From Streptomyces zhihengii (lineage in GTDB: Bacteria > Actinomycetota > Actinomycetes > Streptomycetales > Streptomycetaceae): 64,000 nucleotides of DNA. The position numbers were made by a program, and so were the translations under genes. The stretch covers positions 620,001 to 684,000 of the forward strand of contig NZ_JAFEJA010000001.1 in the NCBI RefSeq assembly GCF_016919245.1, given 5' to 3'. The notes below the pieces were generated by a model, which worked only from the letters and a program-made list of their open reading frames with translations, had not been told where the DNA came from and made no database searches. Shown piece after piece: positions 1 through 64,000 of the stretch (position 1 is its first letter; the number at the start of each line of letters is the position of its first letter).

Positions 1-276
1 GCCGAACAGATGGCTGTAGAGGTTCGCGGTGGTGCCGCCGGGGGACGCGGCGAGCAGCATCATGCCGACGGCCAGCACCGCGGGCAGGTCGAAGAGCAGC
101 ACCAGACCGAGGCACACGGCGGGCAGCACCACGATCTGGCAGACCAGGGCGACGGCGACGGGCACCGGGTACTGGGCCACCCGCCGGAAGTCCGCGACCG
201 TCAGGGACAGTCCGAGCCCCAGCATGATCAGGGCCAGCGCGGCCGGCAGCAGGACGGTGACGAGACTCGAATCCAC
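1..276 (-). CDS. Bile acid:sodium symporter (BASS/SBF)-family transporter, N-terminal fragment
   Basis: The gene reads leftwards off the window edge, so only the first 92 codons are present. The start is GTG at 276, preceded on the minus strand by GGGAGG six bases upstream. The fragment holds three hydrophobic segments, and the stretches ALIMLGLGLSLTVADFRRV and LAASPGGTTANLYSHL match the N-terminal half of the BASS/SBF fold (sodium-coupled organic-anion carriers; bile acids in the founding members, pantoate-like or sulfonate substrates in bacteria). Substrate cannot be told. It is divergent from the aldo/keto reductase gene, with a short palindrome in the shared intergenic region. Confidence 0.8.
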   Translation of the reverse strand, partial: MDSSLVTVLLPAALALIMLGLGLSLTVADFRRVAQYPVPVAVALVCQIVVLPAVCLGLVLLFDLPAVLAVGMMLLAASPGGTTANLYSHLFG

Positions 277-544
277 TGCGGCCTCCCGGGGTGACGGCAG
301 CCCGGTGCACGGGCCCGTCCGCGTCCGCACGCCGGTGGCGGCGAACGGCTCGGATACAGCGGTGTATCCGATGTTGCGACGTATGCTCTGGGGCCCCGGG
401 GGGCCTGTCAAGGGATCGCGGCGGCTCGGCCTCCCGAGCGCCCCGTGAGCCGTCCGATATGTTCCGACGTGACCGCCCGCCGGCCCGGCGTCCCCCGTGT
501 GCGGCCGGCGTCCCCGACCCGTCCGGCGAACAAGGAGCGATCCC
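277..544. promoter_or_regulatory. Divergent intergenic region with a 7-bp-arm inverted repeat (351-370)
   Basis: The region separates the leftward symporter gene from the rightward aldo/keto reductase gene. At 351-370 it carries CGGATAC, a six-base centre and GTATCCG, a perfect inverted repeat of the size bound by dimeric repressors or activators. AAGGAG at 531-536 is the ribosome binding site of the reductase gene. I see no convincing -35/-10 pair; an operator role is inference. Confidence 0.4.
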
Positions 545-1375
545 GTGGCCCGCATCCCGGAGCACACCCTGAACGACGGCACCCGGCTGCCCGCGCTGGG
601 GCTCGGCACCTATCCGCTCGACGACGCGGCGGCGGACGACGCCGTCCGCGGCGCGCTGGAGAGCGGCTACCGGCTGGTCGACACGGCGACGAACTACGGC
701 AACGAGACCGGCGTCGGCCGGGGCATCGCCCGCTCCGGGGTCGAGCGCGGGGAGGTGGTGGTGACCACCAAACTGCCGGGACGCCATCACGGATACCAGG
801 AGACGCTGGACTCGTTCGAGGAGTCCCGCCGTCGGCTCGGGGTGGAGTACGTGGACCTCTACCTCATCCACTGGCCGCTCCCCCGGGTGGACCGGTACGT
901 GGACTCCTGGCGGGCGATGATCAAGCTCCGCGACGACGGACTGGTCCGCTCGATCGGCGTCTCCAACTTCACCGCGGAGCACCTCGGCCGGCTGCGGCGC
1001 GAGACGGACGTGCTGCCGTCCGTCAACCAGATCGAGCTGCACCCGTCGCTGCCGCAGGACGACCTGCGCGCCGTGCACGAGGAGCTGGGCATCCGGACGG
1101 AGAGCTGGAGCCCGCTCGGGCGGGGGTCCGCCCTGCTGGAGGACCCCGCGATCGCCGAGGTGGCCCGGGCGCACGGCGTCACCCCGGCGCAGGCGGTCCT
1201 GCGCTGGCACCTCCAGCTCGGTGCCGTCCCGATCCCCAAGTCGGCTGATCCGGGACGGCAGCGGGCGAACCTGGACGTCTTCGGATTCGAGCTGTCCGCG
1301 GAGGAGATGGCCCGGGTCGCCGACCGCAGGCCGGGGCGGCTGGGCGGCGACCCGGACACGCACGAGGAGTTCTGA
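545..1375 (+). CDS. Aldo/keto reductase (2,5-diketo-D-gluconate reductase-like)
   Basis: The 276-residue product is a cytosolic NADPH-dependent carbonyl reductase of the AKR superfamily, usual length for the bacterial 2,5-diketogluconate reductase/prostaglandin F synthase group. The catalytic tetrad is visible: D46 and Y51 (in VDTATNYGNE), K76 (VVTTKL) and H109 (LYLIHWP). The GVSNF motif and the C-terminal cofactor stretch PIPKSADPGR are present. The GTG at 545 was chosen over upstream in-frame starts because AAGGAG lies about nine bases before it and the AKR fold begins at once. It converges on the phosphopantetheinyl transferase gene across a strong hairpin. Nothing ties it specifically to the peptide locus. 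Confidence 0.93.
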   Translation: MARIPEHTLNDGTRLPALGLGTYPLDDAAADDAVRGALESGYRLVDTATNYGNETGVGRGIARSGVERGEVVVTTKLPGRHHGYQETLDSFEESRRRLGVEYVDLYLIHWPLPRVDRYVDSWRAMIKLRDDGLVRSIGVSNFTAEHLGRLRRETDVLPSVNQIELHPSLPQDDLRAVHEELGIRTESWSPLGRGSALLEDPAIAEVARAHGVTPAQAVLRWHLQLGAVPIPKSADPGRQRANLDVFGFELSAEEMARVADRRPGRLGGDPDTHEEF

Positions 1376-1385
1376 CCCTTCGCAG

Positions 1386-1425
1386 GGACCGGCCGCCGGG
1401 GCTCGCGCTCCCCGGCGGCCGGTCC
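1386..1425. terminator. Bidirectional intrinsic terminator hairpin
   Basis: A perfect 16-bp stem (1386-1401 with 1410-1425) with an 8-base loop sits between the stop codons of two convergent genes. The lack of a long U tract is usual in streptomycetes. Confidence 0.8.
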
Positions 1426-1426
1426 G

Positions 1427-2200
1427 TCAGGCGCGCAGGGCGACCGCCGCGTGGTGGCCGTCGGGGACGGTCACGTCGGCCAGCAGCCAGCCGGCCGGGG
1501 CGGCGGGCAGCGCGCCGGAGCCGACGTAGTCGGCGGCCGGGTCGGCGCCCAGGCCGACGCCGAGGCCCTTGAGGTAGGCCTCCTTCCTGGTCCAGACGCG
1601 GGCGAAGGCGGCCGGCCGGAGCCCGGGTGCGAGGGCGGCCAGCTCCGCCGCCTCGGCGGGGTGGAGCACCTCCGCCGCCTCGGCGACCGTGTGCGGGGCC
1701 GGCACCCGTTCGATGTCGACGCCGACCGGGGTGCCCGCGACCGCGATCAGGCTCAGCCCCTCGCAGTGGGAGAGCGAGAAGTGCAGCCGCCCGTCCGGCA
1801 GCACCGGGCGCCCGTGCGGCTCGCCGCAGCAGGGGCAGGGTGCCCTGCCCATGGTGACGCTGCGCGGGGCGAGCCCCAGATGGGCGCCGAGCAGCCGGCG
1901 CAGCCCCACATGGGCGCAGAGGTAGGTGGCCCGGTCGGCGGGCCGCCGGAACTCCTCGCTGCGCAGCAGTTCGTCGGCGTCCAGGACGAGGGACGCGTAC
2001 CGGACGGCGCTGTCGCGGTGGGCGTCCGTCTCCACCAGCCAGAGCCGCGGACGGGCGGGGCGGATGCCGGGCAGGCCGGCGAGGGGGTGCGGCAGGGGCG
2101 GCAGCGGGTCGGCCGGGACGGGGCCGGCGAGGGGACGGCCGGGCGGTGGCGGACCGGCCCGGGGGCCGTCCGGCGGGATGGTGGTGACCAGCTCAATCAT
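1427..2200 (-). CDS. Sfp-type 4'-phosphopantetheinyl transferase
   Basis: This 257-residue enzyme transfers phosphopantetheine from CoA to the conserved serine of carrier (T/PCP) domains, and so activates the NRPSs of the locus. The family signatures are present: GVDIERVP (metal-binding D and E) and WTRKEAYLKGLG, with an upstream HFSLSHCEG. Length fits the Sfp/EntD class rather than the ~120-residue AcpS class. The first 50 residues are proline-rich and atypical. It starts seven bases after the MFS gene stops, with GAGG six bases before the ATG, so the two are probably co-transcribed. A dedicated transferase within an NRPS locus most likely serves it, but could act cell-wide. Confidence 0.95.
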   Translation of the reverse strand: MIELVTTIPPDGPRAGPPPPGRPLAGPVPADPLPPLPHPLAGLPGIRPARPRLWLVETDAHRDSAVRYASLVLDADELLRSEEFRRPADRATYLCAHVGLRRLLGAHLGLAPRSVTMGRAPCPCCGEPHGRPVLPDGRLHFSLSHCEGLSLIAVAGTPVGVDIERVPAPHTVAEAAEVLHPAEAAELAALAPGLRPAAFARVWTRKEAYLKGLGVGLGADPAADYVGSGALPAAPAGWLLADVTVPDGHHAAVALRA

Positions 2201-2207
2201 GTGTGCC

Positions 2208-3497
2208 TCACACGGTCGTGGCAGTGGGCTCCGGTGCGGTGCGGGTGAGTTCCCCGGTGCGCGGGGCGGCGTCCTTCCGGGAGCGCAGGGCGATGGCGGC
2301 GGCGATCGGCGAGAGCAGCGCCAGCCCGGCGCAGAGCAGCCAGGTGCCGGTCACGCCGAGATGGAGCGAGACCGGGGTGAACAGGGCCAGGGACAGCGGC
2401 GCGGCGCCGATGCCGGAGAGCGCGAAGGTGGACATCGCGGCGCCCATCCGGCCGTCGGGGACGGCCTGTTGGTACGCGGTGACCAGCGCCGGCCCGTTGA
2501 GCCCGGACAGCAGGCCGACGGCGGCGGCGGTCGCGGCGAGGACGCCGGGCGACGGGACGAGCGCCATCGCGCCCATGCCGGCGGCGAGTCCGGTCCCGGT
2601 GAGGACCAGCTTGACGTGCGGCGGGATGTGGTGGGCGAGCACGGCCCCGAGCGCGGCCGAGGCGAGCGCGCCGACGCTGAACGCGGCCAGGACGAGGGCG
2701 ACCGCGCCGACGCCCCAGCCCTGCTCGGACGCGCGCAGGGGCAGCGCGACCTCGGCCGGCCAGAGGAACGCGAGGTCCATCGCGAAGCAGGCGACGAACA
2801 TCCACCGCAGTCTCGGGTGCGCGGCGAGCAGCCGGAAGCCGTCCCCGGAGCGGCGGACGAGGGAGGGCCCCTGCTCGGTGCGCTCGGGGCGGGACATGCC
2901 GCGGGTGACATGGGCGGCGCAGCCCAGCCAGACGGCGCACCCCAGGGCGGCGGCGGCCATCGCGACGGGCAGCCCGCCGACCACCACCAGCCAGGCGCCG
3001 AGCGGCGCTCCGGCGATGGGCGCGAGGCGCAGGACCATGGAGAAGAGGGAGTTGGCCCGGCCGAGCTGGTCCTGTGGCGCCAGATGCGGCAGCAGCACCC
3101 CGGACGCGGGACCGGTGAGACCGAGCAGGACGCCGTCGACGAGAGCGATCACGACGAGCGGCCACAGCGTCTCGGTGGTGGCGACGACGAGCGCGCCGCC
3201 CACCAGGACGGCGACCCGCACGCTCGTGGCGCGCAGGAGGACGGCCCGGGGGCCGAGCACATCGGTGAGCGCGCCGCCGAACAGCAGCAGCAGGGCGCGC
3301 GGGACGGTGGCGGCGAGGGTCACGACGGTGACGGCGCCGCGGCCGCCGAGCTGGACGGCCGTCCAGCTCATGGCGATCAGCAGGGCGAAGCTGCCCGCCT
3401 GTACGGCGGCCTGCCCGACGACGAGGCTGCTGACACGGCGCCAGTCGACGGCGGACTCTGAGCCGCCCGGTGTGCCGGCGGCGGGGTTCGATCCCAT
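2208..3497 (-). CDS. MFS efflux transporter (EntS/MFS_3-like)
   Basis: The 429-residue protein has about twelve hydrophobic segments and resembles the enterobactin-exporter type of major facilitator in its early segments (AMSWTAVQLGG, LLFGGALTDVLGPRAVLL). The open frame extends much further upstream, but that stretch is low-complexity Pro/Arg translation of a repeated GC-rich intergenic sequence. The ATG at 3497 (MGSNPAAGTPGG) puts a short cytosolic tail before the first membrane segment and is the likely start, although its ribosome binding site is weak. Its position in the peptide locus, coupled to the phosphopantetheinyl transferase gene, suggests export of the peptide product. Siderophore export is an alternative. 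Confidence 0.9.
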   Translation of the reverse strand: MGSNPAAGTPGGSESAVDWRRVSSLVVGQAAVQAGSFALLIAMSWTAVQLGGRGAVTVVTLAATVPRALLLLFGGALTDVLGPRAVLLRATSVRVAVLVGGALVVATTETLWPLVVIALVDGVLLGLTGPASGVLLPHLAPQDQLGRANSLFSMVLRLAPIAGAPLGAWLVVVGGLPVAMAAAALGCAVWLGCAAHVTRGMSRPERTEQGPSLVRRSGDGFRLLAAHPRLRWMFVACFAMDLAFLWPAEVALPLRASEQGWGVGAVALVLAAFSVGALASAALGAVLAHHIPPHVKLVLTGTGLAAGMGAMALVPSPGVLAATAAAVGLLSGLNGPALVTAYQQAVPDGRMGAAMSTFALSGIGAAPLSLALFTPVSLHLGVTGTWLLCAGLALLSPIAAAIALRSRKDAAPRTGELTRTAPEPTATTV

Positions 3498-3888
3498 GGG
3501 TTCGGCTTTCTGTGCTCGAAGGACGGGGGGCGCGCCCGGGGGCGCGGGTTCGGGAGCTGCACGCCCGCGTGCGGGGCGCGGGTGCCCCTGGCGGGGCGGC
3601 GGGGCGGGTGTCCCGCGCCCCGGGGGCGGGACACAGCGGTGGTCCGTTGCAAGTGCCGTGCCGGGCGGGTCCGGTGGTCCGGTCAAGTGCCTCGGCGGGC
3701 GCGGGAGTCGGGGGTGGGCAGGTGGGGTGGGTGCGGGAGTCGGGCGGGTGCCCCTGGCGGGGCGGCGGGGCGGGTGTCCCACGCCCCGGGGGCGGGAGCC
3801 GTATAGGGCAGGGAACAACGGCGGCCGGGGCAAGTGCCGGGCGCGGGAGTCGGGGGCGGGCAGGTGGGGTGGGTGGGCAGGGGCGGGG
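3498..3888. repeat. Intergenic region with a 50-bp direct repeat at 167-bp spacing
   Basis: No credible gene is seen. A 50-base unit beginning GGTGCCCCTGGCGGGGCGGC occurs at 3581-3630 and again at 3748-3797 with one visible difference. The flanking GCGGGAGTCGGGG(G/T)G...CAGGTGGGG stretch also recurs (about 3699 and 3842), so the repeating block is about 167 bp. Each unit contains CCCCTGGCGGGG and CGCCCCGGGGGCG palindromic parts and could form hairpins between the glutamate-mutase operon and the exporter gene. Confidence 0.7.
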
Positions 3889-4251
3889 TCAGGGGGTGCG
3901 GAGGTGGACGCGGGCGGTGCCCGGGTCGCCGCGGAGGGTGGCGGCCACCGCGAGGGCGACCGCGCGGTGGGCGGCGCGGCGGACCGCGCGTTCGGTGGCG
4001 CGGTGGCCGGTTCCGGGGTGGAGCGGGTGCCGGGCCGGGGGCCGGGGCGTGCGCAGTTCGACCCGGCCCCCGAGGTAGCCGCGCCCCGCGTCGGCGAGGG
4101 CGCGCTGTGCCGTGCGGCGGACCGCGGCGGCGAGTTCGCCGCCGACCGCGGCCCCGTCGTCGGGGGCCGTCACGGTGATCCCGGGGATCTCCCGCACCCG
4201 GAAGCGGGCGTGGACCGTGCGGCCGGTGCCGGGCCGGCGGTGGGCGCTCAT
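3889..4251 (-). CDS. Small protein of unknown function, last gene of the glutamate mutase operon
   Basis: I do not recognise this 120-residue protein. It is rich in Arg and Ala, has no signal peptide or membrane segment, and reads as a compact domain (RVREIPGITVTAPDDGAAVG) followed by two Ala/Arg-rich probable helices. Its ATG overlaps the stop of the FMN enzyme gene (ATGA), so it is very likely translated as part of that operon. An accessory or regulatory role for the FMN enzyme is only a guess from position. Confidence 0.7.
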   Translation of the reverse strand: MSAHRRPGTGRTVHARFRVREIPGITVTAPDDGAAVGGELAAAVRRTAQRALADAGRGYLGGRVELRTPRPPARHPLHPGTGHRATERAVRRAAHRAVALAVAATLRGDPGTARVHLRTP

Positions 4252-5585
4252 ACGGCGCCCCCCGCCGGCCGGGCGGCCTCCCCCGGTGCGGTGGTGACCG
4301 CCGCCGGGTGGCCGGTGCCGTCGTCCGCCGGGTGGGCGGGCGCGGCGAAGGATCCGTCGGGCCACCACAGGTCCTCGGGGCCGAGGGCGGTGGTGGCGTA
4401 CTTGCCGAGCGCGCTGACGAGCAGGCGCAGTTCGAGGGCGAGGGCCTCCGCGAGGCGCTCCAGGCCGTGGTCGGGGTCCTCGTCGACGGCGACGAGGGCG
4501 GCCCGGCCGAGGCCGACCGCGCGGGCGCCGAGGGCGAGGGCGCGCAGCGCGCGGCCGCCCTCCCAGATGCCTCCGGTGGCGAGCAGACAGCCGTCCGGGC
4601 GGCCGATGCGGCGCAGGCACTCGGCGAGGGGCAGGCCGACCTGGTCGAGGAAGACGCCGGGTGCCCAGCCGGTGCCGCCCTCGGCGCCGTCGACGGTGAC
4701 GGCGTCCGCGCCGGCGGCCCAGGCCGCGCGGGCGGCGCGGTCGACGTCGCGTCCGGGGTGGAACTTCACCCAGGTGCGCGCCTTGGGGAAGTTGTTGCGC
4801 ATGAAGCGGAGCTGCTGGCGCAGGATCTCGTCGGTGAACGTGCCGGGGGTGGCGCAGCGCAGCCGGTGGGCGCTGTCCTCGCCGAACACGTCGCGCACGG
4901 TGAAGCGGCGGGCGAGCTGCTCGGCCTCGGCCCGGTCGACGACGGTCATCCCGCCGAGGCCGGGTTTGGCGCCCTGACCGGTCTTCAGCTCGAAGGCGAG
5001 GCGTCCGGTCTCCAGCAGCGGGCGGAAGGCGGGGTCGCTGTAGAGGAGGTTCCACACCTCGGAGTCGGCGTCCTCGGTGGACTGCTGGACGACGATCCCG
5101 CCGCAGCCGTCGGGGACTTCCGCCAGGTAGGCGTCGATGCGGGCGCTCAGTGCGGAGCGCACCGCGTCGCCGGCGCGGCGGTAGCCGTGGACGGGGACCA
5201 TGTTCTCGCCGATGACCATGGGGATGCCGAGCCGGGCGGCCTGGCGGGCGGCGTGCACGGCGAGGTCGCCGCTGCCGGCGCGGGTGGAGCCGAAGGCGGA
5301 GAGGTAGAGCGGGAGGCGGGCGGTGAAGCCGCCGACGGAGGTGGTGAGGCCGACGTCGGAGAACTCGGGCTCGCGGGCGAGGTCGATCAGCTTCCCGAGG
5401 CGTTCGGGCATGAAGACGGGCGGGACGATCCGGGCGCGGTCGAGGGCGTCGGCGGGCGCGGCGGGGGCGGGTCCGTAGAGGCGGGTGCCGTATCCGGCGG
5501 GGTCGGGGAAGACGGCGGCGGTGCCGCCGCGGGCCCGGGCGCGGACGTGCTCCTCGGGGAAGCCGGGGGCGCTCAGCGAGCTCAC
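4248..5585 (-). CDS. FMN-binding glutamate synthase-domain protein (GltS FMN/central domain, stand-alone)
   Basis: The 445-residue protein matches the FMN-binding (alpha/beta)8 barrel of glutamate synthase without the glutaminase domain. The key motifs are ELKTGQGAKPGLGG and VTVDGAEGGTGWAP, the phosphate- and substrate-binding loops of that barrel. In GOGAT this domain aminates 2-oxoglutarate to glutamate with ammonia and electrons from a partner; stand-alone versions often have unknown substrates. The GTG at 5585 overlaps the stop of the AsnRS-like gene by four bases. Context with glutamate mutase suggests it handles glutamate, methylaspartate or a derived 2-oxo acid. The true reaction is unproven. 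The electron donor is not encoded nearby. Confidence 0.9.
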   Translation of the reverse strand: MSSLSAPGFPEEHVRARARGGTAAVFPDPAGYGTRLYGPAPAAPADALDRARIVPPVFMPERLGKLIDLAREPEFSDVGLTTSVGGFTARLPLYLSAFGSTRAGSGDLAVHAARQAARLGIPMVIGENMVPVHGYRRAGDAVRSALSARIDAYLAEVPDGCGGIVVQQSTEDADSEVWNLLYSDPAFRPLLETGRLAFELKTGQGAKPGLGGMTVVDRAEAEQLARRFTVRDVFGEDSAHRLRCATPGTFTDEILRQQLRFMRNNFPKARTWVKFHPGRDVDRAARAAWAAGADAVTVDGAEGGTGWAPGVFLDQVGLPLAECLRRIGRPDGCLLATGGIWEGGRALRALALGARAVGLGRAALVAVDEDPDHGLERLAEALALELRLLVSALGKYATTALGPEDLWWPDGSFAAPAHPADDGTGHPAAVTTAPGEAARPAGGAV

Positions 5586-6586
5586 GGGGCCACCACCCCG
5601 GGGAGCTTCGGGTAGGCGGAGACCTGCCAGAGGGCGTCGAGGCCGGTGAGGAAGCGCACCAGGCGCTGGAGGCCCATGCCGAAGCCGGCGCTGGCGGGGA
5701 TGCCGTCGCGGGCCTCCTTGAGGTACCAGGCGTACTTGGCGGGGTTCTCGCCGCTCTCGCGCATGCGGGTGACGATGGTGGCGTAGTCGGCCTCGCGTTC
5801 GCTGCCGGAGACGAGCTCGCCGAAGCCGTGGGGGGCGATGAGGTCGAAGTTGCGCAGGACGCCGGGGTTGTCGGGGTCCTCGCGGTCGTAGAAGCCGCGG
5901 GAGCCCTTGGGGTAGTCGTTGACGAAGAAGGCGCGGTCGCTCTCCAGGGAGAGGAGGCGTTCGCCGGCCCAGTCGATCTCGCCGTCGGGGTTCTGCGGGT
6001 GGCCGGCCGCGAGGAGCCGGGCGACGGCCTCCTCGTGGGTGTGGACGTCGTACTTGCCGGCCCGGACGTCGGCGAAGTCGGTCTCGGCGCGGCCGAGTCC
6101 GGTGAGGATCCCGGGGACGGCGGTCCACACGTGCTCGGTGACGTGGGTGAGCAGTCCGGCGGCGATCTCCTGGGCGTCCTCGCGGCTCGCGTCGGCGATC
6201 TCCACGTCGATCTGGTGGAACTCGACGAGGTGGCGGCCGGTGCCGGCGGTCTCCTCGGGCTCCACGCGGACGTTGGGGGCGATGTAGAACAGCCGGGGGA
6301 AGCCGTGCAGGGACGCCTGCTTGTAGAGGATGGCGCTGGTCATCAGTTTGTAGGGGTGGCCGTAGTAGTCGACGTCCAGGGCCTTGGCGCCGCGGCCGCC
6401 GGGGTCGGTGACGGGGCCGACGAGCGGGGGCAGCAGTTCGGTGAAGCCCTCGCCGCGCAGATAGGCGCGGGCCGCGTACAGGGCCTCCTGCTGGACGAGC
6501 ATGGCGGCGCGCAGCCGGGGCGAGCGCAGGTGTTCGCCGAGCGGGGGCGGGGTGGCCGGTGCGCCGGGGGCGGGGTGCTGGTCCAT
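5582..6586 (-). CDS. AsnRS-like class II enzyme, probable asparagine synthetase A-type amide synthetase
   Basis: The 334-residue protein is a class II aminoacyl-tRNA synthetase catalytic core that resembles asparaginyl-tRNA synthetase but lacks the N-terminal OB-fold anticodon-binding domain. Motif 2 is seen as APNVRVEPEE...HLVEFHQIDVEIA and motif 3 as GFGMGLQRLVRF. Truncated AsnRS paralogues of this kind in archaea convert aspartate, ATP and ammonia into asparagine. Here it sits one gene below glutamate mutase, whose product is 3-methylaspartate, so amidation (or adenylation for ligation) of that amino acid is an attractive inference. AGGAG lies about eight bases before the ATG. A transfer function to tRNA is unlikely without the anticodon domain. 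Confidence 0.88.
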   Translation of the reverse strand: MDQHPAPGAPATPPPLGEHLRSPRLRAAMLVQQEALYAARAYLRGEGFTELLPPLVGPVTDPGGRGAKALDVDYYGHPYKLMTSAILYKQASLHGFPRLFYIAPNVRVEPEETAGTGRHLVEFHQIDVEIADASREDAQEIAAGLLTHVTEHVWTAVPGILTGLGRAETDFADVRAGKYDVHTHEEAVARLLAAGHPQNPDGEIDWAGERLLSLESDRAFFVNDYPKGSRGFYDREDPDNPGVLRNFDLIAPHGFGELVSGSEREADYATIVTRMRESGENPAKYAWYLKEARDGIPASAGFGMGLQRLVRFLTGLDALWQVSAYPKLPGVVAP

Positions 6587-6647
6587 GGCGGGGCTCCTGT
6601 TCGGGTGGTCGCGTCCGGGGTGCGGTGGGGCGCGGGAGGTCGGTTCG

Positions 6648-7973
6648 TCAGACGGGGAGCGGGGTGGCGGGCGGGCGGTCGTGGCGGCCGTCGCCGTGTT
6701 CGGTGCCGGTGTCGTCGCGGCGCGGGCTGTCGTAGCGGTCGGCGACGTGGTTCAGGGCTCCGAGCAGGCCGGACGAGGTGAGCGGCGCGGCGCCGGCCGC
6801 GGCGTCGGCGCGCAGCGGCATGGCGCCGGTGCGGGCCCAGCGCAGCCGTCCGCCGGAGTCGATGCAGCCGAGCGAGCGGCCGGCGTTGTCGGGGTGGAGG
6901 CAGAAGGGCACGTCCAGCAGTCCGCGGGCGAAGGCCGCGGTGAGGGCGCGGGACAGGTCGGGGTGGAGGCCGAGGACGGTCTCCACGAGGGTCCGGGCCT
7001 CCTGGTAGATCTCGCCGTCCTCTCCGGTGCCCGTGCCGGGGGCGGCCGGTCCGGCGAGCGCGGCGGCCGCGGCGGCCGTCTCCAGGGCGCGGACGTTCTC
7101 CTCGACGGTGGGGATGCGGTGGGCCTCGGCGGCGGTCTTGACGATGAGGCGGCCCGCGCCGGAGCGCACCGCGAGGCGTGCGGACGCCTCCAGCAGCCGG
7201 GTGGCGCCCTGTTCGGTGCGCGGGTAGACGCCCATGTAGGTGTAGAGCACGACGTGGTGGTCGACGTCGCGGGGAAGGAACTCGCCGGCCAGGCGGTGCA
7301 GGGCGCGCAGGGCCTCCTCGTCCTGGCCGGCGTCGGTCTGCTGGGCGTAGCTCAGGGAGACGCTGCGCAGTCCGTACCGGGTGAAGAAGAGGCACTCCAG
7401 GACGCTCATGGCCACCAGCAGTCCGGGCGGGCAGAGCTGGCCGAGGAGGCAGCCGCCGAAGCTCTCCAGGTGCGGGACGGCACCGGGTCGGGCGCCGGTG
7501 GCGAGCAGTTCGCAGGCGCGGGCCCACGCGGCGACGGAGTCGCGCAGCGGGGTGCGGCCGTAGGGGAGGCAGTAGGAGACGGGGCCGCCCTCGGTGGCGT
7601 CGAGGCCGGCGGCGGCGAGGGCGCGGACGATGGGTTCGGGGCGGGCCGAACCGTGCCGAACCTGTACGGGGAAGTCGGGGCCGTGCAGTCCGTCGAGGAC
7701 GCCCCGGGTGGTGTCCGGGCCGTGGGCGGCGATCGGGTAGCCGTTGAGGCGGGTGCCGTCGGCGACGGCGGCACGGGCGGTGGCCAGGTCGCCGACCCGG
7801 GTGTAGCTGTCGACGGTGAGCGTGCCCGCGGTGCGGGCCGTCGCGGCCCGGGTCCGGGCGAGGCCGTCCCGCATCCGGGCGGGGTCGCCGAAGCCCATGC
7901 GGGGCTGGACGACGAGGCGGCCGGCGGCGGACGCGGCGGCGACGAAGGTGCCGAAGGCGGGGGGCCGGTCCAT
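6648..7973 (-). CDS. glmE: Glutamate mutase (methylaspartate mutase) large subunit E
   Basis: The 441-residue protein is the catalytic (beta/alpha)8 barrel subunit of adenosylcobalamin-dependent glutamate mutase, which interconverts L-glutamate and (2S,3S)-3-methylaspartate. Family stretches include VVQPRMGFG near the N-terminus, TVDSYTRVGD, LNGYPIAAHG, and FPVQVRHGSARPEPI. It is slightly shorter than the anaerobe enzyme (about 480 residues). Its ATG overlaps the stop of the small-subunit gene (TGATG), as expected for two subunits made in equal amounts. In actinomycete antibiotic loci this enzyme supplies methylaspartate (for example to friulimicin and to the vicenistatin starter), and that is the likely role here. 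Confidence 0.95.
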   Translation of the reverse strand: MDRPPAFGTFVAAASAAGRLVVQPRMGFGDPARMRDGLARTRAATARTAGTLTVDSYTRVGDLATARAAVADGTRLNGYPIAAHGPDTTRGVLDGLHGPDFPVQVRHGSARPEPIVRALAAAGLDATEGGPVSYCLPYGRTPLRDSVAAWARACELLATGARPGAVPHLESFGGCLLGQLCPPGLLVAMSVLECLFFTRYGLRSVSLSYAQQTDAGQDEEALRALHRLAGEFLPRDVDHHVVLYTYMGVYPRTEQGATRLLEASARLAVRSGAGRLIVKTAAEAHRIPTVEENVRALETAAAAAALAGPAAPGTGTGEDGEIYQEARTLVETVLGLHPDLSRALTAAFARGLLDVPFCLHPDNAGRSLGCIDSGGRLRWARTGAMPLRADAAAGAAPLTSSGLLGALNHVADRYDSPRRDDTGTEHGDGRHDRPPATPLPV

Positions 7974-8383
7974 CAGGCCGGCACCTCCCTGCGGGCCCGT
8001 GCGGCGAGGAAGCCGCGCAGGGCGTCGAGATCCTCCCCGAGCACGGCGTCGCAGCCGGCCTCGGTCAGCGCGCTGACGTCGGCCTCCTGGCGGTGGCCGG
8101 CGACGCCGAGTTTGCCTCCGAGGACCACGGGCAGTCCGGCGAGCGCGGGTTCCGCGCGCAGCCGGCGGACCGCGGTGAGACCGTCGCGGTAGCCGTGCCC
8201 GTTGACGCTGCTGAGCACCACCGTGTCGGGCGCGTGCCGCAGACAGCCGGCGACGAGCAGCTCGGCGTCGACGCAGGGGCCGAGCCCGACGACCTCGTGC
8301 CCCTGCTCCTCGAGGAAGAGACGGAGATACACGAGATTCCATGTGTGGGAATCCGATGCGGTTCCGCTCAGGAGAATCTTCAT
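7973..8383 (-). CDS. glmS: Glutamate mutase cobalamin-binding small subunit S
   Basis: The 136-residue protein has the Rossmann-like B12-binding fold. The N-terminal signature is SGTASDSHTWNLVYL, in which the His of the DxH motif is the lower cobalt ligand; the usual third-position Gly of DxHxxG is replaced by Asn. VVLSSVNGHG and VVLGGKLGVAG correspond to the dimethylbenzimidazole-tail pocket (the SxL and GG motifs). It is the first gene of a five-gene operon. There is no good ribosome binding site, but a TATTCT hexamer ends seven bases upstream of the ATG, which suggests a leaderless mRNA. The symbol follows clostridial usage and is unrelated to glucosamine synthase. Confidence 0.93.
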   Translation of the reverse strand: MKILLSGTASDSHTWNLVYLRLFLEEQGHEVVGLGPCVDAELLVAGCLRHAPDTVVLSSVNGHGYRDGLTAVRRLRAEPALAGLPVVLGGKLGVAGHRQEADVSALTEAGCDAVLGEDLDALRGFLAARARREVPA

Positions 8384-8389
8384 GCCTGA

Positions 8390-8395
8390 AGAATA
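8390..8395 (-). promoter_or_regulatory. Candidate -10 hexamer for a leaderless glutamate mutase operon
   Basis: Read on the minus strand, TATTCT lies at 8395-8390 with exactly six bases before the ATG of the small-subunit gene. That spacing would place the transcription start on the A of the ATG. No Shine-Dalgarno sequence is visible. The -35 region is not clear. Confidence 0.4.
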
Positions 8396-8497
8396 GAATT
8401 CGGGGGCGGCAGGGAGGGGAAGTCAGAGCGGCAGCAACGACCGGCACTTTACCTGAGGAAAAAAGGCTCCCGCGCCCGGCGGGCGGAAAAGGGAAAA

Positions 8498-8534
8498 GGC
8501 GCCGCGCCCCGCTGGGTGAGCGGGGCGCGGCGCC
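8498..8534 (-). terminator. Intrinsic terminator after the NRPS1-MbtH operon
   Basis: A perfect 16-bp stem (8498-8513 with 8519-8534) with a 5-base loop lies 37 bases past the MbtH stop. Read leftwards, it is followed by TTTTCCCTTTTCC, a good U-rich tail. It isolates the NRPS operon from the glutamate mutase operon. Confidence 0.9.
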
Positions 8535-8570
8535 TTTCGGGGCGGTGTCCGCCGGGGTGGCGCGGACGGG

Positions 8571-8786
8571 TCAGGCGTACTGGGCGACGAGGCTGCGCGG
8601 GCGGATGTCGGTCCAGTGAACGGTGATGTAGTCGAGGGCCTCGGTGCGCGGGCCCGGTCCCCAGACGCCGTTCCAGCCGGCCGGGACGTCCGCGAAGGCG
8701 GGCCACAGGGCGTGCTGGCCCTCGTCGTTCACGACGACGTGGAAAACACCTTCGGCCTGGTCGAACGGGTTGACGGACTCGCTCAT
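8571..8786 (-). CDS. MbtH-like protein
   Basis: The 71-residue protein is a typical MbtH, a small chaperone that binds the N-terminal subdomain of adenylation domains and is needed for their solubility or activity. The hallmark stretches are [23 protein letters not shown] and [19 protein letters not shown]. Its ATG overlaps the NRPS1 stop (ATGA), so it is translationally coupled to NRPS1. It is the only MbtH gene in the window, so it probably also serves NRPS3 and the free A-T protein. Confidence 0.97.
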
Positions 8787-11700
8787 GACTGACTCCTCGT
8801 TTCTTTCTTCTGCAGGGCGGAGATTTTCTCCGAGACAATTCTTCCGATGATTTCGAGAGGTTCCGGTTCGGCCATTCGCAGATGGCCGCATTCCAGGGTG
8901 CGGTTCTCCACCGTGCCCTCGGTGAAGGGGATCCAGGTGGCGGCGAGGGCGCCCTCGGGCTCGCCCTCCCTGCGGGCGGTGAAGAACAGCACGTCGGTGT
9001 CGGCGACGCCCGGCACATGGCGGGACATCAGCTCCGCGTGGGTCTCGGAGGCCCGCAGCACGGCGCGGAGTTCCGAGGCGGAGAAGCCGGCGAGGACGGG
9101 GTCCTCGCGGCGGACGCGCTCCATCGCCCCGGCGAGGCCGGCCGGCTCGGGGGCCCGCTCCTCGGGCGGCAGGACGCGGACGCTGCCGGGGCCGGTCTGG
9201 TGGACGTCCATCAGGGCGAGCAGCTCGACCTGTTCGCCGGCCTCCCGCAGGCGTACGGCCATGGTGTGGGCGACGAGGCCGCCGAAGGACCAGCCGAGCA
9301 GCCGGTAGGGGCCCCAGGGCTGGACCTCGCGGATCCGTTCCAGATAGGTGTCGGCCATCTCCTCGACGCTGCGCGGCCGGTGGGCGGGGTCGCCGAGGCT
9401 GCGCGCCTGGAGGGCGTAGAGCGGCTGGTCCGCGCCGAGGTGCCGGGCGAGGCCGGCGTAGGCCCAGCCGACGCCGGTGCCGGGGTGGACGCAGAACAGC
9501 GGGCGGGCCGTGCCGCGGCTGCTCAGCGGCAGCAGCACCCCGAGGGCTGCGGAGGCGTCGTCGTCCTCGGTGCCGAGCAGGCCGGCGGGGGTGGGCGAGC
9601 GGAACAGGTCGCGGACGGTGCGTTCGACGCCGAGGACGCGGCGGATGCGGTTGACCAGACGCACGCCGAGCAGCGAATGGCCGCCCAGGGTGAAGAAGTT
9701 GTCGTCGATGCCGACCCGGGGAACGCCGAGGACCTCGGCGAACAGGCCGCACAGCACCTCCTCGCGGGCGTTGCGGGGGGCCCGCCCGGCAGGGTCGGCG
9801 GCCGGCCGGCCGGGGGCCGGCAGGGCGGCGCGGTCCGGCTTGCCGTTGACGGTCAGCGGCAGCGCGTCGAGGACCACGACGGCGGCGGGCACCAGGTGCT
9901 CGGGGAGGTGGGCGCGGGCCTCGGCGAGGAGTTCGGCCCCGGTGACGGTGTCCTCGGCACGGGGGACGGCGTAGGCGACGAGGGCCTTGTCGCCGGGCCG
10001 GTCCTCGCGGACGACGACGAGCGCCTGCCCGACCGCGGGGTGGGCGGCGAGGACGCGTTCGACCTCGCCGGGCTCGATCCGCACACCGCGCAGTTTGACC
10101 TGGCCGTCGGCGCGTCCGAGGAAGCGGAGTTCGCCGTCCGGGGTCCACAGGACGCGGTCGCCGGTGCGGTACATCCGGCTGCCGTCGGCCTCGAAGGGGT
10201 CGGGGACGAACCGTTCGGCGGTGAGGCCGGGGCGGCCGAGGTAGCCGCGGGCGACATGGGCTCCGGCGACGTACAGCTCGCCGGGGACGCCGGGGGGCAC
10301 GGGCCGCAGCGCCGTGTCGAGGACATGGCTGCGGGTGTTGTCCATCGGCCGTCCGAGGTGGAGTCCCGCGCCGCCGAGGGTGCGCTCGCCGGTGGTGAAC
10401 CACTGGTTGTGGGAGGCGAAGGTGGTCTCGGTGGGGCCGTAGGAGTGGACGAGGACGGTGTCCGGGCAGTGGGTGAGGACGCGCTGCACGGCGGCCGGGG
10501 CGGCGACGTCGCCGCCGGTCCACACCTCGCGCAGCAGCCGCAGGGTGTCCAGGCCCTCGTCGGCCATGACGTGGAACAGGCCGACGGTGAAGTAGGCGCA
10601 GGTGACGCCGTGTTCGCGGACGGTGCGGGCGGTCTCGGCGAGGTCGGTGCCGTCGCCGCGCATCACGACCAGACAGCCGCCGTTCAGCAGGGGCACCCAG
10701 ATCTCGAAGACGGAGGCGTCGAAGCCGGTGGCGGAGTGCACCAGCATCCGGTGCGGTCCGCCGCGCGCGGTGTCGCCGTCGGCGGCGAGTTCCCGCACGT
10801 TGCGGTGGGTGACGCCGACGCCCTTGGGCCGGCCGGTGGAGCCGGAGGTGAACATCACGTACATCAGGTCGTCGGCGTGCGCCGCGGTGTCCGCGGGCTC
10901 CGGCACGGGCGCGGAGGCCGGGGTGTCGGTGCCGTCGACGAGGAGCAGGGCGGTGCGGGCCGCGCCGCCGGGGGCGTCCGGGGCGTGGGCCGTGTCGGTG
11001 ACGAGCAGCGCGGCGTCCGCGTCGGCGGTCATCAGGGCGATCCGGGCGGCGGGGAGCCGGGGGTCGAGCGGCAGGTAGGCGGCGCCGCACTTGAGGACGG
11101 CGAGCGCGCCGACCACGAGCGGCACCCCGCGTTCCAGCAGGACGCCGACGGTGTGACCGCGGCGCACACCGGCGGCGCGGAGCCGGGCGGCGAGGGCGTC
11201 GGCGCGGGCGTCGAGTTCCCCGTGGGAGACGGTGCCGTCGTCGGTGATCAGCGCGGGGGCGTCCGGGGTGCGGGCGGCACGGCGGGCGAGCAGCTCGTGC
11301 ACGGTGCCCCGGGGGGTGACGACGGTGGCGGTGTCGTTGTACTCGCCGGTGAGGCGGAACCGGTCGGCGTCGGTGAGCAGGGGCATCTCCCCGATCCGCA
11401 GCCGGGGGTCGGCGGCGACGGCGCGCAGGGTGCGTTCCAGGTGGCCGGCGATCAGGGCGGCGGCGGGGGCGTCGAACAGGTCGGTGGCGTACTCCAGTCC
11501 GCCGGTGAGGCCGGCCGGTGCGCCGTCGGCGTCGCGCAGGTCGGTCAGGGCGAAGGTGAGGTCGAACTTGGTGGTGACGGTGGTCAGCAGGGCCGGGGCG
11601 TCGTCGCGGAACAGGCTCCGGGCGGCGTCCGCGCCGGGCACGCCGCCGGCGTAGTCGTGGTGGAGCTGCACGACGACCTGGGCGAGCGGGTGGTGGGCGG

Positions 11701-14700
11701 TGGTGCGGACGGGGTTGAGGTGTTCGACGACCCGGTCGAAGGGGAGCTCCTGGTGGGCGTAGGCGGCCAGGTCGGTGCGCCGGACGCGGTCGAGGAGGTC
11801 GGCGAAGGCCGGGTCGCCGGAGGTGTCGGTGCGCAGCACCAGGGTGTTGACGAAGAAGCCGACCATGGGGCCGAGGAGTTCGTCGTCGCGTCCCGCCGTC
11901 ATGGTGGCGAGCGGCAGGTCGGTGCCGGCGCCGTGCCGGGTGAGGACGGTCGCGAGGGCGGCCTGGAGGACCATGAAGAGCGTGGCGCCGTTCTCGCGGG
12001 CGAGGGCCTCCAGGGCCCGGTGGGTGGCGGCGTCGAGGGTCAGCGGGGCGTGTCCGCCGCGGTGGGTCGCCTCGGCGGGGCGCGGGCGGGCGGCGGGCAG
12101 GTCGAGGACGGCGGGGGCGCCGGCCAGGGTGGTCTCCCAGAACACGCGGTGGGCGTCGGCCTCGGGACCGTCGAGGAGGTCCTGCTGCCAGAGGGCGTAG
12201 TCGGCGTACTGGACGGGGAGCGGGTCGAAGCCGGGGGCGCGGCCCTCGGCGCGGGCGAGGTAGGCGGTGGAGAGGTCGGCCAGCAGCGGTCCGGTGGACC
12301 AGCCGTCGGCGGCGATGTGGTGGACCAGCAGGACCAGCACCTGGCCGCTGCCGTCGTCCGGTTCGAGGAGCGTGGCCCGCAGCGGTATCTCGCCGGCGAG
12401 GTCGAAGACATGGGCCGACGCCTCGGCCGCGGCGGCCGCGAGCCCGGTGGCGGGGACGACGCGGACGTCGAGGACCGGGCGGGCGGCGGGCAGGACCTCC
12501 TGGTGGGGCTCGCCGTCGGCGTCGCGGTAGCGGGTGCGCAGCACCTCGTGCCGGGCGCAGAGGTCGGCGAGCGCGTCGGCGAGCGGGGCGGCGGCGAGGG
12601 GCGCGGCGGGCCGCAGGACGATCGGGATGTTGTAGGAGGCGCTGGGGCCTTCGAGGGTGTCGATGAACCAGAGCCGGCGCTGGGCGCGGGAGAGCGGGAG
12701 GCGCTCGGGCCGGTCGGCGCGCGCGGCGGGCCGGGGCCGGCCGGCGGCGCCCGCGTCGCCGGTGCCGTCGGCGCGGTGTCCGGCTCCGGCGATGCGGCGG
12801 GCGAGGGCGTCGGGCGAGGGGGCCAGGAACAGGTCGCGCACCTGGACGTGGACGCCGAGACGGGCCCGGATCCGGTTGGCGAGGCGGACGCCGCTCATGG
12901 AGTGGCCGCCGATGGTGAAGAAGTCCTCGTGCGGGCCGACCCGTTCGAGGCCGAGGACCTCGGCGAACATGCCGCACAGCGTGTCGGTGTGGGGGGCGGC
13001 CGGTCCGGTGGCGCCGCGGGCCGCCGCGGCGGCGGCCTCGCGGGCGGCGGCGCGCTCGGCGCCGCGGGTCCGCCGGGCGTCGAGGGCGCGCCGCTCGGCG
13101 CCGGGCACCAGGTCGGTGTCGCGGACGGGGGCGCCGGCGTCACCGGCGGCAGCGCGAAGGGCGCGTTCCAGTGCGGTGAGCAGGATCCGGGGCACGTCCT
13201 CGTCGAGGACGTCGCGGGCGTACTCCAGGGCGATCCGCAGTCCGGCGGGGGCGTCGTCCGCGCCGCGCAGTTCCACGCAGGCGGCGGTGAGGTCGAACTT
13301 GGTGGTGGCGGGGCCCTCCCCGGCGAAGCGCCCGGTGATGCCGGCGTCCGCGGCGCCGGTACCGGCGGCACCACCGCCGCCGTCGCCGCCGAAGCGGAAG
13401 GTCTCCTCGGCGGTGACGGCCGTGCGCAGGGTGAGCATCACCTGGAACAGCGGGTGCAGACCGGGCGCCCGGGGCGGGCTCAACTGCTCGACCAGCAGGT
13501 CGAAGGGGATCCCCTGGTGGGCGAAGGCGGCGAGGTCGCTCTCCCGGACGCGGTCGAGGAGGGCGGCGAAGGCCGGGTCGCCGGAGGTGTCGGTGGGCAG
13601 CACCAGGGTGTTGACGAAGAAGCCGACGAGGTCGTCGAGGGCTTCGTCCTCGCGCCCGGCTACGGGGGTGCCGAGGGCGAGCCGGTCACCGGCGCCCGCG
13701 GCGCGCAGCGCGAGGCCCAGGGCGGCCTGGAGGACCATGAGGACACTGGCGTCGTGCGCGGCGGCGAGGCGCACCAGGCGTTCGTGGACGTCCGCGCCGA
13801 GGTCGGTGTGGACGATCCCGCCCTCGTGGGTCCGGTCGGCGGGACGGGGCCGGTCGAGGGGCAGGGCGGTCTCCGCGGGAAGGCCGTCGAGCGCGGTGCG
13901 CCAGTGGCCGAGGCCGCGGGCCACGACGGAGTCCGGGTCGGCCGGGTCGCCGAGGACGTCGTTCTGCCACAGGGTGTAGTCGGCGTACTGGACGGGGAGC
14001 GGGTCGAAGCCGGGCGCGTCGCCTCCGGCGCGGGCCCGGTAGGCGGCGGAGAGGTCGTTCATCAGCGGAGCGAGCGACCAGCCGTCGCCGGCGACATGGT
14101 GGAGCAGCACGGCGAGGGTGGCGCCGGGGCCGTCGTCGGGGAGGAACAGCGCGACGCGCAGCGGGAGTTCGCGGGAGAGGTCGAAGGTCTCGGCGGTGAA
14201 CCGGGCGACGCTGCACCGGAGTTCGCCCGCCGGGCACTCGACGGTCCGCAGCCGGACGGTGCCGGGGGCGAGCACGTGCTGGTAGGGCTCGTCGCCGGGT
14301 GCGGGGAAGACGGTGCGCAGCACCTCGTGCCGTTCGACGAGGTCGGTCACGGCGGCGGCGAGCGCCGCGCGGTCGGGGGCCGCGTCCAGGTCGAGGACGA
14401 TGGGCATGTTGTAGGCGGCGGAGGGGCCGTCGAGCTGGTCGACGAGCCACAGCCGGCGCTGGGCGTGCGAGAGCGGGACCCGGTCCTCGGGCGGCAGCGG
14501 GTCCTCGTGGACGACGGGCAGGCCAGGGTCGGCGGTGCGCAGCACCTTGCGGTTGATCTTGCCGGAGGTGGTGCGCGGCAGGGAGACGACCAGGGAGACG
14601 GCGGGCACGGCGGCGGCCGGCATGCGGTCGCGGACCCAGTCGCGCAGTTCCTCGGGCGCGGTGCCGCCCTCGGTGACGGTGAAGGCGACGAGCCGCTTGA

Positions 14701-15970
14701 CGCCGTCGGCGTCCTGCTGGGCGACGACGGCGGCCTCGCGGACCGCGGGGTGCCCGGCGAGCACGGAGTCGACGGCGGCGGGGTCGATGCGCTGGCCGCC
14801 GATCTTCACCTCGTCGTCGAGGCGGCCGTGGTAGAGGATCTGGCGGTCCTCTCCGATGGTCACCAGGTCGCCGGTGCGGTAGGCGCGTTCGCCGTCGAGT
14901 GCGGTGAACCGGCGGGAGTTCAGCTCGGGGCGGTGGAGGTAGCCGCGGGTGAGGCCGCCCCCGAGCAGCCACAGTTCACCGGCGACGACGGCGGCCCGGA
15001 CGCCGGGCAGCGGCCGTCCGATGGGGACGGGGCCGGGCTCGTGGCGGGTGAGGTCGGCGACGGTGGCGACGACGGTGGTCTCGGTCGGGCCGTAGGCGTT
15101 GAGCAGCCGGACCCGCTCGCCGGCGAGGGCGCGCCACTGCGCGATCCGCTCGGGCAGCGCGGCCTCGCCGTAGATGATGACGGTGCGCAGCGCCTCGGGG
15201 AGGCGGGCGGAGCCGGTGGCCAGGACGTACACGAGCTCGTGCCAGTAGGCGGCGGGCAGGTCGAGCAGGGTGACGCCGTGGCGGGCGCAGCCGTCGAGGA
15301 GTTCGCCGACGTCGAGCATGTCGTCGGTGCGCAGCACGAGGGTGCCGCCGGCGCCGAGGGTAGCGAAGATCTCCTGGATGCTGGCGTCGAAGTGGAGCGG
15401 GCTGAACTGGAGCACCCGGTCGTCGGGGCCGATGCCGTAGGCGGGGGTGGCCCCGGCGATGAAGTGGGCCAGGGAGTCGTGGGCGACGACGACACCGTTG
15501 GGGGTGCCGGTGGAGCCGGAGGTGTAGATGACGTAGGCGGCGCCCTCGCCCGCGCCGGGCCCGTCGAGGACCACCTCGCCGCGGCGGGCGACCTCGGCGG
15601 GCGCGGGGGCCGTGTCGCCGCAGGCGTCCCGCAGGATCGCCTCGTTGCGGGCGTCGGGGGCGCGGACGTCGAGCGGCAGGTAGGCGGCGCCGGTGGTGAG
15701 GACGGCGAGCAGCCCGACGATCGCGTCGACGCCGCGCGGCCGGTGCAGGGCGACGAGCCGTCCGGGGCCGGCCCCTTCGGCCGCGAGGGCGGCGGCCCGT
15801 TCGCGCACGGCGGCGGCGAGGGCCGCGTAGGTGAGGGAGGTGTCGCCGTGCACGAGGGCGGTGGCGCCGGGCCGGGTGCGCACCTGATGGTCCATCAGGT
15901 CGAGGACGGGCGGGGCGGGGTCGGGAGAGGGTCCGCCGTCGAGCAGGTCGTCCGTTCCGCTGGGGGGCAT
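8783..15970 (-). CDS. NRPS1: A-C-T-C-A-T-TE terminal synthetase
   Basis: The 2395-residue protein reads, in order: A1 (~20-490), C1 (~490-920; HHVAGDG near 622), T1 (GGHS serine near 1022), C2 (~1085-1520; HHIAADG near 1217), A2 (~1540-2030; [10 protein letters not shown] near 1710), T2 (GGHS near 2097) and a thioesterase (~2150-2390; GWSFGG near 2226) for release. A1 is not followed by a carrier, and T1 is not preceded by an A domain. A1 also departs from consensus: [10 protein letters not shown] has Asn for the P-loop Lys, and the A8 loop reads [10 protein letters not shown], although SGKINRK keeps the A10 Lys. By-eye pocket codes are about DAQDIYAVVK (A1) and DAFYWGSFAK (A2), neither assigned. 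The ATG at 15970 has GGAGG seven bases upstream. MbtH is coupled downstream. Confidence 0.95.
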
Positions 15971-16325
15971 GCCGAGTTCCTCCGGTAAGGGGCCGAGAGA
16001 CCGGGGCGAACGGTTCCTCTCGCCTCCGTGGGCCTCCACGCTAGGGGCGGGTCCCGCGCTCCCGGGGCAGTCCGCCCGGCAGCTCGGGGCGGCAGAACGC
16101 GGGCCCCGGGAGCTGCCGGTCGGGGGCGCGGCACTCGGGAGCGCCGGGCGGCCCGGGTGGCCGAATCGCGGTGGGCCATGGCCGAGTTACTGGTCTAGAC
16201 CATAGGTCGGTGCGGTGACTACCGTCGCTCCCGGGAGCGCGCCGGCCGATTCCCCGTGAACCACCGGGCCGGCGCGCGCCCCTGCCCGCAGACGCCCCAC
16301 CGCCCTCCCCCGGAAGGACCCGCTC
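15971..16325. promoter_or_regulatory. Divergent promoter region between NRPS1 and the methyltransferase cassette
   Basis: No gene is seen in these 355 bases. The region carries the NRPS1 ribosome binding site on the left, a DasR-type operator at 16189-16204, and GGAAGGA about seven bases before the GTG of the rightward gene. Upstream in-frame Met codons for NRPS1 fall in this low-complexity stretch and lack ribosome binding sites. Confidence 0.55.
16189..16204. promoter_or_regulatory. DasR-responsive element (dre)-like operator
   Basis: ACTGGTCTAGACCATA contains the perfect 12-bp palindrome TGGTCTAGACCA (16191-16202), the core of the DasR consensus (A(C/G)TGGTCTAGACCA(G/C)T). DasR is the GntR-family repressor of N-acetylglucosamine metabolism in streptomycetes; glucosamine-6-phosphate releases it. 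The site is 122 bases upstream of the methyltransferase/PIG-L cassette and 219 bases upstream of NRPS1. Confidence 0.8.
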
Positions 16326-17507
16326 GTGAACGACATCCTCGTGGTGCTCAGAGCCGAGGACGCCGTCGTCGACTTCCTCTCCCTGCTCGCCCCCGCGGGC
16401 GGCACGGCCGCCCGTGTCCTGCTCTGCGACACCGGGGAGACCCTGTCGTTCGCCGCCGGAACGGGCAGTGCAGAACGCCTCACCGCGCTCGCCGCCCGCG
16501 TCCGCCCGGCGGACGGATCCGCGGCCTCGCCCGGCACCGCCGACCTCACGGAGCGGCTCCGCCGGCTCGGAGCCGACGGCGGCACACGGGTGTGGACCCA
16601 CTCCCCCGCCGACACCCGGCGCAGCCGCGGGCGCGTCGGACGCGACACCGCGCTCGCCGCCGACACGCTCGGACTGCCGGTCCGGCACGCCGTCGGGCAC
16701 TCGCCGTACCTCCAGTTCGTCAGCGACCTGGACCACCCGCTCGGCCGCCGGGAGTGCGCGGCCAAGCTCCGCTTCGTCAACACCCACTGCGCGCACCTGC
16801 TCGACAGCGACTCGCCGGAGCACCTGCTCACCACCGGCCGGGTGCCGGCCACCGAGCGCTTCTTCGCCTCCGGCGCCGAGGAGCGCGAGCGCCTGTACGC
16901 GCTGATGGCGAGCCTCGACGACGAGGCGGCCGCGGTGCCGGACCCCTGGGAGTTCGCCACCTCTCCCTACGAGCAGCGGCGGCTGGACGCCACCACCGCC
17001 TGGGTCGCCCGCACGCTCGCCCCCGGCGACGGACGGCTCGTGGAGGTCGGCGCCTGCGAGGGCGCGCTCACCGCCCGCCTGCTCGACAAGGGCTACGGCG
17101 TGGCCGCCACCGAACCCAACCCGGCCTTCCGCGAGCGCCTCGCGCGCCAGGTGCGCTCCGACCGCCTGGGCGTCCACGCCCACGGGCTGGAGGACCTCGC
17201 CGGGGGCGGGAACGGGGGCGGTGCGGGCGGGGGCGGGCTGCCGGGGGCCGCGTACCTGCTGATCGAGATGCTCTACTACGGCCAGGACCCGGGCCTGCTC
17301 GACACCCTGCCCACCGATCTCGTACTCGTCGCCCTCGAACCGGAGGCCCTGGACACCCGGCTGCGTCCCTGGCTCGACGGGAACGGCGTCTGGGAGTGCA
17401 CCGACGAGACCGTCCTCGTCCGCCCCGCGCTGGAGGCCGTCTGCGGCGGGCGGGCCCATCTGCGCAAGCGCGGCAGCACCGGGCTGGTCCTGCGCCGCCG
17501 GGCCTGA
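16326..17507 (+). CDS. PIG-L-like domain / NodS-like SAM-dependent methyltransferase fusion
   Basis: The 393-residue protein has two parts. The C-terminal half (from about 215) is a class I methyltransferase like NodS, with the SAM-binding motif VEVGACEGALTARLLDKGYG and an acidic ATEPNP at strand 2. The N-terminal half resembles the later part of PIG-L deacetylases (VWTHSPADTRR, CAAKLRF) but has no HPDD zinc motif at its start, so it is probably not an active deacetylase. The GTG at 16326 has a GGAAGGA site. It heads a three-gene plus-strand cassette behind a DasR-type site, pointing to an amino-sugar-related substrate. NodS methylates deacetylated chitooligosaccharide; the substrate here is unknown. 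Confidence 0.75.
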   Translation: MNDILVVLRAEDAVVDFLSLLAPAGGTAARVLLCDTGETLSFAAGTGSAERLTALAARVRPADGSAASPGTADLTERLRRLGADGGTRVWTHSPADTRRSRGRVGRDTALAADTLGLPVRHAVGHSPYLQFVSDLDHPLGRRECAAKLRFVNTHCAHLLDSDSPEHLLTTGRVPATERFFASGAEERERLYALMASLDDEAAAVPDPWEFATSPYEQRRLDATTAWVARTLAPGDGRLVEVGACEGALTARLLDKGYGVAATEPNPAFRERLARQVRSDRLGVHAHGLEDLAGGGNGGGAGGGGLPGAAYLLIEMLYYGQDPGLLDTLPTDLVLVALEPEALDTRLRPWLDGNGVWECTDETVLVRPALEAVCGGRAHLRKRGSTGLVLRRRA

Positions 17508-17530
17508 CCGCCGCCGTCGCCACCACCGCC

Positions 17531-17580
17531 CCGTCCGCCGTGTCCGCGGTGTCCGCCGTGTCCGCCGTGTCCGCCGCTGT
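17531..17580. repeat. Short tandem repeat of GTCCGCCGT-type units
   Basis: About five 9-base units (GTCCGCCGT or GTCCGCGGT) follow one another in the 192-bp gap between two genes of the plus-strand cassette. No gene or terminator is evident in the gap. Confidence 0.8.
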
Positions 17581-17699
17581 GCGTCACGTTCGCCGCGGGC
17601 CGTCGCGACCACCCCGTCCGTCGCGACCGCCGCCGGGCTTCACGGCGCCCGGCGGGCGGGCAGCCCCGCACGATCCCCCACACACCGAGGAACGTTCCC

Positions 17700-18353
17700 G
17701 TGTACGACCTCTGCGTCGGGCTCGGCTACCACTGCGAGTCCACCCACCAACTGCGCCGCCACACCGGAGACGGGCGTGCCCACTTCTTCGACTGGCTCGA
17801 CCTGGACCTCGCCTCGGTCGTCGACGCCGTCCGCTCCGACTTCCGCGACGTGCTGCGCACCGGCCCCGTCGTCCCCTGCTCCGAAGGCCGCTGCGCCCTC
17901 GACCGGCCCTCCGGCATCCGGTTCTTCCACGACTTCCGCGCCGCACCGGGATCACCTCTCACGGCGTCCGACATCGCCGAGCAACTGCCGCGCGTGCAGG
18001 CCAAGTTCGCCCACCTGGCGGACCGCTGGCGCACCATGGCCGCCTCGTCCGCCCGGGTGCTCTACGTCCACCACGACGCCTTCGACGAGAGCGGCACGGC
18101 CGAGGTGCTGGACCTGCACGCGGCACTCGCCGAGCAGCACCCCGGACACCGCTTCGGCCTCCTCTGGCTGCGGCGCACCCCACCGCCCGGCACCACCGCC
18201 CTGCCGCCCCACCTCCACACCGGCACCGTGCCGCTCGTCCCCGGCCGCTGGGAGGGCGACGACGACGCCTGGGACCGCGTCCTGTCCGCCCTGCCGCTGC
18301 GCCCGCGGACCGCGCCCGGCCCCCACGACCGAACCGAGGACCCCCGCCCATGA
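17700..18353 (+). CDS. DUF1796-family putative cysteine peptidase
   Basis: The 217-residue protein begins YDLCVGLGYHCESTHQLR and continues with HFFDWLDLDL, the N-terminal hallmark of the DUF1796 papain-like family, in which the early Cys and a later His (YVHHDAF) are the proposed catalytic pair. Function is not established for the family; members often sit with methyltransferases and glycosyl enzymes. The GTG at 17700 is preceded by GAGGAA. The gene ends in a 4-base overlap with the PIG-L gene, so the two are translationally coupled. The tail after about residue 195 is disordered. Confidence 0.75.
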   Translation: MYDLCVGLGYHCESTHQLRRHTGDGRAHFFDWLDLDLASVVDAVRSDFRDVLRTGPVVPCSEGRCALDRPSGIRFFHDFRAAPGSPLTASDIAEQLPRVQAKFAHLADRWRTMAASSARVLYVHHDAFDESGTAEVLDLHAALAEQHPGHRFGLLWLRRTPPPGTTALPPHLHTGTVPLVPGRWEGDDDAWDRVLSALPLRPRTAPGPHDRTEDPRP

Positions 18354-19099
18354 CACCCGCCGCCACCGCGAACGCCCCGCGCACCGTCGTCCTCTCGCCC
18401 CACTTCGACGACGCCGCCCTCTCCCTCGCCGGTCTCATCGCCGGCCTGCCCGGACCCGTGGACATCGTCACCGTGTACGGCGGCGCCCCCGCGGCCGGCG
18501 CCTCCGTCTCCTGGTGGGACAGCAACTGCGGGTTCTCCTCGCCCGAGGAGGCCCACCGCGCCCGGCTCGCCGAGGACGCCGCCGCCTGCGCGCTCCTCGG
18601 AGCCCGGCAGGTGGTGCTCGACCACCCCGACGGCCCGTACGCCGCGCCGGGCGCCGAACCGGACCTGCTCGACGGCTACCTTGCGGGCCTGGAACCCGGC
18701 ACCGAGATCCTCGTCCCGCTCGGCAGCAACCAGCCCGACCACGAAGCCGTCCGCCGCCGCGCGCTGAATGTCCTCACGGACCTCGGCGCCCCGCCGCCCA
18801 CCGTCTACGCCGACCTGCCCTACACCGGCCACCTGCCCGAATGGGGTCTCCCGGAAGCGAGCGAGGCACTGGCGCGCAGCGCCCGGTGCGGGCTCGCCTA
18901 CCAGGACCTGCTGCGCGGCTACCGCACCACCGTCCGCGACGCGCTGACCCTCGACGACCGGCAGTGGGCCGCCAAGCGCGCGGCCGTGCTCTGCTACGGC
19001 TCCCAACTCGCCCCGGTCTCCGCCGACCACGGCCCGTTCCTCGCCCGCCGGGGGCCACTGGCGTGCGAACTGACCTGGACCATTGCGCCTCTCCTTTAG
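18350..19099 (+). CDS. PIG-L-family N-acetylglucosaminyl deacetylase-like protein
   Basis: The 249-residue protein has the zinc-binding start of the PIG-L family as SPHFDDAALS (family HPDD) and a later QPDHEAVR with the third metal-ligand His. Family members remove N-acetyl groups from GlcNAc conjugates (GlcNAc-PI, mycothiol precursor, lipoglycopeptide aglycones). It overlaps the DUF1796 gene by four bases and is the last gene of the cassette. Together with the DasR site it suggests modification of a GlcNAc-bearing molecule, possibly a sugar on the peptide; no glycosyltransferase is present in the window, so that link is speculative. Confidence 0.88.
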   Translation: MTPAATANAPRTVVLSPHFDDAALSLAGLIAGLPGPVDIVTVYGGAPAAGASVSWWDSNCGFSSPEEAHRARLAEDAAACALLGARQVVLDHPDGPYAAPGAEPDLLDGYLAGLEPGTEILVPLGSNQPDHEAVRRRALNVLTDLGAPPPTVYADLPYTGHLPEWGLPEASEALARSARCGLAYQDLLRGYRTTVRDALTLDDRQWAAKRAAVLCYGSQLAPVSADHGPFLARRGPLACELTWTIAPLL

Positions 19100-19570
19100 A
19101 GGCTCGGTTCGCCTCCGGGGCGCTCAAGACGGCGCCGACGGTCGACCGTGCCTGTTTTCCTCGGGCTCGGTTCGCCTCCGGGGCGCTCAAGACGGTCCCG
19201 ACGGTCGACCGTGCTCGATCCCTCGTTCCTCGGGACCTCCGCGCGCTCTCCCTTTCGGCACCGCCCGCGCCCCTTCGGCTCACTCGCCACACGAGGGCCC
19301 CGCGCTCTCCCCTTCGGCTCACTCGCCACGGGCGCACCGCCCTCCCTCCTCCAGCCCACCTGCCGAAGGGCGCACCGCCCGCGCCCCTTCGGCCCACCCG
19401 CCCCACGGGGCACCGCCGGGCTCCCCGCCCGGGCACCCCGCCCTCCCCGGGAACGCGGCACGGGCGACCGGCCCCGGGGCAACGCGGAAGCCGCGGACGG
19501 GCGCACGGAAGCAGCCCCACGCCCCGACCGGCCCCGGGATGCGCGCACCGGGGCCGGTCGGGGTCGTGGG
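19100..19570. repeat. Convergent intergenic region with 52-bp direct repeats and GC-rich repeats
   Basis: No gene is seen. A unit of about 52 bases starting GGCTCGGTTCGCCTCCGGGG occurs at about 19101-19152 and again at 19164-19216, each ending in the palindrome-bearing GACGGTCGACCGTGC. Next comes a run of CCTTCGGC(T/C)CAC(T/C)CGCC units to about 19410, then the NRPS2 terminator hairpin. The repeats resemble dispersed streptomycete intergenic elements. Confidence 0.7.
19522..19563 (-). terminator. Intrinsic terminator of the NRPS2 operon
   Basis: A perfect 16-bp stem (19522-19537 with 19548-19563) and a 10-base loop begin seven bases past the NRPS2 stop on the minus strand. Confidence 0.85.
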
Positions 19571-22500
19571 TCAGGTGGCGGAGCGGGCGCCGGCGCGGGT
19601 GCGGCGGCGGAGGGTCGGTGCCGGGGACGGGGGACGCGGCGCGGCCGGGGCCTCGGTGCGGGTCTCCGTCTCGGCGAGGCGGCGGGCCAGGGCGCGCGCG
19701 GACGGGTTGCGGAACAGGTCCCGGAGGGTGAGGTCCCGGCCGAGCTCGGTCCGGATCCGGTTGAGCAGCCGCACCGCGAGGAGCGAATGCCCGCCCGTGC
19801 GGAAGAAGTTGTCCTCCGGGCCGACCTCCCGTCCGCCGAGGACCTCGGCGAAGAGGAGCAGCAGCCGGTCCACCCGGTCGTCGGCGGGCGCGGCCGGGGC
19901 CGCTTCCTCCGCGGCCGGGGCGCCGGTGGCGAGGATCCGGGCGGGGGTGAGGTACTCGGGCAGCCGCTCGGCCGCCCAGGCCCGCAGCTCCGCCTCGGTC
20001 GCCGTGCCCGGGGCGCGGGTGACCCGGGCGTGCAGCACGCCGTCGTGGACCTCGGCGACCGCCGCCGTCACGGCGGGGTGGGACAGCAGGGCCGCCTCGA
20101 CGCGGCCGGGTTCCACGGGGTAGCCGCCCGCCGTGAGCGTGGCGACGGGGCGCAGGGTGCCGTCGGCGGCGCGGTAGGCGCGGCGGCCGGTGGGGTGCGG
20201 GGTGCCGTCGGCGGTCCGGGTGTGGACCTCGCCCGGGACGCGGACGGCGGCGGGGCGGCCGCGCTCGTCGAGGACGGTCTCCTGCGCCGCCGGGCGGGCG
20301 GGGGTGTCCGGGCCGGCGGGGGCGTCGGAGAGCGGCAGGCCGGGGTCGGCGGCGAAGGCCTCCAGCGCGAGGGCCAGACGCCCGGTCAGGAGCCGTGCGG
20401 TCTCCTCGTCGTAGAGGGCGGTGGCGTACTCCAGGACCCCCCGCAGCCCGCCGGGCGCCCCGTCGGGGCCGGCCAGTTCGGTGACGGCGAAGGTGAGGTC
20501 GCTCTTGGCGCCGGTGCTGCGGAATCCGACCGCCTCGCCGTCGAGGACGGACGGGGTGTCCGGGCCGGTGGCGGCTGCGTGGACCTGGAGCATCACCTGG
20601 ACGAGCGGGGCGTGGGCGGCGGAGCGGTCGGGGCTGAGGTGCTCGACCAGCCGGTCGAAGGGCAGGTCCTGGTGGCTGTAGGCGGCGAGTCCGGTGGCCC
20701 GGACACGGCGCACCAGTTCGCCGAAGGCGGGGTCGCCCGAGGTGTCGGTGCGCAGCACCAGGGTGTTGACGAAGAAGCCGACGAGCGGGTGCAGGGCGTC
20801 GTCCGCGCGTCCGGCGACGGTGGTGCCGATCGCCACGTCGGTGCCGGCGCCGTGCCGGGTGAGCACGGCGGCCAGGGCGGCCTGCACCACCATGAACAGG
20901 GTGGCGCCGTGGGCACGGGCGCAGCGCAGCAGTTCGCGGTGGACGCCGGCGTCGATCTCGAAGCCGGTGAGGGCGCCCGCGCCGTCGCTCTCCAGGGGGC
21001 GGGGCCGGTCGGTGGGGAGGGCGAGGAGCGGCGGCATGCCGTCGAGGGCCGTGCGCCAGTGGGCGAGCTGCTCCGGGGCGATGCCGTTCTCGCCGTCGAG
21101 GAGGTCGTGCTGCCAGAGGGTGTAGTCGGTGTACTGGACGGGCAGCGGCGCCCAGCCGGGGGCACGGCCCCGGACGCGGGCCCGGTAGGCGGTGTCGAGG
21201 TCGGCGAGGAGGCAGCCGGTGGACCAGCCGTCGCCCGCGATGTGGTGCACGAGCAGGACCAGGGTCTGCCGGCCGTCGTCTTCGGTGACGAGCCGGGCCC
21301 GGAACGGGATCTCGGCGGCCAGGTCGAAGACGTGCCCGGCGGCGGTGTCGACGGCGGCGCGTACGGCGTCGGGCCCCTCGGCGCGGACGAGTTCCAGGAC
21401 GGGCCGCGCGTCCGCGACGACCCGCTGGTACGGCTCCCCGTCGTGTGCCGGGCAGACGGTCCGCAGCACCTCGTGGCGCTCGGCGACGTCGCCGAGCGCG
21501 GCGGCGAGGTGGGCCGGGTCGAGCGGCCGGTGGAGCCGGGTGACGACGGGGATGTTGTAGGTGGCGCTCGGGCCCTCCAGACGGTCCATGAACCACAGGC
21601 GCTGCTGGGCGGCGGAGAGCGGGATCCGCTCGGGGCGCAGGGCCGGCGGGACGGGCCGCGGGGCGGGGCGTGCGGGGCCGTCGGCCTGTGCGGAGAGGCG
21701 GCCGAGGAGCTGCCGCGGGGTGGGGGCGAGGAACACGTCGCGGATGGCCGCCTCGGTGCCGAGCGCGGCCCGGATCCGGTTGGTCAGCTTGCCCGCGAGC
21801 AGGGAATGGCCGCCGAGCTTGAAGAAGTTGTCGTCCGGGCCGGCGTCGTCGCGGCGCAGCACCTCGGCGAAGAGGCCGCGCAGGATCTCCTCACGGGGGT
21901 CCGCCGCGGCGGAGTTCGGGGTCTGCCGGGTGCCGTCGGTGTCGGCGGCGCTGCTGCCGCGGGCGTTCTCCAGTGCCTCGTGGCGGCGGTCGAGGGCCGC
22001 GCGACCGGCGTCGTCGAGCAGGTCGACGGCGCTCAGCGGGGTGTCCCCGGCCTGTTCGGCGAGGGCGAGGAGGGCGCGCCCGAAGAGGCCGAGGAGCAGG
22101 TGGGCGGTCTCCTCGTCGTAGAGGTCGGTGGCGTACTGCAGGCCGATGAGCACGGCGGCCGGTTCGCCGTCGGGCGTCCAGGTCTCGGCGCAGTGGAAGC
22201 CGAGGTCGAACTTGGCGGCGGCGAGGTCGGCCCCGTCGAGGGTGCCGCCGGTGCCGCCGAGGCGGACGGTGGTGTCCTGGGCGGTCTGGGTGCTGACCAT
22301 GACCTGGAAGAACGGGTGCCGGCCGAAGGAGCGCTCGGGGTTGAGGTCCTCCACCAGCAGGTCGAACGGCAGGTCGTCATGGGCGAAGGCGGCGAGATCG
22401 GCGTCCCGGACCCGGTCCAGCAGCCCGGCCAGTGTGGGGTCGCCCGACAGGTCGGTGCGCAGGGCGAGGGTGTTGACGAAGAAGCCCACCAGATCGTGGA

Positions 22501-25054
22501 GGCCCTCCTCCGGACGTCCGGCCACCGGGGTGCCGACGACCTGGTCCTCACCCGCCCCCGCGGCCCGCAGCGCCATCGCCAGCGCCGCCCGCACCACCAT
22601 GAAGAACGTGGCCCGCCGCTCACGCGCCACCCCCAGCAGCGCCCGGTGGACACCGGCCCCGAGGTCCGCCGACACCACCGCCCCCCGGTGGCTCGGCTCC
22701 ACCGGCCGCGGACGGTCGGCCGGCAGCCGGGTCTCGGCCGGGACGCCGTCCAGCGCCGCGCGCCAGTGGGTGAGCTGGTCCCGGGCGGTCGGGTGGGTGT
22801 CGCCCAGAAGTTCGTGCTGCCACAGGGCGTAGTCCGCGTACTGGACGGGCAGCGGTGTCCAGCCCGGGGTGCGGCCGTCGGTGCGGGCCCGGTAGGCGGT
22901 GTCGAGGTCGGCGAGGAGGCAGCCGGTGGACCAGCCGTCGGTGGCGATGTGGTGGACGTTGAGCACCAGCGACGCCGTGCCGTCGTCGGCGGCGAACAGG
23001 CGTGCGCGCAGCGGCGGTTCGGTGGCGATGTCGATCGGGAGGCGGGCGAAGGCGGTGACGAGGCCGGCCGCCTCGGCGGCCGCGCAGGCGACCCGGTCGA
23101 CGGTGACCCGCGGGTCGTCCAGGATGTGCTGGCGGGGCTCGCCGTCCGTGGCCGGGTAGACGGTGCGGAGCACCTCGTGGCGTTCCACGACGTCCCGCAG
23201 CGCCGCCGCCAGGAGCGCCTGGTCGGGGAGCGCGTCCATGCGGAGCACCACGGGCGCGTTCCAGGCGGCGGAGGGTCCCTCCAGGCGGGTCTGGAACCAC
23301 AGCCGCCGCTGGGCGTAGGAGAGCGGGATCCGCTCGGGACGCAGCGCGGGCGGTACGGGCCGCAGCACGGGGCGGTCGTCGCCGGCGGCCCGGGTGCCGA
23401 GCCGCTGGAGCAGCCGGCGCGGCGTCGGGGCGAGGAACACGTCGCGGATCGCGGCGCGCAGACCGAGCGCGCCGTGGACGCGGTTGGCGAGCCGGCCGGC
23501 GAGCAGCGAGTGGCCGCCGAGCTTGAAGAAGTTGTCGTCGGGGCCGTACGTCTCGCGGCCGAGCGTCCCGGCGAACAGGCCGCACAGGATCTCCTCCCGC
23601 GGATCGGCGGCCCCGGCGACGGTCCACCGGCCGGGTGCGGGGTCGGGCGCGGCGCCGGGGTCCCGGCGCCGCGCCGCGTCGAGGGCGCGGTGGCGCCCTT
23701 CCAGGGCCTCGCGTTCCCCGGCGTCCAGGAGGCCGAGCGTGTCGATCCCGGTGGACTCCGGCTGTGTGGCGACGGCGGTGAGCGCTCGCCCGAACAGCCC
23801 GAGGAGCAGGTGCGCGGTCTCCTCGTCGTACAGGTCGGTGGCGTACTGGAGTCCGAGGGTCAGTCCGCCGGGATCGCCGGCGGGTGTGGCCCTTTCCTGG
23901 CAGGAGAAGCTGAGGTCGAACTTGGCGGCGGCGAGGTCGGCGTCGTCGAGCTCGCCGGCGACGCCGCCGAGGCGGACGGAGGTCGTCTGCGCCGCCTGGG
24001 CGCTGACCATGACCTGGAAGAACGGGTGCCGGCCGAAGGAGCGCTCGGGGTTGAGGTCCTCCACCAGCAGGTCGAACGGCAGGTCCTCATGGGCGAAGGC
24101 CGCCAGGTCGGCGTCCCGGACCCGGCCGAGCAGGTCGCCCAGCGTCGGGTCGCCCGACAGGTCGGTGCGCAGGGCGAGGGTGTTGACGAAGAAGCCCACC
24201 AGATCGTGGAGGCCCTCCTCCGGACGTCCGGCCACCGGGGTGCCGACGACCTGGTCCTCACCCGCCCCCGCCGCCCGCAGCGCCAGCGCCAGCGCCGCGC
24301 GCACCACCATGAAGAACGTGGCCCGCCGCTCACGCGCCACCGCCAGCAGCGCCCGGTGGACACCGGCCCCGAGATCCGCCGACACCACCGCCCCCCGGTG
24401 GCTCGGCTCCATCGGCCGCGGACGGTCGGCCGGCAGCCGGGTCTCGGCCGCGACGCCGTCCAGCGCCGCGCGCCAGTGGACGAGTTGTTCGTGCGCGAGG
24501 CTCTCGGGATCCTCGGGGTCGCCGAGCATGTCCCGCTGCCAGAGGGCGTAGTCCGCGTACTGGACGGGCAGCGGCTCCCGGTCGGGGGCGCGGCCGTCGG
24601 TGCGGGCCCGGTAGGCGGTGTCAAGGTCGGCGAGGAGCAGTCCGACCGACCAGCCGTCGGTGGCGATGTGGTGGACGTTCAGCACCAGCGCCGCCGTGCC
24701 GTCGTCGGCGGTGAACAGCGCTGCCCGCAGCGGCGGTTCGGTGGCGATGTCGATCGGTAGGCGGGCGAAGGCGGTGATCCGTGCCGCCAGGTCGTCCCCC
24801 GCGGCGCACTCCTGTGCCTCGAACGGCGGCCGCGCGTCCGCCTCGATCCGCTGGTACGGCTCCCCGTCGGCGGCCGGGTAGACGGTGCGGAGCACCTCGT
24901 GCCGTTCCACGACGTCCCGGACCGCCGCCCGCAGGGCCGCGGGGTCCGGGTGGGAGGCCAGCCGGAGCACCACGGGCGCGTTGTAGGCGGAGGAGGGTCC
25001 CTCCAGGCGGGTCAGGAACCACAGCCGGCGCTGGGCGTAGGACAGGGGGATCAC
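19571..25054 (-). CDS. NRPS2: C-T-C-T-C-(A remnant)-T, no intact adenylation domain
   Basis: The 1827-residue protein reads C1 (1-440; HHIATDG near 127), T1 ([10 protein letters not shown], Ser near 514), C2 (~575-1010; HH near 701), T2 ([10 protein letters not shown], Ser near 1083), C3 (~1145-1580; HHIAGDG near 1270), an adenylation remnant (~1591-1708) and T3 (GGHS near 1757). The remnant keeps only the C-terminal subdomain pattern ([18 protein letters not shown]) with no P-loop, no substrate pocket and no A10 Lys. All three C domains keep HHxxxDG and all T domains keep the Ser, so the carriers must be loaded in trans. The GTG at 25054 follows AGGAG and lies at the very edge of the first C-domain motif, with no linker. 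The free A-T gene ends 77 bases upstream. C1-T1 and C2-T2 share near-identical tracts, a recent C-T duplication. Confidence 0.95.
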
Positions 25055-25131
25055 GGTTGCTGCTCCTCGGGAAGGGCGGGGGCGGGTGGGTGAGCCGGTG
25101 ACGGGGGCCGCGCCGCCGGCGCGGCCTGCGG

Positions 25132-27108
<1,977 letters not shown>

Positions 27109-27115
27109 CTCGGGC

Positions 27116-28150
27116 TCACATTCCGTACGGGGAGGCGGAGGGGGCGGTGGTCGGGGAGCAGTCGGACAGCGGCACCGGCTCGCCCATCGCGACGAGGATC
27201 TTGCGGGCGCCGCCGAACGCCTCGCGGCCGTGGGCGCACAGGATGTTGTCGACGAGCATCAGGTCGCCCGCCTGCCAGGTCTCGCGGACGGTGACGGCCT
27301 GGTAGGCCTCGTTGACGGCGTCGACCTCGGCGTCGGTGAGGGCGGTGCCGTCGCCGAGGCGGGTGTCGAAGGGCAGGCCGTCGGGGCCGAAGGTCTCCGT
27401 CAGCACCTCGCGCACGTCCTCGTCGAGGCTGCGTGCGTTCCAGAAGGCGAAGTGGTTGAACCAGGCGCGCTCGCCAGTGACCGGGTGGGTGATGATCGCC
27501 GAGCGGAGCTGACGGGTGCGCAGGGTGTCCTCGTCCAGCCACTCGTAGCCGATGGCGTGCTCGTCGCAGTACTCCTCGGCGCCCGCGGGGTCCTCCGAGG
27601 AGAACGCCTTGCGCCAGGGCATGCCGGCCAGGTCGGAGTAGTTGCGCACGAGGAGCCAGCCCGCCTTCTCGAACCGCGCCACGAGCTCCGGCGGGAGGAG
27701 GGCGAGCGCCTTGCGCATGTCGCCGACGGTGGTGGCGCCGCCGGTCTCCGGGGCGGTGATGCAGCCGAAGAGCAGGACACCGGGGAAGTCGAGGGTGTAG
27801 CTGTTCTCGTTGTGCAGACGGATCGGCTGGGCGGCCGGCAGGTCGGTGGAGGAGAAGACGCCCTCGCCGAAGTCGGTGCGCGGGGTGGCCTTCTCCTTGT
27901 AGCCGGCGCGCTCGCTGACGAGCGCGTCACGGGCCTCGGCGAAGGTCGCCGCGTCGGTGACCGGCAGTCCGCGCAGCATCAGCGCGCCCGAGCGGTGCAG
28001 TTCGGCCTGGATGGCGGACCGCTGCCCGGTCAGCCAGGCGGTGGCCTCCGCCATGCCGGCGAAGCGCGGCACCTGGACGAGCGCGGGCTTGCCGGGCTCG
28101 CGTACGACGGTGATGCCCGCGGCGGCCGGGGTGGGTGCGAAGGTGGTCAT
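27116..28150 (-). CDS. SyrP/TauD-like Fe(II)/2-oxoglutarate-dependent oxygenase
   Basis: The 344-residue enzyme has the facial-triad residues H113 and E115 (RLHNENSY) and distal H307 (CAHGREAF), with Arg in the following GGARKILVAMGEP as the likely 2-oxoglutarate ligand. The HNENSY form is that of SyrP-like proteins, which beta-hydroxylate carrier-bound aspartate and related residues in NRPS pathways. Here it would hydroxylate an amino acid, possibly the Gln/Asn/methylaspartate-type residue on a carrier domain; TauD-type release of free substrate is the alternative. It is seven bases from the A-T gene and 123 bases below the type II thioesterase. Confidence 0.92.
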   Translation of the reverse strand: MTTFAPTPAAAGITVVREPGKPALVQVPRFAGMAEATAWLTGQRSAIQAELHRSGALMLRGLPVTDAATFAEARDALVSERAGYKEKATPRTDFGEGVFSSTDLPAAQPIRLHNENSYTLDFPGVLLFGCITAPETGGATTVGDMRKALALLPPELVARFEKAGWLLVRNYSDLAGMPWRKAFSSEDPAGAEEYCDEHAIGYEWLDEDTLRTRQLRSAIITHPVTGERAWFNHFAFWNARSLDEDVREVLTETFGPDGLPFDTRLGDGTALTDAEVDAVNEAYQAVTVRETWQAGDLMLVDNILCAHGREAFGGARKILVAMGEPVPLSDCSPTTAPSASPYGM

Positions 28151-28273
28151 CGTGGTTCCTCGTCTTCCGTGTCTTCCGTGGATGTGCGGAGCGGTGGTGT
28201 CCGTGGCTGTGCGGAGCGGAGTCCTCCGTGGGTGCGCGGGAGGGGTGGCGCCGCGGCCGTGCGGAGGCCCGGG

Positions 28274-29071
28274 TCAGGCGGCGGTGGCCGCGCTGCCGTG
28301 GAGGGCTTCGAGGACCGGGGTGAGCCGGGCGAAGAAGCCGGGCAGGTCCTGCTGGAAGTAGAAGTGGTCGCCGGGCAGCACCTCGGGCTCGGTCTCCTGA
28401 CCGGCCACCAGGGACCAGCCGCCGAGCATGTCGACGGGGACGATCGGGTCGGCGTCGCCGCCGAACACCGCGACGGGGCAGTCCAGCCGCACGCCGGGTG
28501 CGGTGCAGCGGTAGGCGTCGTCGATGGCGAAGTCGGCGCGGATGGACGGCAGGACGATCTCGCGGAGCTCCGGGTCGTCGAGGATGCCGTCGTCGGTGCC
28601 GCCGCGCTCCTTGATGGCGGCGACCAGCTCGTCGTCGTCGAGCCGCTCCGGGTGCACGGGCGCCTGGTTGGGCAGGACGGGGGCGCGGCAGGCGGAGGCG
28701 ATCAGCCCGCGCGGGGTGCGCCCGGCGGCCTGGAGGGCGCGGGTCACCTCGAAGGCGACCAGGGAGCCCATGCTGTGCCCGAGGACCACCAGGGCGCCGG
28801 TGTCGGCGGGCAGGGCGTCGACGACGGGCAGCGCGAGGTCGTCCACCGAGGCCGGCAGGTCCTCGCAGTAGCGGGCGCCGCGGCCCGGGTACTGGCCGAT
28901 CAGCAGCCGTACGTCGGCCGGCAGGTGGTCGCGCCAGACGCTGTACGCGTGGGCGTTGCCGCCCGCGTGCGGGAGCACCAGCAGCGACAGGCGGTGCGGC
29001 GCGTCCCCGGGCAGGTCCCAGACGACGTCCTCGGGTGCGGGCGTCGGGGAGGTCGTGGCGTCGTTGCTCAT
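28274..29071 (-). CDS. Type II thioesterase
   Basis: The 265-residue alpha/beta hydrolase has the nucleophile motif GHSMGS, an Asp in FGGDADPIVP and a His in GDHFYF, and starts with the LPHAGGNAHAY segment typical of editing thioesterases (GrsT/RifR type). Such enzymes hydrolyse stalled or mis-primed acyl groups from carrier domains. Its ATG overlaps the NRPS3 stop (ATGA). Proofreading is especially useful where carriers are loaded in trans, as proposed for NRPS2. Confidence 0.96.
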   Translation of the reverse strand: MSNDATTSPTPAPEDVVWDLPGDAPHRLSLLVLPHAGGNAHAYSVWRDHLPADVRLLIGQYPGRGARYCEDLPASVDDLALPVVDALPADTGALVVLGHSMGSLVAFEVTRALQAAGRTPRGLIASACRAPVLPNQAPVHPERLDDDELVAAIKERGGTDDGILDDPELREIVLPSIRADFAIDDAYRCTAPGVRLDCPVAVFGGDADPIVPVDMLGGWSLVAGQETEPEVLPGDHFYFQQDLPGFFARLTPVLEALHGSAATAA

Positions 29072-32000
29072 GAGCTGATCCGATCTGTCTCGGTGCGGCG
29101 GCGGAGGGCGGGTCGGGCCTTCCGCGCCGGGGCGGCCTTGAGGGATTCGATGTGTGCGGCGAGCCGGGCCGGGGTCGGGTGCCGGAAGACGTCGCGGACG
29201 GTGAGGCGCACGTCGAGGGCGCCGGCGATGTGGTTGGTGAGGCGGGCTCCGAGGAGCGAGTGGCCGCCGTGGTGGAAGAAGTCGTCGTCGACGGTGAGGG
29301 GGGCGGTGGTGGCGAGGGTGCCCCGGAAGAGGGCGAGCAGCGTCTCCTCCAGCGGGGTGCGCGGGGCGCGTCCGCCGGTGGCGAGGGGGGCCGGATCGGG
29401 CAGGGACCGCTTGTCCACCTTGCCGTTCGGCGTCAGCGGCATCCGCTCCAGCACCGTGAGGTAGGTGGGGACCAGGTGCTCGGGCAGCCGCTCCGCCACA
29501 TGGCGGCGGATGTCGTCGGGCTCGGTCACCCCCTCGGTGACGAGGTGGGCCGCGAGCCGGTCGCGGTACACGGTGACGACGGCCTGGGTGACGGAGGGGT
29601 GGGTGAGCAGGGCGGCCTCGGTCTCGCCGGGCTCGACACGGAAGCCGCGGATCTTGATCTGGTCGTCCGCCCGGCCCTCATAGACGATCCGGCCCCCGGT
29701 GTCGAAGCGCGCCAGGTCACCGGTCCGGTAGAGGCGGGCGCCCTTGGTGCCGTACGGGTCGGGCACGAAGCGGGAGGCGGTCAGGTCGGGGCGGCCGAGG
29801 TAGCCGTGGGCGAGGCCCTCGCCGGCGAGGTAGAGCTCGCCCGTCACACCGGGCGGGCACAGGTTCAGATACGGATCGAGGATGTAGGCGCCCTTGTTGA
29901 CCAGCGGCACCCCCACGGGCACCAGGGCGGGCGGGGCGTCGCCGCGCGGGATGGCGTGGGTGGTGGTGAAGCCCATCGACTCGGCCGGACCGTACCCGTT
30001 CACCACCTCGACACCGGGCCGCAGGCGCTGGAGCTTGTGGACATGCGCGGGGGACGCTGCCTCGCCGCCGGTGAAGGCGACCGTCACCGACTCGAACGCC
30101 TCGGGATGCTCGTCCACCAGGAAGTTGAACAGGCTCGCCGACAGCTGGAGCATCGTCACCCCGTGCCGGCGCGACAGCTCAGCGATCAGCGCCGGCTCCG
30201 GACGCTGCCCCGGCTGGAGCACCGACACACCGCCGTGCAGCAACGCGCCCCAGAACTCCAGACTGAACGCGTCCCACGACACCGGCGAGCACTGGAGGAA
30301 CACCTCCTCCGCACCGAACCGGCCGTAGGACTGACCGCTCACCGTCGACACCAGATTCCGGTGCGACGACAGGATCCCCTTCGGACGCCCCGTCGAGCCC
30401 GAGGTGAACATCACGCACGCCGTGTCGTCGCCGGTGACCTCCAGGCCGAGGTCGTCCGCCGCGAGGGCGGTCAGGTCGGCTGCCGAGGCGGTGACCGTGG
30501 TCCACGGGCCGTCGACGCGGGGGGCGAGCGCGGTGGTGGTGACGAGGTGGCCGATCCCGGCGTCCCCGGCGGCCGAACGCAGCCGCTCGTCGGGGAAGTC
30601 CGGGTCCAGCAGCGTGTAGCCCGCCCCCGTCTTGACCACCGCCACGACCGCCGTCGCGAAGTCCGCACCCCGCTCCAGCAGCACCCCGGCCAGATCACCG
30701 CGCCCCAGCCCCTGCGAGCGCAGATGCCGCGCCAACCGGTTGGCAGAAGCGTTCAGTTCGGCATACGACACCTGCCGGTCACCGTCGACCAGCGCGACCC
30801 GATCCGGCCCCGCGGCCACCTGCGCCTCGAACCGCCGCACCAGCGACAGCTCCCCCGCCTCCGCCACCGACCCGGCCCACGAACCGGTCAACAGCTCCCG
30901 CTCGCCGGACGACAAGGTCTCCAACCGCGACAACCGGACCTCCGGCGCCTCCAGCACCTGCCCCAGCACCCGCCCGAGGACCTCCGCCATCCGCCGCACG
31001 GTCACCTCGTCGAAGAGGTCGGCGGCGAAGATCACGGTGGCTCCGAGGGCCGTGCCGTCGTCCGAGCGCAGGAAGAACTCCAGGTCGAACTTGGCCGATC
31101 CGCCGGCGACGGTCCTCACCTCGGCGGTGGGCAGCCCGTGCAGGGCGAGCTCCGGCACACCGCCGGTCTCCAGGGTCAGGCAGATCTGGAAGAGGGGGTG
31201 GCGGGAGAGGGTCCGGGAGGGGTTGGCCGCTTCCAGGACCAGGTCGAACGGCGCCTCCTGGTGGGCGAAGGCGTCCAGGTCGGCGGACCGGACCCGCGCC
31301 AGCAGCTCACGGAAGGTCGGATCACCCGCGCTGTTCGTCCGCAGCACCAGCGTGTTCACGAAGAACCCCACCAGCTCGGCGAGCGCCTCGTCGGTACGGC
31401 CCGCGACGGGCGAGCCGATCGCCAGATCCGCCCCCGCCCCCAGCCGCGACAACGCCGCCACCAGCGCCGCGTGCACCACCATGAACGGCGTGCACCCCTC
31501 CGCCCGCGCGAACTCCCCGACCCGGGCGAACAACTCCTCCCCCAGGTCCAGTTGCACCTGACCGCCCCGGTGCGACGCCACCGCCGGACGCGGACGGTCG
31601 AGGCCGAGACCGTGCTCCTCCGGAAGGCCCTTCAACGCCTCCCGCCAGAAGGCGAGGTCACCGCCGAGCACACTGCCCGCGTCGTCCGCCGACCCCAGCA
31701 CCCTGCGCTGCCAGGCGGCATAGTCCGCGTAGTCCACCGCCGGAACCTCCAGCACCGACACCGCCGCCCCCGCGACCCGCGCCGCATACGCGCGCTCCAG
31801 GTCGGCGAAGAACGCCGCGTTGGACAGACCGTCCGTCGCGATGTGGTGGAGGACGAGGGACAGGACCTGGGCGCGGTCGTCGGCGAGGTCGAGGAGCGTG
31901 GCGCGCAGGGGTGTATCGGAGCCGAGGTCGAAGGGCGTGCCGGCCAGTTCGGCGAGGGCGGCGTCGAGATCGGCGGAGTCGATCCGGCGACGTCGTACGA

Positions 32001-35000
32001 CGACCCGGGCCTCGTCCGGCGACAGGATCCGCTGCCGCGGCTCCCCGTCCACCGCCTCGAACACCGTCCGCAGCGGAGCATGCCGCCCCACCACATCACC
32101 CAGCGCCGCCGCCAGCACACCGACATCCAGCCCACCCGCACACCGCACCACCAACGGCACGTTGTACGCCGCACTCCCACCCTCCAACTGCGCCAGCAAC
32201 CACAACCGCCGCTGAGCGAACGACGCCACCGGCAGCACACCCGCCACCGAAGCCCCCTCCCCCGGCACCAACGGCGGCAGCACCACACCACCCGCGCCCT
32301 CCCGCCCGGCCACCACCTCCGCCAGACCCGCCACCGTCGGACGCGCGAACACATCCCGGATCGTGAGGCGGACACCCAGCGCCTCGGCCACCCGATTCGT
32401 CAGCCGCGCAGCCAGCAGCGAATGACCGCCCAGGTGGAAGAAGTCGTCGTCGACGGTGAGGAGGGCGGTGGTGGCGAGGGTGCCCCGGAAGAGGGCGAGC
32501 AGCGTCTCCTCCAGCGGGGTGCGCGGGGCGCGTCCGCCGGTGGCGAGGGGGGCCGGCTCGGGCAGGGACCGCTTGTCCACCTTGCCGTTCGGCGTCAGCG
32601 GCATCCGCTCCAGCACCGTGAGGAAGGTGGGCACCAGGTGGTCGGGGAGCCGGTCGGCGGTGTGCCGGCGGATCTCCTCCGGCTCGGCCACCGCGTCCAG
32701 CACCACATAGGCGGCCAGCCGCTGCTCATGCACCGTCACCACCGCCTGCGTCACCGCCGGATGACCCAGCAGCACCGCCTCCGTCTCGCCGGGCTCGACG
32801 CGGAAGCCGCGGATCTTGATCTGGTCGTCGGCGCGCCCCTCGTAGACGATCCGGCCCCCGGTGTCGAAGCGGGCCAGGTCACCGGTCCGGTAGAGGCGGG
32901 CGCCCTTGGTGCCGTACGGGTCGGGCACGAAGCGGGAGGCGGTCAGGTCGGGGCGGCCGAGGTAGCCGTGGGCGAGGCCCTCGCCGGCGAGGTAGAGCTC
33001 GCCCGTCACACCGGGCGGGCACAGGTTCAGATACGGATCGAGGATGTAGGCGCCCTTGTTGACCAGCGGCACCCCCACGGGCACCAGGGCGGGCGGGGCG
33101 TCGCCGCGCGGGATGGCGTGGGTGGTGGTGAAGCCCATCGACTCGGCCGGACCGTACCCGTTCACCACCTCGACACCGGGCCGCAGGCGCTGGAGCTTGT
33201 GGACATGCGCGGGGGACGCTGCCTCGCCGCCGGTGAAGGCGACCGTCACCGACTCGAACGCCTCGGGATGCTCGTCCACCAGGAAGTTGAACAGGCTCGC
33301 CGACAGCTGGAGCATCGTCACCCCGTGCCGGCGCGACAGCTCAGCGATCAGCGCCGGCTCCGGACGCTGCCCCGGCTGGAGCACCGACACACCGCCGTGC
33401 AGCAACGCGCCCCAGAACTCCAGACTGAACGCGTCCCACGACACCGGCGAGCACTGGAGGAACACCTCCTCCGCACCGAACCGGCCGTAGGACTGACCGC
33501 TCACCGTCGACACCAGATTCCGGTGCGACGACAGGATCCCCTTCGGACGCCCCGTCGAGCCCGAGGTGAACATCACGCACGCCGTGTCGTCGCCGGTGAC
33601 CTCCAGGCCGAGGTCGTCCGCCGCGAGGGCGGTCAGGTCGGCTGCCGAGGCGGTGACCGTGGTCCACGGGCCGTCGACGCGGGGGGCGAGCGCGGTGGTG
33701 GTGACGAGGTGGCCGATCCCGGCGTCCCCGGCGGCCGAACGCAGCCGCTCGTCGGGGAAGTCCGGGTCCAGCAGCGTGTAGCCCGCCCCCGTCTTGACCA
33801 CCGCCACGACCGCCGTCGCGAAGTCCGCACCCCGCTCCAGCAGCACCCCGGCCAGATCACCGCGCCCCAGCCCCTGCGAGCGCAGATGCCGCGCCAACCG
33901 GTTGGCAGAAGCGTTCAGTTCGGCATACGACACCTGCCGGTCACCGTCGACCAGCGCGACCCGATCCGGCCCCGCGGCCACCTGCGCCTCGAACCGCCGC
34001 ACCAGCGACAGCTCCCCCGCCTCCGCCACCGACCCGGCCCACGAACCGGTCAACAGCTCCCGCTCGCCGGACGACAAGGTCTCCAACCGCGACAACCGGA
34101 CCTCCGGCGCCTCCAGCACCTGCCCCAGCACCCGCCCGAGGACCTCCGCCATCCGCCGCACGGTCACCTCGTCGAAGAGGTCGGCGGCGAAGATCACGGT
34201 GGCTCCGAGGGCCGTGCCGTCGTCCGAGCGCAGGAAGAACTCCAGGTCGAACTTGGCCGATCCGCCGGCGACGGTCCTCACCTCGGCGGTGGGCAGCCCG
34301 TGCAGGGCGAGCTCCGGCACACCGCCGGTCTCCAGGGTCAGGCAGATCTGGAAGAGGGGGTGGCGGGAGAGGGTCCGGGAGGGGTTGGCCGCTTCCAGGA
34401 CCAGGTCGAACGGCGCCTCCTGGTGGGCGAAGGCGTCCAGGTCGGCGGACCGGACCCGCGCCAGCAGCTCACGGAAGGTCGGATCACCCGCGCTGTTCGT
34501 CCGCAGCACCAGCGTGTTCACGAAGAACCCCACCAGCTCGGCGAGCGCCTCGTCGGTACGGCCCGCGACGGGCGAGCCGATCGCCAGATCCGCCCCCGCC
34601 CCCAGCCGCGACAACGCCGCCACCAGCGCCGCGTGCACCACCATGAACGGCGTGCACCCCTCCGCCCGCGCGAACTCCCCGACCCGGGCGAACAACTCCT
34701 CCCCCAGGTCCAGTTGCACCTGACCGCCCCGGTGCGACGCCACCGCCGGACGCGGACGGTCGAGGCCGAGACCGTGCTCCTCCGGAAGGCCCTTCAACGC
34801 CTCCCGCCAGAAGGCGAGGTCACCGCCGAGCACACTGCCCGCGTCGTCCGCCGACCCCAGCACCCTGCGCTGCCAGGCGGCATAGTCCGCATAGTCCACC
34901 GCCGGAACCTCCAGCACCGACACCGCCGCCCCCGCGACCCGCGCCGCATACGCGCGCTCCAAGTCGGCGAAGAACGCCGCGTTGGACAGACCGTCCGTCG

Positions 35001-38000
35001 CGATGTGGTGGACGACCAGCGAGAGGGTCGTCGCCCCGTCGTCGGTCTCCAGGGCGACCGCACGCACCGGCAGGTCCGTCGCAAGGTCGAAGGGCGTGCC
35101 GGCCAGTTCGGCGAGGGCCGCGTCGAGATCGGCAGCGCCGATCCGGCGACGCTCCACGACCACCCGGGCCTCGTCCGGCGACAGGATCCGCTGCCGCGGC
35201 TCCCCGTCCACCGCCTCGAACACCGTCCGCAGCGGAGCATGCCGCCCCACCACATCACCCAGCGCCGCCGCCAGCACACCGACATCCAGCCCACCCGCAC
35301 ACCGCACCACCAACGGCACGTTGTACGCCGCACTCCCACCCTCCAACTGCGCCAGCAACCACAACCGCCGCTGAGCGAACGACGCCACCGGCAGCACACC
35401 CGCCACCGAAGCCCCCTCCCCCGGCACCAACGGCGGCAGCACCACACCACCCGCGCCCTCCCGCCCGGCCACCACCTCCGCCAGACCCGCCACCGTCGGA
35501 CGCGCGAACACATCCCGGACGGTGAGGCGGACACCCAGCGCCTCGGCCACCCGATTCGTCAGCCGCGCAGCCAGCAGCGAATGACCGCCCAGGGAGAAGA
35601 AGCTGTCGTCGATGCCGACGGGGCCGGTGGCGTCGAGGGTCGTGGTGAACAGGCCGAGCAGGGTCTCCTCGGTCCGGTTGCGCGGGGCGCGGATCGCGGC
35701 CCGGAGCGCGACGGGTGCGGGCAGGGCCCGCTTGTCGATCTTTCCGTTGGGGGTGACGGGGAGGCGGTCGAGAACGGTGAGGTAGGTGGGGACCAGGTGG
35801 TCGGGGAGCCGGTCGGCGGTGTGCCGGCGGATCTCCTCCGGCTCGGCCACCGCGTCCAGCACCACATAGGCGGCCAGCCGCTGCTCATGCACCGTCACCA
35901 CCGCCTGCGTCACCGCCGGATGACCCAGCAGCACCGCCTCCGTCTCGCCGGGCTCGACGCGGAAGCCGCGGATCTTGATCTGGTCGTCGGCGCGCCCCTC
36001 GTAGACGATCCGGCCCCCGGTGTCGAACCGCGCCAGGTCACCCGTCCGGTACAGACGCCCCCCGCCGGCACCGAACCGGTCCGGCACGAAACGCGAAGCG
36101 GTCAGATCGGGACGGCCGAGATAGCCGTGGGCGAGGCCCTCGCCGCCGACGTACAGCTCGCCCGTCACACCGGGCGGGCACAGGTTCAGATACGGATCGA
36201 GGATGTAGGCGGGCTTGTTGACCAGGGGCAGGCCGACGGGGACGGCGGCGCGGGCGGTGTCGTCCTCGTCGACGGTGTGGGTGGTGGCGAAGATCATGAC
36301 CTCGGCGGGGCCGTATCCGTTGAGGACGCGGATGCCCGGCTTCAGGCGGCGGAGCTTGTGGACATGGGCGGGGGACGCCGCCTCGCCGACGGTGAAGGCG
36401 GTGGTGACCGACTCGAACGCCTCGGGGTGCTCGTCGACCAGGAAGTTGAACAGGGTGGCGGAGAGCAGGAGCGTGGTGACGCGGTGCCGCCGGGTGAGCT
36501 CCGCGACCAGGGCGGGTTCGGGCTTCTGGCCGGGCTGGAGGACCGCCCGCCCGCCGTGCAGCAGCGGCGCCCAGAGCTCCAGGCTGAACGCGTCCCAGGA
36601 GACGGGTGAGGACTGGAGCCAGATCTGGTCGGGGCCTTCGGGCAGATAGGGCTGGCCGACGAGGGTGGCGACGAGGTTGCGGTGCGAGGAGAGGATGGCC
36701 TTCGGCCGCCCGGTGGAGCCGGAGGTGAACATCAGGCAGGCGGCGTCGTCGGGCGCGATGCGCACCCCCAGGTCGGCGGCTTCGTCGTCCACCGCCGTGC
36801 CGTGCGGCCCGAGACCGGCCGCTTCGTCGTCCACCGCCGTGCCGTGCGGCCCGAGACCGGCCGCTTCGTCGTCCTCGGGGCCGGCCGGCCCGGGAGCGTG
36901 GACGGTCCAGGGGCCGGTCAGGCGTCCGGCGAGGGCGGGGCGGGTGACGAGATGGCTGATGCCCGCGTCCTCGGCGGCCGAGCGCAGCCGCTCGTCGGGG
37001 AAGTCCGGGTCCAGCAGCACGTGTCCCGCGCCGGTCTTGAGGACGGCGAGGAGCGCGGTGACGAACGGGATGCCGCGTTCCAGCAGGACGCCCGCCAGGT
37101 CGCCGCGTCCGAGGCCGCGGGCGCGCAGTCCGCGGGCCAGGCGGTTGGCGCAGGCGTTGAGTTCGGCGTAGGTGACCGTGCCCGCCGTGTCCATGAGTGC
37201 CGTGCGGCCGGGGTGGATCCGGGCCTGTTCCTCGAACAGCTCGACGAGGGTGGCCTCCACAGGCTCGGCGGACGGTCCGGCCCACGGCCCGGTGAGCCGG
37301 GCGTGCTCCCGCGGGGTGAGGACGGGCAGACCGGCGACGGGCAGCGCGGTGGGGGCGTCGGAGGCGAGGACGGTGGAGAGGAAGGCGGCGAAGCGGTCCT
37401 GGTGGGCCGCGACGGCGCCGGGGTCGATGCCGTCGGCCGGGGTGTCGAAGTCGATGCGCAGCCCGTTCGCGGCGCCCAGGTCGAGGACGGCGACGGAGAG
37501 GTCGTCGACGGGGCCGTTGCTGATGTTGTGGTTGACGGTCGGGTGGCCGCAGACGGTGAGTTCGCCGTGGAAGCCCATGATGTTGAGGACGGGTGAGGCC
37601 AGGCGGCGGGAGCCGTCGATGACGCCGGCGTCGCGGCAGAGGTCCTCGTAGCGGGTGAGTTGGTGGCGCAGGCCGTGCTTGACCTCGGCGGACACCGTGC
37701 GGACGAGGTCGGCCAGGGGTGCGCCGGGGTCGACCCGGAGCCGCAGCGGCACCACGTTGGACGCCATGCCGGGGGTGCTGCGGGCCGCCCGGGTGGTGCG
37801 GCCGGTCACGGGGAGGGCGATCACCAGTTCGTCGCGTCCGGTGACCCGGTGGAGGTAGACAGTGAACAGGGCCACCAGCAGCACGGACCAGGTGACCCGT
37901 TCGCCGCGGGCGACGGTGCGCAGCCGTTCGGCGTCCTCGGCGGTGAGGTGCACGCTGCGCCGGGCGAAGGCCAGGCCGCCGTGGGCGGGGGCGGTGTGCC

Positions 38001-38679
38001 CGGTGCCGCGGACGAGTCCGGCGGGGGCGTCGGGGGCTCCGGCCAGGTGGTCGCGCCAGGCGGCCCGGGTGGCCGCCGCCTCCGGGGACGCGCGGTAGGC
38101 GGCTTCCTCGGCGAGCAGGTCGGCCAGGCTCCCGAACGGCGTCTCGCCGAACGGCTCGCCCGCCACGGCGCGTTCGTACAGCTCGACGAGGCGGGAGAGG
38201 GCCATGGAGACGCCGACGCCGTCGACCACGAGGTGGTGGAAGCCGTAGAAGTAGAAGTACCGCTCCTCCCCGAGCCCGATCAGCGCGCAGCGCACCGGGG
38301 GCGCGCCGGAGAGGTCGAAGGGGGCCGTGATCAGTGCGTCGATCAGCCGCCACGCCGCCCCCTCGGGGTCGTCGGCGCCGCTGACGTCCGTGTAGGGCAG
38401 GTGCCGGTCGCCCGCGTCGGGGTCGACGATCTGCCACACCCGCTCGCCGTCGTCCTCGAACCGGGAGATCCGCAGGAAGTCCGCCTCGTCGACCAGCCGG
38501 CGCCAGGCGGCGTCCATCAGCGCCGGGTCGACGGGGCCGTTGATCTCGCGGCACTCGGCGACGTTGTACTTCACACCGCTCGGGTCGAGGGCGTGCGCCG
38601 TCCAGATGTCGCGCTGGGCGACGGAGAGCGGCAGCCGGGCAGGGGCCTGTGCGGGTGCGACGGGCGGGTCGAACGGCAT
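29068..38679 (-). CDS. NRPS3: three-module synthetase C-A-T-C-A-T-C-A-T
   Basis: The 3203-residue protein begins with a C domain (~15-440; HHLVVDG near 148) that differs from the others and looks like an initiation/starter condensation domain. It is followed by A1 (P-loop near 651) and T1 (GGHS near 1032), then two near-identical C-A-T modules (A near 1706 and 2760; T near 2086 and 3139). No epimerase or thioesterase is seen. By-eye pocket codes are about DALLFVGIFK for A1 and DALQFGGGFK for both A2 and A3, so modules 2 and 3 should add the same, unassigned residue. The ATG at 38679 has AGGAG seven bases upstream; the longer open frame further upstream is the regulator gene in another frame. 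It is the first gene of the NRPS3-thioesterase-oxygenase-A-T-NRPS2 operon. Confidence 0.96.
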   Translation of the reverse strand: MPFDPPVAPAQAPARLPLSVAQRDIWTAHALDPSGVKYNVAECREINGPVDPALMDAAWRRLVDEADFLRISRFEDDGERVWQIVDPDAGDRHLPYTDVSGADDPEGAAWRLIDALITAPFDLSGAPPVRCALIGLGEERYFYFYGFHHLVVDGVGVSMALSRLVELYERAVAGEPFGETPFGSLADLLAEEAAYRASPEAAATRAAWRDHLAGAPDAPAGLVRGTGHTAPAHGGLAFARRSVHLTAEDAERLRTVARGERVTWSVLLVALFTVYLHRVTGRDELVIALPVTGRTTRAARSTPGMASNVVPLRLRVDPGAPLADLVRTVSAEVKHGLRHQLTRYEDLCRDAGVIDGSRRLASPVLNIMGFHGELTVCGHPTVNHNISNGPVDDLSVAVLDLGAANGLRIDFDTPADGIDPGAVAAHQDRFAAFLSTVLASDAPTALPVAGLPVLTPREHARLTGPWAGPSAEPVEATLVELFEEQARIHPGRTALMDTAGTVTYAELNACANRLARGLRARGLGRGDLAGVLLERGIPFVTALLAVLKTGAGHVLLDPDFPDERLRSAAEDAGISHLVTRPALAGRLTGPWTVHAPGPAGPEDDEAAGLGPHGTAVDDEAAGLGPHGTAVDDEAADLGVRIAPDDAACLMFTSGSTGRPKAILSSHRNLVATLVGQPYLPEGPDQIWLQSSPVSWDAFSLELWAPLLHGGRAVLQPGQKPEPALVAELTRRHRVTTLLLSATLFNFLVDEHPEAFESVTTAFTVGEAASPAHVHKLRRLKPGIRVLNGYGPAEVMIFATTHTVDEDDTARAAVPVGLPLVNKPAYILDPYLNLCPPGVTGELYVGGEGLAHGYLGRPDLTASRFVPDRFGAGGGRLYRTGDLARFDTGGRIVYEGRADDQIKIRGFRVEPGETEAVLLGHPAVTQAVVTVHEQRLAAYVVLDAVAEPEEIRRHTADRLPDHLVPTYLTVLDRLPVTPNGKIDKRALPAPVALRAAIRAPRNRTEETLLGLFTTTLDATGPVGIDDSFFSLGGHSLLAARLTNRVAEALGVRLTVRDVFARPTVAGLAEVVAGREGAGGVVLPPLVPGEGASVAGVLPVASFAQRRLWLLAQLEGGSAAYNVPLVVRCAGGLDVGVLAAALGDVVGRHAPLRTVFEAVDGEPRQRILSPDEARVVVERRRIGAADLDAALAELAGTPFDLATDLPVRAVALETDDGATTLSLVVHHIATDGLSNAAFFADLERAYAARVAGAAVSVLEVPAVDYADYAAWQRRVLGSADDAGSVLGGDLAFWREALKGLPEEHGLGLDRPRPAVASHRGGQVQLDLGEELFARVGEFARAEGCTPFMVVHAALVAALSRLGAGADLAIGSPVAGRTDEALAELVGFFVNTLVLRTNSAGDPTFRELLARVRSADLDAFAHQEAPFDLVLEAANPSRTLSRHPLFQICLTLETGGVPELALHGLPTAEVRTVAGGSAKFDLEFFLRSDDGTALGATVIFAADLFDEVTVRRMAEVLGRVLGQVLEAPEVRLSRLETLSSGERELLTGSWAGSVAEAGELSLVRRFEAQVAAGPDRVALVDGDRQVSYAELNASANRLARHLRSQGLGRGDLAGVLLERGADFATAVVAVVKTGAGYTLLDPDFPDERLRSAAGDAGIGHLVTTTALAPRVDGPWTTVTASAADLTALAADDLGLEVTGDDTACVMFTSGSTGRPKGILSSHRNLVSTVSGQSYGRFGAEEVFLQCSPVSWDAFSLEFWGALLHGGVSVLQPGQRPEPALIAELSRRHGVTMLQLSASLFNFLVDEHPEAFESVTVAFTGGEAASPAHVHKLQRLRPGVEVVNGYGPAESMGFTTTHAIPRGDAPPALVPVGVPLVNKGAYILDPYLNLCPPGVTGELYLAGEGLAHGYLGRPDLTASRFVPDPYGTKGARLYRTGDLARFDTGGRIVYEGRADDQIKIRGFRVEPGETEAVLLGHPAVTQAVVTVHEQRLAAYVVLDAVAEPEEIRRHTADRLPDHLVPTFLTVLERMPLTPNGKVDKRSLPEPAPLATGGRAPRTPLEETLLALFRGTLATTALLTVDDDFFHLGGHSLLAARLTNRVAEALGVRLTIRDVFARPTVAGLAEVVAGREGAGGVVLPPLVPGEGASVAGVLPVASFAQRRLWLLAQLEGGSAAYNVPLVVRCAGGLDVGVLAAALGDVVGRHAPLRTVFEAVDGEPRQRILSPDEARVVVRRRRIDSADLDAALAELAGTPFDLGSDTPLRATLLDLADDRAQVLSLVLHHIATDGLSNAAFFADLERAYAARVAGAAVSVLEVPAVDYADYAAWQRRVLGSADDAGSVLGGDLAFWREALKGLPEEHGLGLDRPRPAVASHRGGQVQLDLGEELFARVGEFARAEGCTPFMVVHAALVAALSRLGAGADLAIGSPVAGRTDEALAELVGFFVNTLVLRTNSAGDPTFRELLARVRSADLDAFAHQEAPFDLVLEAANPSRTLSRHPLFQICLTLETGGVPELALHGLPTAEVRTVAGGSAKFDLEFFLRSDDGTALGATVIFAADLFDEVTVRRMAEVLGRVLGQVLEAPEVRLSRLETLSSGERELLTGSWAGSVAEAGELSLVRRFEAQVAAGPDRVALVDGDRQVSYAELNASANRLARHLRSQGLGRGDLAGVLLERGADFATAVVAVVKTGAGYTLLDPDFPDERLRSAAGDAGIGHLVTTTALAPRVDGPWTTVTASAADLTALAADDLGLEVTGDDTACVMFTSGSTGRPKGILSSHRNLVSTVSGQSYGRFGAEEVFLQCSPVSWDAFSLEFWGALLHGGVSVLQPGQRPEPALIAELSRRHGVTMLQLSASLFNFLVDEHPEAFESVTVAFTGGEAASPAHVHKLQRLRPGVEVVNGYGPAESMGFTTTHAIPRGDAPPALVPVGVPLVNKGAYILDPYLNLCPPGVTGELYLAGEGLAHGYLGRPDLTASRFVPDPYGTKGARLYRTGDLARFDTGGRIVYEGRADDQIKIRGFRVEPGETEAALLTHPSVTQAVVTVYRDRLAAHLVTEGVTEPDDIRRHVAERLPEHLVPTYLTVLERMPLTPNGKVDKRSLPDPAPLATGGRAPRTPLEETLLALFRGTLATTAPLTVDDDFFHHGGHSLLGARLTNHIAGALDVRLTVRDVFRHPTPARLAAHIESLKAAPARKARPALRRRTETDRISS
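29271..32440 (-). repeat. Downstream copy of a ~3.16-kb duplicated C-A-T module in NRPS3
   Basis: This segment and 32433-35602 are direct repeats offset by 3162 bp (1054 codons), identical over long runs (for example about 29700-31840 versus 32862-35002). Identity breaks in two patches: about 29455-29640 (end of A domain) and about 31845-32000 (centre of the C domain). Confidence 0.95.
32433..35602 (-). repeat. Upstream copy of the ~3.16-kb duplicated module in NRPS3
   Basis: This is the partner of 29271-32440. Its A-domain end (about 32638-32810) instead matches module 1 at about 35788-35960, so the three modules are mosaics. Confidence 0.93.
36779..36876 (-). repeat. 42-bp minisatellite inside the first A domain of NRPS3
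   Basis: A 42-base unit is present twice in full (36779-36820, 36821-36862) and once in part, giving the repeated peptide DDEAAGLGPHGTAV. It lies between the A2 and A3 core motifs, in a surface loop, and stays in frame. Confidence 0.9.
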
Positions 38680-38810
38680 GGGGGCTCCTGGAGAGGTCAC
38701 GTCTGCTGCTGCTCGGGAAGGGCGGGGCTGCGCCCATACAACCCGTGGGCGGGCGGCGGGAGCGGCAGTTGATCCGGCGGTACGGGAGCGGAACGCGGCG
38801 GCTGCGGCAG
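38680..38810. other. Intergenic leader of NRPS3
   Basis: This 131-base gap lies between the STAND regulator gene stop and NRPS3. It contains a CTGCTGCTCGGGAAGGGCGGGG segment (about 38704-38725) nearly matching TTGCTGCTCCTCGGGAAGGGCGGG just upstream of NRPS2 (about 25058-25081). No promoter hexamers are clear. Confidence 0.5.
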
Positions 38811-40160
38811 TCAGGCGGCAGCCGAGGGGGCAGCAACGGCCGCGGGGGCGGCGGCGGGGAGCGCGGCGCGGACGACGCACAGCACGCGGAAGGCGGAACG
38901 GCCGCCGTCGGTGCTGGGTCTGACGACGCCGCTGATGAGCAGGTCGCGGATGACGCGGCCGCAGTGCGGCAGGGGTCCGCCGGTGAGGCGCAGCACGTCC
39001 TCCAGGACGAACTCGTCGGCGCCGGCGGCGCACAGTCCGGCGAGGAGCTGCCGGTGGCCGGCCGGCAGCGCGGCGAGGGTGCGGGCGACGCGGTCCTGGA
39101 GGCTGGGGCCGGAGCGGCCGTCGGCGAGCGGGTCGAGGAGGGCGGCCGGGTCGGAGTCGACGATGCCGCGCAGGGTGCGCAGGTCGCAGACGGTGAGCCA
39201 GGAGGCGGCGGCGGCGAGGGCGAGCGGATGCCCGTCGAGCCGGTGGCAGACCCAGGCGATGTCGGCGAGGTCCCGTTCGCCGGGGACGAGATCGGGGCGC
39301 ACCCGGCGCAGCCGGCCGAGGAAGAGGCGTACGGCGGGGGCCTCGGGGCGGACGCCGGCGGCCGGGTCGGGGGCGTCGAGGGGGGAGACGAGGAAGAGGC
39401 GTTCGCCGGGGACGTTCCACGGTTCGGCGGCGGTCAGCAGCAGCCGCAGGCCGGGGATCTCCCGCTGGAGGCGGGCGAGCCGGGGGAAGACGAGCTCCGC
39501 GGGGTCGACGCCGTCGAGGACGAGGAGGGCGCCGCGGTCGCCGAGGGCGGCGGCCGGGGAGGGCGGCAGGTCGTCGGCGGAGCCGTCGCCGCGGAGGTAG
39601 TCGGCGCAGTCGGCGGTCAGGGCGGCGACGGTGTCGTCGGCGTCGGGGAGGCAGTCGGCGACGGCTCCGGGGGCGGTGTGCCACAGGACGGGGAGGCCGG
39701 CGTCGTGCAGCCGGGCGGCGGTCTCCAGGGCGAGCCGGGTCTTGCCGACGCCGCTGAGACCGACGAGGGTGACGAGGCGTTCGGTGCCCGAGCGGAGTTC
39801 GTCGGTGAGGACGGCGGCTTCCGCCTGCCGTTCGATCAGCGGGTGGAGGGGGGCGGGGGGCGCGGCGCGCTCGGCCGTGCGGCCGGCGGCCGGGCCGCGG
39901 TGCCCGCGTCTGACCGCTTCCTCCAGGGCGGTGCGCGCCCGTGGTCCGAGGCGCAGCCCGTCGGCTATCAGCCGGATGGTGTCGGTGCGGGGGCGCTGGG
40001 CCTTGCCCTTCTCCAGGTCGCGGATGGCGCGGACGCTGATGGTGGAGAGGTCCGCGAGTTCCCGCTGGGTCAGGCCGATGCGGATCCGGTGGCCGCGGAT
40101 GAGGGTGCCGAGGGCGGCGATGGCCGCCGTGGTGCCCTCCGGGGAGAGGCCGGTCGTCAT
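38811..40160 (-). CDS. XRE helix-turn-helix STAND (NB-ARC) regulator
   Basis: The 449-residue protein has an N-terminal XRE DNA-binding domain (~12-70; GLTQRELADLSTISVRAIRDLEKG) and an NTPase domain of the STAND/NB-ARC kind with Walker A GLSGVGKTRLAL (~130) and Walker B LLVLDGVD, followed by a winged-helix-like region. There is no long TPR array, so it is shorter than typical relatives. The ATG at 40160 has GGGAG six bases upstream. It is the first gene on the minus strand before NRPS3, with 131 bases between, which makes it the likely pathway-specific regulator. The Ala-rich tail looks disordered. Confidence 0.92.
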   Translation of the reverse strand: MTTGLSPEGTTAAIAALGTLIRGHRIRIGLTQRELADLSTISVRAIRDLEKGKAQRPRTDTIRLIADGLRLGPRARTALEEAVRRGHRGPAAGRTAERAAPPAPLHPLIERQAEAAVLTDELRSGTERLVTLVGLSGVGKTRLALETAARLHDAGLPVLWHTAPGAVADCLPDADDTVAALTADCADYLRGDGSADDLPPSPAAALGDRGALLVLDGVDPAELVFPRLARLQREIPGLRLLLTAAEPWNVPGERLFLVSPLDAPDPAAGVRPEAPAVRLFLGRLRRVRPDLVPGERDLADIAWVCHRLDGHPLALAAAASWLTVCDLRTLRGIVDSDPAALLDPLADGRSGPSLQDRVARTLAALPAGHRQLLAGLCAAGADEFVLEDVLRLTGGPLPHCGRVIRDLLISGVVRPSTDGGRSAFRVLCVVRAALPAAAPAAVAAPSAAA

Positions 40161-40489
40161 GTGTGCTCCCGCTGGTCGAGTGGGGGCGAGGGCCGGGGAC
40201 GGGCCCGAGTCGGGCCGCTGTGTTCCTCGCCTGCTGCACTCACTCATCCTCGGCACCCGGCTATCGGAGGGGCATCCCGTCGTTAACCGGCCATGAAAGG
40301 GGTGTACGGGGCCGTTGTGATGGCTGGGACGTGTGGGTGATAGCGGCCGCGGGCCCGTGATAGCGGAGCGGCGGAAGGCGGGTTCCGTGATAGCGGGGTG
40401 ATAAGGCAGCGAGCGGTGCCGTGAATCCGGCCGTTCCTAGCGTGGTGGTCACAAGGAAACGCCACCCCGCAGAAACCAGGGAGAGCCCG
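40161..40489. promoter_or_regulatory. Divergent regulatory region with GTGATAGCGG direct-repeat array
   Basis: The region lies between the XRE-STAND regulator (left) and the secreted-peptide gene (right). GTGATAGCGG occurs at 40337, 40357 and 40387, and a variant GTGATAAGGC at 40398; spacings of 20, 30 and 11 bases keep them on nearly the same helix face. GATAGC also occurs on the other strand at 40265-40260. TAGCGT at 40438-40443 may be the -10 of the peptide gene. The array lies where SARP activators bind, as direct repeats just upstream of or overlapping the -35 region. Confidence 0.6.
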
Positions 40490-40783
40490 ATGTCGAAGAC
40501 CGCCGCCACCCGCAACGCCCTCCGCGCCGCCGCCGTCTCCGCCCTGATCGTCCTCGCCACGGGCGCCGGGATCCAGGCCGGCTGGGCCGCCGAGGCGCCG
40601 GCCGCCACCGTCGCGGCCGCCGCGCAGGACACCCCCGCCGACGAGGGCGAGGGCGGCTCCACCGGCGCGACGGGCGGCACGGGCTCCACCGGCTCGGGCT
40701 CGACGGACGGCTCGGGCTCCACCGGTGGCACCGGCGGCACCGGCTCGACCGGCGGCACCACCGACAACAACCCCTGGGACTGA
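40490..40783 (+). CDS. Small secreted Gly/Ser/Thr-rich peptide ending in NNPWD
   Basis: The 97-residue product has a Sec signal peptide (basic start, hydrophobic ALRAAAVSALIVLATGAGI, likely cut after about residue 36 at GWAAEAP), then a low-complexity Gly/Ser/Thr tract (GSTGATGGTGSTGSG) and the distinct C-terminus TTDNNPWD. The ATG at 40490 is preceded by GGGAGA. I do not recognise a family. It lies between two STAND regulators and converges on the TPR-containing one across a hairpin. An exported signal or a precursor of a short C-terminal peptide is possible but unproven; a small cell-surface protein is the plainer reading. Confidence 0.75.
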   Translation: MSKTAATRNALRAAAVSALIVLATGAGIQAGWAAEAPAATVAAAAQDTPADEGEGGSTGATGGTGSTGSGSTDGSGSTGGTGGTGSTGGTTDNNPWD

Positions 40784-40785
40784 AC

Positions 40786-40806
40786 GGACGCCGGACACCG
40801 GCGTCC
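40786..40806. terminator. Hairpin between convergent peptide and SARP genes
   Basis: GGACGCCGG (40786-40794) and CCGGCGTCC (40798-40806) form a perfect 9-bp stem with a 3-base loop, directly between the two stop codons. Confidence 0.75.
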
Positions 40807-40813
40807 CGCGGGG

Positions 40814-43800
40814 TCAGCCGACCCCGAGCAGCCGCTCCGCCTCGGCGAGCTCCCGCACCATCCGGCGTTCACGGAAGACCTCGACCGCCGGCGTCAGCAC
40901 CTCCCGGGCACGCCCCGGACGCTCGGTCCCCAGCCGGGCGAGATCCAGGCGCGCGAGCGCGCCCCCGCTAAAATCCATGATCCGTTCCCGTGCGGCCACG
41001 GCACGGTCGTAGAAGTCGCCGGCCCGGTCCGGGCGTCCCATCACACTGAACGCCCGCCCCAGATCGTGCAGCAGGTGCCCCTCGCCGATCACGTCGCCGG
41101 ACTCCCGGCACAGCTCCAGCACCTCGGTGAAGGTGAGGACCGCGAGATCGCTGCGGCCCTGCTCCAGCAGCAACTGCCCGACGCGCCGCAGGGTCCGCGC
41201 CCGTCCCCCCGTGTATCCGATGCCCTCGTAGATGTCGAGCGCCTCGTCGAGCTGCTTCTGCGCCGCGTCGATCTCGCCCCGGCGCATCCGGATGTGGGCG
41301 CTCTGGGTGAGGACGATCGCCCGTCCCACCACGTCACCGGCCCGGTCGAAGTCGGCGAGTGAGCGGCCGTAGAGTTCGAGCGCGCCCGGGTCGTCGCCGC
41401 TGGTGCGGGCGATGAGCGCGAGGTCGCGCCGGCACAGCGCCTCCCCCATGGGCTCGTCGAGGGCCTGGAAGACGTCGAGCGCCGAGGTCAGCGACTGGCG
41501 TGCGGTGTCGTACTGGTTGCGGCTCATGTAGAGCGAGCCGAGCGAGGCCCGGATCGCCGCGGTGCCGCGCAGGTTGCCGGCCTTGCGGACGGCGGACAGG
41601 GCGCTGAGGTGGGTCTGCTCCCACAGGTCGTAGTGGCCGCGGACCTCGAAGAGGGTGACGAGCGAGGTGGCGAGGTCCCAGCTCAGATCGTGCAGCCCTT
41701 CGTCCGCGGCGTGGGCGACCATGCCGCACAGGGCGGTCTGCTCGGCGTCGAGCCAGGCCAGCGGGTCGGCGAGGACCTCGTCGGTGTGGGTGGACGGCGG
41801 CTCCCAGCGCGGGGCGTCGCCGTGCAGGACGGTGAAGTCGCCGCCGTAGACCTTGCGGTGGGCCTGCTGGGCGAGGTGCATCCACCCGCCGGCCATGCGG
41901 GCGAAGGCGGCCTGCCGCTCCCCGGCCGGGTGCTGGGCGGCGAGCTGTTCGCGGGCGTAGACGCGGATGATCTCGTGGAAGCGGTAGCGGAAGCCGCCCG
42001 CCGGTTCGACACCGGCGACGTCGAGCATCTGCACGTCGACGAGGGGTTCCATCAGGTCGGACGGGAAGGGGCGGCGGTCGTCGAGCAGGGCGCCCGCGAG
42101 CCAGCTCGGCAGGGTCGGCGCCTGTGCCATGGACAGCAGCCGCAGCAGGCCCCGGTCCCCGGGCGCCAGTCCTTCGTAGGTGAGCGAGAGACTGGCCCGC
42201 ATGGTCATCTCGCCGTGGGCGAGTTCGTCGAGCCGGTGCCGTTCGTTGGCGAGGCGCTGCACCATCGAGGCGAGCGGCCAGTGCGGCCGGGCCGCGAGGC
42301 GGGCGGCGACGATCCGCAGCGCGAGCGGGAGCCGGCCGACGGTGCGGACCAGGGCCTCGGCGGCGACGGCCTCGTTCGCGACGCGTTCCCGGCCGACGAT
42401 CCTGGCGAGCAGTTCGAGGGCGCGGTCCTCGTCGAGCACGTCGAGTTCCACCCGGTGGGCGCCGGGCAGGGCGGTGAGCCGGGCCCGGCTGGTGACCAGG
42501 ACCGCGCAGCCGCGGCTGCCGGGGAGCAGCGGGAGGACCTGGCTCTCGGCCGCGGCGTCGTCGAGGACGACCAGCACCCGGCGGGAGGCGAGGCGGGTGC
42601 GGTACATCTCGGCACGCTCGTCGAGCGATTCGGGGATGAGCTGGCCGGGGATGCCGAAGGCGCGCAGGAACCGGCCGAGGACCTCGACGGGCGGGGCGGG
42701 GGTGCCGGTGGTGCCGCGCAGGTCGCAGTAGAGCTGTCCGTCGGGGAAGCCGGTTTCGGCGAGGGCGTGGGCGACGTGCACGGCCAGGGCGGACTTGCCG
42801 GTGCCGGGTTTGCCGGTGACGGCGGCGACGCCGACGCTGCGGCCCTGGCCTCCGGTGAGCGCGTGCTCCAGGGCGGTGATGCGGTCCGGGTCGGCGACGA
42901 AGTCGGCGATGTCGGCGGGGAGCTGGTGGGGCACGTCGTCGGAGGACGGTGTCTCGGCGGGCGGCGCCGGTTCGGGGGCCGGTGTCCCCTCCCCCCTCTG
43001 CCGAACCGTTTCCTCGCCGGGTCTCTCCGCTGCGGCGCGCCGGGGGACGGCGCCGGCCGGCGGCGGGAGTTCGCCGGCGAGGATCGCCGACTCCAGGTCG
43101 CGCAGCTCCCGGCTGGGCTCCAAGCCGAGTTCCTCGGCGAGATAGGTGCGGGCGGTGCGGAACGCCTCCAGCGCCTCGGCCTGCCGGCCCGACCAGTAGA
43201 GGGCCTGGATGAGCAGGCCGTGCAGCTTCTCGCGCAGCGGGTGTTCGCTGGTGAACCGCTGGAGCTCGCCCACCAGGCGGTCGTGGCGGCCGAGTTCGAG
43301 TTCGAGGCGGATGCGCAGCTCGACGGCGGCGAGGCGTTCCTCGTTGAACTGGCGGGCCTTGTTGGCGAGCGGGCCGCTGTCGAGCCCGGAGAGGCAGTCG
43401 CCCTGCCACAGGGCGACCGCGTGGCGCAGCAGCCGCACGGCCTCGTCGGGTTCGCCGCGCTCGCGCAGGCCCCGGGCCTGCTGGACGAGGCCGGTGAAGA
43501 GGGCCGCGTCCACGTTGCCGGTGTCGGTGTGCAGGACGTATCCGGGCGGGCGGGTGGTGATCGAGGCCTCGCCGCTCGCGTCGGCGAGCAGCTTGCGCAG
43601 CCGCGAGACGCAGATCTGCACCTGGGTGCGGGCGGTCTCGGGCGGGTTGTCCTCCCAGATGAGGTCCACCAGGTGGCTGGTGCTGACCACCCGGTTGCTC
43701 TCCAGGAGCAGCGCCGCGAGGATCACCTCCTGGCGCCCGGGGGGTACCCGCAGGGGACGCTCGCCGGCGCCCTGGACCTGTAACGGCCCCAGCACGCGGA

Positions 43801-43858
43801 AGGTGAGCGGCGGCGTCCCGGTGCGTTCCCGGTGTCTCTCCGCGATGTCGTCAGCCAC
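40814..43858 (-). CDS. SARP-family regulator with NB-ARC and TPR domains (AfsR-like)
   Basis: The 1014-residue protein has an OmpR-like winged helix (~15-100; RVLGPLQVQG to ITTRPPGYVL), a bacterial transcriptional activator domain (~105-255), a Pro-rich linker, an NB-ARC NTPase (Walker A TGKPGTGKSAL near 315; Walker B VLVVLDDAA), and a C-terminal array of TPRs (~740-1010; for example LGSLYMSRNQYDTARQSL). This is the AfsR architecture, a phosphorylation- or ligand-responsive activator of secondary metabolism. The GTG at 43858 was taken because GGGGGA precedes it; an alternative GTG lies 12 bases upstream. Its promoter shares GATA(A/G)-GCGG motifs with the peptide/regulator intergenic region. 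Confidence 0.93.
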   Translation of the reverse strand: MADDIAERHRERTGTPPLTFRVLGPLQVQGAGERPLRVPPGRQEVILAALLLESNRVVSTSHLVDLIWEDNPPETARTQVQICVSRLRKLLADASGEASITTRPPGYVLHTDTGNVDAALFTGLVQQARGLRERGEPDEAVRLLRHAVALWQGDCLSGLDSGPLANKARQFNEERLAAVELRIRLELELGRHDRLVGELQRFTSEHPLREKLHGLLIQALYWSGRQAEALEAFRTARTYLAEELGLEPSRELRDLESAILAGELPPPAGAVPRRAAAERPGEETVRQRGEGTPAPEPAPPAETPSSDDVPHQLPADIADFVADPDRITALEHALTGGQGRSVGVAAVTGKPGTGKSALAVHVAHALAETGFPDGQLYCDLRGTTGTPAPPVEVLGRFLRAFGIPGQLIPESLDERAEMYRTRLASRRVLVVLDDAAAESQVLPLLPGSRGCAVLVTSRARLTALPGAHRVELDVLDEDRALELLARIVGRERVANEAVAAEALVRTVGRLPLALRIVAARLAARPHWPLASMVQRLANERHRLDELAHGEMTMRASLSLTYEGLAPGDRGLLRLLSMAQAPTLPSWLAGALLDDRRPFPSDLMEPLVDVQMLDVAGVEPAGGFRYRFHEIIRVYAREQLAAQHPAGERQAAFARMAGGWMHLAQQAHRKVYGGDFTVLHGDAPRWEPPSTHTDEVLADPLAWLDAEQTALCGMVAHAADEGLHDLSWDLATSLVTLFEVRGHYDLWEQTHLSALSAVRKAGNLRGTAAIRASLGSLYMSRNQYDTARQSLTSALDVFQALDEPMGEALCRRDLALIARTSGDDPGALELYGRSLADFDRAGDVVGRAIVLTQSAHIRMRRGEIDAAQKQLDEALDIYEGIGYTGGRARTLRRVGQLLLEQGRSDLAVLTFTEVLELCRESGDVIGEGHLLHDLGRAFSVMGRPDRAGDFYDRAVAARERIMDFSGGALARLDLARLGTERPGRAREVLTPAVEVFRERRMVRELAEAERLLGVG

Positions 43859-44121
43859 TGATTCCCCCACGGAGATATGAGTCGACAGGCCACGATCGCG
43901 CCGGCACGCCGGAATGTCAGGATCAAGTGAGGACAGTCTCCACATCTCTCCCCTCCGTGTCCATGCCGTGAAGATCCCGATGTGCGGCCCCCTCGGGGAC
44001 AGGGTGCGAGGACAGGCGCGGGGGCGGGGCGCGGGGACAGGGCGCAGGGATAGGGCGGCGATAACGCGGAGTTGGGGCGCGGGGCCAGGATCGGCACGGA
44101 ACGTGAAAGGAGGCTCGACAG
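43859..44121. promoter_or_regulatory. SARP gene promoter region with GACAGG direct repeats
   Basis: GACAGG occurs at 43998, 44011 and 44036 and as GATAGG at 44049 (spacings 13, 25, 13), followed by GATAACGCGG at 44060. AAAGGAGG at 44106-44113 is the ribosome binding site of the rightward gene. The repeat set suggests an operator serving one or both divergent genes. Confidence 0.5.
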
Positions 44122-44559
44122 GTGAACAGCCATGACGACACGTCAACCGCCCTGTGGGGTCCGGTGGATCTCGTCACCGCGGCGGGGATCGACCATGTGC
44201 GGCTGGTCTACGACTATCTCGACGCCGGCGACCGGGACGGGTGCGCGTCCCTGCTGCACGACGGTGTGGTCTTCGAGCTGCCGGGCCTGGCTCCGGCCCA
44301 CGGCCGGGCGGCTGCCCTGGAGGCGCAGCTCCGGCACACCGTGCCCGCCGCCCGGCACGAGATCGACCGGGTCGTGGCCCAGGACCGGAACGTGGTGGCG
44401 GCGGGCCGGCGGGTCGTCCCCGGCCGCGAGGGACCGGGGCAGCGCTTCGTCGACGTCTTCACCATCGCCGACGACGGCATGGTGAGCGGTTGCACCCGCT
44501 ACTACCACCTCGCCCCGGCGGACCCGTCCCCCGGCGGGCCCGGGACGCCGCCGCGCTGA
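44122..44559 (+). CDS. SnoaL-like (NTF2 fold) protein
   Basis: The 145-residue protein has the NTF2/SnoaL pattern: an N-terminal helix (VRLVYDYLDAGDRDGCASLL), HDGVVFELPG, and a sheet ending in RFVDVFTIADDGMVSGCTRYY. Polyketide cyclases, isomerases and many binding proteins share this fold, and the catalytic residues of SnoaL itself cannot be judged here. The GTG at 44122 has a strong AAAGGAGG site. It is divergent from the SARP gene and may share its control. Function in the peptide pathway is possible but not shown. Confidence 0.75.
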   Translation: MNSHDDTSTALWGPVDLVTAAGIDHVRLVYDYLDAGDRDGCASLLHDGVVFELPGLAPAHGRAAALEAQLRHTVPAARHEIDRVVAQDRNVVAAGRRVVPGREGPGQRFVDVFTIADDGMVSGCTRYYHLAPADPSPGGPGTPPR

Positions 44560-44874
44560 CGGGCGGGGCGCCGGCCGCGGGCGGCCGGACGGTCCCCGGA
44601 ACGAAACCGCGGACGACGGCTGAGCGAACGAGTCGGCGCCGGCGGCCGTCGGCCCGGTGTGGCGGGCCGACGCCGGGGCAGGCCGATACATCGAGCACAC
44701 CGTCCCCGCGCCCGGCGCGGGAACGGCGACCCGATGTCCTGTGCGCTCCGGCGGGCCGCCCCGCCCGCCCGCTGCGACGGTCCCACCCCGGCAGCGGGGC
44801 ACGACAGGGCTGAACAGCAGCGACGCACGGTGAGCGGCACGCACACGCCGGCTCGCCGGGAAGGAACACTTCAC
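44560..44874. other. Intergenic region before the sigma factor gene
   Basis: No credible gene or clear promoter is seen in these 315 bases. It ends with GGAAGGAA, the ribosome binding site of the sigma factor gene. Confidence 0.5.
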
Positions 44875-45768
44875 GTGACGACGCACGTCGACCACGGTGT
44901 CACCGCCCGTGCCGAGGAGACCTCACCCCGTACCGACGAGACGGACCTCGCCGCCGCCCTGCCCCCGGGCGCGGCCGACGGCCTGGCCGTGGCGCCCGCG
45001 GACGCCCGCCGGCTGTCCCGGGTCTTCCTCCGCCGCCTGCGCCGCCTCGACGAGGGAACAGCCCGCTACCAGTACACCCGCAACACGCTCATCGAGATGA
45101 ACGTGTCCCTGGTCAAGTTCGTCGCCGGTCGCTACCGCAACCGCGGGAACGGCGATCTGGAGGACGTCGTCCAGGTGGGCACCATCGGTCTGATCAAGGC
45201 CATCGACCGCTTCGACCCCGAGCGGGAGACCGAGTTCACCTCGTTCGCCATCCCGTACATCAACGGCGAGATCATGCGGTACTTCCGGGACACGAGCTGG
45301 GCCGTCCATGTGCCCCGCCGCCTCCAGGAACTCCGCAGGGAGCTCGTCACGGCGACCGAACTGCTCGCCGCCCGGCTCGGCCGGGAGCCCACGGTGGCCG
45401 AGCTGGCGGCGCACCTCGGCCTCCCCCGCGAGGAGGTCGCCGAGGGGCTGAAGGCCAAGGCGGCCTACACGGCGTCCTCCCTCGACACGCCTTCCACGGA
45501 CCACGACGGCCCGCGCGACGACAGCCGGGCGCTCGCCGAGACACTGGGCCTCGACGACGAGCGCCTCGGCCTGTTCGAGGACCTCCACACCCTGGCGCCG
45601 CTCCTCGGCTCCATCTCGCCCCGCGACCGCGACATCCTGCGGATGCGGTTCGGCCAGGACATGACCCAGCGGGAGATCGGGCTGGAGCTCGGCATCTCCC
45701 AGATGCACGTCTCCCGCCTGATCGCCCGGGCGCTGGAGACCCTCCGCGCGGGGCTCCTCCAGGACTGA
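44875..45768 (+). CDS. RNA polymerase sigma factor, SigB/SigF/SigG subfamily
   Basis: The 297-residue protein has sigma region 2 (DLEDVVQVGTIGLIKAIDRF and FTSFAIPYINGEIMRYFRD), region 3 (REPTVAELAAHLGLPREEV) and region 4 (MTQREIGLELGISQMHVSR). This is the stress/sporulation sigma family of actinomycetes, which has nine or so paralogues in streptomycetes and is usually controlled by anti-sigma and STAS antagonist proteins. The GTG at 44875 follows AAGGAAC. Two STAS genes lie within 12 kb, but no anti-sigma kinase is present in the window. Which paralogue this is cannot be told by eye. Confidence 0.96.
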   Translation: MTTHVDHGVTARAEETSPRTDETDLAAALPPGAADGLAVAPADARRLSRVFLRRLRRLDEGTARYQYTRNTLIEMNVSLVKFVAGRYRNRGNGDLEDVVQVGTIGLIKAIDRFDPERETEFTSFAIPYINGEIMRYFRDTSWAVHVPRRLQELRRELVTATELLAARLGREPTVAELAAHLGLPREEVAEGLKAKAAYTASSLDTPSTDHDGPRDDSRALAETLGLDDERLGLFEDLHTLAPLLGSISPRDRDILRMRFGQDMTQREIGLELGISQMHVSRLIARALETLRAGLLQD

Positions 45769-45900
45769 CCGGCCGCCCCGGCCGCGGCCCGGCTCCCGCC
45801 CCCGCCCGCGCGTACCGGCCCGCCCGCCGCCACCGCCCGCGCGTACCCGGGGCGCGGCGGGGCAGGCTCGGGCAGGGGGCGGAGACACGACGGGACACAG

Positions 45901-46851
45901 GTGATGGAGACACTCTCCTTCGACAGCAGCAGCCTCGACGCGACGGAGGAGTTCCTCTCGCGGGCGTACACGCCGATGCGCATCGGCGGCCGCCCGCAGG
46001 AGACCGGAGCCCGGATCGAGCGGCGTGCCGTCGGGGAGCTGGTCGTCGACAAGCTGCACTTCGACTACACGATGGCCTACGACGCGGGCAGCCTGGGCAA
46101 GGTCTGCCTGATCACGCTGCACCGGGGCACCCTGGCCGACACCACCGACGGCCGCGACGAGGTCTACGGCCCCGGCGACACCTTCCTGGTCGCCCCGCCG
46201 GACCGCCCGTACACGGGTGAGGTGCGCGCCGCCCGCTACACGATCACCATGTTCGACCCGGCGCTGCTCGACCAGGTCGCCGTCGTGGGCGCGGACCGGG
46301 CCGGACCGGTCGCGCTGACCGGCGCGCGGGCGCGGGACGCGGCGTCCAACCGGCGGCTGGGTTCCACCGTCGCGTTCCTGCGCGACCATGTGATCGACAC
46401 ACCGGACGCGGGCGGGCTGGTGGTCGCGACGGCGGCCCGGCACCTGGCCGCGGTGACCCTCTCGGCACTGCCGAACTCGGCCGCGGACGACGAGCCCCGG
46501 CCGGCGGACAACCGTGACGCGGGCACCCGGACCCTGCGCAGGGCGATCGACTTCATCGAGGAGAACGCCCACCGGGACATCGGCCTCGCCGACATCGCGG
46601 CCGCCGCGTTCGTCACCCCCCGGGCCGTCCAGTACGCGTTCAGCCGCCACGCCGGCACCACGCCGCTGGCCCACCTCCGGCTCGTCCGCCTGGCCCGCGC
46701 CCACCGGGACCTGCGGGCGGCGGACCGGCGCACCACCGGGGTGATGGAGGTGGCGGCGACCTGGGGCTTCGCCCACCCGGGGCGCTTCGCCGCGGCCTAT
46801 CGCGCGGTCTACGGGACGGCGCCGTCGGCCACGCTCCGCGAAGGCTCCTGA
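45901..46851 (+). CDS. AraC-family transcriptional regulator
   Basis: The 316-residue protein has an N-terminal cupin-like sensor region (YGPGDTFLVAPPDRPYTGEV) of the AraC-binding-2 type and a C-terminal double helix-turn-helix (~210-310; IGLADIAAAAFVTPRAVQYA and VMEVAATWGFAHPGRFAAAY). The frame opens with GTG-ATG at 45901-45906, either of which may be the start. The ribosome binding site is poor. It is convergent with a STAS gene. Target unknown. Confidence 0.93.
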   Translation: MMETLSFDSSSLDATEEFLSRAYTPMRIGGRPQETGARIERRAVGELVVDKLHFDYTMAYDAGSLGKVCLITLHRGTLADTTDGRDEVYGPGDTFLVAPPDRPYTGEVRAARYTITMFDPALLDQVAVVGADRAGPVALTGARARDAASNRRLGSTVAFLRDHVIDTPDAGGLVVATAARHLAAVTLSALPNSAADDEPRPADNRDAGTRTLRRAIDFIEENAHRDIGLADIAAAAFVTPRAVQYAFSRHAGTTPLAHLRLVRLARAHRDLRAADRRTTGVMEVAATWGFAHPGRFAAAYRAVYGTAPSATLREGS

Positions 46852-46876
46852 CCGGGGGCGTACCGCGCCGGCGGTG

Positions 46877-47227
46877 TCAGCCGAGTGCGGCCAGCGCGGA
46901 GGGCAGGTCGGGGAAGTAGCGGAACGCCCGGTGGTTCCCGGTGAGCGCGATCAGCCGCCGCGGCTCCACCGCGAGCGCTCCCGCGACCCAGATCTGGCCT
47001 CCGCCGGGCGGCGGTTCGAGGAGTTCGTGCAGCGGGACGAGGTCGAGGAACTGAAGGCCCGCGACGTCCAGGACGAGCTGCTTGCCGCTGGCCCGCGCCG
47101 CTTCCATCGTCAGGCTCAGGCGGGGGGCGACATCGATGTCCACCTCGCCGACGAGCCGGACGACACAGGCGCGCTCGGTCTCGAACATGTCGGACGTCGA
47201 CTCGAAGCCGGCCGGGTGGGCTGTCAT
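46877..47227 (-). CDS. STAS-domain protein lacking the phospho-acceptor serine
   Basis: The 116-residue protein has the STAS fold of anti-anti-sigma factors (VVRLVGEVDIDVAPRLSL, VLDVAGLQFLDLVPLHEL). The loop that normally reads D-S-S/T-G, where the kinase phosphorylates Ser, is D-L-V-P here. It therefore cannot be switched in the usual way; it may be constitutively active, or may bind a different partner. Start is ATG at 47227. It lies downstream of, and converges on, the AraC gene, 1.1 kb from the sigma factor gene. Confidence 0.85.
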   Translation of the reverse strand: MTAHPAGFESTSDMFETERACVVRLVGEVDIDVAPRLSLTMEAARASGKQLVLDVAGLQFLDLVPLHELLEPPPGGGQIWVAGALAVEPRRLIALTGNHRAFRYFPDLPSALAALG

Positions 47228-47342
47228 CGCACCACGCTGTCACACCGGCAGGGTGCGGTCACCCGTGCTCCCCCTCCCCGTCCGGGAAACGAAGACGGCC
47301 GACGCGTGAGCGAAGGCTCCCGGGCCGGACGGGCCGGACTGT

Positions 47343-47348
47343 TAGACT
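47343..47348 (+). promoter_or_regulatory. Candidate -10 element of the ABC-F leader transcript
   Basis: TAGACT lies 49 bases upstream of the leader ORF start. No clear -35 is visible, as is usual for promoters needing an activator. Confidence 0.35.
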
Positions 47349-47397
47349 GGCCGGGACCTTGATCGTTTCCCGGCGAGCCCCGACGAGGAGCACAGAC

Positions 47398-47427
47398 ATG
47401 GTGGTGGACGACGACATCTCCGGGTGA
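47398..47427 (+). CDS. Nine-residue leader peptide MVVDDDISG before the ABC-F gene
   Basis: GAGGAG lies seven bases upstream of the ATG, which is a better ribosome binding site than that of the downstream gene. The stop codon (47425-47427) sits inside a perfect hairpin (CTCCGGGT, GAG loop, ACCCGGAG, 47418-47436), and a second palindrome CACCGGCCGGTG follows at 47446-47457. Short leader ORFs of this kind commonly precede antibiotic-inducible ABC-F genes, where a stalled ribosome changes leader folding. Induction by a ribosome-targeting drug is inference. Confidence 0.6.
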   Translation: MVVDDDISG

Positions 47428-47558
47428 GACCCGGAGCTGACAGGCCACCGGCCGGTGCGTGGAAGCGCCGCCGTCGTGGCCTCGCTGTCGTCTCCTCTTC
47501 CCCTGTCCGTCACCGGGCGGGAGTCTCCTTCCTGCCCTCTGCCTTCGAGGTCACCTCC
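47428..47558 (+). promoter_or_regulatory. Possible attenuator between leader ORF and ABC-F gene
   Basis: The stretch offers competing pairings: GAGACCCGG (47426-47434) can pair with CCGGG...GTCTC near 47515-47527, and GACAGG (47439) with CCTGTC near 47505. There is no U-tract terminator, so control might be translational or Rho-linked. The pairings were found by eye only. Confidence 0.4.
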
Positions 47559-49193
47559 ATGTCCGACGCCTCCGTCGTCTGCTCCCAGCTCTCCTTCTCC
47601 TGGCCGGACGACACCCCCGTCTTCCAGGACCTCTCCTTCACCGTCGGCCCCGGCCGCACCGGGCTCGTCGCGCCCAACGGCAGCGGCAAGAGCACGCTGC
47701 TCCGGCTGATCGCCGGTGAACTGCGGCCCACCGCCGGGTCGGTGACCGTGTCCGGCACCCTCGGCCACCTCCCCCAGACCCTCCCCCTCACCGCCGGCCT
47801 CACCACCGCGGAGGTGCTGGGCGTCGCCCCGGTGATCCGGGCCATCGACGCCGTGGAGTCGGGAGACGTCGACGAGCGGCACTTCGAGACCATCGGCGAC
47901 GACTGGGACATCGAGGAGCGCACCCGCGCCCAGCTCGACCGTCTCGGCCTGGCCGGTCTCGCCCTGGACCGCACCCTGGGCACCCTCAGCGGCGGCCAGG
48001 TCGTCTCCCTCGGCCTGGCCGCGCAGCTGCTGCGCCGGCCGGACGTGCTGCTGCTCGACGAACCGACCAACAACCTCGACCTCGACGCCCGGCACCGGCT
48101 CCACGACGTGCTGGGCGACTTCGGCGGCTGCCTGCTCCTGGTCAGCCACGACCGGGCCCTGCTCGACCGCATGGAACGCATCGCCGAGCTCGACCGCGGC
48201 GAACTGCGCCTGCACGGCGGGAACTTCACGGCCTACGAGCAGGCGGTGGCCGCGGAGCAGGAGGTCGCCGAGAAGAACGTCCGCAACGCCGAGCAGCAAC
48301 TCAAGCGCGAGAAGCGGGAGATGCAGCAGGCCCGCGAACGGGCAGAGCGCCGGCAGAGCAACGCCGCCCGCAACCTGAAGAGCGCCGGTCTGCCCCGGAT
48401 CTTCGCCGGCACCATGAAGCGCGGCGCGCAGGAGTCCGCGGGCCGGGCCGGGCAGATGCACGCCGGGCGGGTCGGCGAGGCGCAGGCCCGGCTCGACGAG
48501 GCCGGGCGGGCGCTGCGCGACGAGCAGCGCATCACGGTGGACCTCCCGGACACCCAGGTGCCCGCGGGGCGGAACCTCTTCATCGGCAGCGGGCTGCGCG
48601 TCAGGCTCGGGGACACCGACGTGTTCACCGGCGAGGGCGCCGACCTGACCGTGCGGGGGCCGGAACGCATCGCGCTGACCGGGCCCAACGGCGCCGGCAA
48701 GAGCACCCTGCTGCGGCTGCTGAGCGGCGGACTGACGCCCGGCGGTGGCGAGGTGCGGCGGGCCGACGGCCGCGTCGCCTACCTCTCGCAGCGGCTCGAC
48801 CTGCTGGACGAGGGCCGCACCGTCGCCGAGAACTTCGCCGACCACGCACCGCGGCGGCCCGAGGCCGAGCGGATGAACCTGCTCGCCCGCTTCCTCTTCC
48901 GCGGGCCCCGCGCGCACCTGCCCGTCGGCGTCCTCTCCGGCGGGGAACGCCTGCGCGCCACCCTGGCCTGTGTGCTGTGCGCGGAACCCGCTCCGCACCT
49001 GCTGCTCCTGGACGAGCCGACGAACAACCTCGACCTGGTCGGCACGGGACAGCTGGAGAGCGCGCTCGACTCCTACCGGGGCGCCTTCGTGGTGGTCAGC
49101 CACGACGAACGGTTCCTGCGCGAGATCGGGGTGAACCGGTGGCTGCGGCTGGCCGGCGGCGAGCTGACGGAGACGGGCGCCCCCGAGGTGTGA
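47559..49193 (+). CDS. ABC-F family ATPase (ribosome-protection type), first of a tandem pair
   Basis: The 544-residue protein has two ABC cassettes and no membrane segments: Walker A APNGSGKST and GPNGAGKST, signatures LSGGQ and LSGGE, Walker B LLLDEPTNNLDL twice, and a charged linker helix (~215-300; KNVRNAEQQLKREKREMQQA). ABC-F proteins bind the ribosomal E site and dislodge antibiotics or help stalled ribosomes. The ATG at 47559 (GAGGT eight bases upstream) starts immediately before the first cassette. A leader ORF upstream suggests drug-responsive control. It may provide resistance to a ribosome-targeting compound. Confidence 0.92.
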   Translation: MSDASVVCSQLSFSWPDDTPVFQDLSFTVGPGRTGLVAPNGSGKSTLLRLIAGELRPTAGSVTVSGTLGHLPQTLPLTAGLTTAEVLGVAPVIRAIDAVESGDVDERHFETIGDDWDIEERTRAQLDRLGLAGLALDRTLGTLSGGQVVSLGLAAQLLRRPDVLLLDEPTNNLDLDARHRLHDVLGDFGGCLLLVSHDRALLDRMERIAELDRGELRLHGGNFTAYEQAVAAEQEVAEKNVRNAEQQLKREKREMQQARERAERRQSNAARNLKSAGLPRIFAGTMKRGAQESAGRAGQMHAGRVGEAQARLDEAGRALRDEQRITVDLPDTQVPAGRNLFIGSGLRVRLGDTDVFTGEGADLTVRGPERIALTGPNGAGKSTLLRLLSGGLTPGGGEVRRADGRVAYLSQRLDLLDEGRTVAENFADHAPRRPEAERMNLLARFLFRGPRAHLPVGVLSGGERLRATLACVLCAEPAPHLLLLDEPTNNLDLVGTGQLESALDSYRGAFVVVSHDERFLREIGVNRWLRLAGGELTETGAPEV

Positions 49194-49270
49194 GCCGCCG
49201 GTGCCGACCCGGCCCGCGTCCGAGGCGTCAGCCCCCGCGGGCCCCGCACCGATCCACCGAGGACGGTCCC

Positions 49271-50971
<1,701 letters not shown>

Positions 50972-51461
50972 ACCCTGCTGCGCACGCGGGCCCGGTGCAC
51001 CCCGGTGGTCGCAGCACCGGTGCACCCCCGTGGCCCAACACCGCGCTGCGCACGGTGCCCTCAAACGCCGGACGGGCCGGCCTTTCAGCCCCGCCGGCGC
51101 TTGAGGCGCGGGGCTCGGGGCGGACCCCTGCCGGACCGGGGCCCGGTGCACCCCGGCACCGCGCCGCGCACAGTGCCGTCAAACGCCGGACGGGCTGCCC
51201 TTTCAGCCCCGCCGGCGCTTGAGGCGCGGGGGTGTGGGGGCGGAGCCCCCGCCGGACCGGGCCGCGCACACAGGGCCGGTACACCCCGGTGGTCGCAGCA
51301 CCGCGCCGCGCACGGTGCCCTCAAACGCCGGACGGGCTGAAGTGGCCCCGCCCTGACGCGCCCCGAGGGAACGCCCGCACCGGGCGGAAGCCGGTTCCGG
51401 GGCATCCGGGGGGTGTCGGGGGGTAGTCGGAGGCGGAGAGGTCGTTCGTGAAGGAGCCGTC
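50972..51461. repeat. Intergenic region with three copies of a hairpin-forming element
   Basis: A unit (CACGGTGCCCTCAAACGCCGG...TTTCAGCCCCGCCGGCGCTTGAGG) occurs at about 51041-51113 and 51159-51232, with a truncated third copy at about 51301-51340. CTCAAACGCCGG...GGGCT pairs with AGCCCCGCCGGCGCTTGAG, so each full copy folds into a long hairpin. The element type is common between streptomycete genes and may act as a terminator for the ABC-F genes. No gene is seen. Confidence 0.8.
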
Positions 51462-51728
51462 ATGGATGTGTCGGGAGTGCTCAGCGCGCTCGTCGCCGGA
51501 ACCGCCGTCGGCGCCCTCGGGCGCCTTCTCCTGCCCGGGCATCAGCACATCGGTGTGCTGTGGACCCTGGTCGCCGGCATCGCCGCCGCACTCCTCGGCT
51601 CGCTGCTCGCCGCGGCCTTCGGCCTCGGCGACGGCGCGGGCGGCGACTGGCTGGAGTTCCTGATCCAGGTGGTGGTCGCGGGCATCGCCGTCGCCGGCCT
51701 CGACCGCTGGCTCCGCGCGAGCCTCTGA
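51462..51728 (+). CDS. GlsB/YeaQ/YmgE-family small membrane protein
   Basis: The 88-residue protein has three hydrophobic segments and the Gly-rich pattern of the transglycosylase-associated protein family (LVAGTAVGALGRLLLPGHQH, LVAGIAAALLGSLLA). Members are small stress-related membrane proteins of unclear function. AAGGAG lies about six bases before the ATG. It stands alone, convergent with the S9 peptidase gene. Confidence 0.85.
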   Translation: MDVSGVLSALVAGTAVGALGRLLLPGHQHIGVLWTLVAGIAAALLGSLLAAAFGLGDGAGGDWLEFLIQVVVAGIAVAGLDRWLRASL

Positions 51729-51733
51729 GCCCG

Positions 51734-53746
51734 TCAGCGGGCCTCCGCCCCGGTGAGGTGGCGCTGCATCCAGTCCCCCGCCGTGCGGCGGAACAGCCGC
51801 CGGGTGTGAGCGTGCCGGAAGTCGTGGCCCTCGTCGGGCAGGACGAGCAGCTCCGCGGCGAGACCGCGGCTCTGCGCCGCGCGCACGATCTGCCGGGACT
51901 CCTGCGGCGGCACGTTGGTGTCGTGCTCCCCGTGCACGGCCAGCAGCGGCACACGCAGGGCGTCCACCCGGCTCATCGGGGAGAGCGCCCGCAGCAGTTC
52001 GCGGTCGCGCTCGGGGTGGCCGTACTTGTGCGCGGCGGACTCGGCCAGCCACGGTTCGGTGCCGTCGAAGAAGGTCCCCAGGTCGGACATGCCGCAGACG
52101 CTGATGCCGGTGCGGAACAGCTCGGGGTGGTGCACGAGGGACGCCAGGGTCAGGTAGCCGCCGTAGGAGTGGCCCATGACGGCCAGTCTGGTCGGGTCGG
52201 CGAGGCCGCTGGTGACGGCGTGCGCCGCGCAGTCGGCGACGTCGTCGATGGCGGCGAAGCGCCCGGTGCCGAGGTCCGCGTCGACGAACGACCGGCCCCA
52301 GCCGGAGGATCCGCGCACGTCGGGGGCGAAGACGTCGAGGCCCCGGCCGAGCAGCTCGTGGTAGAGCGGGTCGAAGACGGGCCGCTCCTGCTCCTCCGGT
52401 CCCCCGTGGAGATGGATGACGCAGGGCGCGGGCTCGCCGGGGCCCCGGCCGGGGGCGCGGTAGTACCAGCCGCCGAGGCGCAGGCCGTCGCGGGCGGACG
52501 GACGCTGCGGGGTGGGCCGGACCGGCGGCCGGCCGGGCGGGACGGCGTCCGCGTCGCGCGAGGACCACGGGGTGCGGGCGGGCGGGGCCGCGTGGGGCAC
52601 CAGCCAGATGCCCGGCCGCCGCTGGGAGCCGGAGAGTGCCAGCAGCATCCCGGACGGGCCCGCCGGGGCGACCCGGGTGACGACCTCGTGCTCCAGGGAG
52701 ATCGGGCGGGGCGGTCCGTCGCCGTTCAGCGCGAGGGTCTCCAGCTCACACGCCCCGGCGGTGTTCCAGGACACGGCGGCGCGGTGCCCGTCCTCGGGAA
52801 AGGCCAGCAGGTCCATGTCGGAGTCCTCGCGTGCGGCCGTCACGGACAGCCCGGCGGGCTCGCCGTGCTCGTCGAGGGCGAGTGCCATCAGGGCCGCGAA
52901 CTCGCGGTCGTGGTCGCTGCGCAGCCAGACGGTGCGCCCGTCGGCCGAGAACCGGCCGATCCACGGGTCGCCGTCGGCGACGGCCAGCGTGCAGGTCGCC
53001 CTGCGGCCCGCGGTGTCCCAGACGACGGCCCGGCGGCGCCCGCGCGGGCCGCCGCGCAGCAGCGCGAGCCGGCCGTCCGGGGTCAGGTCGCAGACGCGCA
53101 GGGTGGCCGCCTCCGGCTCCGCCGCCAGGAGCACGGGCGAGCGGGTGCGGTCCGGGTCGATCAGATAGGCGCTCAGCCGCCCGGCGGGCGCGCCGGCGGG
53201 ATGCCGTGCGCGGCCCTCGGCGGCGTGCGCGTCGTCCAGCAGCACGGCGGTGCCGTCCCGGTGGGCCCATGCCTCGTCGGCCCGGCTGCCCGTCGTCTCG
53301 GCGGGGGCGTTCTCGCCGACGGGCTCGGCGACGGTGACGGCGAGGGCCGATCCGTCGCGGGTCCAGCATCCGAGGTGGGCCGAGCTGCCGGGCACGGCGC
53401 CGGCGACCTCGCGGCGGCCGGTGCCGTCGGGGTGCACGCACAGCACCCGGGTGTGTCCGCTGCCGCCCGGGGCGACGGTGTAGGCGATCCAGCGGCCGTC
53501 GGGCGACCAGGACACCTCGGTGACGGGCTCGGGGTTGGCGTCGAGGAGCCGCGCCTCCCCCGTGCCGGGCGGCCCGGCCCACAGCCGGGGGACGCCGCCG
53601 CGGTCGCAGATGAACGCGACCTGCCGGCCGGCCGGGTCGGCCGAGGGGTACCAGCAGCCGTGTGCCGTGCGCGACGCCGTGTCCCGTCCGCCCGCCGTGT
53701 CGGCGAGCAGGGCGGGTACGGGGGCGCCGGACGCGGCGGGGGTCAT
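51734..53746 (-). CDS. Prolyl oligopeptidase-family (S9) serine peptidase
   Basis: The 670-residue protein has an N-terminal beta-propeller (WSPDGRWIAYTVAPG, FSADGRTVWLRSD and similar WD-like repeats) and a C-terminal alpha/beta hydrolase domain with Ser in GHSYGGYLT, Asp in GEHDTNVPP and His in DEGHDF. No signal peptide is seen, so it is probably cytosolic, cleaving short peptides. The ATG at 53746 overlaps the stop of the amidotransferase gene (ATGA), which couples the two. In loci that make N-acetylglutaminylglutamine amide a peptidase is often encoded alongside, perhaps to recycle the dipeptide; that role is inference. Confidence 0.92.
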   Translation of the reverse strand: MTPAASGAPVPALLADTAGGRDTASRTAHGCWYPSADPAGRQVAFICDRGGVPRLWAGPPGTGEARLLDANPEPVTEVSWSPDGRWIAYTVAPGGSGHTRVLCVHPDGTGRREVAGAVPGSSAHLGCWTRDGSALAVTVAEPVGENAPAETTGSRADEAWAHRDGTAVLLDDAHAAEGRARHPAGAPAGRLSAYLIDPDRTRSPVLLAAEPEAATLRVCDLTPDGRLALLRGGPRGRRRAVVWDTAGRRATCTLAVADGDPWIGRFSADGRTVWLRSDHDREFAALMALALDEHGEPAGLSVTAAREDSDMDLLAFPEDGHRAAVSWNTAGACELETLALNGDGPPRPISLEHEVVTRVAPAGPSGMLLALSGSQRRPGIWLVPHAAPPARTPWSSRDADAVPPGRPPVRPTPQRPSARDGLRLGGWYYRAPGRGPGEPAPCVIHLHGGPEEQERPVFDPLYHELLGRGLDVFAPDVRGSSGWGRSFVDADLGTGRFAAIDDVADCAAHAVTSGLADPTRLAVMGHSYGGYLTLASLVHHPELFRTGISVCGMSDLGTFFDGTEPWLAESAAHKYGHPERDRELLRALSPMSRVDALRVPLLAVHGEHDTNVPPQESRQIVRAAQSRGLAAELLVLPDEGHDFRHAHTRRLFRRTAGDWMQRHLTGAEAR

Positions 53747-55527
53747 CGGATCCCGTGCGTCTGGAGCCACATCTCCAGCAGTGCCACCTGCCACAGGGCG
53801 TTCTGGCCCCGGTGGGTGCGGTGGTCGTCGGGCCGGCTGAGCAGGGCGGCGACGAAGTCCTCCCGGTAGATGCCGCGGGAGCGGGCCTCCGGCGCGGACA
53901 TCGCCTCCTTGACGCGTGTCAGCACCGGGCCGGCCATGCGCCGGATCGCGGGCACGGGGAAGTAGCCCTTGGGCCGGTCGACGACGTCGCGGGGCAGGAC
54001 GGTGCGGCCTGCCTCCTTGAGGACCCCCTTGCCGCCGTGCGCGAGTTTGAGCTCCGGCGGACAGGCCGCCGCGAGCTCCACCAGCTCGTGGTCGAGGAAC
54101 GGCACCCGGGCCTCCAGGCCCCAGTCCATGGCCATGTTGTCGACCCGCTTGACGGGGTCGTCGACGAGCATGACGTGGGTGTCGAGGCGCAGCGCGGCGT
54201 CGAGGGCGGTCTGCGCGCCGGGCGCGGCCATGTGGTCCTCGACGAAGGCGCCCGACACGTCGTGGCCGGGCAGCACGCCGGGGCGCACGATGCGGGCGAG
54301 TTCGGCGTGCGGGCGGTCGAAGTAGACCTCCGCGTACCGCCGCGGTTCCTCCTCGCGCGCCGCCTCGGCCATCGCCGGGTACCAGCGGTAGCCGGCGAAC
54401 ACCTCGTCCGCGCCCTGTCCGCTCTGGACGACGCTGACCTCCTTGGCGACGCGTTCGGAGAGCAGGTGGAAGGCGACCACGTCATGGCTGGTCATGGGCT
54501 CGCTCATGGCGGCGACGGCGCCGTCGAGGGCGGTGGACACCCGGTCGGACGGCACCATGAGCTGGTGGTGGTCGGTGGCGTAGCGCCGTGCGACGAGGTC
54601 GGACCACGGGAACTCGTCGCCCTCCTCGCCGCCTTCGGAGTCGAAGCCGACGCTGAAGGTCGCGAGGCCGTTCTGACCCTCCTCGGCGAGGAGGGCGACG
54701 ATCAGGCTGGAGTCGAGGCCGCCCGAGAGCAGGACCCCGACGGGGACGTCGGCGACCATCCGGCGGCGCACGGCGGTGCGCAGCGCCCGGAGCACGGCGT
54801 CGCGCCAGTCCCGGGCGTCCATGCCGGCGTACTCGGCGCGCCGGGTGTAGGACGGCTGCCAGTAGAGGTGGTCGCGGTGGGTGCCGTCCGGTTCGACGAC
54901 GCGGACGGTCGCCGGGGGGAGTTTGCGGACGCCGGTGAGGACGGTCCGGGGAGCGGGGACGGTGGACTGCCAGCTCAGGTACTGGTGCAGGGCCACCGGG
55001 TCGAGCGAGGTGTCGACGCCGCCGGCGGCGAGCAGGGCGGGCAGCGTGGAGGCGAACCGCAGCCGGCCGGGGCTCTGCGCCAGGTAGAGCGGCTTGATGC
55101 CGAGGCGGTCGCGGACGAGGATCACCCGGCCGGTGTCGCTCTCGACGATGACGATGGCGAACATGCCGACGAGGTGGTCCACGAAGTCGGTTCCCCAGTG
55201 CCGGTAGGCCTTGAGGATCACCTCGGTGTCCGAGGTGCTGGTGAAGCGGTGTCCGAGGCCGCGCAGTTCGTCGCGCAGCTCGCGGTAGTTGTAGACGCAG
55301 CCGTTGAAGACGCCGGTGAGGCCGTTCTCGGAGTCGGTCATGGGCTGGGCGCCGCGCTCCGACAGGTCGATGATCTTCAGCCGGCGGTGGCCGAGGGCGA
55401 CCGGCCCCTGGGACCACAGGCCCCGGCCGTCCGGGCCGCGGGGCGCGAGGCGGTCCGTCATCCGCTCCACCGCCGCCAGGTCCGGACGTCCTCCGTCGTA
55501 GCGGATCTCGCCGCTCAGGCCGCACAT
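53743..55527 (-). CDS. Asparagine synthase-like amidotransferase, N-acetylglutaminylglutamine (NAGGN) type
   Basis: The 594-residue protein has an N-terminal glutaminase domain starting at the catalytic Cys2 (MCGLSGEIRYDGG) and a synthetase domain with the PP-loop VLLSGGLDSSL. The stretches RLKIIDLSERGAQPM and GVFNGCVYNYRELR, and a C-terminus GQNALWQVALLEMWLQTH, look like the subgroup that amidates N-acetylglutaminylglutamine to the osmolyte NAGGN. The usual partner (the N-acetyltransferase/ATP-grasp ligase) is not in the window. A peptide-tailoring amidotransferase is the alternative. It starts at ATG 55527. Confidence 0.88.
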   Translation of the reverse strand: MCGLSGEIRYDGGRPDLAAVERMTDRLAPRGPDGRGLWSQGPVALGHRRLKIIDLSERGAQPMTDSENGLTGVFNGCVYNYRELRDELRGLGHRFTSTSDTEVILKAYRHWGTDFVDHLVGMFAIVIVESDTGRVILVRDRLGIKPLYLAQSPGRLRFASTLPALLAAGGVDTSLDPVALHQYLSWQSTVPAPRTVLTGVRKLPPATVRVVEPDGTHRDHLYWQPSYTRRAEYAGMDARDWRDAVLRALRTAVRRRMVADVPVGVLLSGGLDSSLIVALLAEEGQNGLATFSVGFDSEGGEEGDEFPWSDLVARRYATDHHQLMVPSDRVSTALDGAVAAMSEPMTSHDVVAFHLLSERVAKEVSVVQSGQGADEVFAGYRWYPAMAEAAREEEPRRYAEVYFDRPHAELARIVRPGVLPGHDVSGAFVEDHMAAPGAQTALDAALRLDTHVMLVDDPVKRVDNMAMDWGLEARVPFLDHELVELAAACPPELKLAHGGKGVLKEAGRTVLPRDVVDRPKGYFPVPAIRRMAGPVLTRVKEAMSAPEARSRGIYREDFVAALLSRPDDHRTHRGQNALWQVALLEMWLQTHGIR

Positions 55528-55992
55528 GGTCCACCCTTTCCGTCACCGGTCATCCGTACCGTGGGCATCGTGCCCGGCGTCCCCGTGCCGCCCCGGGAAG
55601 AAACGCCGTGACGCGGCCGTCGGGGAAGCGGCGCCCGCGCGCCGACCGGGCGCCCCGCACGGCCTCGGTCCGGCCCGGGAAGCGGGGCGTCTCCCTTCGG
55701 AGTGCCCGGATCGGCCTGATCCACGCCCGAGGCCGTGCGCCGGGCGCGCGGCGCACGTTCCGGCGCGCCGGAACGCGCCCGCTCACGGGCGGTCGTCCGG
55801 GCCGGGTCCCGCACGCGGGCGGTCTTCGGGCACGGCGTCCGCTTGCGGACCGCCGCCGCTCCGGATGCCCGCATACGGGCGGACGCCGGGCCGGGCGCCC
55901 GCGCACAGAGGGGTGTCGAGCCGGACACCGGCTCACCGGCCGTCGTCGCAACGGGCGCCGCATCACGGGCCGTCGCCGCGACGGATGTCCGC
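55528..55992. other. GC-rich, partly repetitive intergenic region upstream of the amidotransferase gene
   Basis: No credible gene is seen. ACGGGCGGTCGTCCGGGCCG occurs at about 55784 and 55995, and looser 24-30-base units (CGxATGxCCGC(A/T)xACGGGCGG) recur between them. Confidence 0.5.
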
Positions 55993-56217
55993 TTACGGGC
56001 GGTCGTCCGGGCCGGGCGTCCGCCAGGAGTCCTTGCGGGCCGCGGCGGGGCCGGACTGGTCGGCGGTGGTGGGACGGGGTGCCGGGTCCTTGCGCTGGGC
56101 GGCGCGACGGCTGCCGAGCCGGAACGCGCCCAGCAGCAGGGCGACGACCACGACACCCACGATGATCAGAAGGAGCGACGAGGAGCCGCCGGCTGCGAGG
56201 GAAGTGGTTGCGATCAT
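55993..56217 (-). CDS. Small single-pass membrane protein (DUF6479-like)
   Basis: The 74-residue protein has a short N-terminal segment, one membrane helix (SLLLIIVGVVVVALLLGAF), then a basic stretch and a polar tail with PTTADQSGPA. This layout is that of the streptomycete DUF6479 family; function unknown. It has a TAA stop, rare in this genome. Confidence 0.75.
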   Translation of the reverse strand: MIATTSLAAGGSSSLLLIIVGVVVVALLLGAFRLGSRRAAQRKDPAPRPTTADQSGPAAARKDSWRTPGPDDRP

Positions 56218-56694
56218 GACTGCCGTCTACCCTCCATCGGCCGGGACAGGCGGGCCGGTCGCGGTACCGGGCCGCGAAGGCGGCGTCCGCGGGGGCGGCG
56301 TCCGCGACGGTCGCGTCCGTGGGAGCCGCCTCCGCAAGGACCACGTCCGTGGGGACGGCCTCCGCAAGGAGCGCGTCCGTGGGGACGGCCTCCGCAAGGA
56401 GCGCGTCCGTGGGAGCCGCCTCCGCAAGGAGCGCGTCCGTGGGAGCCGCGTCCACACGGACGGCCTCCGCAAGGACCACGTCCGTGGGGACGGCCTCCGC
56501 AAGGAGCGCGTCCGTGGGGACGGCCTCCGCAAGGAGCGCGTCCGTGGGAGCCGCCTCCGCAAGGAGCGCGTCCGTGGGAGCCGCGTCCACACGGACGGCC
56601 TCCGCAAGGACCACTTCCGCGGGGGCGCGGCGGCCGGGGCCGCCGCGCCCCGCCGTGGGCGGCCGGGTGCGTGCACGGGCGGCGGCCCGCCGGC
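56218..56694. repeat. 30-bp tandem repeat array with 135-bp higher-order period
   Basis: From about 56285 to 56620 the sequence is built of 30-base units of the form CGTCCGTGGG(G/A)(A/G)C... ending CTCCGCAAGGA(G/C)C(G/A). A block of about 135 bases (from 56341) is repeated from 56476. All periods are multiples of three, and the minus frame starting ATG at 56698 (overlapping the STAS stop as ATGA) would read (V/A)PTDALLAEA repeats. It has no stop until it overruns the next gene, so I have not called it as a gene. Confidence 0.85.
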
Positions 56695-57069
56695 TCATGC
56701 CGCCCGGGCCGCCGGCGGCTCGGCCAGACTCGCGCACGCCCGCTCCACGCTCGGGTGCACGGGGATCGACGCCTCGCCCCCGGTGAGCGCGAGCAGGCGC
56801 CGGACCTGCTCCGGCGGCGAGACGAGCGCGAAGGCGCCGCCCCCGTCCAGCACCGCGCGGCGGTAGAGCCGCAGCAGGGCGTTGAAGCCGGAGGAGTCGC
56901 AGAAGTGCACCTCCCCCAGGTCGAGGACGAGCGCCGTGCCCGTCCCGACGGCGTCCAGGCCCCGCCGGTAGAGCAACGGGGCGGTCTGGAGGTCGAGTTC
57001 GCCCCGCGCGGCGAGCACGACGCAACCGTGCTCGTGCCGGACGAGTTCGATGCTGACGGAACTGTTCAT
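56695..57069 (-). CDS. STAS-domain anti-sigma factor antagonist
   Basis: The 124-residue protein is a full anti-anti-sigma factor: VVLAARGELDLQTAPLLYRR, then LVLDLGEVHFCDSSGFNALL with the intact DSSG phosphorylation site. Dephosphorylated, such proteins bind the anti-sigma factor and free the sigma factor. The sigma gene at 44.9 kb is a possible end target, although the anti-sigma partner is elsewhere. Start is ATG at 57069. The last 20 residues are Ala/Pro-rich. Confidence 0.93.
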   Translation of the reverse strand: MNSSVSIELVRHEHGCVVLAARGELDLQTAPLLYRRGLDAVGTGTALVLDLGEVHFCDSSGFNALLRLYRRAVLDGGGAFALVSPPEQVRRLLALTGGEASIPVHPSVERACASLAEPPAARAA

Positions 57070-57228
57070 TCAAGGCCCTTCCGCCCGAGATGACGCGACA
57101 CCGGAGTCCGCGCGCCCCGGCGCACGCCGGGGCACCGCTCGGCAGTCGTCTACCTCGGTCCTGATGTTCCACACCTTCGCGGGCGCCCCGGATGCACACG
57201 GCGGGCCGCGCCCCGGGTGCCGGCGGGC

Positions 57229-57507
57229 TCAGCGCCCGTAGCGGGTCGGCGGGAAGGGGTCGCGTTCCCCCCGGCCCTGCGCGGTGGGCATCTCGCCGTT
57301 CCCCACCTGGCGTTCGACCTCGGCCCGCGCCTCGCGGTACACGGTGTCGGAGTCCTCGGGGGCCCTCACGGTCAGCCCGGCCTCGCGCCGGTCCCGCAGC
57401 GTCCGCCGCTCCAGCTCCGCCTCGTCGGGCCGCCGGGGCAGCCCCCGGCCGTGGCCGTGCAGCGGGTCGCTCCCGACGTCCCGGTTGGGCTTGTGGTGAT
57501 GCGCCAT
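57229..57507 (-). CDS. Small hydrophilic protein of unknown function
   Basis: The 92-residue protein starts MAHHHKPNRDVGSDPLHG and is highly charged (LERRTLRDRREAG, YREARAEVERQVG), with no membrane segment. GAGGAG lies about ten bases before the ATG at 57507, which is why the longer upstream frame was not used. I do not recognise the family, though similar short proteins occur beside streptomycete stress genes. Confidence 0.65.
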   Translation of the reverse strand: MAHHHKPNRDVGSDPLHGHGRGLPRRPDEAELERRTLRDRREAGLTVRAPEDSDTVYREARAEVERQVGNGEMPTAQGRGERDPFPPTRYGR

Positions 57508-57817
57508 GCGTCCGCTCTCCTCACCGGGCCCCGGCCGTGCCCGGGCGCCGTCCGTCCGTCGTTCCATCGTGCGCCGCCCCCGGCCCGACCGCGCGGGCAC
57601 GGCTCCGGCCTGCGCAAACGCGGCGCGGATGTGCGGGGACAGGCGGGACGGCGGAGACGGACGGAGACGGACGGGGACGGACGGGGAACACGACGGCGCG
57701 GCGACCGGGCGTGACGGTACGGGCGCGGCCGGTCAGCGGTTCCGGCGGCCCGGTCCGCCGCGAGGTCACGGCGGCCGGTCGGCCGTTCCGGCGGTGGTCG
57801 GTCGTTCCGGCGGCCGG
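57508..57817. other. Intergenic region with short GC-rich tandem repeats
   Basis: No gene is seen. It contains a run of GGACGGA/GACGGAC units at about 57655-57690, and GTTCCGGCGG repeated at about 57738, 57784, 57807 and 57825, entering the end of the next gene. Confidence 0.55.
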
Positions 57818-58369
57818 TCAGTTGTTCCGGCGGCCCGCCTTGAAGCGGATGCGTACGGGGATGAGGACCCAGCAGACGGCGAACCAGAACATGACGGTGC
57901 CGACGAGCGCCGCGGCGGCGGCGCCGGGCAGGACCACGTCGAGTATCAGCATCAGGGTGCAGCCGATGGTCAGGGCCAGCATGACCATGCCGCAGGCCAT
58001 GAACCGCCCGGCGGCCTCGACGACTTCGTGCTTCATCCGCAGCCCGGACAGGAAGCGGTGCATCGCCACGGGCGCTATCAGCGCGGCGGTAGACGAGGCG
58101 CCCAGCACGACGGTGACCACGTACAACCCCCGGTCGAAGGGGTCGAGTTCACGGAAGAGCGGGGTGAAGGCGACGCTCAGCAGGAAGCCGAAGAGGATCT
58201 GCACGCCGGTCTGGGCGACGCGGGTCTCCTGGAGGATCTCGTTCCATCGGCGGTTCACCCGCTCGTGCGGGCTCTCCGGATGGTCGCGGTCCGCACCGTC
58301 GTCCCCGGCGCCGGGGGCGTGCGGCTCCGCGCGCCGGGTCTCTCTCTCCGGGTGGTCTGTCATGGTCAT
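57818..58369 (-). CDS. DUF6328-like four-helix membrane protein
   Basis: The 183-residue protein has a polar N-terminus, the segment RVNRRWNEILQETRVAQTGV, and four membrane helices (QILFGFLLSVAF, GLYVVTVVLGASSTAALIAP, FMACGMVMLALTIGC, ALVGTVMFWFAVCW). This is the actinobacterial DUF6328 pattern; function unknown. It starts ATG at 58369 (a second ATG lies two codons on). Confidence 0.85.
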   Translation of the reverse strand: MTMTDHPERETRRAEPHAPGAGDDGADRDHPESPHERVNRRWNEILQETRVAQTGVQILFGFLLSVAFTPLFRELDPFDRGLYVVTVVLGASSTAALIAPVAMHRFLSGLRMKHEVVEAAGRFMACGMVMLALTIGCTLMLILDVVLPGAAAAALVGTVMFWFAVCWVLIPVRIRFKAGRRNN

Positions 58370-58588
58370 GGGGTCCTCCTCCAGGTGTCTCAGCGGATAC
58401 CCGGACCCCCGCCCGGTACGCCCTCCCGGTACGCCCTCCCGCCGTCGCTCACCGGCACTCCCCCGCCCGGCACGCCCTCCCGCCCCCGCTCACCCCGTAC
58501 TCCCCGGGCCGGTACGCCCTCCCCACCTCCGCCCACCCGTGCTCCCCCGCCCGGCACGCCGTCCCCGCCCGCGCCCGCCGTCACGCGG
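58370..58588. repeat. Intergenic CGGCACGCCCTCCC-type repeats
   Basis: CCCGGTACGCCCTCCC or CCCGGCACGCC(C/G)TCCC recurs about six times between 58414 and 58567, interspersed with CACTCCCCCG. No gene is seen. Confidence 0.7.
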
Positions 58589-60262
58589 TCACCGGTACTC
58601 CCCCGCCGGCTCCGGACCGGCCGCGTCCGGCGGCGCGTCGACGAGGACACCGGGGTTGAGGATGCCCGCGGGGTCGAGCGTCCCCTTCACCGCCCGCAGG
58701 GCGGCGGCGAACAGCTCGGGGCGCTGGCGGTCGTACCAGGGCCGGTGGTCGCGGCCCACCGCGTGGTGGTGGGTGACCGTGGCACCCGCGCCGATCAGCG
58801 CGTCGGACACCGCCGCCTTGATCTCGTCCCACTGCTCCACCGTCCGGCCCCAGGTGCCGGCGGCGTAGACGCCGAAGTACGGTGCCGGGCCGTCGGGATA
58901 GAGATGGGTGAAACGGCAGGTGACGACTCCGGTGACACCGGCCCGGCGCATCGCGTCCCGGGCCGCGTCGTCGACGGCGGCGCGGACGGCGTCGAAACGG
59001 TCCCAGGTGCAGGCGGTCTCGAAGGTCTCCACGATCATGCCCTGGGCCGCGAGCGCGTCGCGCTGGTACGGCATCCTGAGGAACGAGGAGCGCCAGGTGT
59101 CGGCCGCGGTGCCGCCCCCGGGCCGCTCCCCGGCGTCGTCGGCGACGCGCAGCGGCTCCGCCGGGGTCCCGCCGTGGTCGCGGCAGATCTCCAGGGCGCG
59201 TTCGGCCCAGGCGGTGACGGGGTGGTCCGCGGACTCGAAGCCGAGCACCAGGACGGACGTCGGGGAGCCGGCGTTGAGCAGGGCCTCCATCGGGTCCAGG
59301 AGACGGCAGTTGGCGGGGTTCAGCCCGGACTGGGCCAGCGCCCGCACGGCCTCCACGCCGTCCTCGTACCGGGCGAAGCCCACCGACGCGCCCGCCCGGT
59401 GGCGGGGGCGGTCCTGGAGGCGCACCCATGCCTGGGTGATGACGCCGAGGGCGCCCTCGGAACCGAGGAACAGCCGGTCGGGGGACGGCCCGGCGCCGGA
59501 GGCCGGCAGCCGGCGGGACTCCACGGCACCGGACGGGGTGACGACCCGGAGCGATTCGGTGAGGTCGTCGACATGGGTGGGCCCCGTCGCGAAGTGGCCC
59601 CCGGCCCGGGTGGCCAGCCAGCCGCCGAGGGTGGAGAACTCGAACGACTGGGGGAAGAAGCGCAGGGTCAGGCCGTGCGGGCGCAGTTGCCCCTCCAGAC
59701 CGGGGCCGAGGACACCGGCCTGGACGAGCGCGGCCCGGCTGGTGCGGTCGACGTCGAGGACGCGGTTCATGGCGGTGAGGTCCAGGCTGACGGTGCCCCG
59801 CCAGTCGCCGCCGACACGCGGTTCGACGCCGCCCACCACCGACGAGCCGCCCCCGAAGGGCACGACCGCCACCCGGGCTCCGGCGCACCAGTCCAGCACC
59901 TGCACGACCTCGGCCTCCGACGTGGGGCGCACGACGAGGTCGGGGACGTGCGGCAGCCGGCCGAGCAGCGCCCCGACCACGTCGCGGAAGGCCTGCCCGT
60001 GACTGTGCGCCAGCCGGTCCCGGACGCCGTCGGACACGAGCGGCGCCAGCGCCCGCGGGGCCCGGACACGGCTCGCTCCCACCCCGAACGCCTCGACGGG
60101 CGGCGGCCGGTGCACGGTCAGGTCCGCGCCCGGCAGCAGCTGGGCGACCCGCCGGGTCAGCGCGTCGCGCTCCGCGCCGGTCACCGCGTCCTCGACGTTT
60201 CCCCATCCCCACCAGGAGCGCGTCCCGCCTCGCACGATCCGTCCACCGCCGATCTGAACCAT
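58589..60262 (-). CDS. FAD-binding oxidase, alkyldihydroxyacetonephosphate synthase-like
   Basis: The 557-residue protein has the VAO/PCMH FAD-binding fold (VVRPTSEAEVVQVLDWC, VVPFGGGSSVVGGVEP, FEFSTLGGWLATRAGGH, GSEGALGVITQAWVRL) and a C-terminus with CRFTHLYPDGPAPYF and THHHAVGRDHRPWY, the His-rich active-site motif of alkyl-DHAP synthases. In bacteria such enzymes act in ether-lipid-like or undefined oxidations. It is divergent from a TetR gene across 41 bases. No ribosome binding site precedes the ATG at 60262, so it may be leaderless or start slightly downstream. Confidence 0.9.
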   Translation of the reverse strand: MVQIGGGRIVRGGTRSWWGWGNVEDAVTGAERDALTRRVAQLLPGADLTVHRPPPVEAFGVGASRVRAPRALAPLVSDGVRDRLAHSHGQAFRDVVGALLGRLPHVPDLVVRPTSEAEVVQVLDWCAGARVAVVPFGGGSSVVGGVEPRVGGDWRGTVSLDLTAMNRVLDVDRTSRAALVQAGVLGPGLEGQLRPHGLTLRFFPQSFEFSTLGGWLATRAGGHFATGPTHVDDLTESLRVVTPSGAVESRRLPASGAGPSPDRLFLGSEGALGVITQAWVRLQDRPRHRAGASVGFARYEDGVEAVRALAQSGLNPANCRLLDPMEALLNAGSPTSVLVLGFESADHPVTAWAERALEICRDHGGTPAEPLRVADDAGERPGGGTAADTWRSSFLRMPYQRDALAAQGMIVETFETACTWDRFDAVRAAVDDAARDAMRRAGVTGVVTCRFTHLYPDGPAPYFGVYAAGTWGRTVEQWDEIKAAVSDALIGAGATVTHHHAVGRDHRPWYDRQRPELFAAALRAVKGTLDPAGILNPGVLVDAPPDAAGPEPAGEYR

Positions 60263-60263
60263 G

Positions 60264-60281
60264 GGTAAATTACCGAGCGGT
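60264..60281. promoter_or_regulatory. TetR-type operator in the oxidase/TetR intergenic region
   Basis: Two overlapping perfect palindromes are seen: GGTAAATTACC (60264-60274) and ACCGAGCGGT (60272-60281), the latter within TTACCGAGCGGTCAA. They sit between the divergent starts and overlap the probable -35 of the TetR gene, as expected for autorepression. Confidence 0.7.
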
Positions 60282-60291
60282 CAATCTGGCA

Positions 60292-60297
60292 TAGGAT
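60292..60297 (+). promoter_or_regulatory. -10 hexamer of a probably leaderless TetR gene
   Basis: TAGGAT ends six bases before the ATG at 60304 with no Shine-Dalgarno sequence between, so transcription would start at the ATG itself. Confidence 0.5.
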
Positions 60298-60303
60298 GGC
60301 GCC

Positions 60304-60957
60304 ATGAGCAAGGAGGAGAGGGCCGGCGGGCGCGGTGGTGCGGGCACCAAGGGCATGCCCCGCCGGGAGCGCGAGCTGCTGATCCTGGACGCGGGGGCCG
60401 AGGAGTTCGGCACCAAGGGGTACGCGGGCGGTTCCACGGCGGTGGTGGCGGCGCGCGCGGGGATCAGCAAGCCCATGATCTACGAGTACTTCGGCTCCCG
60501 GGACGGCCTCTACCGGGCCTGTATGGAGCGGGCGGGCTCCCGGCTGGTCGCCGCGGTGGCGTCGGCCCAGGACGGTTCACCGGACGCGGGGCGCGCGGCG
60601 CGCACCATGGGGGCGCTCTTCCGGGCGCTCGAATCCCGCGTGCACGACTGGGACCTGGTCCACGACACCACGCTGCCCGAGGGGAGCGAGCCGTACGCGG
60701 CGGCCGCCGTGCACCGGCGGGAGCTCAACCACATGGGGGCGGCGGGTGTGTCGGAGGTCCTCGGCGCCGCGGCGATCACCGAGCCGCTCGACGCGGACCT
60801 CGTCACCCATCTCTGGTACGGGACGGTGGGCGCGGCGATCCGCTGGTGGCGGCACCACCCCGAGCAGACCGCCGAGGAGATGACCGCGCGCTTCGGGCGC
60901 GTCACCGCGGCCCTTCTCGCACCGGCCGGTGGCGCCGGAGGTCCCGCGAAGGGGTGA
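60304..60957 (+). CDS. TetR-family transcriptional regulator
   Basis: The 217-residue protein has the N-terminal TetR helix-turn-helix (~22-65; AEEFGTKGYAGGSTAVVAAR followed by GISKPMIYEYFGSRDGLY) and a C-terminal ligand-binding half of unknown specificity (LVTHLWYGTVGAAIRWW). It is divergent from the FAD oxidase gene and most likely represses both from the operator between them. An earlier in-frame GTG is absent; the ATG at 60304 is the natural start. Confidence 0.94.
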   Translation: MSKEERAGGRGGAGTKGMPRRERELLILDAGAEEFGTKGYAGGSTAVVAARAGISKPMIYEYFGSRDGLYRACMERAGSRLVAAVASAQDGSPDAGRAARTMGALFRALESRVHDWDLVHDTTLPEGSEPYAAAAVHRRELNHMGAAGVSEVLGAAAITEPLDADLVTHLWYGTVGAAIRWWRHHPEQTAEEMTARFGRVTAALLAPAGGAGGPAKG

Positions 60958-61003
60958 GGGGCGCGACGGACGCCCGTCGGCGGACGGCGCCGGACACGGC
61001 GAC

Positions 61004-61042
61004 GGGCGGGGCCGAGGGTCCACCCCTCGGACGTCCCCGCCC
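61004..61042. terminator. Hairpin between the TetR gene and the gas vesicle operon
   Basis: GGGCGGGG (61004-61011) pairs with CCCCGCCC (61035-61042) and CCGAGGG with CCCTCGG inside, with an asymmetric internal loop. It lies between two convergent stops. Confidence 0.6.
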
Positions 61043-61068
61043 GGCTGCCGGCACAAGGCACCGCGTCG

Positions 61069-61479
61069 TCAGATCCGGCCCCGCGAGAGCCGGGTGATCG
61101 GGCCCATCTGCGGCTTGGCCGTCGAGCGGCCCACGGCGAACGCCGCACCGGCCACACCCGCGACACCCGCCGCCGCACCCGCGGCGATGGCCTTGCGGTT
61201 CTTGATGACCGTCCACGCGGTGCCCGCGACCGCGGCGACCTTGGCCGCGTTGGCGGTCACCGCCTGCTGCCCGCTCTGTATCCCGGCGGCCGCCATACGG
61301 GAGACGCGCTGCGTGGCGTCGCCCGCCGACTGCGCGGTGGCGGCGGTGGTCTTCTTCGCCTCCTTCGCCGTGCTCTTGGCGTCCCCGGCCGTCGTACGGG
61401 CCGCCGACGCGGTGGACGCCGCCGCCTTCTTGGCGGTCGTGGCGGACGAATTCCTGGTGTTCTTGCTCTCGGTACTCAT
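61069..61479 (-). CDS. Lys/Ala-rich protein with C-terminal hydrophobic segment, end of gas vesicle operon
   Basis: The 136-residue protein has a histone H1-like N-terminal half (TAKKAAASTASAARTTAGD, STAKEAKKTTAAT) with Ala/Lys/Thr repeats likely to form an amphipathic helix, then VIKNRKAIAAGAAAGVAGVA, a Gly/Ala membrane or helix-packing segment. AAGGAG lies five bases before the ATG at 61479. It starts 50 bases after gvpK. It may be an accessory protein of the vesicle surface or an unrelated DNA- or membrane-associated protein. Confidence 0.7.
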   Translation of the reverse strand: MSTESKNTRNSSATTAKKAAASTASAARTTAGDAKSTAKEAKKTTAATAQSAGDATQRVSRMAAAGIQSGQQAVTANAAKVAAVAGTAWTVIKNRKAIAAGAAAGVAGVAGAAFAVGRSTAKPQMGPITRLSRGRI

Positions 61480-61529
61480 GATGCTCCTTCTGTCCTGTCG
61501 CTCTGCGATGAAACGAAATTGACGCGTTC

Positions 61530-61910
61530 TCAGTTGTCGCGCGGCAGCAATGACCCCAGCGGGCCGAGATCCAGATTCAGGTCGTCCATCGTCAGGCCGT
61601 ACCGGTCGCACAGTTCTTCCATGCGGTCCTGGAGAATCATCAGCGTCATACCGATGCGTTCCTCCTGGTCCTCGCTGAGGTCGCCCTGGTCCACCCGGTG
61701 TATCGCGGTGCGTTCCATGAGCTGGCGCAGCAATTCGACGATGGTGAGGACCAGTTTGATGAGATCCCGTTCCACGGTGTCGGGGTCCGTCGCCAGCCGC
61801 TGGTGCAGATTCGCGTTCCCGTTCGCCTTCCCGCTCGCGGGTCCGGCGGCCATGGTCACGGCATCGCGGACATGGGCGGCGAGATCGCCGGCGGTGGTTT
61901 CTTCCGGCAT
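61530..61910 (-). CDS. gvpK: Gas vesicle protein GvpK
   Basis: The 126-residue protein matches GvpK: DTVERDLIKLVLTIVELLRQ, MERTAIHRVDQGDLSEDQ and IGMTLMILQDRMEELCDRYG, ending in DLNLDLGPLGSLL. GvpK is an essential accessory protein in vesicle assembly. It starts four bases after the gvpS stop. Confidence 0.95.
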   Translation of the reverse strand: MPEETTAGDLAAHVRDAVTMAAGPASGKANGNANLHQRLATDPDTVERDLIKLVLTIVELLRQLMERTAIHRVDQGDLSEDQEERIGMTLMILQDRMEELCDRYGLTMDDLNLDLGPLGSLLPRDN

Positions 61911-61913
61911 GGT

Positions 61914-62147
61914 TCAGAGCTCCTCGGGATGCGACCGCACGGGCGCGCAGAGGGGTGCGGGCTCGTCGGACGTGATGGAGCGGATGACGGCCCGGAGATT
62001 GATGTGCACCAGGTCGACGTCGGCGATGCTGAGGACGAGGTCGCCGGTGAGCACCGCCCCGCCGTTCAGCAGCCGGTCCAGCAGGTCGATCAGCGCGATC
62101 TGCGGCCCAGGCACGGGCTCCGTCCCGTCTCCGCCGTACACGGTCAT
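61914..62147 (-). CDS. gvpS: Gas vesicle protein GvpS (GvpA/J-like)
   Basis: The 77-residue protein has the GvpA-like core IALIDLLDRLLNGGAVLTGD followed by LVLSIADVDLVHINLRAVI, the helix-strand-strand-helix of vesicle shell proteins. Its short length and place between gvpL and gvpK match actinomycete gvpS. Its ATG overlaps the preceding stop (ATGA). Confidence 0.93.
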   Translation of the reverse strand: MTVYGGDGTEPVPGPQIALIDLLDRLLNGGAVLTGDLVLSIADVDLVHINLRAVIRSITSDEPAPLCAPVRSHPEEL

Positions 62148-62941
62148 ACCGCCGCCCCGCCCGTGGCCGCCTCGGTCGCGAAGGAGTACGGGGCCCACGG
62201 CCCCGTCACCTCCAGGGCGACACCGGGTGTGTCCCCCGCGAGGGCGCCCACCTCCGCGCGGAACCGCTCCGCCTCGGAACGCGGCACCAGATAGGCCTCG
62301 TTGGCCACGTTCTCGCCCCGGCCGCCGGACCACTCGCCCTGCTGGGGCCGGTGGACGCTGCGGGCCGACGCGATCGCGCTCGCCAGCCGCGCCGCGGCCT
62401 CCGCCGTGGCGGCCGCGGCGCGGTAGCTGTCCTGGGTGGAGCGCCGCGCGGCCCGGCGCCGTTGCAGATAGGCGCGGCCGGGGCTGCCGGCCTCCCCCTC
62501 CGGGGGCTCCGCCGGCGCCGGTGCCGCCTGCGGCACCGCGTACACCTTGACGCCCAGTTCGACGTGTCCGTCGAGCATGCGCAGCAACGCGTCGAAGGCG
62601 GCGTGGCGTTCCTCCAGCACGGCGGCGACGCGTGCCTCGTCCCGGTACACCGTGGCCAGCCGCATCGGCAGCACGGTGGTCTCGGCGAAGGCGGTGTCCA
62701 CCACCGTGTGGTGGGCCCGGGCGACGGCCTCCAGCCTGCCCAGGTCCTCCAGCTGCGCCGCGAGGCCCTCCTCGCCGAACCGCTCCCGCGGGACGGCGGA
62801 GACCAGCGCGGTCAGCCCGCGGTGGCTGCTGACCGGCCGCAGGGCACCGCCGTCGACGCCGGCCGTCAGCGACGTCACCCGGTCCAGGGCGTTCCCGTCG
62901 AAGCCGACCACGTAGACGTACAGGAGCGGCTCCTCACTCAT
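62144..62941 (-). CDS. gvpL: Gas vesicle protein GvpL/GvpF
   Basis: The 265-residue protein is of the GvpL/F family (LLYVYVVGFDGNAL, VVDTAFAETTVLPMRLATVY, GVKVYAV, NEAYLVPRSEAERFRAEV), minor shell-associated proteins that bind GvpA. The order gvpJ-gvpL-gvpS-gvpK is the actinomycete order, which favours gvpL over gvpF. It overlaps gvpJ by eight bases. A disordered Pro/Glu loop lies near residue 140. Confidence 0.94.
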   Translation of the reverse strand: MSEEPLLYVYVVGFDGNALDRVTSLTAGVDGGALRPVSSHRGLTALVSAVPRERFGEEGLAAQLEDLGRLEAVARAHHTVVDTAFAETTVLPMRLATVYRDEARVAAVLEERHAAFDALLRMLDGHVELGVKVYAVPQAAPAPAEPPEGEAGSPGRAYLQRRRAARRSTQDSYRAAAATAEAAARLASAIASARSVHRPQQGEWSGGRGENVANEAYLVPRSEAERFRAEVGALAGDTPGVALEVTGPWAPYSFATEAATGGAAV

Positions 62942-63401
62942 CGCCGCTCCTCTCCCGCGACCCGCGGGACGCCGTGCCCGGGGCGGACTCCGCCGGCGCG
63001 GCCTCCCGCGGGGCGCCCGCGTCGGCGTCCGCCGGCGGCAGCCCGGCCGTCTCCCGCAGCCGGGCTATCTCGGCCCGCAGCCGCTCGTTCTCCTCGCCGA
63101 GCGAGCTGTCGGCGGCGGGGGCGCGCCCCGGCGGAACGGCGCGCGACGACAGGGAGGGATCGTGCTCCCACCAGTCGATGCCCATCTCCTTCGCCTTGTC
63201 GACGGAGGCCACCAGGAGGCGGAGCTTGATGGTCAGCAACTCGATGTCGAGCAGGTTGATCTGGATGTCGCCCGCGATCACGATGCCCTTGTCGAGGACC
63301 CGCTCCAGGATGTCGGCCAGGTTCGCCGTGGATCCCTGGCCGCCGTAGGACGGCGCGGTGCGCGGAGGGGCCGGCATACGACCGGCGAGTGAATCGGACA
63401 C
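62934..63401 (-). CDS. gvpJ: Gas vesicle protein GvpJ (GvpA family) with long C-terminal tail
   Basis: The 155-residue protein has the shell core at ~25-85 (NLADILERVLDKGIVIAGDI, INLLDIELLTIKLRLLVASV, AKEMGIDWWE) and a short coiled coil (EENERLRAEIARLRE), then an Ala/Pro-rich tail. GvpA itself is shorter, so this is the minor homologue GvpJ. The start is GTG at 63401. Confidence 0.94.
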   Translation of the reverse strand: MSDSLAGRMPAPPRTAPSYGGQGSTANLADILERVLDKGIVIAGDIQINLLDIELLTIKLRLLVASVDKAKEMGIDWWEHDPSLSSRAVPPGRAPAADSSLGEENERLRAEIARLRETAGLPPADADAGAPREAAPAESAPGTASRGSRERSGDE

Positions 63402-63461
63402 GTTGTCATCCCTGTCTTCCGGGTCTTCCGGGTCTTCCGGGTCTTCCGGCCTGCTCCCGGC

Positions 63462-63998
63462 TCACGCCCGGGCGCGGGCGGTGCGCCGGCGGCGGGAGGA
63501 GCGGGGAGCCGGCTCCTCGTCGGCCTCGTCCTCGGGGGCGTCCTCCTCCGGGGCCTCGTCGGCCTCGTCCTCGGGAGCGTCCTCCTCCGGGACCTCGTCG
63601 GCCTCCTCCTCGGGAGCGCGGTCGTCGTCGGCCGCCTCGGCGTCCTCGTCCTCGTCCTCGTAGGGCTCGTCGGCGTACTCGTCCTCATAGGACTCGTCCG
63701 CCTCGTCGGCCTCCTCGGCCTCGTCGGAGGGCTCCTCGTACTCGTCCTCGACGTCCTCGACGGCCTCTTCGTCCTCGGGCTCGCCGGGCTCCCCGGACTC
63801 GTCGTCCTGCGCCTCGGTCTCGTCCTGCTCGTCGTGCTCGTCGTGCTCGTCGGTGTACTCGCCGGCTTCGTCCTCCGGTCCGTACTCCTCCTCGCCCTCG
63901 GCCTCCGCCTGCTCCCGCTCGACGGCCTCGTCGTGCTCGACGACCACCTCTCCGTCGCGGATCTCGCCGCGCCAGCCGTCGGTGGCCTCACCGCGCAT
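63462..63998 (-). CDS. Highly acidic low-complexity protein in the gas vesicle operon, possibly 5'-truncated
   Basis: The frame reads MRGEATDGWRGEIRDGEVVV and then 130 residues of Asp/Glu-rich sequence with repeats such as PEEDAPEDEADE, ending in a basic tail (SSRRRRTARARA). The ATG at 63998 touches the window edge, so a longer protein starting outside is quite possible. Actinomycete gvp operons carry a poorly characterised acidic gene (Y/Z type) just before gvpJ, which fits the position. It is likely disordered. Confidence 0.6.
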   Translation of the reverse strand: MRGEATDGWRGEIRDGEVVVEHDEAVEREQAEAEGEEEYGPEDEAGEYTDEHDEHDEQDETEAQDDESGEPGEPEDEEAVEDVEDEYEEPSDEAEEADEADESYEDEYADEPYEDEDEDAEAADDDRAPEEEADEVPEEDAPEDEADEAPEEDAPEDEADEEPAPRSSRRRRTARARA

Positions 63999-64000
63999 CA

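Follow-up and report, generated by a model that had tools for sequence, protein, structure and literature searches.

An NRPS subunit of Streptomyces zhihengii without adenylation domains of its own probably borrows a glutamine-selecting enzyme from the gene next door

How can a non-ribosomal peptide synthetase (NRPS) subunit extend a peptide when it contains no domain to activate an amino acid? This question is raised by NRPS2, a protein of 1827 residues encoded in a 64,000-nucleotide stretch of the Streptomyces zhihengii genome (contig NZ_JAFEJA010000001.1, positions 620,001 to 684,000; hereafter the window), which carries condensation (C) and carrier (T) domains and a degenerate adenylation domain (dA), and is accompanied by a free adenylation-carrier (A-T) protein (Table 1).

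Domain layout of NRPS2

The gene is encoded on the minus strand, and the plus-strand reading of the same segment is not the gene. It starts with a GTG at 25054, immediately preceded by AGGAG. Pfam returned three Condensation matches, three PP-binding matches and one weak AMP-binding_C match, with no AMP-binding core in NRPS2, and our own domain models delimited C (residues 1-429), T (476-544), C (573-999), T (1044-1112), C (1141-1566), a lid remnant (1643-1710) and T (1717-1785). Both analyses therefore agree with the sequence-only reading, which had described, with correct coordinates, a C-T-C-T-C-dA-T protein with three C domains, three carriers and no working A domain. Its further statements that every HHxxxDG and GGHS motif is intact (HHIATDG, HHIATDG and HHIAGDG; GGHS three times) and that the stop codon of the free A-T gene lies 77 bases upstream of the NRPS2 start were likewise borne out, and the need for loading in trans is forced by the anatomy, as the carriers have no functional A domain in cis. 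The A-less design is not a sequencing artefact, since 106 of the 120 best-listed NRPS2 homologues have it too; the number of C-T units ahead of the C-dA-T module varies among them (two in 83, one in 22, and 1 fragment), and the remaining 14 have other or incomplete architectures.

Searches for the A3, A5, A7 and A10 motifs between C3 and T3 returned none of them, either in NRPS2 or in any of the 106 A-less homologues. The structure model of dA (pLDDT 86; a single-sequence model with pLDDT 42.6 was discarded) is nevertheless that of a folded A remnant, consisting of the last core strands and a complete lid, i.e. a recognisable A fold without catalytic motifs. The earlier description of dA as a C-terminal-subdomain remnant was thus right about the missing catalytic motifs and too narrow about the fold. 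Some relatives retain longer, equally dead versions, and an Actinokineospora homologue (P0107) has a full-length dead A domain in its third module. In this family the dead A domain can be followed through successive degrees of loss, which shows a complete module turning A-less; dA itself is probably the leftover of a formerly complete module, retained as a folded segment that spaces C3 from T3.

Table 1. Features of the NRPS2 locus (positions in the window)
Feature	Position	Strand	Basis
NRPS2, 1827 aa, C-T-C-T-C-dA-T, without working A domain	19571..25054	-	Pfam and own domain models
C1, intact HHIATDG, in clade of A-less units	23768..25054	-
T1, FFKLGGHS, Lys511 is the loop-1 residue	23423..23629	-
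C2, 81% identity to C1	22058..23338	-
T2, FFKLGGHS, Lys1079 is the loop-1 residue	21719..21925	-
C3, in clade of terminal A-bearing module	20357..21634	-
dA, A-domain remnant (core end and lid), all searched catalytic motifs absent	19916..20296	-
T3, FFRTGGHS, Arg1752 is the loop-1 residue	19700..19906	-
Free A-T protein and proposed trans-loader; code DAQDLGVVDK (Glu/Gln type), FFKLGGHS in the carrier	25132..27108	-
TauD-type Fe/2-oxoglutarate oxygenase (HxE), adjoins A-T	27116..28150	-
Type II thioesterase, RifR-like	28274..29071	-
NRPS1, (C-A-T)x3; first C nearest 7c1k and CdaPS1 C1 among solved structures	29068..38679	-
NRPS3, A-C-T-C-A-T-TE	8783..16039	-
NRPS3 N-terminal A, second lone A domain; next domain C rather than T; pocket code DAQDIYAVVK	14483..15862	-
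MbtH-like protein	8571..8786	-
Glutamate (methylaspartate) mutase-like E and S subunits	6648..8332	-
Asparagine synthetase A-like enzyme	5582..6586	-
GltB-like FMN domain protein	4248..5585	-
Phosphopantetheinyl transferase-like protein, under curated cut-offs	1427..2200	-

The neighbouring A-T protein and the carrier loop-1 residue

The A-T protein has a complete set of motifs (A3, A5, A7 and GGHS present, A10 visible), and its pocket code is constant across loci except for one V/L change; its Cys-rich N-terminal stretch is not conserved, the Cys count running from 0 to 8 among 120 homologues. The code DAQDLGVVDK has been reported to recognise Glu and Gln (PMC12283262). In all 29 related loci having upstream sequence, TauD and A-T lie immediately upstream of NRPS2, a count that leaves out L007, L020, L024, L026 and L035 (contig ends) and L046 (broken frames). 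One locus, L009, resembled a natural A-T/NRPS2 fusion and was rejected, because in this draft genome the reading frame is interrupted within the A-T carrier. NRPS3 begins with a second lone A domain, which the sequence-only reading had missed; its pocket code differs from that of A-T, and it is present in 26 of the 27 loci with a readable end (frame-broken L070 and L046 left out).

A single position links the A-T carrier to those of NRPS2. The residue five before the active Ser, in loop-1, is basic in every examined A-T and NRPS2 carrier (per locus set, A-T carriers 22/22, T1 21/21, T2 7/7, T3 21/21; in the protein sets, 120/120 A-T carriers and 296/296 NRPS2 carriers) and in few others: 0/19 for the last NRPS3 carrier, 1/25 for NRPS1 (A-bearing carriers in all, 1/44), 2/21 for the first NRPS3 carrier and 3/198 for unrelated carriers, in which the site is mostly Asp, Ala or Glu. 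Among 69 carrier columns this one separates the classes best (JS 0.96; runner-up 0.59), the classes having been set after the loop-1 lead had been seen, and in within-locus shuffling of loop-1 the highest value over 10000 shuffles was 56, against 71 observed. Overall carrier similarity was rejected as a link, the A-T carrier standing at about 40-42% to each of T1-T3 alike in a comparison whose classes held a few mislabelled domains. The ten-residue carrier signature attributed to all the carriers is common to A-T, T1 and T2, whereas T3 reads differently; the KL motif occurs in the T3 of only 1/106 homologues, compared with 120/120 A-T carriers.

The A-T carrier forms a clade of its own in the carrier tree, so its sharing of the loop-1 residue with T1-T3 is not simple descent. 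A common origin of T1, T2 and T3 with the first NRPS3 carrier is possible (support 0.68), in which case the residue may have been inherited within NRPS2 instead of arising by selection at each slot. The A-less state alone does not bring a basic loop-1, as the A-less carriers of P0068, P0119, P0124, L027, L088 and L089 have A or E at this site; in P0124 the missing tag also counts against our proposal. In L088, the dA carrier matches the A-T carrier (both A) and the A-bearing module has E; in L089 and L027 the A-bearing carriers likewise have A, making these clusters non-discriminating. The idea that the L088 dA module is a recent duplicate of its neighbour was dropped, the C domains being 88% identical but the carriers 44%. 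P0107, with its full-length dead A domain, has K in all three carriers. Exceptions in the other direction are the last carrier of P0075, with Arg despite an intact A domain of its own, and the first NRPS3 carrier of L022 and L023, with Arg despite the presence of the N-terminal A domain. Further stretches around A-T genes (L098-L108) contained no clear additional A-less carriers.

These patterns suggest that the basic loop-1 residue may be a recognition tag for A-T, and it could instead be read by TauD. A bolder version, which we put forward tentatively and with some doubt, is that loop-1 surface charge (Lys/Arg) is an identity code marking the carriers that one free-standing A domain charges in trans, with A-less carriers evolving towards the loop-1 type seen in the carrier of the A-T. 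Under such a code, one A domain could supply differing numbers of slots while passing over neighbours that have an A domain of their own. Carrier choice by a free A domain, with many carriers present, is an open question for engineering, and the family offers natural replicates in many Streptomyces, each with one A-T, two or three A-less slots and several slots that must not be loaded; with few exceptions, the loop-1 residue separates the two kinds of slot. If the tag is real, exchanging this one residue should send loading to other carriers, and repeats could then be engineered into peptides by simple means.

A candidate partner for the tag is Glu at lid site 494, found in all 129 A-Ts having a basic loop. 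The two sites are only weakly associated in a set of 168 unrelated A-T pairs (mutual-information z 1.5), an acidic 494 occurring in 3/5 pairs with a basic loop vs 13/163 others, and most NRPS3 N-terminal A domains have this Glu too; Glu494 stays a lead.

Proposed loading route and competing explanations

We propose that NRPS2 is an externally charged, A-less elongation subunit, a reading drawn from sequence comparison to which, with the pathway outlined here, we assign a probability of about 0.62. A-T would activate Gln (or Glu), load its own carrier and charge T1, T2 and, most probably, T3 from outside by recognising the basic loop-1 residue, while TauD probably hydroxylates the Gln, either free or carrier-bound. 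The NRPS1 chain would then cross C1, C2 and C3, gaining two to three Gln-type residues, with the number of C-T units before C-dA-T, one or two, determining how long the run becomes. The residue after it would be chosen by the NRPS3 N-terminal A domain and placed on the first NRPS3 carrier, and NRPS3 would add one more before TE release. Loading of T1 and T2 by A-T is well supported by these comparisons; that of T3 is likely but contested, and T3 may take another residue because C1/C2 and C3 sit in different condensation clades. A uniform Gln run is possible, as is the earlier suggestion that A-T feeds up to four carriers with identical residues, T1 and T2 only being the safer statement. A-T had been called the obvious source; it is the best-supported one (neighbour in 29/29 loci, constant code, shared basic loop-1 residue), but the NRPS3 N-terminal A domain, with no adjoining carrier, another code and the same acidic lid residue, is a second candidate.

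That candidate gives rise to a division of labour in which A-T loads T1 and T2 with Gln and the NRPS3 N-terminal A domain, which follows directly on T3 on the other side of the protein junction, takes the place of dA and loads T3 with a residue of its own, giving Gln-Gln-X. The NRPS3 domain is followed by C rather than T and is kept in nearly all readable loci, C3 and T3 stand apart from C1, C2 and T1, T2 in the phylogenies, the T3 motif departs from KL, and an acidic lid residue occurs in both lone A types (Glu in 24/26 loci for the N-terminal A; 29/32 for A-T, a class with a few mislabelled domains) vs Q in 24/25 terminal A domains. However, locus L015 has a dead dA and its draft genome, of unstated completeness, yielded no N-terminal A orthologue (best match 45% vs 56-96% for orthologues in family loci), so T3 there is probably served otherwise; the first NRPS3 carrier of L015 has a non-basic V in loop-1, which our own pathway does not account for. 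In L093 and L024 the N-terminal A domain lacks the acidic residue, yet T3 is still basic. We consider this arrangement unlikely, if worth keeping in view.

The position of TauD invites another explanation, in which Gln is loaded on A-T's own carrier only and hydroxylated there by TauD, a distinct transferase then passing it to the NRPS2 carriers; the basic residue would be a docking mark for oxygenase or transferase. TauD and A-T are neighbours in all 29 loci, related Gln-type A-Ts have a TauD relative close by in L027 and L087-L091 (not in L086), and a non-haem iron enzyme beside an A-T recalls the SyrB1/SyrB2 arrangement, the tailoring enzyme of syringomycin also being iron-dependent. Halogenases of this kind are iron enzymes without a carboxylate ligand, whereas the ligand site of TauD is HNE, i.e. 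HxE, and not of the halogenase type. Nor did we identify a SyrC-like shuttle in the cluster, whose thioesterase is closest to RifR. Despite the SyrB1/SyrB2/SyrC precedent (PMC8949500), such a shuttle appears improbable. It is more improbable still that A-T is a starter or unrelated module, with the NRPS2 carriers either served by an A domain encoded at another genomic site or merely passing the chain on. The genome does contain many other A-like domains (48 AMP-binding matches, not every one of them NRPS), and NRPS1 opens with a C domain of the 7c1k/CdaPS1 C1 kind, which we take to be of starter type, accepting its donor from a separate carrier. Against this, every one of the 29 loci has A-T placed between TauD and NRPS2, and the loop-1 residue is common to the A-T and NRPS2 carriers and not to those of NRPS1.

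Comparison with known systems

A lone A domain (L074), some 6 kb beyond the left end of the window, was left out, as it reads as acyl-CoA-ligase-like. A literature search of titles and abstract beginnings, with most subscription journals beyond its scope, found neither the cluster named nor a product for it. Trans-complementation by A-T proteins is itself known from SyrB1 and alb04 (PMC8949500) and from Cal22/Cal23 (PMC7539972). The closest parallel in Streptomyces is WS9326A of Streptomyces calvus, where A-less C-T units are supplied by the free A-PCP proteins Cal22Thr and Cal23Asn, with knockouts and adenylation assays published, and each A-T gives its own residue (PMC7539972). In our proposal, by contrast, a single A-T would supply as many as three carriers, which belong to a dedicated A-less subunit that also retains a dead A remnant. 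In albicidin (alb04) and cystobactamid, an inactive main-line A domain is likewise complemented by a stand-alone A-T, but at one site, by an A-T with an inserted extra domain (AMDH) and without C-T repeats (PMC8949500). Syringomycin (SyrB1/SyrB2/SyrC with SyrE) shares the A-T and tailoring enzyme upstream of an A-less C-T and differs in its single carrier, halogenase and known shuttle protein (PMC8949500); here the oxygenase is of the HxE type and no shuttle was identified.

In the trans-iterative type, to which capreomycin, yersiniabactin and ferrichrome are assigned, one A domain charges its own carrier and additional ones with an identical residue; for NRPS2 the shared tag speaks for this type, and the second lone A domain of NRPS3 and the distinct C3 speak against it. 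Capreomycin (CmnA-A1/CmnI) offers a trans-iterative A domain that loads its own T and that of an A-less module, with modelled contacts between basic T and acidic A residues; unlike A-T, this A domain lies inside another module and serves one extra carrier, and the residue positions are different (PMC12400406). Ferrichrome synthetases, including sib1, combine T-C repeats with a degenerate A domain and runs of identical residues, one remaining A domain being proposed to serve them, but are fungal single polypeptides for which loading in cis is proposed (PMC2644324). Compared with the known trans-acting A-Ts, what is new here is the dedicated A-less subunit, the variable number of units and the putative tag shared between carriers.

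Architecture and gene order of the A-less subunit

Pfam and our own domain models agree on the architecture C-T-C-T-C-dA-T proposed for NRPS2 by the sequence-only reading, where dA is an adenylation (A) domain remnant, and the domain models found every HHxxxDG and GGHS motif intact. A search for the A3, A5, A7 and A10 motifs between C3 and T3 found none; from this anatomy, it is almost certain that the NRPS2 carriers (T1, T2 and T3) are loaded in trans. NRPS2 starts 77 bases past the stop codon of the free adenylation-carrier protein A-T, within a same-strand row of NRPS1 ((C-A-T)x3), a type II thioesterase, a TauD-type oxygenase adjoining A-T (TauD), A-T, NRPS2, NRPS3 (A-C-T-C-A-T-TE), MbtH, glutamate mutase-like subunits, an asparagine synthetase A-like (AsnA-like) enzyme and a GltB-like FMN protein. 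No counterpart of the three plus-strand genes that interrupt this row reached threshold in the related loci searched. The glutamate mutase-like, AsnA-like and GltB-like genes, together with a 120-aa protein that has no Pfam hit and also accompanies the cluster in some loci, suggest a 3-methylaspartate-derived residue.

Coordinates of the features discussed (window positions unless a locus is named)
Feature	Position	Strand	Remarks
NRPS1	29068-38679	minus	
NRPS2	25054 down to 19571	minus	GTG start, AGGAG in front
Methyltransferase-like, DUF1796 and PIG-L deacetylase-like genes	16326-19099	plus	between NRPS2 and NRPS3
NRPS3	8783-16039	minus	N-terminal A leads straight into C rather than T
Glutamate mutase-like, AsnA-like and GltB-like genes	3889-8332	minus	travel with the cluster
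C-dA-T module with lid-only A remnant	L088:2511-8150		beside TauD and A-T
NRPS3 of Streptomyces sp. ACA25 (L015)	L015:7861-14079		no N-terminal A

Of the 8000 best candidates scored in our protein search, 6531 were retained and the best 120 listed. The A-less architecture is shared by 106 of these 120, whose last module has none of the four A motifs; the remaining 14 were excluded as having other or incomplete architectures. Among these 106 listed matches, two C-T units stand ahead of the C-dA-T module in 83 and one in 22, and one is a fragment. The genome loci were the 73 best among 289 search matches, with two further genomes added. TauD and A-T immediately precede NRPS2 in 29/29 family loci with sufficient upstream sequence, a count omitting five loci ended by a contig edge and L046, whose frames are broken throughout. 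The objection that resequencing might restore an intact A domain is therefore answered by the repetition of the design in homologues and related loci, and the A-less NRPS2 is no sequencing artefact. A different family (P0112, P0119, P0122 and P0123, from S. olivoreticuli and S. lydicus) reads T-C-T-C-T-C-A-T(-TE), with four carriers per single A domain of code DSCEEGGVYK or DACEEGGVYK.

Source of the activated residues

The carrier motif noted as shared in the sequence-only reading led us to the loop-1 residue five before the active Ser, which differs between carrier classes. Across loci, Lys/Arg occupies this site in 22/22 A-T carriers, 21/21 T1, 7/7 T2 and 21/21 T3, compared with 2/21 first and 0/19 last NRPS3 carriers, 1/25 NRPS1 carriers and 3/198 unrelated NRPS carriers; among the protein matches listed, the residue is basic in 120/120 A-Ts and in 106/106 first, 84/84 middle and 106/106 last NRPS2 carriers; and 71/71 was observed against a mean of 44.8 and a maximum of 56 in 10000 within-locus shuffles, all loop-1 counts being inflated by kinship between loci. 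The column was the best separator of carrier sets among 69 (JS 0.96, next 0.59), for sets picked once the class difference was known and with the first NRPS3 carrier, likewise without an A domain in the usual place, left out of the trans set. The A-T carrier forms a separate clade (support 0.996), so its sharing of this basic tag with T1-T3 does not reflect simple descent; a common origin is possible for T1, T2, T3 and the first NRPS3 carrier (support 0.68). Counted against the tag reading are Arg in the last carrier of P0075, whose adjoining A is intact, and Arg on the first NRPS3 carrier of L022 and L023. Elsewhere, A-less carriers of other families are non-basic (P0068, P0119, P0124, L027, L088 and L089), and in P0107, whose dead A is full-length, each of the three carriers has K.

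The proposal of A-T as the source is partly supported, A-T being a constant neighbour with a Glu/Gln code and a tagged carrier, but the sequence-only reading had overlooked a second lone A domain in NRPS3. Among the family loci read, the A-T code is either DAQDLGVVDK or DAQDLGLVDK, the former listed as recognising Glu and Gln in the survey PMC12283262. The permuted order of NRPS3 is kept in 26/27 family loci in which that end is readable. Four carriers lacking an A in the usual position thus face two lone A domains. The NRPS3 N-terminal codes (DAQDIYAVVK, DAQDMYGVVK, DAQDGFSVAK, DAEDxGTVVK and near variants) resemble Lys/Orn/Arg-type codes in our interpretation, which draws partly on that survey.

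We place the probability that A-T loads T1 and T2 at about 0.75. For T3, loading by A-T is only slightly favoured. L015 lacks the N-terminal A of NRPS3, whose orthologue was sought in that draft genome and not found (best 45% identity), and its basic T3 speaks for A-T; against A-T, among the matches listed T3 reads KL in 1/106 compared with 120/120 A-T carriers. The first NRPS3 carrier is rather more likely than not to be charged by NRPS3's own N-terminal A; in L015, which has no such domain, this carrier has V at the loop-1 site and would need some other loader. Glu494 in the A-T lid would fit as partner of the tag; however, the NRPS3 N-terminal A also has it in 24/26.

A possible TauD cassette and known systems

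HxE is a mark of hydroxylases, and the HxE ligand motif of TauD argues for it being one. Since TauD adjoins A-T here and its relatives lie close to related Gln-type A-Ts elsewhere, a fair guess is that it would hydroxylate Gln, either free or carrier-bound. TauD relatives lie near related Gln-type free A-Ts (46-50% identity to A-T of the window) in L027 and L087-L091, but not in L086, and a mobile hydroxy-Gln cassette is possible. L088 is a separate cluster that likewise encodes TauD and A-T and has a lid-only dA module of its own. Its dA carrier reads FFAL, as does its A-T carrier, and the carrier of its A-bearing module FFEL; its dA module and the following one are 88% identical in C but only 44% in the carrier. 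In L089 and L027, A-less carriers match their own A-T carrier (A), yet A-bearing carriers also have A. These cases are weak on their own because Ala is frequent at the site (48/198).

Complementation of A-less units in trans is of a kind already known: missing-A-domain cases covered by the review PMC8949500 include SyrB1, alb04, cystobactamid, ramoplanin and enduracidin, A-less units of WS9326A are described as served by two A-PCP proteins (PMC7539972), and T-C repeats plus a degenerate A are described for ferrichrome synthetases (PMC2644324). Capreomycin is described with a trans-iterative A and modelled basic-acidic contacts, at positions other than the tag site here (PMC12400406). The combination seen here, in which a dedicated A-less subunit varies in its number of units, retains a decaying A and shares a carrier tag, had no match in the literature searched and is a variant of this kind.

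Condensation domains and module duplication

Two condensation-domain trees, one of 128 and one of 87 domains, place the C domains that immediately precede a T (C1, C2 and the first of NRPS3) in one clade, and C3 groups with the last C of NRPS3 in the other; thus, NRPS2 and NRPS3 look like two copies of a [C-T]-[C-A-T] dimodule, the A being dead in the NRPS2 copy. The sister relationship of the window's C1 and C2 (81% identity) points to the same acceptor chemistry for both. In NRPS1, modules 2 and 3 are almost the same (96% between their C domains) and each carry the A code DALQFGGGFK, a recent duplication that predicts two equal residues there too.
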